A stretch of DNA of 36,191 nucleotides from Opitutales bacterium. Lineage in GTDB: Bacteria > Verrucomicrobiota > Verrucomicrobiia > Opitutales > JABSRG01. The notes under the pieces are model-generated. The model saw only the letters and a program-made list of their open reading frames with translations, ran no database searches and was not told the origin of the DNA. Where the stretch lies: assembly GCA_028280845.1 (NCBI GenBank), contig JANQKZ010000050.1, positions 1 through 36,191 on the forward strand. Reading direction: 5' to 3'. The position numbers and the translations under genes were made by a program. The stretch's first letter is position 1. Each line of letters starts with the position of its first letter. Shown here one piece after another: positions 1 to 36,191 of the stretch.

Positions 1-3000
1 CGCTTCCGGTTCGATTGAGTTTACCGCCGAGGCCGATATCACCACAGGTGGAACGGGCACTATTGATCTGCAGGCCACCACGGGATCCATCACTCTGGCC
101 ACGGATGCTGATCAGTCCACGGGTTCCGGTGATATTCGCATGCTGGCCCAGATCGATATTACCCTCGGAGGACAGGTGACCACCACCGGTTCTGTCAGCT
201 TGACGGCAAATACCGGGTCCATCCTGGACGGTGATACAGATGGCGGTCTGGATGTGAATGCCACTGCGCTCCGTCTCAATGCTGCCATTGGTGCTGGCCA
301 GCTCGGCGCTTCGGTCAATCCCATTGAAACCAGTGTGGCCACCGTGAGTGCACGGGCTACCAGCGGCGGAATTGCGATTCTGGAGACCAATGGGCTTACC
401 ATTGGTGACACTACGGTTTCGATTAACCGCGTAGCGGGAGATGCGACTGTGTCCTCGGTGACCGACGTCACGCAAAGTGATGTCATGACGACGTCTGGTG
501 GGGGTTCTATCGTAATCCGCCTGACCGCGGGTGACTTGACCCTGAATGACGGAACCGCAGCCGATGACAATATCACGGTGAGTGCTAACGGCAGTGGCAA
601 CATCCTGCTCGAAACGATTGCGGGCTCCATTACCTCCAACGAAGACATCCTGAGTGGAAGTGGAAATATTACCCTGTTGGCGAACGTTTCTATCACCTTC
701 ACGGCCGAGGCCGATATCACTACCAGCCTGACCGGTTCGATTGACCTGCAGGCCACCACCGGCTCCATTACCCTGGCCACGGATGCCGATCAAACCACCG
801 GTTCGGCAGATGTGAGAATGTTAGCTGGAGTCGATATCACTCTTGGAGGTTTGATTACCACCACGGGTTCGGTAAGTCTCACCGCCGGTGCTGGATCGAT
901 CCTGGATGGGGACACCGACGCAGGGTTAGACATCCTTGCTTCCGCGCTCCGCCTGGATGCGGCTATCGGTGCAGGTCAGCTGGGCGGCTCGGTCAATCCC
1001 ATTGAGACGAGCATTACTACCCTGAGTGGCCGCGCCACGAGCGGAGGTATCAATATCCTGGAAGCCAACGGCCTGACCGTTGATGACACCTCGGCCACAA
1101 TCAACCGAGTGGGTAACGATGCTACGACCTCCGGAGTTACCGATGCTACCCAGAGCGATGTGATTACGACCTCCGGCAACGGATCGATTGTCATTCGCCT
1201 GACCGCGGGAGACCTGACCCTGAATGACGGAACCGCCGCTGATGACAACATCACGGTGAGTGCGAATGGCATGGGTAATGTCCTGCTGGAAACCCTGTCC
1301 GGTTCCATCACTGCGAATGAGGATGTCCTCAGCGGAAGTGGAAACATCACCGTTTTGGCGTCCAATAGCATTGAATTCACAGCCGAGGCTGACATTACGA
1401 CGAGTTTGACTGGAACCATTGATCTGCAGGCCACGACGGGGTCGATCACCCTGGCTACTGATGCCGACCAGACCACCGGCTCTGGCGATATTCGCATGCT
1501 GGCTCAAGTCAGTATTACCCTTGGTGGTTTAATCACTACGACAGGTAATGTCAGCCTGACTGCGACTACGGGCTCCATTATCGATGGTGATGTCGACGGA
1601 ACTTTAGATATTTCCGCTGGCGGATTGCGTTTAGTTGCCGGCTCCGGGGTTGGCTCCTTGACGGATAGTAATCCTTTAGAAACCTCGGTCACGACTCTCA
1701 GCGCTTCCTCCGGTGCACAAGGGATCAATATCCTCGAGAGCGACACCTTGATTATAGGAACGGTATCCGTAACGGTGAATCGGGTAGGAGTGGATGCAGC
1801 CACCAGCTCCGTGGCAGATTTCGCGCTTTCCGGCCTGGCTACGGCCAACGCCGGTTCTATCAGCCTGGTGGTGACAACGGGCGATCTGACGCTTGGAGAC
1901 GAGACTACCATTAGCGCGGACACTAGCGGCACCATTACCATCGATGCGGTCGCTGGGTCTATCTCCATAGGGCTTGATTCCGGCATCACCAGTGGAACTG
2001 GCCAAATAGACATCATGGCGGGTATGGATCTTACCTTCGGTGAGGGAAGCAGTGTGACGACCGGTGGCCCGGGCAGCATGCAACTCCAAGCTGAGAATGG
2101 GTTTATTACCTTTGCCCAGAGTTCTACCTTGTCAGCAGGGACTGGTGAGATTCTGGTTCAATCTTCGACCGACCTGACCCTGGGTGGTCTGATCAGTTCC
2201 TCCAGCACGGTGGTGCTATCCGCGGCAACTGGCTCTATTCTGGATGGAGACAATGACGGTGCGGTGGATGTCGTGGCCTCTGGTTTAAGTCTGTTTGCCG
2301 GAACCAGTATCGGAACCCTTGGAACTGGAGCTAATGCCATTGAAACCGCAGTGGATACACTGGCTGCCACTGCAGGAGCTGGAGGTATCAACATCCTTGA
2401 AAATGCAGGACTGGTCATCGGCGAACTACCGGCGGTTCTCGGGGGAGTTGCTCAGAATGGCCTCACGACTACCGGTGGTGGATCCATTGTCGTTCAGGTA
2501 ACCACGGGTGATTTGGTTCTCGATCCTATGGGATCCGTCATTTCCGACGGAGCGGGTAATATTCACCTCCAGTCTATAGCCGGTTCCTTTACTTCGAACG
2601 CTGATGTAAACGGTGGAACTGGTCATGTTTCGATCGTCGCGGGCACCAGCCTCAACTTCAATGCGGACGTGATGACTTCCGGCAGCGGAACCATCGATCT
2701 GGAAGCTATTGCGGGCGATCTCACCTTGGGTGAAGGCGCGGATCAAGTCGCGGGTTCCGGGGATGTGCGACTGAAGTCCAGTGCAAATATTCAATTCGGG
2801 GGGTCGGTAATGACCTCTGGCACGGTCTGGATCGTTGCTCCGAATGGAGCAGTGACTGCACTGGAGCCAGCTACGGGAGTCACCGTCGTCTCCAGTGGTC
2901 TCCTTGTTGATGTTCTGGCCTTTGGATCCCTGAATTCGCACATCCAAACTGCAGCCCAAACGCTTGCCGGTACCGTTTCCACCGGCGGTCTTTTCATCAA

Positions 3001-4744
3001 TGATACGGGCGCCCTCTCGATTACCTCGGTTTCTGCAGTGATTGAGCAGGTAACCGGAGATGCAACAAGCACAACCTCCAGCAGTGCGGTAGAAGGCCTG
3101 ACGGTTCTGAATGGGGACACTCGGATCACGACTGCCAATGACCTTGTGATCGGAACCCTGTCATCCGGTGGAACCACAAACCTGACTTCCCGTTTCGGTG
3201 CAATTCTAGGCGATGCGAACAGTGGAAATTCGATCACCTCGGGCGCAGCCTTGGCCCTCACCGCGTCACGAGGGGTAGGTTCATTCGCCGCCGGAGCCCT
3301 CAATATTGTTGCTCCCAGTCTCCTTGTTTCGAACAACAGCTATGGTTCCGTTAACCTGAACCTGACTGGCTCCACACAAATCGATAGCCTCGTCAGTCTC
3401 ACCAATAGCAACCTTTCGATCAATCACACTTCTGGCGATCTTACCTTGGCCGGCCCGGTCCAAACCGACTTTGGGCGCACTGAGATCCGGACCACGGGTA
3501 ACCTGAGCCTTGCCGGTGCCGAGATTCGCAGCCCGTTGGGAACCCGCTTGGTGGCGGATTCCATTACGGGAGTGGATGCCTTTATCCTCTCCAACATGGG
3601 CGATGTTGTTATTCGGACGCAAGGTGACGTCAGCTTGGACGCCGACAGCCTGATTCAAGCGTCTAACGGTTCTGTGCGGATTGGCAGTGGTGGAGACCTC
3701 ACCCCGGGCAATATCATCGCAGGAAATCGCATCGACCTGCGGTCCGGCGGAAATGTCACCAATGCCGGAGCAGACCTTCAATCTGCGGCCGTCCGAATTT
3801 ATGCCGAAAATGGCGCTATTGGTCAAAGTGGTAGCCCAGTCATCGTTATCACAGATCAGATTGATCTCTTTGCTTCCGGTAACATCTATATTGCCGACGA
3901 CGATGGGTTCTCCTTCGGTCGCTCCGGAGTGGAAGCCGGAAACAACCAGCCTGGAGCGGTGGTCGAGTTCGGATTCATCGGGGGTGAATTGGGATCTGTT
4001 CTGGGCGATGTTGTCTTCACCGGTCAGGGCACCTATATCCTGAATGCTGAAGAAATCATCATCCTCAGTAGTCCGATCGTTTCTGAGCAGGCCAGTATCA
4101 CTTTGATAACCGACGTCCTGGCAGACAGCACGGACGATGAAACAGCGGTCCTTGTCTTCCCCAATGGTAATATTCAGATCATTGCTGAGTTCGGAATCGG
4201 AACCGAGGGAGATGGAGATATCGATGTGATTGCCGACACCATTAGTGCGACGACCGAGCTTGGCGGCATTTACCTGCATGTCCTGGAGCAGGGGGTCACC
4301 GTGACCAACGCGGGACTCCTGGTTAACGGGGGTAATGGAAGCATCAGCCTGGTAGTCAGTGATGGAGATCTGGAAGTGCTTGGACCTGTTACGGTCGAAG
4401 GGACGGGGTCGATGGATATCCAAGTGGTTAACGGTAGCTTTACCATGGGGCTCAGCTCCCGCCTGGCGACCCAAGCCGGGGCAATGAACGTGACGGTTTC
4501 TGAAGACTTTAACGTGGCCCAATTGGTGACCGCGGGAGGAGCTATCCGGGTTGAAAGTTTGAATGGTGCGGTTGCAACCTTGGAAGGATTCAATCAACCC
4601 AACTTTGTTTCCACCACTACCCCGGAAATTTTCGTAGAGACGACAGCTGCATTTAGCGTCGACTCAGACGAGGTCCTGGTGAATGGCCAACGATTTTTGC
4701 GGAACGTGGGAGATACGACCATCATCATCCTCCTCGCTTTCTAG
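1..4744 (+). CDS. Giant repeat-rich adhesin / filamentous-haemagglutinin-like protein (5' end outside window)
   Basis: The frame is open from the left edge (first full codon at 2) to TAG at 4742-4744, about 1580 codons, so the N-terminus is missing. The protein is almost entirely Ser/Thr/Gly/Asp/Ile-rich short beta-strand repeats with recurring phrases such as GSILDGDTD, AGDLTLNDG and TGSITLATDADQ. This composition is typical of right-handed beta-helix passengers of autotransporter or FHA-like surface adhesins. The first part consists of 226-residue tandem units; beyond about residue 750 the units degenerate into non-identical strand repeats. No beta-barrel or sorting domain is visible at the C-terminus, which ends in a hydrophobic run (TTIIILLAF). 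The next gene starts 5 bp downstream, and a stand-alone barrel lies two genes on, so the three probably form one surface-export locus. Adhesin function is inferred from architecture only. Confidence 0.85.
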   Translation, partial: ASGSIEFTAEADITTGGTGTIDLQATTGSITLATDADQSTGSGDIRMLAQIDITLGGQVTTTGSVSLTANTGSILDGDTDGGLDVNATALRLNAAIGAGQLGASVNPIETSVATVSARATSGGIAILETNGLTIGDTTVSINRVAGDATVSSVTDVTQSDVMTTSGGGSIVIRLTAGDLTLNDGTAADDNITVSANGSGNILLETIAGSITSNEDILSGSGNITLLANVSITFTAEADITTSLTGSIDLQATTGSITLATDADQTTGSADVRMLAGVDITLGGLITTTGSVSLTAGAGSILDGDTDAGLDILASALRLDAAIGAGQLGGSVNPIETSITTLSGRATSGGINILEANGLTVDDTSATINRVGNDATTSGVTDATQSDVITTSGNGSIVIRLTAGDLTLNDGTAADDNITVSANGMGNVLLETLSGSITANEDVLSGSGNITVLASNSIEFTAEADITTSLTGTIDLQATTGSITLATDADQTTGSGDIRMLAQVSITLGGLITTTGNVSLTATTGSIIDGDVDGTLDISAGGLRLVAGSGVGSLTDSNPLETSVTTLSASSGAQGINILESDTLIIGTVSVTVNRVGVDAATSSVADFALSGLATANAGSISLVVTTGDLTLGDETTISADTSGTITIDAVAGSISIGLDSGITSGTGQIDIMAGMDLTFGEGSSVTTGGPGSMQLQAENGFITFAQSSTLSAGTGEILVQSSTDLTLGGLISSSSTVVLSAATGSILDGDNDGAVDVVASGLSLFAGTSIGTLGTGANAIETAVDTLAATAGAGGINILENAGLVIGELPAVLGGVAQNGLTTTGGGSIVVQVTTGDLVLDPMGSVISDGAGNIHLQSIAGSFTSNADVNGGTGHVSIVAGTSLNFNADVMTSGSGTIDLEAIAGDLTLGEGADQVAGSGDVRLKSSANIQFGGSVMTSGTVWIVAPNGAVTALEPATGVTVVSSGLLVDVLAFGSLNSHIQTAAQTLAGTVSTGGLFINDTGALSITSVSAVIEQVTGDATSTTSSSAVEGLTVLNGDTRITTANDLVIGTLSSGGTTNLTSRFGAILGDANSGNSITSGAALALTASRGVGSFAAGALNIVAPSLLVSNNSYGSVNLNLTGSTQIDSLVSLTNSNLSINHTSGDLTLAGPVQTDFGRTEIRTTGNLSLAGAEIRSPLGTRLVADSITGVDAFILSNMGDVVIRTQGDVSLDADSLIQASNGSVRIGSGGDLTPGNIIAGNRIDLRSGGNVTNAGADLQSAAVRIYAENGAIGQSGSPVIVITDQIDLFASGNIYIADDDGFSFGRSGVEAGNNQPGAVVEFGFIGGELGSVLGDVVFTGQGTYILNAEEIIILSSPIVSEQASITLITDVLADSTDDETAVLVFPNGNIQIIAEFGIGTEGDGDIDVIADTISATTELGGIYLHVLEQGVTVTNAGLLVNGGNGSISLVVSDGDLEVLGPVTVEGTGSMDIQVVNGSFTMGLSSRLATQAGAMNVTVSEDFNVAQLVTAGGAIRVESLNGAVATLEGFNQPNFVSTTTPEIFVETTAAFSVDSDEVLVNGQRFLRNVGDTTIIILLAF
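194..2209 (+). repeat. Tandem 678-bp in-frame repeats within the giant adhesin gene
   Basis: Equivalent codons (the V of SVSLT) recur at 194, 872 and 1550, exactly 678 bp (226 codons) apart, and again at 2210 (660 bp on). The window's first bases match the end of a further upstream unit. Copies starting at 194 and 872 are very similar (conserved GSILDGD, LRLxAAIGAGQLG, NPIETS, GTAADDNITVSANG). The copy at 1550 is diverged and shortened, and the one at 2210 more so. The gradient suggests recent duplication or homogenisation on the 5' side. Confidence 0.9.
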
Positions 4745-4749
4745 GTGTT

Positions 4750-5925
4750 ATGAAATTCTTTCGATCCCAGTTCAACCTGCTTTTAAGCCTTGTTTTAGGG
4801 GGGCTTCTGCTTGTTTCTGGTTTGTCAGCACAATCTGCCAAGGTTTTATCCCTTGATTTTCAGGCTTTTACAGTCAGTGGCACGACCTTGATCGGGATCA
4901 CGCCCGATAGTGCTATCGCTAGCTCCGTAGCTCCTTTTGATGCCTTCACCCAGCGCCGACCTAGCCCCACCGGACCCTTGGAATCCTTTTACGGAATCGC
5001 CTCGAGGGATACCACGGCCATTGTCGTGGGGGCCGACGGTATCATTCTTCGATCGGGCGATACGGGGAGTTCCTGGGCAATGGTTGAGACTCCAGCTGTT
5101 TTTGGGGATCTCCTGGCGACCGTTCCCGGGGTGGACTCCGGAGCCACCACCCCCTGGCTTGCCGTAGGGGATGATGGCCTGGATGGGGTTGTCCTCAGCA
5201 GCGGGAATGATGGGGCGACCTGGAGTGAAGCGAGCACCATCACAGATGCGATGTTGAAAGATGTGATATGGACTGGCAGCCAATGGGTTGTCTGTGGTCA
5301 CGGCTTTTTTGGGGGAGGCTTGGTTTTCACCTCACCGGATGGGTTGACCTGGACCCAGGCCACCTTGCCGGAAAACACAGCGCCCCTCCTTGAGCTCGAG
5401 GCGGACTCCGAAGGGAATGTGGTAGCTGTCGGTGAACAGGGAGCGGTCCTGTTGTCTGCGGATCATGGTGATACCTTCGCGCGGATCTCCAACACGCTTT
5501 ATTCCGGAGATTTACGTTCCATCCAGGCCTTAGGCATTCAGCATTTTGCCATTGGAGGGGATGACCGCGTGGTCCTTGTCCTGACCAATGGAGAACTTAC
5601 CGAAGTGTTTGGTTCTGGAGGGGGCGCGCCGGGAATTCTGGATTTGGTCGTTATTGACGATGTCTACTACCTCGGTGGTCGTTTCGAAGGGTTACAGGAT
5701 ACCCGGATTGCGCTGGTCCTTATCGCGAATCCGATTTCGGAAGAAGAGCTCTCCCTCACGCTGCAGCAAAGTAATCCCAGCAAATTCTACCATCTGGAGC
5801 GGTCGACCGATTTACTGGTTTGGACGCGGGTGGAGAATACGACCTTGGGTGGCAACGGGGGTTCGATATCCTGGACTGTGCCACAAAGTGCTTCTTCCGT
5901 ATACTGGCGAGTGGTTGAACCTTAA
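4750..5925 (+). CDS. Secreted YCF48/BNR-type beta-propeller protein with verrucomicrobial C-terminal domain
   Basis: This is a 391-aa protein with an N-terminal signal peptide (MKFFRSQFNLLLSLVLGGLL, then a cleavage-like SGLSAQ). The body carries repeated propeller blades of the VGADGIILRSGDTGSSW and VLSSGNDGATWSEA type, resembling the S-x-D-x-G-x-T-W Asp boxes of BNR/YCF48/sortilin-like propellers. The last 60 residues (FYHLERSTDLLVWTRV to SSVYWRVVEP) resemble a C-terminal module common on exported Verrucomicrobia and Planctomycetes proteins. It starts 5 bp after the adhesin stop codon, so the two are very likely co-transcribed. A role in assembling or anchoring the adhesin is a guess; no catalytic motif is seen. 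Confidence 0.8.
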   Translation: MKFFRSQFNLLLSLVLGGLLLVSGLSAQSAKVLSLDFQAFTVSGTTLIGITPDSAIASSVAPFDAFTQRRPSPTGPLESFYGIASRDTTAIVVGADGIILRSGDTGSSWAMVETPAVFGDLLATVPGVDSGATTPWLAVGDDGLDGVVLSSGNDGATWSEASTITDAMLKDVIWTGSQWVVCGHGFFGGGLVFTSPDGLTWTQATLPENTAPLLELEADSEGNVVAVGEQGAVLLSADHGDTFARISNTLYSGDLRSIQALGIQHFAIGGDDRVVLVLTNGELTEVFGSGGGAPGILDLVVIDDVYYLGGRFEGLQDTRIALVLIANPISEEELSLTLQQSNPSKFYHLERSTDLLVWTRVENTTLGGNGGSISWTVPQSASSVYWRVVEP

Positions 5926-5975
5926 TCCTTGCCTGTATCCCTGGTAATTGGGAAAGTCCTTTAACTCCAACGCTT

Positions 5976-6992
5976 ATGAAATTCTATCTCAGCTGCCTAA
6001 TTTGCCTGGCTTTGGTAATACCCACTTTTTTAGCTGCACAGAACGCAGGGGATATCGGGAGCTACACCTCTACCGTTTTCGTCGAACGCAGCCAGATCGA
6101 TAGCTTAAGTAGCTTTGCCGGTCTGGGACTCGCCTCAGGCCAATCATTTGATGTCGGGTTTGGTTATCACAGTGTAAGCCTGGACGGGGAGTCCGGCCGC
6201 CTTTACGAAGCCGATATTAAGAATACAGGTGGAATGCTGGGCTACTTTCACCAGTGGGATCGTGTGTCTGCGGGACTCCTGGCCTCTTTTGCCACCAATA
6301 AAATTGAGGCCGGTCCTTCGGCCGATAACAACAATTCCTTTTCTACCGATATTGATGGAAATGGCTTCCAGGTAGCCGCTGCCGCAGCGAAGGATTGGGA
6401 TAACTGGTCCTTGAATGGGATGATCGGGATCGGCAATCGATCTTACGACGGGCTCCGGCAATTTGTTCCTCCGTCACCCAATCCGGCATTACCGAAGTCA
6501 TCTACCCTCGACACCCAGAGTTTCTTCTTTCGGGCAACCTTAGCCTATCATTTTCATACGGATTCCGATTGGACCTTTAAACCTTTTCTCACCGCCGGCT
6601 TTGAGTCTGTAGAAACCGACGCGTTCGAAGAAATTGACGTATCCGGCAATGCGGGGGACGAGGCCGATGTCGATTCATTTCAAAACGATGGAGCCATTGT
6701 GGAGGGGGGTGTAGCTATCCTTTATACCGGGAATGCCACCTTCAAGCCGGTCCTGATCGTGTCCTACTTCCAGAATCTGGGGAATAGTGAATTGGACCTC
6801 TCCTGGGAAAATCCTCCGTTGCCGGCACAGGCGACTCAGATTCCCAATCCGGGTCAAAGCCTGTTTAAAGGTGACCTTGGAGCCACGGCCGATTTCGGAA
6901 ACAACTGGTCGCTTTCCGGGTTGTTCGGATACCAGAATGGCGACAGCTATTCCGGTTACGGTGTCAATGTGGTGGTAGACTACGCCTTCTGA
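5976..6992 (+). CDS. Outer-membrane autotransporter-type beta-barrel protein
   Basis: This 338-aa protein has a signal peptide (MKFYLSCLICLALVIPTFLA, then AQ). It is followed by alternating amphipathic strands (LAYHFHTDSDWTFKPFLTAGFE, WSLSGLFGYQN) and ends in VDYAF, the C-terminal aromatic typical of Bam-inserted barrels. Length and strand pattern fit the autotransporter beta-domain fold without a passenger. It is 50 bp downstream of the propeller gene and in the same direction. It could be the translocation or anchoring partner of the giant upstream protein, or an independent porin-like protein. Its 3' end overlaps the convergent AraC gene by 13 bp. Confidence 0.8.
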   Translation: MKFYLSCLICLALVIPTFLAAQNAGDIGSYTSTVFVERSQIDSLSSFAGLGLASGQSFDVGFGYHSVSLDGESGRLYEADIKNTGGMLGYFHQWDRVSAGLLASFATNKIEAGPSADNNNSFSTDIDGNGFQVAAAAAKDWDNWSLNGMIGIGNRSYDGLRQFVPPSPNPALPKSSTLDTQSFFFRATLAYHFHTDSDWTFKPFLTAGFESVETDAFEEIDVSGNAGDEADVDSFQNDGAIVEGGVAILYTGNATFKPVLIVSYFQNLGNSELDLSWENPPLPAQATQIPNPGQSLFKGDLGATADFGNNWSLSGLFGYQNGDSYSGYGVNVVVDYAF

Positions 6993-7825
6993 TCTTGCTG
7001 CTGTTTCCGCCAGACCCCGGGGGATTGGTTGGTGTGGGTCTTGAAGCAGCGGTAGAAGTGGGCCAGGTCTTCGTATCCGCACTCAAATGCGACGGAGCTG
7101 ATACTGCGATTGGACTCTTTGAGCAGCCTACAGGCGTGCTCCATGCGGAGGCGTCGGACGTATTGCAGCCAACTCTTCCCGGTTGCCTTTCGAAATAAGG
7201 AGGTGAAGGATCGCCGGCTTAACCCGAGGCGTAGGGCAACGTCTTCCAGGCTTTGATGTTCAAAAAAGTTATTCTCCAAGGCCTGGATGTAGGTTTCCAC
7301 CCGCTCCACGGCGGTTTCCGGAGTGGAAGCCTGCGCGGCATTTCGAATCAACCAGGCAAGGAGTTCTAACACCAACCCTGCCGATGACACACGATGTCCG
7401 GGGATCCGCATGGACTGTTCAAACAGGAGGCGGCGAAACACCCCTTGAAAGAGTGCCTCTGACACCGTCCAGGTTCGGGGAACGCCATTAACCAGCAGAG
7501 CCCCCCATTCGTCGTGGCGATCGCGCCAGAAGCGGTCCAGGCAGAGGCCATAGAGGGAAACCGGTTCCAGATCGACCAGGCGGTGGAGAAGCATGGCGGG
7601 AATCAGACAGGCCTGTCCGGTTTCCAGACTAATTGTGCGGGAGCTTCCTTCATCCAGCTCAATGGTTCCGCTCCCACCAGTGATCCAAAGGACCTTATCA
7701 AAGGAATGCTCAGTCCATTCCATATTGAAATTTTCCTGGTGGTGGCTTTCCAGGACCGCGAATCCATGAGGGGGGAGGGAAACGCGATAGGGAGAAGTGA
7801 CTCGAATGGTTCCTGCTTTTGCCAT
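6980..7825 (-). CDS. AraC/XylS-family transcriptional regulator
   Basis: This is a 281-aa DNA-binding regulator. The N-terminal part (about 1-130) is a cupin-like sensor domain (GGSGTIELDEGSS, TGQACLIPAMLLHRL). The C-terminal 100 residues contain the two AraC helix-turn-helix motifs (LEDVALRLGLSRRSFTSLFR and SISSVAFECGYEDLAHFYRC, then FKTHTNQSP). The ATG at 7825 is preferred to a TTG seven codons upstream (7846), which would run across the putative operator. It is divergent from the ferritin-like/isomerase operon, with 71 bp between start codons containing two direct repeats. It therefore probably autoregulates and activates the neighbours in response to a sugar-like ligand, which is inferred from family behaviour. 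Confidence 0.92.
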   Translation of the reverse strand: MAKAGTIRVTSPYRVSLPPHGFAVLESHHQENFNMEWTEHSFDKVLWITGGSGTIELDEGSSRTISLETGQACLIPAMLLHRLVDLEPVSLYGLCLDRFWRDRHDEWGALLVNGVPRTWTVSEALFQGVFRRLLFEQSMRIPGHRVSSAGLVLELLAWLIRNAAQASTPETAVERVETYIQALENNFFEHQSLEDVALRLGLSRRSFTSLFRKATGKSWLQYVRRLRMEHACRLLKESNRSISSVAFECGYEDLAHFYRCFKTHTNQSPGVWRKQQQDQKA

Positions 7826-7896
7826 GTTGCCCGAATTGCAAATCAAGTATTCCCGGAATGCAAAGATAAAGGCAGGATCTTAAAGTATAATCCATC
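7826..7896. promoter_or_regulatory. Divergent control region: 22-bp-spaced direct repeats and TATAAT box
   Basis: Two near-identical 13-mers, CCCGAATTGCAAA (7830-7842) and CCCGGAATGCAAA (7852-7864), match at 11 of 13 positions and lie 22 bp apart, two helical turns. That is the arrangement expected for tandem AraC-family half-sites. A perfect TATAAT is at 7886-7891, with no recognisable -35 box. The proximal repeat ends where the -35 would be (about 7863-7868), as in class II activation. TATAAT ends only 5 bases before the ATG at 7897, so the + transcript may be leaderless. Confidence 0.6.
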
Positions 7897-9102
7897 ATGA
7901 TCTCAGACTTTTCTCCTTCAATTTCTTCCTCCGCCGGGGTTGGCATTGCCCAAACTGCGGATAAACTGCGCAACAGCAGCGCCGTCCTTCGGGCGATGAT
8001 CCGCATGGCCTCGGGTCGGTTCCTCTCGACCCCAAGATATGAGGACAAGTATCGCCTGGCCTACGACCTCTTTACCTCCACCGAGCATCATACGCTCTTT
8101 CGGCGACGTCTCGAGGAAATGCGTGGCGGCAAGGCCGATGCCAGTGTCCGTCCGGCCCTGAAGCAGTTTTTGGAGAGTGCGTTGCATGCCCCATCCGAAA
8201 CTGACTTTTTATCGGGCTTTTACTTTGGGGTGGTGGAGCCCTTAATCAAAGCGATTCAAGCAGATTTGAAAGTGTATGACCCCAGTGGAAATGCGAATGA
8301 AGTGCGGTTGAACCGCCGCCTGCTGGCTGATCTGGAGCCCATGATCCAGTGGGCTGAGCTGCGTGAACTCAAGCGAACGGATCCCTGGGTATCAGCGCTT
8401 CAAGAGCAGTTAGCCCACATCGGCGGGTTGCACGGGGATCAGCCCCAGGGCCCCGCAACTTTGGCCTTGAGCGACCTGGAAAAACGGTTCACGCGCCCCG
8501 GGACGATCCATTTCGATGAACGAATCGAAAAGAAAGAGCTGATGGCTTATGAGACCCGACTGGAACAGGATCCCCGGATAGCCACGATTGAGCAGTTCAA
8601 GGTCTTTTTTAACGAGTTTTATGCGGCAGCTCTCCTGGCCACGGTCATCTTCGATGCCAGCGAGGAAGCGTATCCCTGGGCCTTTTTTGAAGATTTTTGT
8701 CGACACTTCTGGGATGAAGCCCGGCATTCCGAGTTTGGGGCGATCCGGCTGAAGGAGCTGGGAACGGAGCCTGACCGGTGTAACCCAATTCTCTTTGAGC
8801 TCTCCCAGGATCTTCCCATCCTTCACCGTATCCTCTACCTGACCCGGGGCCTGGAAGCTTACTTTATGCCGCGCAAGTCCAAACGCTTCAAGGAGTATGA
8901 AGAAAATGGAGATCTCCGCAGCCAGCTATTCGCTGACCAGGATTGGTCGGATGAACAGAATCATATAAAATATGGAGCGAGGTGGTCCGACTACTTGCTG
9001 GAAGAGGATAACCGGGATTGGAAAGAGATTATTGATGAAGTGAAAGACCACCTTTCCCGCAAAACCGGCAAAACCGTGACCGATATTTCTGCTCCCTTCT
9101 AA
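7897..9102 (+). CDS. Di-iron ferritin-like superfamily protein (DUF455/oxygenase-like)
   Basis: This 401-aa soluble protein has no signal peptide. The C-terminal half shows a canonical four-helix di-iron ligand pattern: E240 (FFNEFYAAALLA), E274-x-x-H277 (DEARHSEF), E320 (GLEAYFMP) and E353-x-x-H356 (DEQNHIKYG). The N-terminal 200 residues are helical and unassigned. The ligand set fits ferritin-like oxygenases, oxidases or DUF455-type proteins rather than storage ferritin. It is 18 bp upstream of a fucose-isomerase-like gene and divergent from an AraC regulator, suggesting oxidation or oxygen-dependent modification of a sugar-related compound. The substrate is unknown. No Shine-Dalgarno is visible; a TATAAT lies immediately before the ATG. 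Confidence 0.75.
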   Translation: MISDFSPSISSSAGVGIAQTADKLRNSSAVLRAMIRMASGRFLSTPRYEDKYRLAYDLFTSTEHHTLFRRRLEEMRGGKADASVRPALKQFLESALHAPSETDFLSGFYFGVVEPLIKAIQADLKVYDPSGNANEVRLNRRLLADLEPMIQWAELRELKRTDPWVSALQEQLAHIGGLHGDQPQGPATLALSDLEKRFTRPGTIHFDERIEKKELMAYETRLEQDPRIATIEQFKVFFNEFYAAALLATVIFDASEEAYPWAFFEDFCRHFWDEARHSEFGAIRLKELGTEPDRCNPILFELSQDLPILHRILYLTRGLEAYFMPRKSKRFKEYEENGDLRSQLFADQDWSDEQNHIKYGARWSDYLLEEDNRDWKEIIDEVKDHLSRKTGKTVTDISAPF

Positions 9103-9120
9103 CCCCCTAACTAGATTATT

Positions 9121-10461
9121 ATGAGTGGTGCGCTAAACAATCGATGGCCCCTGGATATCGTTCTGATGAGTAGCCCGGTCTACTGGCCTGACGAATCCCA
9201 GTTTCAACAATTTGCCCAAAGCCTCCAGCAGGCTATCCTCGAGGGAGCTGAGCTGGATCCTGCCGATCTGCGGTTTCACCTATCCTATGGGGAATTGCCT
9301 GAGGACCAGCGTGAGGCCTTGGCCGCTAAATCGACGCTGGTTTTCCTACCGATGAGTGGGGGGTGTCAGCCCGCCATGATTGAACTGGCCGGCGGACATG
9401 CGCATATCGGTCTCTTCAATGCTTACCTGCCTGAATCCGGTCTGCCCATGAGCCTTTCTCATGAGATTATGCACAAGAATGGGCATCCTGCCTGTACGGA
9501 TACCTTTGCCTATTTGCGCCAGGCGGGCGAAGCAGTGAGCTGGCTGTTCAATCTCGAAGATCTGGCTGCCTTTGCCCGGGCATCCCAGGCTGTTTCCCGG
9601 TTAAAACAGGCTCGCCTTTTAAAAATCGGGGAAACCGAGCCCTGGGTCATCAACAGCGAGCGAGACCCCCAGGCCTACCAGGATCGCCTGGGTATAGAGG
9701 TGATTCCAATTGACCGCGAAGTCCTTTATGAGCGTTGCCGCCAGGTTGACGATGCGGATGTGGAGCCCCTCATTGAGCGCTGGCGTTCCGGTGCCCAACA
9801 TCTGGTTGAGGTCGACTCCACCGATATCCGGGAAGCCTGCCGGGTGATACGGGGAATGGAGCACCTCCTCGGGGAACACGAAGCAGATGGGTTGTCGATG
9901 GCTTGCTTTGCCATGATCGGCGACATCAACACGACCAGTTGCCTGGCTTTAAGCTTTTTGAATGATTCCGCTGACTTTATCGGGGCTTGTGAAGGAGATC
10001 TCGAGGCCGGGGTGACCCTGTTTTTATTAAAAGCCCTGGGAGCTGATTTTATCTGGATCGGAAACCCCATTATTCATGCAGATGATTCCCTTGAGCTGGT
10101 TCACTGCACGGCCCCGACCTGCGGATGTGGCATGAACCTGAACTATTCGCTCATGCGACACCATGAGAGTGGGCGTGGAGTGGCCCCCGAGGTGCAGCTT
10201 CCAAAGGGGCGTCCCGTCAGTCTGGCGCGCATCGGGGGAGGCCTGGAGCATATCAAGTTCTACCGGGGTCGCTCAGAAGCCGTGGGGGATAAGCTGCCCG
10301 CCTGTCATACCCAGGTGCATGTGAAGCTGGAAGATGCGACCAGCCAGGACGTACTGGCCAATCTCCTCGGAACCCATCTGGTGTTGACCTATGGGGATTA
10401 CGCTAAGGAACTGGCCTACGTTTCCCGATTCCTCGGCTTGAAGGCTAATACGGAATTTTGA
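9121..10461 (+). CDS. L-fucose/L-arabinose isomerase-fold family protein
   Basis: This is a 446-aa cytoplasmic protein. The C-terminal half carries features of the FucI/AraA-type isomerase fold: ACEGDLEAGVTLFLLKALG (E291, D293), the LVHCTAP segment (H328) and GTHLVLTYGD near residue 419. A CTAPTCGCG cluster (C329, C334, C336) is an unusual addition that could bind metal. The N-terminal part contains a Rossmann-like LVFLPMSGG and HAHIGLFNAYLPES. The family includes many uncharacterised sugar isomerase-like proteins, so the reaction (ketose/aldose isomerisation or a related chemistry) is uncertain. It sits in a tight two-gene unit with the preceding di-iron protein. No Shine-Dalgarno is apparent. 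Confidence 0.75.
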   Translation: MSGALNNRWPLDIVLMSSPVYWPDESQFQQFAQSLQQAILEGAELDPADLRFHLSYGELPEDQREALAAKSTLVFLPMSGGCQPAMIELAGGHAHIGLFNAYLPESGLPMSLSHEIMHKNGHPACTDTFAYLRQAGEAVSWLFNLEDLAAFARASQAVSRLKQARLLKIGETEPWVINSERDPQAYQDRLGIEVIPIDREVLYERCRQVDDADVEPLIERWRSGAQHLVEVDSTDIREACRVIRGMEHLLGEHEADGLSMACFAMIGDINTTSCLALSFLNDSADFIGACEGDLEAGVTLFLLKALGADFIWIGNPIIHADDSLELVHCTAPTCGCGMNLNYSLMRHHESGRGVAPEVQLPKGRPVSLARIGGGLEHIKFYRGRSEAVGDKLPACHTQVHVKLEDATSQDVLANLLGTHLVLTYGDYAKELAYVSRFLGLKANTEF

Positions 10462-10516
10462 CTATAAACTGACTTAAGTTTCGCCAGGGCGGGAGCCTGA
10501 CCGTTTGTCTTTGAAC

Positions 10517-11392
10517 ATGCCAGATATCCCCGATCCTCCTTCCCGTCGTCGTTTCATGAAAAGCTTGGCGGGTCTTTCAGCTGTCAGCGCGGCCGGAACC
10601 GGACTCGGGGTGGCGGCTCCTTCCACAAGCTCGCTGCCGGATAGCCGGCAGCGGGAACGGGTCAATGCACTCCTCCTCAGCGCCACCACGGTTCCGGGAC
10701 AGCCTTCCCTTTCCCAGGCCTGGGAGGCCCTGCCTGAGCTCTACGGAGAGAACAAGCAGGTGCTGCTGATCAATTTTGCCAGTTTGCCCCCCGACCGGGA
10801 TGCTTATGCCAAGCGGATGCAGCGGGAGTTTGATAAGATGGGGGATGGCTTCACGATATCCTCCCTTCACCATGCGAAGCCAAGGGATGCAGCCCGGGTG
10901 GTCCGTGAGGCCGAGGCCTTCTTCATCAGTGGCGGAAACACCTTCCTGCTTTTACGGGAGCTCTACGATCGCTTTGTCGTAGACCTGATTCGTGAGCGGG
11001 TCCTGATGGGAGTGCCCTATGCCGGGTCAAGTGCCGGGTCCAACGTGGCCGGAACGGTGATAGGCTGCACCAATGATTTTCCCCTGGTTGATGTGCCGAC
11101 GCGCCGTTCCCTGGGAATTCTACCGGGTGTGTTCAATCCACATCATCCGGATCCCGAATTGGATCCCGGGAATTTCGAGCACCGCCAATGGAAGATCAGC
11201 CATTACGCGAGTCACCAACGCCACGAGCCAGTGTTTGGGATTACCGATCCGGGAATGATTCGAATACAGGGAAATCGGTTCACGCTGCTGGGGAAGGCAG
11301 CATGGGGCTACCTTCGTCAAGGGGATCAGCAGGTAGATCTGTTTTCGGAAGATAACCGCGACCTGACTGCAGCGATGGAGCAGGTGGGTTAA
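10517..11392 (+). CDS. Exported peptidase S51 (dipeptidase E-like)
   Basis: This is a protein of about 291 aa. It begins with a twin-arginine-type signal (SRRRFMKSLAGLSAVSAAGT), followed by a peptidase S51 domain. The family glycine loop is ISGGNTF, the catalytic serine lies in AGSSAGSN, and the catalytic histidine is probably in NPHHPD, as in Salmonella PepE and cyanophycinase. S51 enzymes cleave alpha-aspartyl dipeptides or related beta-linked substrates. An extracytoplasmic location is inferred from the leader and differs from cytoplasmic PepE. Start choice is uncertain: TTGs at 10505 and 10511 are in frame upstream, and a GGGAG lies about 10 nt before the first. It is 55 bp downstream of the isomerase-like gene, so it may be part of that operon. 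Confidence 0.8.
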   Translation: MPDIPDPPSRRRFMKSLAGLSAVSAAGTGLGVAAPSTSSLPDSRQRERVNALLLSATTVPGQPSLSQAWEALPELYGENKQVLLINFASLPPDRDAYAKRMQREFDKMGDGFTISSLHHAKPRDAARVVREAEAFFISGGNTFLLLRELYDRFVVDLIRERVLMGVPYAGSSAGSNVAGTVIGCTNDFPLVDVPTRRSLGILPGVFNPHHPDPELDPGNFEHRQWKISHYASHQRHEPVFGITDPGMIRIQGNRFTLLGKAAWGYLRQGDQQVDLFSEDNRDLTAAMEQVG

Positions 11393-11462
11393 AGCGACGC
11401 GCCCTGTCGGGGTTCCGGATTCAGGTAGAGCTGTCCCCTCGGGCCAGACGCAATGGTCTTGG

Positions 11463-12899
11463 TCAGGGCTCGCCGGAGAACCGGAACGCGTAGAGGTCTC
11501 CGTCTTTCAGGTGGAACTTCAGGCGAACCACTTGCCCGTTGTATTGAGAGAGGTCAGGGCTGCCCTTCCAGGAAACCTGCTGGTCGATGAAATTGCCGAG
11601 CATAGGCTCACAGTCCTTCGTGGAAAATCCGGGAAGCGGATTTCCGGCTTTGTCCGTAAGTTCTACCCGCAATTCGCCTGCGGCGGAGGTCTCCAGGTTC
11701 ACTTCCAGGCGATTGCCCGTGAAGGTGAACGGTTTGGTCGTCAGGGTTCCTCCGTTATAGTCGGCATGTGCACTGACAAAACCGTCCAGGCGAAGGCTGT
11801 ATCGCGCAATGTGCGCGGTGGGTTGGGCATAGTGCGACATACGGTAGATGTAGAGTTCGCGCCCATTCAACGCAGGCACAAGGCCCAGGGCGGGGGTATT
11901 GTCGCGGGCGATCCAATCTCTGGCGGTATCCCCGGGACGGATAAAAGCCTCCATGAAGGTTCGGTCGTAGCTGGCCCCTCCACGGGTGCTCATGAAGATC
12001 GAGTCGCTGGAGGTGCTGCGGTAATTGTCATAGGCCACGAGGTTTTTGGCGTCCTCCCCGGTATACCCCGATTTTTCGGGGAAGAAGCGTTTGGCCAACG
12101 CGATGTAGATGTGAGGTGCCCGAAAATAAGGCTGGGTGCCATTGGTGTAGAGCTGTTCTTGCGGGGTGTCCCCATAGGTCATCACGCCCGGGTTGGTCCA
12201 GTTGAGGAAATCTTTGCTGGTGGTGCGGCTGATGGTGCGATAACCCGTAAATCCTTCCCCTGTCCAGGTCCTGAAATAACAGACATACTGCTGCTCGGCC
12301 TCAGACCAGAAGGCGACATTGTGTGAATCGAACATGCCCTGGGTGAAAATGTAGTCTTCCTGGATCAGCTCCCAGTTTAAACCATCGGCCGAGACAAAAC
12401 CATAAAGCCCCTTGGTCTCATCGCCGGCGATCGCTTTGAAGCGTTGCTCGGGCGGGGTGTCGGGGTTAGTGTCCAGAAAGGGAGAAAAGTTACGGGAATA
12501 GACATCTTTTTCGGCCAAAACAATATTGTTGGCCGATGACCCGTGGTGTTCAAAGCGTCCGAGCTGGGGCTTCACCCAGTGGATGCCGTCGACCGACTCC
12601 GCGTATGCAGTGATGGCGCGGCGATCTTCTATCTCCTGTCCCGGCATACCCCGGTAAAACATCATGTAGCGGTGCCCATCCAGAATGACGGTGGGATACG
12701 CGGAGAACGGGCCTTCCCATGGCTGGTCAAAGGACAGGGCGACGCCTTCGTAGCGCGGGGCATGGAGACGCAGGTCGAGTTGGTCCAGAGACTCTATTAA
12801 GGTGTGATCCACAAAGAGTTCGCGGCGGTCCTCGAGGTGTATGGGAGCCCCATGAAGGAGGAGGGGGATAAAGAGCAGGGGAAGGAGATACGTTTTCAT
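11463..12899 (-). CDS. Secreted GH32/GH43-like five-bladed propeller glycosidase
   Basis: This 478-aa protein has a signal peptide (MKTYLLPLLFIPLLLHGAP). Blades typical of the GH32/GH43/GH68 superfamily follow: LFVDHTLIES near the start, GPFSAYPTVILDGHRYMMFYRG, AYAESVDGIHW, FVSADGLNWELI and QGMFDSHNVAFWSEAEQQYVCYF. The C-terminus (about 390-478) is a beta-sandwich ending LKFHLKDGDLYAFRF, as in many Planctomycetes and Verrucomicrobia exported proteins. Candidate acidic catalytic residues are D31, in VDHTL, and D in GMFDSHN, but an assignment needs structure. It is the last gene of a four-gene minus-strand operon (34 bp after the sialidase-like gene). Substrate unknown. Confidence 0.75.
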   Translation of the reverse strand: MKTYLLPLLFIPLLLHGAPIHLEDRRELFVDHTLIESLDQLDLRLHAPRYEGVALSFDQPWEGPFSAYPTVILDGHRYMMFYRGMPGQEIEDRRAITAYAESVDGIHWVKPQLGRFEHHGSSANNIVLAEKDVYSRNFSPFLDTNPDTPPEQRFKAIAGDETKGLYGFVSADGLNWELIQEDYIFTQGMFDSHNVAFWSEAEQQYVCYFRTWTGEGFTGYRTISRTTSKDFLNWTNPGVMTYGDTPQEQLYTNGTQPYFRAPHIYIALAKRFFPEKSGYTGEDAKNLVAYDNYRSTSSDSIFMSTRGGASYDRTFMEAFIRPGDTARDWIARDNTPALGLVPALNGRELYIYRMSHYAQPTAHIARYSLRLDGFVSAHADYNGGTLTTKPFTFTGNRLEVNLETSAAGELRVELTDKAGNPLPGFSTKDCEPMLGNFIDQQVSWKGSPDLSQYNGQVVRLKFHLKDGDLYAFRFSGEP

Positions 12900-12933
12900 T
12901 TGAGTGGTTGTAGAGCTGTCTGGTTGAAGCGGT

Positions 12934-14100
12934 TCATTTCAGTCTCCAAATGGTTCCATGAATCCCGGGTTTCACCCGGTTTGGATCCGGGGGTTGCATC
13001 CGGGGATTGGCATCGGCCGGGACATTGGGCTGGTAATACACGGTGAGGATGGTTCCGGGTTCCAGTTCGAGGGAAACCGGGTAGCCGAGGTCCTTATTCG
13101 GGGCGTCATCGCGAATGATGATCTCATCCTCCTTGTCCCAGGTGATTCCGTCTACGCTTACCGCAACCCGTTGTCCGAAAGGCGAACGGCGGTGCCCGTA
13201 GGTCACCAGGACCCGCCCGTCGGCAAGCTGAAGGAGGTGGGGAGGGAATCCCCACAACGTAGTCTTGAAGGGGGCGGACCAGGTCCGTCCGTAATCATCG
13301 GAGTACGAACCATAGGCATAGGAAAGAGGGGATTTATCGTCATATGGCTTAGCGGTTGCCCGGATCATCATGAGAACCCGCCCGGACTTCAGTTGTATGA
13401 CATGGGGTTCCCCGAAGCGCAGGGCATCCGGAAGCGGACTCAGGATCTCGGCGGTTTTTTCAAACGTTCCCATCGGATTAGACCCGACATAAACCCCGGC
13501 ACGATCCGGGTGATTCCGGTAGGAGGCGACGAGGATTTCTCCATTATCCATATGGACCCCTCCGTGGATGGAATCCTGTCCGGGGACCGGGTGCGACCAG
13601 GTGTATCCTCCATCTTCCGATACGAGATGCCATTCGCCTTCCCATCGGGCTGCCTCCCGGTACTCGCGGGTGTCCACATGCTGAATCCAACGATTCAGGG
13701 TGTCCTGTTCATAGGCCAGGGGAGGCAGCTTGGCGTAGGCGGTTGGGGTCCACCGGGTAGTGCGGACGTGCAGGATGAGCCGACCATCTTCGAGCAGGGT
13801 GAGACCGGACTCCCGGTCATCCAGGGGAGAGTCATACACGACGACCGGGGTTTCCCAGGTTTGACCATTGTCTTTGGAACGGGAGAGGAGGATTTGTCCG
13901 TCCGGGCCGAGGTGTTCTTCGGTCCGGGTGTAGCATACAATGATGTCGCCATCTGCAGTACGAGCGATGGCCGGCCAGGCACAATATTCATCGCGCATTT
14001 CGTAGATAGTCAGGTGTTGAAGGATTTCGGCCTCGGCTCCGAGGAGCCGACCGGGAATGACCAGGGACAGGATGAAGAAACTATAGAAGAAGCGGTTCAT
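12934..14100 (-). CDS. Secreted sialidase-like (BNR/Asp-box) propeller protein
   Basis: This 388-aa protein has a signal peptide (MNRFFYSFFILSLVIPGRLL, then GAEAE). At least three Asp boxes are visible: SRSKDNGQTWETP, VSEDGGYTWSHP and SYSDDYGRTWSAP, with a fourth degenerate one (SVDGITWDKE). This indicates a six-bladed sialidase-type propeller. The classical F/Y-R-I-P motif is replaced by YCAWPAI, so true exo-sialidase activity is doubtful. Similar proteins in marine bacteria are annotated exo-alpha-sialidase or uncharacterised BNR proteins. It lies 10 bp after the symporter gene in an operon of glycan genes, which supports a polysaccharide or oligosaccharide substrate. Confidence 0.8.
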   Translation of the reverse strand: MNRFFYSFFILSLVIPGRLLGAEAEILQHLTIYEMRDEYCAWPAIARTADGDIIVCYTRTEEHLGPDGQILLSRSKDNGQTWETPVVVYDSPLDDRESGLTLLEDGRLILHVRTTRWTPTAYAKLPPLAYEQDTLNRWIQHVDTREYREAARWEGEWHLVSEDGGYTWSHPVPGQDSIHGGVHMDNGEILVASYRNHPDRAGVYVGSNPMGTFEKTAEILSPLPDALRFGEPHVIQLKSGRVLMMIRATAKPYDDKSPLSYAYGSYSDDYGRTWSAPFKTTLWGFPPHLLQLADGRVLVTYGHRRSPFGQRVAVSVDGITWDKEDEIIIRDDAPNKDLGYPVSLELEPGTILTVYYQPNVPADANPRMQPPDPNRVKPGIHGTIWRLK

Positions 14101-14110
14101 GGGATAAGAC

Positions 14111-15478
14111 TCAATTTTCTATGTGGTGGCGTTGGTCGAGCTCCGCCTTGATTTCGCGCAGCTGACCTTCGGTGAGTGGATAAAAGAAAAAGGCAATCAG
14201 GCCTACCACGCAGGCGATGGATGGCAGCACACTCATCACCAGGCGAATCCCGACGAGCGCTTCCTCGGTCTGATCTACATTGGGAACATAACCGTAGAGG
14301 GTCAGGGTCCACCCCGTGATGGCTCCACCAATCCCGCCGCCGAACTTCAGGGCGAGGGTGCCGGCGGAATAAACAAGCCCGGTGGCCCGGCGCTGGTTTT
14401 TCCATTCGGAGTAGTCGGCCGCATCGGCCAGCATGGCGAAGAACAACACGACAATCGGGCCGGTGGCGAACTCGGTGACAAACGACAATCCGAAGATCCA
14501 TGCAATATCATCAGGCGTGGCCAGGTAGAGCGGTGCACTGGTCAGGCCGGCTACGATAAAGCTGGCATTCATGATGGTGCGCTTTCCGAAGCGGGCGACC
14601 AGGACCCCGGTGATGGCCGCTCCAATCATACTGCCCAAGGTTCCAAAGACGAGAAATCCTGCGGATAGCGGGACATTGCCCACAAAGTAGGTGAAATAGT
14701 AAAGGGTGGCTCCCTGTTTCAGGGTGGTCAGGGTGACAAAGGACAAGCCCACACAGAAGAGGATCAGCCACGGGCGGTTGCGGAACAGGTCTTTCATGTC
14801 CCGCTTCAAGCCGACTTTCCAATCCGTCTTTGGCGGAGCTACAGGACGGACGCGTTCCCTGGTCCCGGCGAAGGTGATGAGGAAGAGCATGATACTGGTC
14901 GCCGCAAACAGCATCATGGTTCGCTGGTAGCCCGCCACGTCGTCACCTTGCCCGAAGGTTTCTACCAGGTAGCTGTTCAAGCCCTGGGTGATGATGCCAC
15001 CGAGGAATGCCCCGAAAAACCGGAAGGAGGTCAGGGTGGTCCGCTCGTTGGGATCGGAGGACATGACCCCCGTCAGGGCAGAGTAGGGGACATTGTTGGC
15101 CGTGAAGGCGAGGAGAAGGAGATTGTAGGTCAGGTAGGCGTAGATGAGTTTCCCGGTTTGTCCAAAATCAGGGGTCGTAAAAGTGAGCACCGTCAGGACT
15201 CCAAAGGGGACGGCGGTCCACAGTATCCAGGGCCGGAATTTGCCCCACCGGGAATTCCCCCGATCAGCCAGGAGTCCGATAATGAAATCAGTAATCCCGT
15301 CAGCGTAGCGACTGACCAGCAGGAGCGTGCCTACAGCTGCGGCGGAAATGCCAAAGACATCGGTATAAAAGATTGGCAGGAAGACCATGAGGGTACGCCA
15401 GGTCAGATTGGCGGCACAGTCTCCCAGGCCAAAAGCGACCTTTTCTTTGAAGGGAATATGTTGGGAGTCGGGGGGCAA
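14111..15478 (-). CDS. GPH-family (MFS) sodium/proton:sugar symporter
   Basis: This 455-aa protein has about 12 hydrophobic segments. It shows the glycoside-pentoside-hexuronide (GPH) family start KEKVAFGLGDCAANLTW, the cytoplasmic loop LADRGNSRWGKFRPW (family D-R-x-x-x-x-x-G-x-x-R-P), and VPYSALTGVMSSDPNERT. It imports mono- or oligosaccharides into the cytoplasm, here probably products of the adjacent glycosidases. The only early start is TTG (15476-15478); no in-frame ATG precedes MPPDSQHIPFKEK. It is 22 bp downstream of the GH1 gene and 10 bp upstream of the sialidase-like gene, forming one operon. Confidence 0.92.
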   Translation of the reverse strand: MPPDSQHIPFKEKVAFGLGDCAANLTWRTLMVFLPIFYTDVFGISAAAVGTLLLVSRYADGITDFIIGLLADRGNSRWGKFRPWILWTAVPFGVLTVLTFTTPDFGQTGKLIYAYLTYNLLLLAFTANNVPYSALTGVMSSDPNERTTLTSFRFFGAFLGGIITQGLNSYLVETFGQGDDVAGYQRTMMLFAATSIMLFLITFAGTRERVRPVAPPKTDWKVGLKRDMKDLFRNRPWLILFCVGLSFVTLTTLKQGATLYYFTYFVGNVPLSAGFLVFGTLGSMIGAAITGVLVARFGKRTIMNASFIVAGLTSAPLYLATPDDIAWIFGLSFVTEFATGPIVVLFFAMLADAADYSEWKNQRRATGLVYSAGTLALKFGGGIGGAITGWTLTLYGYVPNVDQTEEALVGIRLVMSVLPSIACVVGLIAFFFYPLTEGQLREIKAELDQRHHIEN

Positions 15479-15500
15479 GGCTATGATGGGAAAGTAGAGG

Positions 15501-17064
<1,564 letters not shown>

Positions 17065-19116
17065 ATGAATCGAAGAGAGGCATTAAAAATAGGCGGGCTG
17101 GCCCTGGGTGGCGCTGCTGTGAGTCGTGCAAACCCGTATGGTGTAGCGATGCCTCCCCCCAATACGCGACGCCTATTTTTTGAACTGAGGGACCTTCCCC
17201 GTATTCGTGCCAATGCGCGAACGCTCTTGTTAGGGCAAACCTTCCGCGAGTGGCAAAGCACGGGTTTGGACACCATGGCGAAGGGGTGGCATGACTTTCG
17301 TGAGAGTGGAGACATTGTCTTTGACCTTCGCCAGGTCTGGCTCGGTTTTACCCAATCCACGACCGTTCAGTTAATCGAACCGACCCGCAAACGGGAAACG
17401 GCCTTGCTGGATACCATTCGGGAAGTGATCGAACTGGATAAATGGGATTATTTTCTCGACGGTGATGAGGTGCTGGGAATCATGCGTTCCTCAATGGCCA
17501 TTTCCCGCTTGCTATTCGCCCGGGAGGTCCTTGGTGATGCGATTGATCCGGAGCTGGACGCCCGGCTGCTGGATGCCATTGCAGAGAAAGGCATTGTCCC
17601 CTGTCACCGGACGGTTTACGATATGGATCATCCCGACCAGGTTGAGGGGTGGGCCTTCGACCCGAAGCAACGTCCCTACCATGAGATCGATATGCGGCGT
17701 TGGCCGCTGATCCTGGGCAGCAATAACCTGAGGGCGATCCCCACTTTCGCTATGGGTCTCGGCGCCCTGGCCCTGGAAGGTCGCGATGCTCGCGCCGCGG
17801 AATGGTTGGAGCTGGCGGAGTCCAGCTCGCGGAAGGTGTTTGGTCTCTTCTCCCGGGATGGCAGCTTTTTTGAGGGCTTGTCCTACGCAGGCTATACGCT
17901 GCGAACCCTGCTGCAATTCTGCAATGCCCACCTCAAGCAGAAGGGCCATATCGATTGGACACGGGAAATGAATTGGGAGGGCTTCCTTGAGTTCGTCGCC
18001 ACGATGCAAGCAGGGAAATATCCGGATGGTACTCCTGATATTGTAAACTTCAGTGATGCCCGGACCTCGCTTTATCCCTGTGTCAGTTCCTGGATAGAAG
18101 AGCACACCGGTAATCCGGCAGCCCAATATGTGGCAGAGAAGTATTCAGTTCCCGGATACTTTATGGACTATCTCTGGTTTAGGCCAAATCGACCGATGCG
18201 CAACCTTCCTGTTTCGTTGGAAAATCACCTGAATGATCTGGACTGGGTGCTGTGCCGATCGGGATGGGGAAAAGCGGACGCGGTCCTTGCCTTTCGCAGT
18301 GGGTATCCCGCCAACCATGAGCACGCAGACCGGAACAGTTTCTTTTTTAAGATCTACGAGGAGCGCCTGCTCAATGATCATTTCGGGGCCGCCTACGACC
18401 GCTTGCACCCGGGGTGGAGCCTGCGCCTGACAAAGGGCCATAACGTGGTCCTGGTCGATGGCAAGGGCCAGCAGTACCACGAGGGTGAGGAAGGCGTGAA
18501 TGAAGGGCTCTCCATTGCCCGGGTCGTTCGCTTTGAGGACGAGGGGCAAAAAGTCTGGTGGTCGAGTGACGCCGCCCACGGCTATCGCCTGGTTAATCCC
18601 AATGTCCGGCGCGTCATGCGGACAGTGGCGTTCGCTAAACCGGATGTGATTGTCGTCTGGGATGAAGTGGATCTGGAGCGGGACCCGGCAGAGGTGGAAG
18701 TGCGTTACTACCCGGATAACCGGGACGGTGAGGCGGGCCTCAGCCTCGACGGGGGCACGTTTCGAATTCAACGCCCAAAGGCAGAACTCTTCGGGCTCGC
18801 TGCCGGCAGAGCGGGCGTTGGTTTGGAGGTGGACCTGCTGGACCCCACAGAGGATCCACCCCCTGCTTCGGCCGGGACCAGTAAACAGGCCGGGGATCAT
18901 CTATGGGAGTTTGGAGAATATCCCTACGTTGGGGTCGCTTCAGCGGGGAAGGCGATGCAGCATTCCATTGTGACCGTATTAGTGGCCCGGCCGGGGACCG
19001 AAAACCTGCGGCCGGCGGCAACGGTGGAGGCGACCCCCCAGGGATGGTATTTTCGGGTCGCCGATGTAGACGGTTACCTGGTGCGGGATGGGGCCGATTC
19101 GTCTGTGCTGTGGTAG
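17065..19116 (+). CDS. Exported heparinase II/III family protein (copy 1)
   Basis: This 683-aa protein starts MNRREALKIGGLALGGAAVS, a twin-arginine-like leader. An alpha-helical toroid domain of about 370 residues follows (WDYFLDGDEVLGIMRSSMAI, MGLGALALEGRD). The C-terminal beta-sheet region has the hallmark N417-H-E-H-A-D-R-N motif and HPGWSLRLTKGHNVVLVDG. These are typical of heparinase II/III-like polysaccharide lyases and homologues acting on uronate-containing glycans. It is a paralogue of the protein encoded at 21410-23449, with matching positions for HPGWSLRLTKGH and NHEHADRN. Substrate (glycosaminoglycan, alginate-like or sulfated algal glycan) cannot be read from sequence. It is convergent with the nag operon across a hairpin. 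Confidence 0.85.
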   Translation: MNRREALKIGGLALGGAAVSRANPYGVAMPPPNTRRLFFELRDLPRIRANARTLLLGQTFREWQSTGLDTMAKGWHDFRESGDIVFDLRQVWLGFTQSTTVQLIEPTRKRETALLDTIREVIELDKWDYFLDGDEVLGIMRSSMAISRLLFAREVLGDAIDPELDARLLDAIAEKGIVPCHRTVYDMDHPDQVEGWAFDPKQRPYHEIDMRRWPLILGSNNLRAIPTFAMGLGALALEGRDARAAEWLELAESSSRKVFGLFSRDGSFFEGLSYAGYTLRTLLQFCNAHLKQKGHIDWTREMNWEGFLEFVATMQAGKYPDGTPDIVNFSDARTSLYPCVSSWIEEHTGNPAAQYVAEKYSVPGYFMDYLWFRPNRPMRNLPVSLENHLNDLDWVLCRSGWGKADAVLAFRSGYPANHEHADRNSFFFKIYEERLLNDHFGAAYDRLHPGWSLRLTKGHNVVLVDGKGQQYHEGEEGVNEGLSIARVVRFEDEGQKVWWSSDAAHGYRLVNPNVRRVMRTVAFAKPDVIVVWDEVDLERDPAEVEVRYYPDNRDGEAGLSLDGGTFRIQRPKAELFGLAAGRAGVGLEVDLLDPTEDPPPASAGTSKQAGDHLWEFGEYPYVGVASAGKAMQHSIVTVLVARPGTENLRPAATVEATPQGWYFRVADVDGYLVRDGADSSVLW

Positions 19117-19181
19117 GGGTAGGAAATTGGGTGACTGGAAGGGAAACCGCTTACCTTTTTCGGGCTCAGCCAGTCTACCCC
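19116..19181. terminator. Bulged stem between convergent genes
   Basis: GGGGTA (19116-19121) and GACTGG (19133-19138) pair with CCAGTC (19170-19175) and TACCCC (19176-19181), giving a two-part stem with a one-sided bulge. It lies between the stop of the + strand heparinase-like gene and the end of the minus-strand nag operon, with a TTTTT inside the loop. A bidirectional termination role is inferred and weak. Confidence 0.35.
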
Positions 19182-19194
19182 GGATTGCCCCTGA

Positions 19195-19392
19195 TTAAAA
19201 CGCAAAGCCGGGAAAGAGGCGCCGGCCCGTTTCCAGGTAGTAGGCTTCCACCCGGGTAGCATCGAGTCCATCCATGGCATTGGCCAGGTGGTGGGTGGTG
19301 GTTTGCATGACCTCCGTTTCGGCCTGGCAGCCAGCGCAAAGGACGCTGCAGCCAAACAGAAAGTTCAGTAGAATGGTGGGGCGAGGCTTCAT
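19195..19392 (-). CDS. Small lipoprotein linked to nagA
   Basis: This 65-aa ORF starts 4 bp after the nagA stop. The N-terminus KPRPTILLNFLFGCSVLC is a lipoprotein signal with a lipobox-like CAGC at residues 19-22, so the mature peptide would begin CQAETEVMQ. The mature part, about 44 residues, is hydrophilic and contains TTTHHLANAMDGLDATRVEAYYLETGRR. No family is recognised. The tight spacing argues for co-expression with nagB and nagA. The alternative is a spurious ORF in GC-rich DNA, but the lipobox and position make a real gene more likely. Confidence 0.55.
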   Translation of the reverse strand: MKPRPTILLNFLFGCSVLCAGCQAETEVMQTTTHHLANAMDGLDATRVEAYYLETGRRLFPGFAF

Positions 19393-19396
19393 GAAA

Positions 19397-20539
19397 TTAG
19401 CGCCGATACACGGTTCGGCCATGAAGCAGGGTTTGTTGCACGTCCAGGCGACCGTCTTCGAGGGTGAAGAGCACCAGGTTGGCGGGCTGCCCGGCTTCGA
19501 TGGCTGAACACAGTTTATCGCCGCCCAGGTATTCCCCGGGTGACCGGGTGGCCGGGATGATGGATTCCTCCAGGGTGAGTCCGGTGATTTCCATAAAGTT
19601 GGATACCGCATCGGCCATGTTGAGGGAGGATCCCGCCATGTTTTTTCGGTCCGCTTGGACCACCTGACCGGATTCCAGCAGTTCTATGTCCTTTCCCAGA
19701 AAGGTGTAGGGACCGGGTTCGAGGCCTGCCACATAAACGGCATCGGTCACCAGTAGACAGCGATGGAGCCCCTTGACGCGGGTGATGATGCGGGTCAGCT
19801 CATCGGACAGGTGGAATCGATCACAGATGAGACCTGCGGCCAGGCCATCATTGTCGAGCTGGGCCCAGAAGGGGGCCTGGTGCCGATCCCAGAGCTGGGG
19901 GCACCCATTTCCCAAGTGAGTAGAGAGGGACGCCCCGGCAGCGGCCAGGCGGTGGACATCCTCAGGACTGCCGTCGGTGTGGCTCAGGGATACCCGGATC
20001 CCTGCGTCGACTGCCTGGCGCGTGAAGGCTTCGGCGCCGGGCCACTCCGGAGCCAGCGTGACGAGGCCGATCCGGCCATCGGCCTCAGCATTCATGATGG
20101 AAAACTCTTCCCAGTCGGGGTCTTTCATGAATTCCGGCCGGTGGGCGCCCGCCGAAGGACCGGGCGACATATAGGGCCCTTCCTGGTGAAAACAGGGCAC
20201 CGCCTGGTTGAATTCAGAACTCGTTTCGCAAGCTTTGCGCAGGACCCGAAACAGGTGGGTCTGCGCCTCGATGGTATTGGAAATCAGGGTGGGGCAGAAG
20301 GAGGTGCAGCCTTTCTCCCACAGCGCAGGCAGGATCGCCAGGCAGCGGTCCGGAGTGAGATCCGGATCGGAGAAATGGACCCCGGCGTACCCATTGAGCT
20401 GCGTGTCGATAAAGCCTGGAGACAGGTAGGGCAGGTCGGCCCTTTCCGGGAATGAGGCCTCCACGCCCTGGATTTTTCCCTCCGCAAGCGTGACTTCCGC
20501 GTATCCGCGACCGGGAATATTGGCTTCGATCCGCGTCAT
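19397..20539 (-). CDS. nagA: N-acetylglucosamine-6-phosphate deacetylase
   Basis: This 380-aa cytoplasmic amidohydrolase converts GlcNAc-6-P to GlcN-6-P and acetate. Motifs match E. coli-type NagA: PGFIDTQLNGYAG in place of an HxH site, metal-binding E120 (FHQEGPYMSP), H187 (SLSHTDG) and H208 (STHLGNG), and catalytic D266 (VTDAVY). Length matches the family. Its start overlaps the nagB stop by one base (TGATG), indicating translational coupling. It joins amino-sugar release outside the cell to central metabolism. Confidence 0.95.
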   Translation of the reverse strand: MTRIEANIPGRGYAEVTLAEGKIQGVEASFPERADLPYLSPGFIDTQLNGYAGVHFSDPDLTPDRCLAILPALWEKGCTSFCPTLISNTIEAQTHLFRVLRKACETSSEFNQAVPCFHQEGPYMSPGPSAGAHRPEFMKDPDWEEFSIMNAEADGRIGLVTLAPEWPGAEAFTRQAVDAGIRVSLSHTDGSPEDVHRLAAAGASLSTHLGNGCPQLWDRHQAPFWAQLDNDGLAAGLICDRFHLSDELTRIITRVKGLHRCLLVTDAVYVAGLEPGPYTFLGKDIELLESGQVVQADRKNMAGSSLNMADAVSNFMEITGLTLEESIIPATRSPGEYLGGDKLCSAIEAGQPANLVLFTLEDGRLDVQQTLLHGRTVYRR

Positions 20540-21321
20540 CAGGCACTCAGGAGCGAGGCGGAGTCGTGATCGAGGAAGAGCCAGGCCCTCGGGTGTTGAC
20601 GTGAAAGGGATCCCGGACAGTCGGGAGAGATCGGTCCCTCAAGAGCCTGCTTTACTGCCGTGGCTTTGCGTAGCTCCGGCACGACGACGACCCAGTGCTC
20701 GGCGCGGAAGAGACCGGAACAGGTTACGGTGACGGCGTGGGTAGGCACGTGGTTCAAGTCGGGAAAATGCCCTTCACCCACCTGTTGCCTGCGGCAGGTT
20801 TCATCGAGGTCGACTATTTTTAAGGTCAAGGGATCTTCGAAGTCCGCCACATGGGGGTCATTGAAAGCGATGTGTCCATTTTCTCCAAAACCGATAAAGG
20901 TCATGTCGAGCGGAGCCTCATGCAGGAGGGCTGTGTAACGGTCGAGCTCAGCCTGGATATCGGGGGCATCGCCCGCAATGTAATGCATGGTCCGGGGGTG
21001 GGCCACGGCTTCCACCCGGGACCGCAGCCACTTGCGGAAGCTGGCGGAATGTGCATCGGCAATTCCGACATATTCGTCCATGTGGAAGACCTCGATGCGG
21101 GACCAATCCAAGCGGGGATCGGCGGTCAGTGCGGCAATTGTGGTTTCCTGGGAATTTCCGGTTCCGATCATAATTCGGGCGACCGGTTTGGTTTCCAGGG
21201 TTTCGAGAATGATGGAGACCGCCTGATCGGCAGCGGCCCGCCCCATCGATTCTATTGTTTGATATACCTTTCCTTCCCGGTCCCCAAAAGGAACAGACTG
21301 AATGACGGCCTCTTTATCCAT
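20539..21321 (-). CDS. nagB: Glucosamine-6-phosphate deaminase-like protein
   Basis: This 260-aa protein of the NagB/6-phosphogluconolactonase fold should convert GlcN-6-P to fructose-6-P and ammonia. It has EVFHMDEYVG (D82, E83) and IGFGENGHIAFNDP (G146-E-N-G-H150), the two family signatures. The phosphate loop reads IGTGNSQE rather than the usual ATGxTP type, placing it in a divergent NagB-like subgroup. It overlaps nagA by one base and starts 88 bp after the heparinase-like gene, so all may form one operon. The nagB symbol rests on motif and context together. Confidence 0.85.
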   Translation of the reverse strand: MDKEAVIQSVPFGDREGKVYQTIESMGRAAADQAVSIILETLETKPVARIMIGTGNSQETTIAALTADPRLDWSRIEVFHMDEYVGIADAHSASFRKWLRSRVEAVAHPRTMHYIAGDAPDIQAELDRYTALLHEAPLDMTFIGFGENGHIAFNDPHVADFEDPLTLKIVDLDETCRRQQVGEGHFPDLNHVPTHAVTVTCSGLFRAEHWVVVVPELRKATAVKQALEGPISPDCPGSLSRQHPRAWLFLDHDSASLLSA

Positions 21322-21409
21322 GGAGACAGTTGAACCGGCGACCGGGCGAAAGTCAGGGTTCTTCGGCTTTTACAATAAATTGGAGGGTGAATGGAGGACC
21401 GCTTAACCC

Positions 21410-23449
21410 TCAGGTGACAACGGGAACTGCGTTCTGCGCTACCTCAACCCGTTTGCCCTGAACCTGGATCGTAACTCCGCCATCCATCTCTTGGAAAGTC
21501 GCCGGGGTGTAAGTTTCTCCCGTCTTGGAGAGTCCCAGTACCGTGATGATTTCCACCTCGGTGGCCGGGGCGGAGGCAATTTCATAGAAGGGGTGCGCCT
21601 CTGCACGTTCAGGAGCGATATCCATTTTGCCCGGGTAGGCGTTCAGCCCTGTCCGGCTGTAGCCCTGGGCCGTGAGATAGGCATAGGGGCGGTTAAACCG
21701 AAACCCGATCCCTTCCCGGCCTTCCATCTTCAGTCGGCCGTCTTCGTTATATCCCATGAAGCGGCAATGCAGGGTCGACGGGTTCTTCCACTTGGACAAC
21801 CGGTCCACCAGGATGACAACCCGTTCCTCGAACAACACCAGCGTCGTCCGGGTGACGGATTTAATTTCCAGGTTGACCAGACGGTAGGCCTGGGTGGCAT
21901 TACTGGTCCACTGGGCGAAGTCCCGGTTTACTGCTTTGTGAGGAATCCAGGCAAAGGCCTGGGAGGAATTTGTTCCATCGGCCCCGTTGTGATGATCGTG
22001 TCCTTGGCCATCGATGAGCACCGCACTATGCCCTTCGGTCAGGCGCAAGCTCCAGGAGGGATCCGAATACTGGTAGGGCGGGCGCAGGGGGTCGGCGACC
22101 AAGACTTCGCCGAACGCCGTGACGATAATGCTGTTGCGGTCCGCATGTTCGTGGTTGGCTCCAGGCCCGCTGCGCATGGCTACGACCATGTCGTCGAGTC
22201 GAAATCCGGTTCGCGCCACGACCCGGTCGAGGTCCGAAATCCACAGGCTGGGTTCGTGGGCCGGTTCCACGGAGGCCACCCCGGGGTCATGCCAGATGGG
22301 GGCCCAGAAGGTGTGGGCGCCTCCCAGGGTGGTTCCAAACCACTGGGCCTCGCCGTTGGCGTGCTGAGCGGCGACCCAGAAGGGAAGGGCGGTCCGGGTG
22401 AATTCACGCCCCGAGTCATAGGGAAGGCCACTGTCACCAAAATTGACCACTCCGTTGGGTTCGTTGTGGGTGGGCATGCTGAATTGAAGGAAGAAATGCA
22501 CCAGCCCATCCCAATTGATGATGTCCATGATATCGGTGTCCGCATGTCTGAGCAACATAACCGCAGCCTGTTGAATATGCTCCGCGGTGTAGTAGGCGTA
22601 TCCACGTTCTTCATCGTAGTAGCCGTCCGGTTGAAAGATGTCGCGGAAGACTTCGAGGCTGAATACTCCCATTTCCAGCCATCGGTCGGTGTCGGCGCTG
22701 GCCCCCAGTTCTTTTTGCAGGGTCAGGGTACTGATGACGAGGGCCGAGGCCGGAACGGCTCTCAGGTTGGTGTTCCGGGTGATGCGGGCCCGGCGGTTAA
22801 GATCGGTCTGATCATTCGGACGATGTTCAAAATAGCTGCTTTCGGGATCCTTCAGCCACCCCACGACTTCTTGTGGGTAGCGAATCCCGTAGAGGGACCG
22901 GAAGCAGGGCTCACACCCACGGCGACCCATGGTTTCGATCCATCGGCGCCGGGTGTCGGGCTCGAGTGCCGGGCCGAGGAAATCGGATACCAGGCAGACG
23001 GCGATGGCGGAGCTGGAGGCGCGTTGCACCCCTATGGGGTGAGGACCGTCTTTGAAGAAATCCCAAAATTCAAATTTCATGATTTCTTCAATGCAGTCTT
23101 TGGCCAACTGAGCAGCTGCCGGGTCCCCCTCCATCAGGTAAAGGAAGGCCTGGTTTTCAGCGGTGCGGCTGAGCTGGACGATGTCAAAGAGCTGGTCGTT
23201 GTATTGGAGATCGTTGGCGATGAAGTCGTAGGTGGCCTGCCGGTTGTGGGCACGCAGCGTATTGCGAAATTCCGCGAACTCGGGAAGCTGGGTGAAGTTA
23301 CGCCGGATTCGGGGCAGGTCTTCATCTCCAAAAAAGAGGCCGTAGGTGAGTTCCCGGTTGGATTTCTGGCTGCGGGCGTAGGCGGGGGACAGGGCAAACC
23401 CGGAGGTAGTGGCAAGGGAAAGGAGCTTGAGGAGCTGGCGACGGTTCAT
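21410..23449 (-). CDS. Exported heparinase II/III family protein (copy 2)
   Basis: This 679-aa protein with the leader MNRRQLLKLLSLATTSGFAL is Tat- or Sec-exported. The helical toroid (about 30-400) and C-terminal beta domain contain N432-H-E-H-A-D-R-N and SWSLRLTEGHSAVLIDG. It is paralogous to the 17065-19116 product (same length and motif order) but clearly diverged, so the two probably act on different linkages of one glycan. It heads the minus-strand group heparinase-like, nagB, nagA, lipoprotein, and is divergent from the exported epimerase-like gene. Lyase activity is inferred from family. Confidence 0.85.
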   Translation of the reverse strand: MNRRQLLKLLSLATTSGFALSPAYARSQKSNRELTYGLFFGDEDLPRIRRNFTQLPEFAEFRNTLRAHNRQATYDFIANDLQYNDQLFDIVQLSRTAENQAFLYLMEGDPAAAQLAKDCIEEIMKFEFWDFFKDGPHPIGVQRASSSAIAVCLVSDFLGPALEPDTRRRWIETMGRRGCEPCFRSLYGIRYPQEVVGWLKDPESSYFEHRPNDQTDLNRRARITRNTNLRAVPASALVISTLTLQKELGASADTDRWLEMGVFSLEVFRDIFQPDGYYDEERGYAYYTAEHIQQAAVMLLRHADTDIMDIINWDGLVHFFLQFSMPTHNEPNGVVNFGDSGLPYDSGREFTRTALPFWVAAQHANGEAQWFGTTLGGAHTFWAPIWHDPGVASVEPAHEPSLWISDLDRVVARTGFRLDDMVVAMRSGPGANHEHADRNSIIVTAFGEVLVADPLRPPYQYSDPSWSLRLTEGHSAVLIDGQGHDHHNGADGTNSSQAFAWIPHKAVNRDFAQWTSNATQAYRLVNLEIKSVTRTTLVLFEERVVILVDRLSKWKNPSTLHCRFMGYNEDGRLKMEGREGIGFRFNRPYAYLTAQGYSRTGLNAYPGKMDIAPERAEAHPFYEIASAPATEVEIITVLGLSKTGETYTPATFQEMDGGVTIQVQGKRVEVAQNAVPVVT

Positions 23450-23557
23450 GAACGAATTGAATCCGGGGGCCTGGGGGACAACCAGAATAGGACTATCTTA
23501 TCGTAAAGATTCAAAACCCTTTTGGATCCGCGGCAGGTTGGGCTAGAGATAGCTCTT
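23450..23557. promoter_or_regulatory. Divergent intergenic region (heparinase-like copy 2 / epimerase-like)
   Basis: This 108-bp gap must hold the promoters of two divergent genes. On the minus strand TTGAAT and TATTCT are 19 bp apart, a weak -35/-10 candidate. No clear + strand promoter or Shine-Dalgarno is visible. Nothing matches the 13-mer repeats found beside the AraC gene. Confidence 0.3.
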
Positions 23558-24847
23558 ATGAATCGCCGTAATCTTCTGAAAACCGGTTTCCTCGCCTCGG
23601 CCGGCGCCCTGGCTGCCGGCGGAACCTGGGGCTCCGTCTCTTCCGGCCGGTTGGGAACCCGGGGATCAGGCGTCGATTGGAAGGCAATGAAAGCGACCTT
23701 TCACCGTCTCCTCTTTGAGGAATACCTTCCTTTCTGGGAGCTGGGCGGATACGACGCGGAGCATGGCGGATTCATGTGCTTCCTGTATGACGATGGGAGC
23801 GTCCAAGATGATCGGAAAGATATCTGGTACCAGGGCCGGGGGATCTGGGTTTACAGCAGCCTCTATGAATCGATCAGCCCCGATCCCCAATGGCTGGAAC
23901 GGGCACAGCGTTCCCGGGATTTCATGGTGGCCAAGATGCATCGGGGGGATGGCACCTGGCTGAACACGGTCGACCGCGTGGGCAATCCTGCGGAGTCCGC
24001 CGAAGGGTTTCGGGACCAGAACATTTACGGGGCTCTCTTCGCGACGGTCGGTTTGATTCGCCTGGCCCTGGCGAGTGGGGACTCGCGCGACCTTCCCCTG
24101 ATTCGGAAGACCCTGAGGAAATCGGTGGCACGCTACGAAGACCCGGCATATCCCGGGGTCCAGGTGCCGGGGATGGAAGCGGCGGGGCTGCGGGCCCAGG
24201 GCCACTCCTTTATGTTCGTCTGGGTATTGGGGCAAATGCTGAAGCTGGACCCCTCGCCCGAGTGGGAAGTCCTTTGCCGCCAACACCAGCAACACCTGGT
24301 CCAGGATTTCTGGAATCCGGAATTCGGAATCTCCAACGAGTTTCTATCCCGCGAATATAAGCCTTTGCCGGGCTATGCCGATTACATGGTTCCCGGTCAC
24401 AGTATCGAAGCCCAGTGGATGGCCCTGCAGGAAGCCCTGCGCCAGGGGAACCAGCAAGAGGCGTTGACCCTGGCTGGGCGGATCCGTCGGCTTTACGAGA
24501 TCGCTTGGGATCCTATTTTCGGGGGCTTCAGTGACACGGCTTACCGGGTGTTTCCTACGGCGGATGCGCCAGCCGGACCGGTTACCGATCTGAAAACCAT
24601 GTGGGCCCAAACGGAAGTCTTGATTGCCTGCATGGTGGCCCACCAGTTAACCGGGGAGTCCTGGGCCGTGGATGCCTACCAGAGGACCTGGGAATTCCTT
24701 ATGCGGACCATGCCGACGGGCACGGGCGTATGGCGGCAGGCTGTAGACCGCAAAGGGAAGCCAAAAGAGCGGGAAGGGATATCCCCTTACCGCAAAGGCA
24801 ATTTTCATCAGCCGCGCTTGTTGATCATGGGGCTGCAGATGTGGTAG
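23558..24847 (+). CDS. Exported N-acylglucosamine 2-epimerase (AGE) family protein
   Basis: This 429-aa protein begins with a twin-arginine-type leader (MNRRNLLKTGFLASAGALAA). An (alpha/alpha)6-barrel AGE domain follows. Family residues include W90-x-Q-G-R-G-x-W, H216 (AQGHSFMF), H281 (PGHSIEAQW), the KTMWAQTE segment (W349, E353) and H417/R420 (NFHQPR). AGE enzymes epimerise GlcNAc/ManNAc or act on cellobiose-type sugars and are normally cytoplasmic, so the leader is notable. The ATG at 23558 was chosen because it begins the leader; an upstream in-frame start adds 12 unrelated residues. It is the last conventional gene before the integron array. Confidence 0.88.
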   Translation: MNRRNLLKTGFLASAGALAAGGTWGSVSSGRLGTRGSGVDWKAMKATFHRLLFEEYLPFWELGGYDAEHGGFMCFLYDDGSVQDDRKDIWYQGRGIWVYSSLYESISPDPQWLERAQRSRDFMVAKMHRGDGTWLNTVDRVGNPAESAEGFRDQNIYGALFATVGLIRLALASGDSRDLPLIRKTLRKSVARYEDPAYPGVQVPGMEAAGLRAQGHSFMFVWVLGQMLKLDPSPEWEVLCRQHQQHLVQDFWNPEFGISNEFLSREYKPLPGYADYMVPGHSIEAQWMALQEALRQGNQQEALTLAGRIRRLYEIAWDPIFGGFSDTAYRVFPTADAPAGPVTDLKTMWAQTEVLIACMVAHQLTGESWAVDAYQRTWEFLMRTMPTGTGVWRQAVDRKGKPKEREGISPYRKGNFHQPRLLIMGLQMW

Positions 24848-24851
24848 GGGG

Positions 24852-24896
24852 CGATGGTCTGGAATAGCTGCGCCGTCAGGCCCTGCCTGCTTCACC
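24852..24896 (-). repeat. Terminal attC site, degenerate (cassette 15)
   Basis: The arm GCGCCGTCAGGCC-CTGCCTGCTT matches the right arm of the site at 35861-36020 (GTGCCGTTGGCCCGGGCTGC). The left arm is barely recognisable (GGTCTGGAATAG). It abuts the stop at 24897 and marks the distal end of the array. Confidence 0.5.
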
Positions 24897-25286
24897 TTAT
24901 TTACTCCATCTCCTTACCGCAGATACGGTATCCTCCAGAGATGTATTGAAAGTTATCTTCGAGCCAGGAGATAAAGCTATGATACGGTTCAATAGGCGTT
25001 CGAACAACAAAAGGAGCTCCGGGTCTTCCCTGATACCGGCTCCAATCATGACTACCTCTGGTCGGAAGTCTTTGATATCATTAGCAAGCTGAGCCTCTGC
25101 AGTCTCGTTAGCAGGAGTCAGGCACCATCTGGTGGTAAATCCTTCATTATCGAGCATTTCCTGTGTCCTGGCAAACGAGGTCCTCAGCATCTCGCGGTCA
25201 AGTCCGGGCCACTTCGAGTAATCCACCGCGTCATGGTGAAGTCCAAGCAGTAAAATGTGCGGTTTTCTCTTTTGGGGAGTATCCAT
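24897..25286 (-). CDS. Conserved hypothetical cassette protein (nucleotide-binding-like fold)
   Basis: This is a 129-aa soluble protein with alternating beta/alpha elements: HILLLGLHHDAVDYSKWPGL, then FARTQEMLDNEGFTTRWCL and EVVMIGAGIREDPELLLLFERLLNRI, ending SLEDTVSAVRRW. It resembles a group of hypothetical proteins I recognise only by pattern, with a receiver/Rossmann-like layout; no catalytic motif is evident. The ATG (25284-25286) overlaps the core of the upstream attC, as in several other cassettes. It is the most distal cassette. Confidence 0.65.
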   Translation of the reverse strand: MDTPQKRKPHILLLGLHHDAVDYSKWPGLDREMLRTSFARTQEMLDNEGFTTRWCLTPANETAEAQLANDIKDFRPEVVMIGAGIREDPELLLLFERLLNRIIALSPGSKITFNTSLEDTVSAVRRWSK

Positions 25287-25342
25287 CAGTCGTCTGGCAA
25301 GTGCCCGGGCCGGGCGGCGGTGTTATCTGTGGTGATTTCTTT
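25284..25342 (-). repeat. attC-like site, degenerate (cassette 14)
   Basis: The left arm CATCAGTCGTCTGG parallels CATAACGACCTGG of intact sites, followed by a GC-rich palindromic centre (GCCCGGGCCGGGC). The right arm GGCGGCGGTGTTATCTG is weak. It sits exactly between two minus-strand cassette genes. Confidence 0.45.
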
Positions 25343-25347
25343 GAAGT

Positions 25348-25806
25348 TCATTCGATTAATTGTGTATCGGATACCTCTGAAATTTCAAAGAATCCAATTT
25401 GCGGATTATAGAGGAAGGCCCCGGAGATGAAACGGTCTCCTAAGTAATCTCCCTGTTCTCCCCAATTCTGAACGATTCCGGAAACCGATAAATCTTTAAA
25501 ACCATCCGAATTCAGATCTTCCAATTTCAGGTTTAAAATGTCGCCCTTGTAAGTAAAACGATCCCCATGCGAATCATGGACCCGAAGCTGGAGATCAGGA
25601 CCCAGCGATAGCCAGCCATTTCCTTTTTTCGTGAAATGGAAAGTCGCTAAAAAACGGTTCCCCTGGCCAAGATCCCATGCTCTCTCTAACTCCCAGGTAG
25701 GACTTGCAGGAGGTTCTGTGTCCCAAATCTCTTCAACGCTAATCAAATTGTCTTCGCCCCGGGCCAAGCCTGCAAAAAGGAGAATGATCAGGGAAAATCC
25801 TTTCAT
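25348..25806 (-). CDS. Secreted cassette protein with FG-GAP/EF-hand-like calcium motif
   Basis: This 152-aa protein has a signal peptide (KGFSLIILLFAGLARG, then EDN). The segment LEDLNSDGFKDLSVSG contains D-x-N-x-D-G-x-x-D, the calcium-binding loop of FG-GAP/VCBS or dockerin-like repeats. The C-terminus ends FISGAFLYNPQIGFFEIS. Family unknown; proteins of this shape are often periplasmic. It is a single-gene cassette between two diverged attC sites. Confidence 0.75.
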   Translation of the reverse strand: MKGFSLIILLFAGLARGEDNLISVEEIWDTEPPASPTWELERAWDLGQGNRFLATFHFTKKGNGWLSLGPDLQLRVHDSHGDRFTYKGDILNLKLEDLNSDGFKDLSVSGIVQNWGEQGDYLGDRFISGAFLYNPQIGFFEISEVSDTQLIE

Positions 25807-25827
25807 TGGTCTTTCGTTAAGCGATTG

Positions 25828-25893
25828 ACTTTACGACATGGGGAGGAGCACGAAACGCCACTCCGAGTGGTCTGCGGCGACTGCTTGGGCCAT
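25828..25893 (-). repeat. attC-like site, degenerate (cassette 13)
   Basis: The left arm TTTACGACATGGGGAGGAGC aligns with the array consensus for AACGACCTGGATGAGGCG. The right arm GGCGACTGCTTGGG aligns with CTGGCTGCTTGTT. About 66 bp, the length class of the short sites here. Confidence 0.5.
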
Positions 25894-25911
25894 TATAGAA
25901 CGCTTCATGTT

Positions 25912-26304
25912 CTACTTTAACCTGTTGAGTTTACCCTTCGTTTTGTAGATGTTCTTATAGTCCCACTGGATGGCCTCGGACTTCTTCAGCCAGCGCTTCA
26001 GATCGTTCTCCATAATCTGGCTTGCGGAGGTGTAAATGATGGAAGCGTCCTTGAACTTACCCGTTCCCGGTTTTAGTCCTTCCTCATCAAAATCAGCTCC
26101 ACTCCAGAACATCAGCCTGATGCCGGCTTTTAGTCGGCTGTAGCCCACGGTCGGATTCCCATCGAGAAACCAAACGGGATGACGGTGCCAGATCTTGCTG
26201 TCAGCCTCACTTAGAGACTCATCGATGATTGACGAGAGGACTTCGCAAATCTCCTGATCTCCTTCGGCCTGAGATTTGTTAAACGCTATTATATCCGTAT
26301 GCAT
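25912..26304 (-). CDS. DUF1801/YdhG-like family protein
   Basis: This is a protein of about 130 aa (MHTDIIAFNKSQAEG onward) with the DUF1801 core IWHRHPVWFLDGNPTVGYSRLKAGIRLMFWSG and the C-terminal KFKDASIIYTSASQIMENDLKRWLKKS. The family is cytoplasmic; members have been called iron chaperone-like or are of unknown function. The start at 26304 is preferred over 26367 because the extra 21 codons fall inside an attC-like site. It is a single-gene cassette. Confidence 0.8.
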   Translation of the reverse strand: MHTDIIAFNKSQAEGDQEICEVLSSIIDESLSEADSKIWHRHPVWFLDGNPTVGYSRLKAGIRLMFWSGADFDEEGLKPGTGKFKDASIIYTSASQIMENDLKRWLKKSEAIQWDYKNIYKTKGKLNRLK

Positions 26305-26326
26305 TGGAGCGATCTGGCGTTGATGA

Positions 26327-26398
26327 TGGCTGTAGTAGGGGATGAGGCACCTGGTGTATACATTCAATACTCGTTGGCTCCTTTGCCTGCAATGATCC
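26327..26398 (-). repeat. attC-like site, degenerate (cassette 12)
   Basis: The left arm GGATGAGGCACCTGGTG and right arm CGTTGGCTCCTTTGCCTGC closely match GGATGAGGCGACGGTG and CGTTGGCTCCACCTGC of intact sites. The core heptamers are lost. The upstream ydeI-like gene terminates inside this site (its last codons KGANEY are encoded by the arm). Confidence 0.65.
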
Positions 26399-26984
26399 TG
26401 GGGCGAAATTTCATTATTCTTGAAACCCGGGTCTCGGGCTTTTTCGCGGAATTGAGATTGATCACGTAACTCCGCTGGCGGCCGGGGGTGAGGCGATGAA
26501 AGGCCTCGGCAAGCACGGGATCCGATTGCAGGGCCTCCAGCAATTCGTCGGGTAGCTCGACGTTCCTTTGCACTTTCGGAGGCTTGATTCCTGCAGCCGC
26601 ATAGCTCATGGCCTCTTCCAGGTAGGACATGATCGCCGGCCGCATTTCCGCCGGCTGGGAGTTCTTCGTAAAGCGAATCATGTCGGCGTGCAGTGTGTTC
26701 GCCCCCTGTTTTTCAAGGATGCCTTCAGGGTCTTTCATCAGAGCGGCATCGAAGAAGCTCATGCGGAAGTCGTTTCGAGATGCTCCCAGAATCACAATGT
26801 TCCGACCTCCATGCATGTAACAGGGATGTGCCCATTTGACCGTTTCAACGAGCTGTGAATCGAGGCAGATTTTGCGCAAATCCTTCAAACCCTGATTCCA
26901 TTGCCGAGTGGAGCAATCCGAGGTAGCAAAGCGCTCACAGCGTCCACAACCCTGTACAAAATAGGTTTCGATATCAGAAATCAT
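26364..26984 (-). CDS. YdeI/OmpD-associated family protein (DUF1801 plus YdeI domain)
   Basis: This is a protein of about 206 aa. The N-terminal DUF1801-type domain includes VKWAHPCYMHGGRNIVILGASRNDFRMSFFDAALMKDPEG. The C-terminal YdeI-type domain includes VELPDELLEALQSDPVLAEAFHRLTPGRQRSYVINLNSAKKPETRVSRI. The family is linked to bacteriocin or stress resistance in some bacteria, without a defined reaction. The start at 26984 (MISDIETYF) gives the family N-terminus; the longer reading to 27086 is unrelated sequence. It and the next cassette share the DUF1801 fold. Confidence 0.85.
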   Translation of the reverse strand: MISDIETYFVQGCGRCERFATSDCSTRQWNQGLKDLRKICLDSQLVETVKWAHPCYMHGGRNIVILGASRNDFRMSFFDAALMKDPEGILEKQGANTLHADMIRFTKNSQPAEMRPAIMSYLEEAMSYAAAGIKPPKVQRNVELPDELLEALQSDPVLAEAFHRLTPGRQRSYVINLNSAKKPETRVSRIMKFRPRIIAGKGANEY

Positions 26985-27077
26985 TGTGTTGCGCTGAACT
27001 TGATTAGCCTGATGCAGAGAATAGGCTTGGTTACCTCTGGAATGAATTCCTCGACTTCCATGATTTTGAATCTTTAC

Positions 27078-27127
27078 GCCGAACATCCTAGGTGACGGGT
27101 GGCGTTACCTCCAGCTGCTCGTCGTGC
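27078..27127 (-). repeat. attC-like site, degenerate (cassette 11)
   Basis: The right arm GCGTTACCTCCAGCTGCTCGTCG aligns with the consensus for GCGTTGGCTCCACCTGCTTGTTG; the left arm is GCCGAACATCCTAGGTGACG. The HAD gene reads into it, and its final residues QLEVTPPVT are attC-encoded. Confidence 0.6.
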
Positions 27128-27795
27128 ATCATTATTTCCAACATGCTTGTGTGGTCGGAGAAATCCCGGAATCCGGCATCTGCGCCCTTAGCCATCAAGC
27201 TCTGAAATTCTTTTCCAATCGCGATAAAATTCCACTGAAGGCTTTGAGCAGCTTCGAGATCCCAGATGCCGTCACCCAAATAGCATATCCGGTCGAATCT
27301 CTTAGTCCGATAAACCCCGGAAGCCAAATCCACGGCTTTCCGCATGATCTTGGTTCTATCCGCTGAGTCATTGGAAGTCGCCAGCCGATTTTGGAATCGT
27401 TCTAGACCAATTGCTTTCAGTTTAAGCAGGGCAGATCGCCGGAAGCCTCCTGTTGCCATTGCTACTGCGATGTTTGAGTCCTCCAGAAACTTTACGAAAG
27501 AACACGCTCCTTTGATTTCACCGGGGAAATGGGTGGAGGCGCTTTGACAGGCTTCCAGCCGTCTGACAAAATCATCCTCTAGTCTGATGAGTTCTGCTTC
27601 CGTTATTGGTCGTCCGCGTTGGCCGAGTGAGACCTCATCCGCGACACCCCTATCCGAGACGTGTTGGTAAGAGGCCCAATTGGTATTGATAGCCGGCAAA
27701 TCAAAGAACTCCATAATTGAGGCAGTAAACAGCTGATCCTCCAGGTCCATGGAGTCGATGAGGGTCCCATCGATATCAAAAAGCACTAAGTCCAT
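27088..27795 (-). CDS. HAD-superfamily hydrolase (phosphatase-like)
   Basis: This protein of about 235 aa begins MDLVLFDIDGTLIDSMDLED. Motif I is D-x-D-G-T, motif II is VAMATGG (about residue 113), and the C-terminal motif IV-like acidic pair is CYLGDGIWDLEAA. Class C1-cap HAD phosphatases with this layout hydrolyse small phosphorylated metabolites. ATG 27795 is preferred to a TTG at 27810, which lies in the upstream attC core. It is a single-gene cassette with an attC-derived C-terminus. Confidence 0.9.
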   Translation of the reverse strand: MDLVLFDIDGTLIDSMDLEDQLFTASIMEFFDLPAINTNWASYQHVSDRGVADEVSLGQRGRPITEAELIRLEDDFVRRLEACQSASTHFPGEIKGACSFVKFLEDSNIAVAMATGGFRRSALLKLKAIGLERFQNRLATSNDSADRTKIMRKAVDLASGVYRTKRFDRICYLGDGIWDLEAAQSLQWNFIAIGKEFQSLMAKGADAGFRDFSDHTSMLEIMMHDEQLEVTPPVT

Positions 27796-27804
27796 TTTTC
27801 TTTT

Positions 27805-27865
27805 GCACAATGACCTGGCTGAGCCGACGGTGCCAGGCGGCGTTGGCTCTGGCTGCTTGTTGGCT
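27805..27865 (-). repeat. attC site, short class (cassette 10)
   Basis: TGACCTGGCTGAGCCGACGG and CGTTGGCTCTGGCTGCTTG arms flank a small central loop (TGCCAGGCGG). The right core is GTTGGCT, touching the stop codon of the nucleotidyltransferase. Confidence 0.85.
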
Positions 27866-28317
27866 TATTTTTTGTTTCGCTTCTGGAGTTCTTCAGCATC
27901 CACCTTGTCCTTTCCTCTTCCGGTAGATAGCTTATTCCTGATCAGCATCTCATAGGAGATTACGGGGAGTTTTAGGTCTTCAATATCCACTTCGATTTTG
28001 GAATCAAAGCATTCATCAAATTGGACTCCATCGATTCCAGTCATCACCTGGATCTTTAAGGGTTCCCGACCGATTTCTACTACTGTATCTGGTTCTAAAA
28101 AATCTGATTTAGATATTTCCAAATCAGTGAATCCAAACTCTCTAAACGCTTGTAGCGTTCCCTGTGCATTTGAAGCGTCAATCGCAATGAAGATATCAAG
28201 ATCACCAGTATATCTGGGGTAGCCATGAATAGATACGGCATATCCTCCAACAATAAGGTACTTGACCTTATTTCCTTCGAGTAACTTTATAAACTCTTTG
28301 AACGGTCTCGGCAGCAT
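27865..28317 (-). CDS. MNT-like nucleotidyltransferase (DUF6036/AbiEii-like)
   Basis: This protein of about 150 aa begins MLPRPFKEFIKLLEGNKVKY. The nucleotidyltransferase core is IVGGYAVSIHGYPRYTGDLDIFI, with the G-G and D-x-D residues that bind nucleotide and metal. Related proteins act as nucleotidyltransferase toxins or antitoxins (MNT, AbiEii-like). It overlaps by 50 bp the small upstream ORF at 28268-28468, and the two share one cassette, so a toxin-antitoxin-like pair is possible but unproven. Confidence 0.85.
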   Translation of the reverse strand: MLPRPFKEFIKLLEGNKVKYLIVGGYAVSIHGYPRYTGDLDIFIAIDASNAQGTLQAFREFGFTDLEISKSDFLEPDTVVEIGREPLKIQVMTGIDGVQFDECFDSKIEVDIEDLKLPVISYEMLIRNKLSTGRGKDKVDAEELQKRNKK

Positions 28318-28468
28318 GCTCTTGGCTTTCGTGTGTATTTCGAATAAATTCCAAGGCTTCCAAGCGCTTTTGATAGCTCGCACCTACCCAATCAGAAATG
28401 TTTTTCTCCTCATGGAGTTTTCTTTTGCGGACCATTTTTCGATCCATTTGGAAGTTGAATGCCATCAT
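28268..28468 (-). CDS. Small protein upstream of the nucleotidyltransferase
   Basis: This 66-aa basic protein contains WVGASYQKRLEALEFIRNT and ends VQRVYKVTRRK. That pattern recurs in short ORFs found immediately before GG-D-x-D nucleotidyltransferases (recognised by memory, not search). The strong overlap with the downstream gene suggests translational coupling. Two adjacent ATG codons (28463-28468) can serve as start. Function unknown; it may be the partner of the nucleotidyltransferase. Confidence 0.7.
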   Translation of the reverse strand: MMAFNFQMDRKMVRKRKLHEEKNISDWVGASYQKRLEALEFIRNTHESQEHAAETVQRVYKVTRRK

Positions 28469-28554
28469 TAAATGCTAGCAGGCTCCTTTTGAATCACAAC
28501 TCAATTCAGAAGGGATGGGATAGGGCAGTTGGCGGAACCTTTTCATTTTCTTGA

Positions 28555-28658
28555 ACCTAACGACCTAACTGAGCCGACGAGGACAGACGGGGTGACCGGA
28601 CTACGCTGAAGCTTCGTCCGGCAGGCTGGGCGGCGTTGGCTCCACCTGCTTGCTATGA
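28555..28658 (-). repeat. attC site, long class (cassette 9)
   Basis: The cores are ACCTAAC (28555-28561) and GCTATGA (28652-28658). The left arm is GACCTAACTGAGCCGACGA and the right arm GGCGGCGTTGGCTCCACC. The centre contains GGTGACCGGACTACGCTGAA and TCCGGCAGGCTGG, shared with other long sites. The hydrolase stop codon lies in the right core. Confidence 0.9.
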
Positions 28659-29495
28659 TTTACTTTTTATTTCTCTTTTTAGAATCTCCAAAAAGGAAAA
28701 TTCAGATTGTCCGATCCATGGATAATGACCGCCATTTTCAATTTTGTGTGTTGATGCTGAAGGTTGATACTTTCTTGTTAGCTTAAATAAAATTTCCGGT
28801 TGTATTGGATCGTGGCTTCCATGAAGGAGCGTAATCGGACAACTTATTTGGGCAAAAGCATCTTCATATCTGCCTGAGTCCACAAATTCGTCGGATTCAA
28901 TCATTGTCTCTCGAGAAGCTTTGAAGTCCCAATGGAGTGCAGGATGCCGAGCGTCTTTTGTTTTCCCGTTTTGATAAAAGTCAAAAACCTCATTTAAGTA
29001 CTTGTTGGCGTAAAGCTGTAGTGTTTTCTCATCTTTTTCCTGTTCAAGCTTTGACCAAAGTTCATCGAAATAATTCCTTTGATCACCAAATCTATACAAA
29101 ATTTCATTCAGAAATAGTTGCCCCATCTCCTTATTTAAGGGGCCACTTCCCACCATAATTAATTTTTGAATTTTGGTTGATTTCTGGCTGGCATAAAGCA
29201 ATGCCAGCATCGCTCCCCAGGAGTGCCCCAAAATGATTGGTTTGGGTTCATGAGAAACAGATTCCACAATGCTATCCAGATCTGAAACATGTTGATGTAT
29301 TTTTACTGCCTGGCTTTTTTGCTGAGAGCCCCTCTGTTGATAGTAAATGGCAGTAGAATAGGATGAAATTGTTTCACAAAGGTTCTCCATGTAGCCAAAA
29401 ACTCCAGGTCCGCCATGGAGACAGATGACGGTTGGAGCATTTGAACCATATACAGACAAACTTAGGCCATTAACGGTTTTTTGTTTTTCTCTCAT
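28653..29495 (-). CDS. Alpha/beta hydrolase, proline iminopeptidase-like
   Basis: This 280-aa protein has the S33-type oxyanion motif LHGGPGVFGY, the nucleophile elbow GHSWGAM and a C-terminal catalytic histidine in NGGHYPWIG. Possible acids are in LLHGSHDPIQP. The ORF can be extended to 29594, but those 33 residues are encoded by attC and the previous cassette; the ATG at 29493-29495 falls inside the core GTTATGA. No Shine-Dalgarno is available within the cassette, so initiation may depend on upstream sequence. Substrate unknown. Confidence 0.85.
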   Translation of the reverse strand: MREKQKTVNGLSLSVYGSNAPTVICLHGGPGVFGYMENLCETISSYSTAIYYQQRGSQQKSQAVKIHQHVSDLDSIVESVSHEPKPIILGHSWGAMLALLYASQKSTKIQKLIMVGSGPLNKEMGQLFLNEILYRFGDQRNYFDELWSKLEQEKDEKTLQLYANKYLNEVFDFYQNGKTKDARHPALHWDFKASRETMIESDEFVDSGRYEDAFAQISCPITLLHGSHDPIQPEILFKLTRKYQPSASTHKIENGGHYPWIGQSEFSFLEILKREIKSKS

Positions 29496-29552
29496 AACGA
29501 CCTGGATGAGGCGACGGTGCTCGGCGGCGTTGGCTCTGGCTGCTTGTTCGGT
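29492..29552 (-). repeat. attC site, short class (cassette 8)
   Basis: The cores are TCATAAC and GTTCGGT, with arms GACCTGGATGAGGCGACGG and GGCGTTGGCTCTGGCTGC around the loop TGCTCGGCGG. At 61 bp it is the best example of the short class and was used as the consensus here. Confidence 0.92.
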
Positions 29553-29565
29553 GAGTCTATTGAAT

Positions 29566-29823
29566 TTATCTTCTGTCAGACTGTAGGATTTCAATGACTT
29601 TGATTTCCTTTACTGCGTGGTCTGCCCAATAATAAATAGAATATTTTCCAAAGACCTTAACTTCGACCTCCCGGTCTGCGATTTGTATCGTGAAATCCCC
29701 CGTTTGAAAGGGATCGTTCTGGAAGTGATCGAGGAAATCTAAAATTTCTCTTTTTCCTTTTCCTCTTACGTCTTGGATGTTTTTGGAGACTAAGAGATGA
29801 ACGAAAACGTGATATTTAGTCAC
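29566..29823 (-). CDS. RelE/ParE-superfamily-like toxin
   Basis: This 85-aa protein contains the small beta-sheet core TIQIADREVEVKVFGKYSIYYWADHAVKEIKVIEI and an N-terminal helix region (KGKREILDFLDHF), consistent with a RelE-like interferase fold. It starts with GTG at 29823, overlapping the antitoxin stop by 8 bp (GTGACTAA), the usual antitoxin-toxin order. mRNA cleavage is inferred from the family. The TA pair forms one cassette and would stabilise the array. Confidence 0.75.
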   Translation of the reverse strand: MTKYHVFVHLLVSKNIQDVRGKGKREILDFLDHFQNDPFQTGDFTIQIADREVEVKVFGKYSIYYWADHAVKEIKVIEILQSDRR

Positions 29824-30004
29824 CCGACTCTATGCCCTCAGGGGAGGTCCAGGAGTTGGAGGATCGGTCTCCCAGTCTGGAAGCCATCTCATCTACCCAC
29901 TCGGGATCCCGGGATTTACGCAGCATGGTGAGATAAGCAGATAACTTATCTTGTTCGTCGACAGAGAGTTCGGATACATGCTTTTGTAGATCAATGAAAG
30001 TCAT
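29816..30004 (-). CDS. Antitoxin of the RelE-like pair
   Basis: This 62-aa protein begins MTFIDLQKHVSELSVDEQDK, followed by LSAYLTMLRKSRDPEWVDEM. It is a helical addiction-module type antitoxin and overlaps the toxin start by 8 bp. The acidic C-terminal tail (PEGIESGD) would bind the toxin. It is the first gene of its cassette. Confidence 0.75.
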   Translation of the reverse strand: MTFIDLQKHVSELSVDEQDKLSAYLTMLRKSRDPEWVDEMASRLGDRSSNSWTSPEGIESGD

Positions 30005-30073
30005 GGTCCCTATTGTAATGGAATTGAGGCTTTAGTGGAGTTAATTTTCACGCGCTATAGTGCTGTTAAATTC
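30005..30073 (-). promoter_or_regulatory. Upstream region of the RelE-like TA cassette
   Basis: 69 bp AT-rich non-coding leader between the attC at 30074 and the antitoxin ATG. TA cassettes usually carry their own promoter. I see A/T-rich stretches but no confident -35/-10 pair. Confidence 0.3.
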
Positions 30074-30151
30074 ACATAACATCGAGGTCACATGCGGAAG
30101 GGGCTTAGCCCCTGGAGTCGCGGGCACCGACTGGTTCGCTGCTTTGTCTAT
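30074..30151 (-). repeat. attC-like site, diverged (cassette 7)
   Basis: The left core is ACATAAC, followed by a perfect GGGGC-TTA-GCCCC mini-hairpin (30100-30112). The right arm ACTGGTTCGCTGCTTTGTC resembles GTTGGCTCTGGCTGCTTGTT. It differs more from the consensus than its neighbours, so this cassette may come from another attC lineage. Confidence 0.55.
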
Positions 30152-30173
30152 ACTTGGCGAGATGAAATAAAGC

Positions 30174-30605
30174 CTATTTCTGTTCTTCTGGTTCAACGTT
30201 AATCATCCAGCCGACACCAAAGCGATCGGTTGTCATGCCGAAGTAGGGGGACCAGAAAGTCTCTTCCAATGGCATCTGAACTTCGCCACCTTCAGAAAGT
30301 GCATTAAAAATTTCATCTGCTTTAGATTTTTGCGTAAGGGAAATCGACAGTGAAAATCCCTTGAATTCGGAACCTGGCTGACATCCATCTGAAAGCATTA
30401 AAGTTTGTTTACCGATTCGCAATGTAGCATGCATGACCATTTCCTCATAACCAGGGAATTGATGCTCTTCCGGGATTGGGTCTGGGCTATCCTTAAAATG
30501 CATCAGCATTTCAATTTCTGCGTCGAGAACTGCCTTATAGAATTCAATCGCCTCGTGGCAATTTCCTCCGAAAAACAGATATGGAACTATAGTTTTTTCT
30601 GACAT
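30174..30605 (-). CDS. VOC superfamily PhnB-like protein
   Basis: This 143-aa protein begins MSEKTIVPYLFFGGNCHEAIEFY and carries YEEMVMHATLRIG, LMLSDG and YFGMTTDRFGVGWMIN. These are the beta-alpha-beta-beta-beta units and metal-site positions of PhnB-like vicinal-oxygen-chelate proteins. Members are small cytoplasmic enzymes or binding proteins of mostly unknown substrate, common in cassettes. Single-gene cassette. Confidence 0.92.
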   Translation of the reverse strand: MSEKTIVPYLFFGGNCHEAIEFYKAVLDAEIEMLMHFKDSPDPIPEEHQFPGYEEMVMHATLRIGKQTLMLSDGCQPGSEFKGFSLSISLTQKSKADEIFNALSEGGEVQMPLEETFWSPYFGMTTDRFGVGWMINVEPEEQK

Positions 30606-30643
30606 ATTTTATATTATTTCTTGTTTTCGTTTAGATTTTGAGC

Positions 30644-30758
30644 AAATGACATAGGTGCGGTGATTGGCGACCCCGGTGCAAAGCAGACGGGGTACCCAGG
30701 CTAGGCTGAAGCTTCGGCTGGCAGGCCGGGTGGTGTTGGCTTTGGCTGCTTGTTAGGT
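30644..30758 (-). repeat. attC site, long class (cassette 6)
   Basis: The right core is a perfect GTTAGGT (30752-30758) and the left core a degenerate AAATGAC. The centre carries the long-class element (GGTACCCAGGCTAGGCTGAA, then GGCTGGCAGGCCGGGTGG) and the CCCCGGTGCAAAGCAG block shared with the site at 32927. Confidence 0.88.
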
Positions 30759-30826
30759 CTTATTTTTTGAGGTCTAATAGTAATAGAATGCCCTTCATTC
30801 AAAAAATATAGATAATGTAGTTTTTG

Positions 30827-31825
30827 CTATTCTCCCAGCCGTTTTCTTTTTTTTGCAGCCCAGTATGCTTTTCGTTTTTCCTCTGATCCACCTCTTCTGG
30901 GATATTTCCTTCTTGGTTTCAAAGAAACCAAATCCTCTTTACCTGAATAAAACACCTTCTTGCGTTTCTGATTTAATAGGATGGTTAGGAAATCCACAAA
31001 TCCAAGCCATCCATCATTTCGATATGTTCTATCAGGGTTTGAGGGGATGTAATGCGGTTTTTGGGGCAGATCAGGAAATTCTCCTCTTATCCATGCCTCC
31101 CATTCGAGCTTATTTTTGAGACCTAATTGGACGGCAAATTCATTGGCTTCTGAAAGAGAAACAAAATCCTTCCTATGATTAGCTTTGCTGCCCGTACCTA
31201 ACCAATGACCCCAATCAATCCAATCATCATATTTTTCATAGGTTGCTTGTGGTTGTGAAGGTATGTAATCGGGGCGCGGGGGAAGATTAGGGTTCTTTCC
31301 CTGAGCCCACGCATAGTAATCTACCTGACGCTTAATTCCCAGGGATTGAATGTATCTTCGTGCAGCCTCGTATGGCCACATCCGACTACCCGGGCCACAG
31401 TTTGATTTCCTTCCATTGCCTAGCCAATCTCCCAAATGTGACCACCCTTTTCGTATATATGTTATTTGTGGATTGGATGGAATAAAATCGGGTCGCTTGC
31501 CCTTCCACGGCATATCCCCTGCGCAATAAGAATTCCATTCTGCCCCAGTTTTTAATTTCAATCTTTGAACAAATTCACGTGCCAGCGGATATGGAAGAAA
31601 CTCCCTATTGTAATTAGCTACCGTGCCCGTACCGAGAAAATCACTCATGCTGATGAACCCCTCGTTTTGATATACTTGGTGTGGGTTCTGGGGAATACCC
31701 TTAGGGAAGGAGGGTAAATCCTCTTTGAGCTGGCCTCCAATCCATAGACGAAATTCCGCAACATTTTGAAAACCTAAAGATTGGACAAATTCTCTAGCAT
31801 CTTCGAATTCCCAATATTGCTCCAC
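30827..31825 (-). CDS. Stand-alone phage-integrase-repeat-unit protein with basic tail
   Basis: This 332-aa protein is built from four tandem units (about residues 7-68, 80-138, 152-212, 225-283). Each reads roughly A-R-x-F-V-Q-x-L, x-x-E-W-x-x-W/Y, P-x-Y-I-P-S-N-P-x-x-x-Y, G-W-x-x-x-G-D-W-L-G-T-G. This is the 'phage-integrase repeat unit' pattern (PF14882-type, from memory), normally attached to other domains. Here there is no recombinase domain; instead a Lys/Arg-rich tail (286-332) suggests nucleic-acid binding. The start is GTG at 31825, preceded by AAGAAG. Function unknown; single-gene cassette, with about 70 bp between stop and attC. Confidence 0.75.
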   Translation of the reverse strand: MEQYWEFEDAREFVQSLGFQNVAEFRLWIGGQLKEDLPSFPKGIPQNPHQVYQNEGFISMSDFLGTGTVANYNREFLPYPLAREFVQRLKLKTGAEWNSYCAGDMPWKGKRPDFIPSNPQITYIRKGWSHLGDWLGNGRKSNCGPGSRMWPYEAARRYIQSLGIKRQVDYYAWAQGKNPNLPPRPDYIPSQPQATYEKYDDWIDWGHWLGTGSKANHRKDFVSLSEANEFAVQLGLKNKLEWEAWIRGEFPDLPQKPHYIPSNPDRTYRNDGWLGFVDFLTILLNQKRKKVFYSGKEDLVSLKPRRKYPRRGGSEEKRKAYWAAKKRKRLGE

Positions 31826-31847
31826 GAATTGTTTTCTTCTTTGGTTT

Positions 31848-31912
31848 ATTTAACGACCCAACGTCAAAAGGAGGCACGGCGGTAAGCCATAGCCTCGTCC
31901 ACCTGATTGGAT
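31848..31912 (-). repeat. attC-like site (cassette 5)
   Basis: The left core is ATTTAAC followed by GACCC, and the right core is ATTGGAT after TCGTCCACCTG. The arms are moderately conserved, and the centre (AAGGAGGCACGGCGGTAAGC) is unlike other sites. It abuts the esterase stop at 31918. Confidence 0.65.
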
Positions 31913-31917
31913 TTTGC

Positions 31918-32874
31918 TCATTTTACTGGTGGCCCATAAAGATACTGGGCCGCTGCCAGGCTCATTTTTCTATAGTCGTGACCCACTCCGGGCACCACCT
32001 CGATGGCCCAATTGTGTTGCACGCCCAGTCTTGCCGCTAAGGTATCGGCGACAGCTATACAGTGGTAGGCCCGTTCCAGGCGATGGAGGCCTTGTCGATC
32101 TGCCTTCGGGGTCCGCAATAGGGTGCCTCTCGTTTCGTCCGCGTTGTCGAGTTCTCCCAGGAACAAGATCAGGTTCTTCCCGAGCGCCCGTGCCAGTTGA
32201 TCATCTTTCATAGCGAACTCGCTCACTCCGAACGGTAGGCCAAATTCCGGGCTGGGCAGGGTGTAGAATCCTGAATTCGAAGCCAGGATGCGGTTGGCCT
32301 GGGTTTCCGGGTAAAAGAGCGCGAGGCGATGGAGGATCTGGCCTCCGGCGGAATGCCCAAAAATATCGTATGCTGTGGCTTTAGCACCTACGGCATCTCG
32401 TGCCGTGGCGAATATCCCATCGAAATCGCGAAAGAGCCAGGTTTCCCTATCCAGATTCACGTCGTATGCAAAGTCCTCGTCGTCGGCAAAGAGCACTCTT
32501 CCGTTGGGGGTCGGCTCTACCCGGGGACTTTGTCGAAGCGCGAAATTCTTCATCACGCCCCCCATGTGGTACATGCCAAAATCATAGTCAGCTTCGGGAT
32601 AGACCGGGGAGAGGACCAGGACCCCGAATTTCTCAGATGCTGCTACCCAGGCGTCCCGGTATTGGTCGCCGTTCCTTCCGGCTCCGGGAATGACGAGAAG
32701 TATGGGCGAATCCGCATGGAATCCCGATGGTTTATGATAGTGGACCTGTATCGATTTGGCCCGGCCGGGCTTGACCCAGAACTCTCCTGACCCCTCGTGA
32801 ATCGTAATGGAGGTCGTCTGTCCGTTGAGAAGAGCCGAGAATACAATCAGTACTAACGGAAATAGGCTCTTCAT
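31918..32874 (-). CDS. Secreted alpha/beta hydrolase (esterase-like)
   Basis: This 318-aa protein has a signal peptide (MKSLFPLVLIVFSALLNGQ). The alpha/beta-hydrolase core has the oxyanion segment VIPGAGRNGDQY, the nucleophile elbow FGHSAGGQ, a likely acid in LGELDNADE and a catalytic histidine in PGVGHDYRKM. It resembles feruloyl/acetyl esterase-like and polyhydroxybutyrate-depolymerase-like proteins. It is the most GC-rich cassette gene on the right side, suggesting a different donor. Single-gene cassette. Confidence 0.85.
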   Translation of the reverse strand: MKSLFPLVLIVFSALLNGQTTSITIHEGSGEFWVKPGRAKSIQVHYHKPSGFHADSPILLVIPGAGRNGDQYRDAWVAASEKFGVLVLSPVYPEADYDFGMYHMGGVMKNFALRQSPRVEPTPNGRVLFADDEDFAYDVNLDRETWLFRDFDGIFATARDAVGAKATAYDIFGHSAGGQILHRLALFYPETQANRILASNSGFYTLPSPEFGLPFGVSEFAMKDDQLARALGKNLILFLGELDNADETRGTLLRTPKADRQGLHRLERAYHCIAVADTLAARLGVQHNWAIEVVPGVGHDYRKMSLAAAQYLYGPPVK

Positions 32875-32926
32875 GGGTGCTTCGCTGTCTTCCAGCTCCA
32901 GGATGTGGTCTCAGATTGATTTTCTT

Positions 32927-33049
32927 GCATAACGTCTAACTGAGGCGACGGTGCTCGACGGCCCCGGTGCAAAGCAGTTGAGGTGACCAGACTACGCTGA
33001 AGCTGTGTCCGGCAGGCTGGGCGGGGTTGCCTCCACCTGCTTGTTGGGT
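32927..33049 (-). repeat. attC site, long class (cassette 4)
   Basis: The cores are GCATAAC and a perfect GTTGGGT (33043-33049); GTCTAAC also occurs inside the left arm (32934-32940). The site holds CCCCGGTGCAAAGCAG and GGTGACCAGACTACGCTGAA, then TCCGGCAGGCTGGGCGG. It is 123 bp long. Confidence 0.92.
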
Positions 33050-33063
33050 GTATGGTGTATTGT

Positions 33064-33288
33064 TTATGGAATCATCCATATCAGAAGTCCGATTCCTAAA
33101 CTCGTAAGAATTCCAAATATCAAGAGATCATTGATAGATAGCTTTCTTAGGTGCTTCCCATCTTCATACCTCATCTGCCATGGACCTTCTTTTATTACTT
33201 TCTCTTTATCTTTTGATATCAAGATCCGGGTTGCCCAAATGAAAAGTAATCCCAAAAAGAGACCAAAAAAGAAAAGTTCAGCAGGCAT
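33064..33288 (-). CDS. Small two-TM membrane protein
   Basis: This 74-aa protein has hydrophobic segments FFFGLFLGLLFIWATRI (about 6-22) and LLIFGILTSLGIGLLIWMI (about 55-73). The loop between is charged (SKDKEKVIKEGPWQMRYEDG). Its ATG is one base after the TAG of the preceding gene (33290), so the two are translationally coupled in one cassette. No family recognised. Confidence 0.65.
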   Translation of the reverse strand: MPAELFFFGLFLGLLFIWATRILISKDKEKVIKEGPWQMRYEDGKHLRKLSINDLLIFGILTSLGIGLLIWMIP

Positions 33289-33289
33289 A

Positions 33290-33811
33290 CTATTCGGAGA
33301 TATCTTTTTTGATATTATATTCTACTCCGAAGTGACTTCCAAATTTTGGAATCCAATACACCTTCCAAGAGGCAATCGATCTTTTCAAAACCAATAGCTG
33401 GTTGGACACATGCCGTTCGGAAGGATCTGAAACTCTACTCCAGCCGAAGACCACATTAACTATGTAATAATCTTTATTCTCGGCGCTATTTGATATTTCC
33501 AATACCCATTTAGCATGAGGTGGAGTGGGAAACATCTTTTGGTGGACTTTACAGAATAATCTGACCACCTCTTCTTGAGAAAGGCTCTCTCTATTGTCCT
33601 CAAGATTATTGTAATCGTAATGAAAATTAAGTAGGTTCGAATTCCGCATCCGTTCAATTGTATCGGGATGCGTCACTTGGAATAAAGAATCACAATTGCC
33701 ATTAACGAAGGCGTAAAAATAGGCAGTCGCCAAGTGTTCTGGGGTTTGGAGGTTGGAGTGGCCCAAAAATGGAAATAGGAACATTAAGCCTACTGTGAAA
33801 TGGTATTTCAT
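33290..33811 (-). CDS. Exported cassette protein of unknown function
   Basis: This 173-aa protein begins MKYHFTVGLMFLFPFLGHSN, a signal peptide. The mature part has an NTF2-like feel: EHLATAYFYAFVNGNCDSLFQVTHPDTIERM at the start, then FCKVHQKMFPTPPHAKWVLEI and YYIVNVVFGWSRVSDPS. That suggestion is weak. It is the first gene of a two-gene cassette with the small membrane protein. Confidence 0.7.
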   Translation of the reverse strand: MKYHFTVGLMFLFPFLGHSNLQTPEHLATAYFYAFVNGNCDSLFQVTHPDTIERMRNSNLLNFHYDYNNLEDNRESLSQEEVVRLFCKVHQKMFPTPPHAKWVLEISNSAENKDYYIVNVVFGWSRVSDPSERHVSNQLLVLKRSIASWKVYWIPKFGSHFGVEYNIKKDISE

Positions 33812-33816
33812 TTTTC

Positions 33817-33877
33817 CCTTAACGACCTGGATGAACCGACGGCGACTGGCGATGTTGGCTCCAACTACTTGCTAGAT
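33817..33877 (-). repeat. attC site, short class (cassette 3)
   Basis: The cores are CCTTAAC and GCTAGAT, with arms GACCTGGATGAACCGACGG and GATGTTGGCTCCAACTAC. It is 61 bp. The stop codon (TAG) of the next gene lies within the right core. Confidence 0.85.
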
Positions 33878-34147
33878 GCCTTTATTGATTTCATTTTGTG
33901 GGTGTTCGAATCGGGTGAGTTCTCGAATCAAATCCCAAGAGAGAAAGAGAGCAGGGGGCCCAATAATTATGAAAAACGTCCACCCCAGGATATCTAATAC
34001 TAGGTAGTTTTGAATTACCTTCTCCGCGTAAAAAGTCGCTAGCTCAAGGCCGATGCCAACCAACCACCAGGTCATCAGCACTAAAAATAAGTGGGCCGCC
34101 AAATGTAGTCCTCTCAAGTAAATCTTTAGTAGGTCTTTCCAAATCAT
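33872..34147 (-). CDS. Small two-TM membrane protein
   Basis: This 91-aa protein has hydrophobic segments AAHLFLVLMTWWLVGIGLEL and LVLDILGWTFFIIIGPPALFL. The TAG stop is part of the attC core. It is 13 bp downstream of another membrane protein gene in the same cassette. No family recognised. Confidence 0.65.
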   Translation of the reverse strand: MIWKDLLKIYLRGLHLAAHLFLVLMTWWLVGIGLELATFYAEKVIQNYLVLDILGWTFFIIIGPPALFLSWDLIRELTRFEHPQNEINKGI

Positions 34148-34160
34148 TGTAATCTTTTAG

Positions 34161-34523
34161 CTAAGCCTTCAGTGCAAGGGGGATGAATAATAGAAGAACG
34201 TAAAGTAGGCAGAGTATCATGCTTCCTGCCAAAGAGTAGAACAACACTCTTTCTTTTCTGTCATCTCGGTAAATAAAAACAGCGATTATCAGGCCCCAGA
34301 AGGCGGGGCTAAACCAGAGGTAATTACGTTGAAGATCCATTAGCTCAATTGCGATCTGAGAGGTCCTTGGAAGATCTGCCCCAAAATCTGCATATTCCTC
34401 CACAATTGGCGGGATACAAATATAGCAAAGGAGTTCAGGGATTTTAAGGATGATGGTGACTAAATAATACCCAGAAAGTGCCAAGAACAGTTTAACCCAC
34501 CACTTTCGTTTATCTTTTTTCAT
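34161..34523 (-). CDS. Membrane protein of unknown function
   Basis: This protein of about 120 aa has three hydrophobic segments: LFLALSGYYLVTIILKIPEL, WFSPAFWGLIIAVFIY and LAGSMILCLLYVLLLFIPLAL. A periplasmic-looking loop (EEYADFGADLPRTSQ) lies between the first two. The ATG at 34523 overlaps the attC core GTTTGAT, so no cassette-internal ribosome binding site exists. Paired with the 33872-34147 gene. Confidence 0.65.
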   Translation of the reverse strand: MKKDKRKWWVKLFLALSGYYLVTIILKIPELLCYICIPPIVEEYADFGADLPRTSQIAIELMDLQRNYLWFSPAFWGLIIAVFIYRDDRKERVLFYSLAGSMILCLLYVLLLFIPLALKA

Positions 34524-34568
34524 CAAACGCTAAGGCTTGGCGGTGTTGGCTCCACCTGCTTGTTCGGT
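34522..34568 (-). repeat. attC site, very short (cassette 2)
   Basis: Only about 47 bp: the left arm is ATCAAACGCTAAGGCTTGG and the right arm GGTGTTGGCTCCACCTGC with core GTTCGGT. The left arm is truncated relative to others and matches the site at 35273 (GCTAAGGCT). Confidence 0.8.
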
Positions 34569-34569
34569 G

Positions 34570-34866
34570 TTATATTTTTATATATCCTCTGGCGGAGTGC
34601 CAATATCTGAGGATCACTGCCAAACTCCTGTTGTCGAAAATTTGGTAAATAATTCTATAGGGTTTCAGATGCAGCTCCCTGATTAAATCATCTCCAAATT
34701 CAGGAACCACGTTTCCTGACCTTGGGAAGTTTTCTAATCTATCGGTTTTTCCTACCAACTCGTATCCAAAGGATTCAGCCCTTTCAGGATTATCTTTGGC
34801 AATTTCTCTGACGACTGCTTCAAGATCGTCGAGAGCTTCTGGTGCAAAACCTACTGTGTAGCCCAT
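34570..34866 (-). CDS. parE: ParE-family toxin
   Basis: This 98-aa protein follows the ParE/RelE pattern closely: YTVGFAPEALDDLEAVVREI, then NPERAESFGYEL, NFPRSGNVVPEFGDDLIREL and KPYRIIYQIF, ending ILRYWHSAR. ParE toxins typically inhibit gyrase. The gene overlaps the antitoxin by 16 bp. The gene symbol denotes family, not a proven orthologue. Confidence 0.9.
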   Translation of the reverse strand: MGYTVGFAPEALDDLEAVVREIAKDNPERAESFGYELVGKTDRLENFPRSGNVVPEFGDDLIRELHLKPYRIIYQIFDNRSLAVILRYWHSARGYIKI

Positions 34867-35036
34867 CCTTTGATCATTCCCTTGACCGAATCTTTTGGAA
34901 TGGTCTCCCCTCGCTCGACTGAATCCATGGCTTCCTGGACTCCGAGTATGAATGTCAGGCGATCTCTAATTTCTTCTATTCCAACGTCATCGGGAAGAGC
35001 CTGGATCCTCTCAAGGACTTTTTCTTTTGTTGTCAT
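34851..35036 (-). CDS. Antitoxin of the ParE pair
   Basis: This 61-aa protein, MTTKEKVLERIQALPDDVGI followed by EEIRDRLTFILGVQEAMDSVERGE, is typical of small ParD/StbD-like or addiction-module antitoxins that neutralise ParE-type toxins. It sits upstream and overlaps the toxin gene, the canonical order. Ends IKGWATQ. Confidence 0.85.
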   Translation of the reverse strand: MTTKEKVLERIQALPDDVGIEEIRDRLTFILGVQEAMDSVERGETIPKDSVKGMIKGWATQ

Positions 35037-35272
35037 GGTTAAAACATAATGGGGGAAGCTACAGCCAGCAAGTTCTCCTTTAACTGTGTTTATCCCATAT
35101 ACCCGGGGCGAGAGTGCACGGTTAGCTCTCTCTCATGGTAGAATGTTTTAATATTTCTTGGGATGTTGGGCGGGAAGACGATCCGACCTGTGAAAGGATG
35201 GTCTTCCCGGAGGATTAGGGTTTTTTGCTTTCAAGAAACCGATGCGCCTAGCCTGAGGACGATTTGTTTTTC
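35037..35272 (-). promoter_or_regulatory. Long non-coding leader of the ParE cassette with large hairpin
   Basis: This is the longest gap in the array (236 bp). It contains an inverted repeat, GGGAAGACGATCC (35172-35184) and GGATGGTCTTCCC (35196-35208): 13-bp arms, one mismatch and an 11-base loop. On the + strand TTTTTT follows at 35219-35226. On the minus strand it lies upstream of the TA genes, where TATTAA near 35150 could be a -10. Promoter/operator, cassette-borne RNA or relict terminator are all possible. Confidence 0.45.
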
Positions 35273-35322
35273 ACCGAACGCTAAGGCTAGCTGGCGACGT
35301 TAGCTACGCCGACTTGTTGGAT
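35273..35322 (-). repeat. attC site, short (cassette 1)
   Basis: The cores are ACCGAAC and a perfect GTTGGAT (35316-35322), with arms GCTAAGGCTAGCTGGCGACG and GTTAGCTACGCCGACTT. About 50 bp. The gene at 35304 ends inside the right arm. Confidence 0.8.
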
Positions 35323-35660
35323 GATTCGTCCTCCATTTTCTTCAATAGTTCAATTGCTTTAGAATGCCAAATTTCCTTATCAGAATCTAAAACGATTTTC
35401 TCCAAATAGTCCTTATTCTTTCCCCTCAATTGAATTCCAGGATCGATCTCATACAAAAATACGATCATTGAGATAAACGCTATTCCAAAAAGAAGCTGCC
35501 ATACCATGACTAAAGGGCCCAAAACTGGAATGTCATAAATTTGAATATCTTTTTGTCCTGTAACCATGAGAAGGCCTCCTGCCAGGGCTCCCAAGGCAAC
35601 TGATCCAAAGACAAATCTGGAGCACATTTGATGGGCCCAAATCTTTCTTTTTAAATTCAT
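35304..35660 (-). CDS. Membrane protein of unknown function
   Basis: This protein of about 118 aa, starting MNLKRKIWAHQMCSRF, has two hydrophobic segments (FVFGSVALGALAGGLLMVTG and LGPLVMVWQLLFGIAFISMI). A soluble helical tail follows (NKDYLEKIVLDSDKEIWHSK). The start at 35660 leaves 13 bp after the upstream gene; a longer reading to 35711 overlaps it. The last codons (NKSA, stop) lie in the attC arm. Confidence 0.65.
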   Translation of the reverse strand: MNLKRKIWAHQMCSRFVFGSVALGALAGGLLMVTGQKDIQIYDIPVLGPLVMVWQLLFGIAFISMIVFLYEIDPGIQLRGKNKDYLEKIVLDSDKEIWHSKAIELLKKMEDESSNKSA

Positions 35661-35673
35661 CTTAAAATCAATC

Positions 35674-35862
35674 TTACTTATTTGGGCGCGGGGATAGTCT
35701 ATACGCCACAAATCCCATCAGGATTAGAGCAAAGATAATACACCCCAAAAATAGTTCTAACCAGGGGCTCGAATTTAAAAGAACAATTCCAACTACCAAG
35801 GCAATGATTGCTAAAATTAGGTTGGTCCTGAAATAAGCCTTAACCTTTTCTTCTTTATTCAT
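35674..35862 (-). CDS. Small two-TM membrane protein
   Basis: This 62-aa protein begins MNKEEKVKAYFRTNL, then has ILAIIALVVGIVLL and LELFLGCIIFALILMGFVAY as membrane segments. The ATG lies in the attC core (GTTGGATG), so a conventional ribosome binding site from the cassette itself is absent. Co-cassette with the 35304-35660 gene. Confidence 0.65.
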   Translation of the reverse strand: MNKEEKVKAYFRTNLILAIIALVVGIVLLNSSPWLELFLGCIIFALILMGFVAYRLSPRPNK

Positions 35863-36020
35863 CCAACGACCTAGCTGAGGCGACGACGACTGGCGGCTTG
35901 CCTGCTCACCTGTCTCGCCGTAGCCCCGGAGGGCGTAGGAGGAAGCAGGCGGGGTGACCAGACTGCGCTGAAGCTGCGTCCGGCAGGCTGGGTGCCGTTG
36001 GCCCGGGCTGCTTTTTGGGT
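35861..36020 (-). repeat. attC site, extra-long, with internal REP-like hairpin (partial first cassette)
   Basis: The left core is a perfect ATCCAAC; the right end has TTTTGGGT in place of GTTGGGT. At 160 bp it contains the long-class element (GGTGACCAGACTGCGCTGAA, TCCGGCAGGCTGGGTG) plus an extra 51-bp palindromic block: GCCTGCT (35900-35906) to AGCAGGC (35944-35950), with CGCCGTAGCCCCGGAGGGCG inside. Confidence 0.85.
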
Positions 36021-36058
36021 GTTAATTTTTTTCTCATCTATAGATTTTCACAGCAAAT

Positions 36059-36190
36059 TCAGTTTCGCTCAATTCGTGATTGTTCTTCAAAGATTCTTTC
36101 ATGCCATTTCGCCAATTTTCCCTCTTCAAAATTTAGGGAAAATCGGATGTACACTTCATAGGCTACACTCACATCGTAGGTAATTGGTTC
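36059..36190 (-). CDS. C-terminal fragment of a cassette ORF (5' end outside window)
   Basis: The minus-strand frame is open from the right edge to TGA at 36059-36061, giving about 43 residues: YDVSVAYEVYIRFSLNF, then EEGKLAKWHERIFEEQSRIERN. It lies just upstream of the attC at 35861-36020, as expected of a cassette gene. No family recognised; it may be chance, but position and composition favour a gene. Confidence 0.45.
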   Translation of the reverse strand, partial: EPITYDVSVAYEVYIRFSLNFEEGKLAKWHERIFEEQSRIERN

Positions 36191-36191
36191 C

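Follow-up and report, generated by a model that had tools for sequence, protein, structure and literature searches.

Oxygen-dependent sugar catabolism has been described for the P450-catalysed O-demethylation of 6-O-methyl-galactose (PMC10033563) and for the monooxygenase and dioxygenase pathways of sulfoquinovose (SQ) breakdown, which employ flavin and 2OG enzymes (PMC13372026). These P450, flavin and 2OG routes contain O2-dependent steps of the kind proposed here, but neither a ferritin-like di-iron enzyme nor a FucI-fold partner, and the two together were not found in the literature searched.

The window analysed here, a 36,191-nucleotide stretch of contig JANQKZ010000050.1 from an Opitutales bacterium, contains a candidate combination of this kind. 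P0001 (7897..9102, + strand) encodes a tandem ferritin-like protein of 401 aa related to DUF455, and P0002 (9121..10461, + strand) encodes a divergent FucI/AraA/SftI-family protein of 446 aa; the two genes are co-oriented and separated by 18 bp, which agrees with the coordinates and spacing given in the original prediction. An AraC/XylS-type regulator, P0003 (6980..7846, - strand), is divergent from P0001 across a 50 bp gap, and its HTH_18 match (E=4.9e-26; 91.3 bits against a cut-off of 33.6) confirms the regulator that had been predicted beside the pair. An AraC gene occupies the equivalent position in six other P0001 loci, including one on a Spirochaetaceae contig.

We propose, with a probability of roughly 55%, that a P0001 di-iron oxidase and a repurposed P0002 function in one AraC-controlled carbohydrate route, a proposal based on the observed gene pair, ligand conservation, P0001 fold class, recurrence and shared neighbourhoods. 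P0001 would most likely be an oxygen-activating di-iron carboxylate oxidase/oxygenase of an uncharacterised DUF455-related family, probably acting on a carbohydrate-derived intermediate, and the AraC-controlled route would probably be a catabolic one that breaks down a glycan or glycoside of plant or algal type. P0002 would take part in it as a FucI-fold protein put to a new use, keeping one metal carboxylate and the active-site histidine. Since it is without the canonical catalytic and ligand glutamate, P0002 would probably handle an oxidised sugar, or catalyse a related metal-assisted enolisation, rather than serve as a textbook aldose-ketose isomerase. Iron binding, O2 use, the substrate class and the order of the reactions are the predicted elements of this scheme.

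Ligand set and fold class of P0001

The AlphaFold model of P0001 (13 homologues in the alignment; mean pLDDT 88) contained two successive helical bundles, at residues 17-155 and 226-368. The C-terminal bundle bears E240, E274xxH277, E320 and E353xxH356, with one ligand motif on each helix (240-253, continuing 226-238; 261-287; 308-337; 340-368), as in the bacterioferritin and toluene monooxygenase hydroxylase families, where E/ExxH/E/ExxH is likewise carried on four helices. All six ligand residues are kept in 26/26 relatives, including those of only ~25% identity and one Spirochaetaceae sequence, and they are also kept in a second Spirochaetaceae sequence (L050) that was aligned separately. 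The E, ExxH, E, ExxH pattern singled out in the original prediction was thus read correctly and is not a chance pattern, and the loss of ligands in homologues, which was specifically looked for, was never encountered among the relatives examined. As judged from the sequences, the ligand set is the signature of a putative ferritin-like di-iron carboxylate site, from which iron binding and O2 activation by P0001 would follow according to established knowledge of such ligands. When the N-terminal bundle (residues 17-155) was inspected by eye, no metal site was recognised, indicating that this bundle is apparently without one.

The Pfam search matched P0001 to DUF455 (PF04305) alone (E=1.9e-9; residues 239-387), with a score of 37.9 bits that passes the gathering cut-off of 34.3. 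P0001 differs from this family in covering only profile positions 73-224 and in adding a whole N-terminal helical bundle, and the distant relatives of P0001 match PF04305 too. No function for DUF455 or COG2833 was found in the literature searched; if P0001 were a sugar-acting di-iron oxygenase, it would provide a function for the DUF455-related family. In the structural comparison with VIA-align, the fold table was filled by the N-terminal bundle and the metal-bearing C-terminal bundle was barely compared. Dps and bacterioferritin structures aligned with the N-terminal bundle over ~140 residues (Z about 16, rmsd 2-3 Å, to be read with the caveat that applies to helical bundles), and 170 residues of toluene 4-monooxygenase hydroxylase chain B aligned with the same bundle (Z 15.6). 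Searches of the P0001 sequence against solved structures were insignificant or marginal (best E=0.0024), and no orthologues were found in the viral contigs searched. Assignment of P0001 to the R2-like ligand-binding oxidases (NF006200) was rejected, the score being 16.4 bits against a cut-off of 194.

The FucI-fold partner and its active site

In FucI and AraA, the glutamate of the 'CWPE' stretch is both a metal ligand and the catalytic acid/base. The predicted FucI-type relationship of P0002 was well supported: the protein matched the NCBIfam profiles for SftI (NF048012; E=4e-16, residues 152-443) and L-arabinose isomerase (E=5e-4), and in profile-profile comparison by hhalign it aligned over its full length with ordinary members of the L-fucose/L-arabinose isomerase family from the same order (99.5% probability, 413 columns). 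The canonical glutamate is nevertheless replaced by Met265 in each of the five P0002 orthologues whose sequence spans this position, as found with two alignment methods, and the stretch reads 'CF(A/S)MI' in these orthologues, whereas all ten ordinary relatives have Glu at this position or an equivalent Glu. On this alignment evidence, P0002 descends from the superfamily but lacks a defining feature of the isomerases, so that a classical aldose-ketose isomerase activity is doubtful and 'FucI-like chemistry' cannot be assumed. Nature thus provides, in P0002, an example of the sugar-isomerase fold from which the canonical catalytic glutamate has been lost. A role in sulfoquinovose degradation was rejected, given that the SftI score (58.8 bits) is far under the equivalog cut-off of 700 and that no gene of SQ breakdown (transaldolase, sulfolactaldehyde or other) was recognised beside P0002.

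Several other residues of the isomerase site are retained. E291 and D293 of the second carboxylate motif ('CEGD') are kept in all five orthologues covering them, H328 is present, and of the C-terminal 'HH' of isomerases the second histidine (H419) alone survives. Structure prediction for P0002 from a two-sequence alignment was unusable (pLDDT 38), and the active site was read from the sequence alignment. Compared with the FucI/AraA/SftI families, P0002 has an extra conserved C334 and C395-H396, with C395-H396 being characteristic of the P0002 group. The original prediction had pointed to an added cysteine cluster in P0002, and 'CTAPTCGCG' is indeed present at residues 329-337; however, C329 and C334 are matched in several ordinary relatives ('HCGAAPCS') and C336 is missing in the orthologue L062, so that 'added' is only partly right. 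An added Fe-S or Zn site at these cysteines was rejected on the same two observations.

The alternative that survives best, although we consider it unlikely, is that P0002 is an ordinary FucI/SftI-type metal isomerase with a shifted ligand, in which Asp/Glu268 stands in for Glu265, and that P0001 is no pathway oxidase but has an accessory role such as iron/manganese handling or oxygen protection. The retention of E291, D293, H328 and H419 is consistent with this, as is residue 268, which is Asp or Glu in 5/5 orthologues covering the position, and the relative L032 has the canonical Glu together with an Asp at the position of residue 268. Yet the exchange of Glu for Met in every covering orthologue, against its presence in every relative compared, argues against an ordinary isomerase, and P0001 is mostly found without P0002, which argues that it is not a dedicated P0002 accessory.

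Recurrence of the pair and the wider gene set

Among the 372 genomes surveyed across the order, P0001 orthologues occurred in eight, P0002 in six and both in four, against 0.13 genomes expected to contain both (P=1.3e-6, uncorrected for relatedness). The two genes are adjacent and co-oriented in three genomes, each of a different family (the window genome, G031 and G039), so the neighbourhood survey suggested with the original prediction did recover the pair elsewhere; the spacing is 22 bp in L036, and the genes overlap in L037. In L037 (G039), a gene judged by eye to be GH42-like comes after the pair on the same strand, together with a GH116 gene. G454 possesses both genes on separate contigs. 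A scan of GTDB genome contigs yielded 12 P0001 loci, with P0002 adjoining in one only, and P0002 occurs without a P0001 orthologue in two genomes, G169 and G215 (P0002 loci without P0001, L061 and L062). In G169, P0002 sits in a rhamnogalacturonan-type cluster with an alpha-L-arabinofuranosidase, a GH78-type rhamnosidase and a PcRGLX-like protein. The partnership is rare and optional, yet real, and neither gene needs the other. The P0002-bearing rows do not group together in the P0001 tree, and the pairing may go back to one gain with subsequent losses, or to transfer.

Neighbour clustering revealed recurring companions of P0001, including a TonB receptor, LacI, GFO/IDH oxidoreductases, SSF symporters, a MetE-like protein, GH88 and an MLE-type enolase-superfamily protein with KxK, DGNEQ, EQP, DES and KNCKG motifs. 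Two further companions, c3 and c9, are large proteins of about 770 and 810 aa, respectively, both conserved and exemplified by L046 (c3, 13676-15985, - strand, 770 aa; c9, 11171-13600, - strand, 810 aa). Profile searches of c3 and c9 against Pfam, NCBIfam and PDB gave no family match and nothing useful, and a GH116 assignment for c9 was discarded as not detectable; the two are probably new carbohydrate-active enzymes. Because they match no family, the glycan-route label rests on the GH42-like, GH116, GH88, SSF, TonB and GFO/IDH genes.

The gene c9 adjoins P0001 in L039, L046 and L048, where c3 lies within about 10 kb, and c3 is found within the same distance of P0001 in L049; in L062 (G215), P0002 adjoins c9 and c3 is divergent. 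In a 223-genome sample of the order, c3 occurred in 8/10 genomes with P0001 or P0002 and in 12 others (Fisher P=4e-8, uncorrected for relatedness). The window genome carries GFO/IDH, MetE-like, TonB receptor, c9, GFO/IDH and c3 genes on contig C43 (L091, 335-12069); unlike in L044, TonB and c9 have no P0001 gene between them here. P0001 and P0002 are both part of a larger, so far undescribed gene set for carbohydrate catabolism, which offers concrete testable enzymes in P0001, P0002, c3 and c9. The c3 gene of G031 (L098:6137-8452) is interrupted by an in-frame TAA, either through an error in sequencing or because the gene is broken.

In L095-L098, P0001-like proteins that are only distantly related (about 26% identity) are encoded directly after a PhyH-type Fe/2OG dioxygenase gene (for example, the pairs at L098:13873-16156 and L097:6922-9259). 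These pairs are situated a few kb away from c3, and those of L096-L098 also have an AraC gene next to them. Across these four lineages, the PhyH proteins are 71-77% identical and the P0001-like proteins 68-74% identical. No other observation argues as strongly for a role of the di-iron family in that route as this linkage to the c3 set despite deep divergence, and the distant AraC-PhyH-P0001-like units near c3 make oxygen-dependent carbohydrate chemistry reasonable, but unproven, for the P0001/P0002 set. The idea of oxygen-dependent sugar chemistry put forward in the original prediction is accordingly strengthened by the carbohydrate-catabolic context and by PhyH beside the distant relatives, whereas a strict form of it is weakened by the non-obligate pairing, the lost glutamate of P0002 and the partly ancestral Cys cluster. 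More tentatively, these genes could constitute an undescribed O2-dependent Opitutales-type route that combines a new class of tandem ferritin-like di-iron oxygenase (sometimes with PhyH) oxidising a sugar or glycoside, the rebuilt-site FucI-fold P0002 acting on the product, and c3 and c9 as new glycosidase-type enzymes, a possibility to which we give well under even odds. Should P0001 be a di-iron oxygenase of sugars, it would reveal a way into glycan breakdown that depends on oxygen and is absent from current enzyme catalogues.

The neighbourhoods also bear on a quite improbable alternative, in which P0001 is an oxidative O-demethylase of an O-methylated sugar (such as a methyl-hexose or 4-O-methylglucuronate) and MetE- or MtaA/UroD-like neighbours handle the methyl or C1 unit. 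MetE-like genes are indeed present at the P0001 loci L036, L039 and L041 and in the C43 set of the window genome, two Spirochaetaceae contigs have a UroD/MtaA-like gene of the methyltransferase family immediately behind P0001 (L050:612-2848 and L051:1654-3959, the latter with a divergent AraC gene), and an analogous chemistry is known from the use of porphyran, in which a P450 demethylates 6-O-methyl-galactose (PMC10033563). Nevertheless, the MetE and UroD folds are employed in many reactions, and a demethylase that works by oxidation would release formaldehyde, making a methyltransferase unneeded. Demethylation is less well supported than O2-dependent oxidation.

It is very unlikely that P0001 serves in ferritin-like iron storage or peroxide detoxification and occurs in sugar clusters by chance. 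Its fold matches are mainly to Dps and bacterioferritin, but these concern the N-terminal bundle, and the two-bundle architecture, the highly conserved C-terminal site, the AraC control and the recurrent association with c3, c9, PhyH and transport genes across distant lineages all argue against this reading. Least probable of all, an incidental adjacency of P0001 and P0002 with separate routes would fit the occurrence of either gene without the other, but not the co-oriented neighbours in three families, the excess of co-occurrence over expectation, or the independent linkage of each gene to c9 and c3.

Other features of the window

Downstream of the pair, P0004 (10505..11392, + strand) encodes a peptidase S51/PepE-like protein with a TAT-like N-terminus, which is a possible, weakly evidenced third gene of the unit. 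In L049, an S51 protein of a different subfamily is encoded immediately behind P0001, and in L046 it is encoded nearby. A TATAAT hexamer at window positions 7885-7890 ends ~6 bp upstream of the start codon of P0001, where a ribosome-binding site is not evident, and the P0001 transcript is possibly leaderless. The promoter and terminator scan performed no better than on shuffles, and the Rfam search of the window returned no RNA families.

Further along the window, at 17065-24847, two heparinase II/III-like genes are clustered with NagA-like, NagB-like and GlcNAc 2-epimerase-like genes, which suggests the use of an amino-sugar polymer next to the P0001-P0002 pair. Towards the other end, a very long repetitive ORF (1534 aa) occupies positions 140-4744, and an autotransporter beta-domain protein is encoded one gene on, at 5976-6992.
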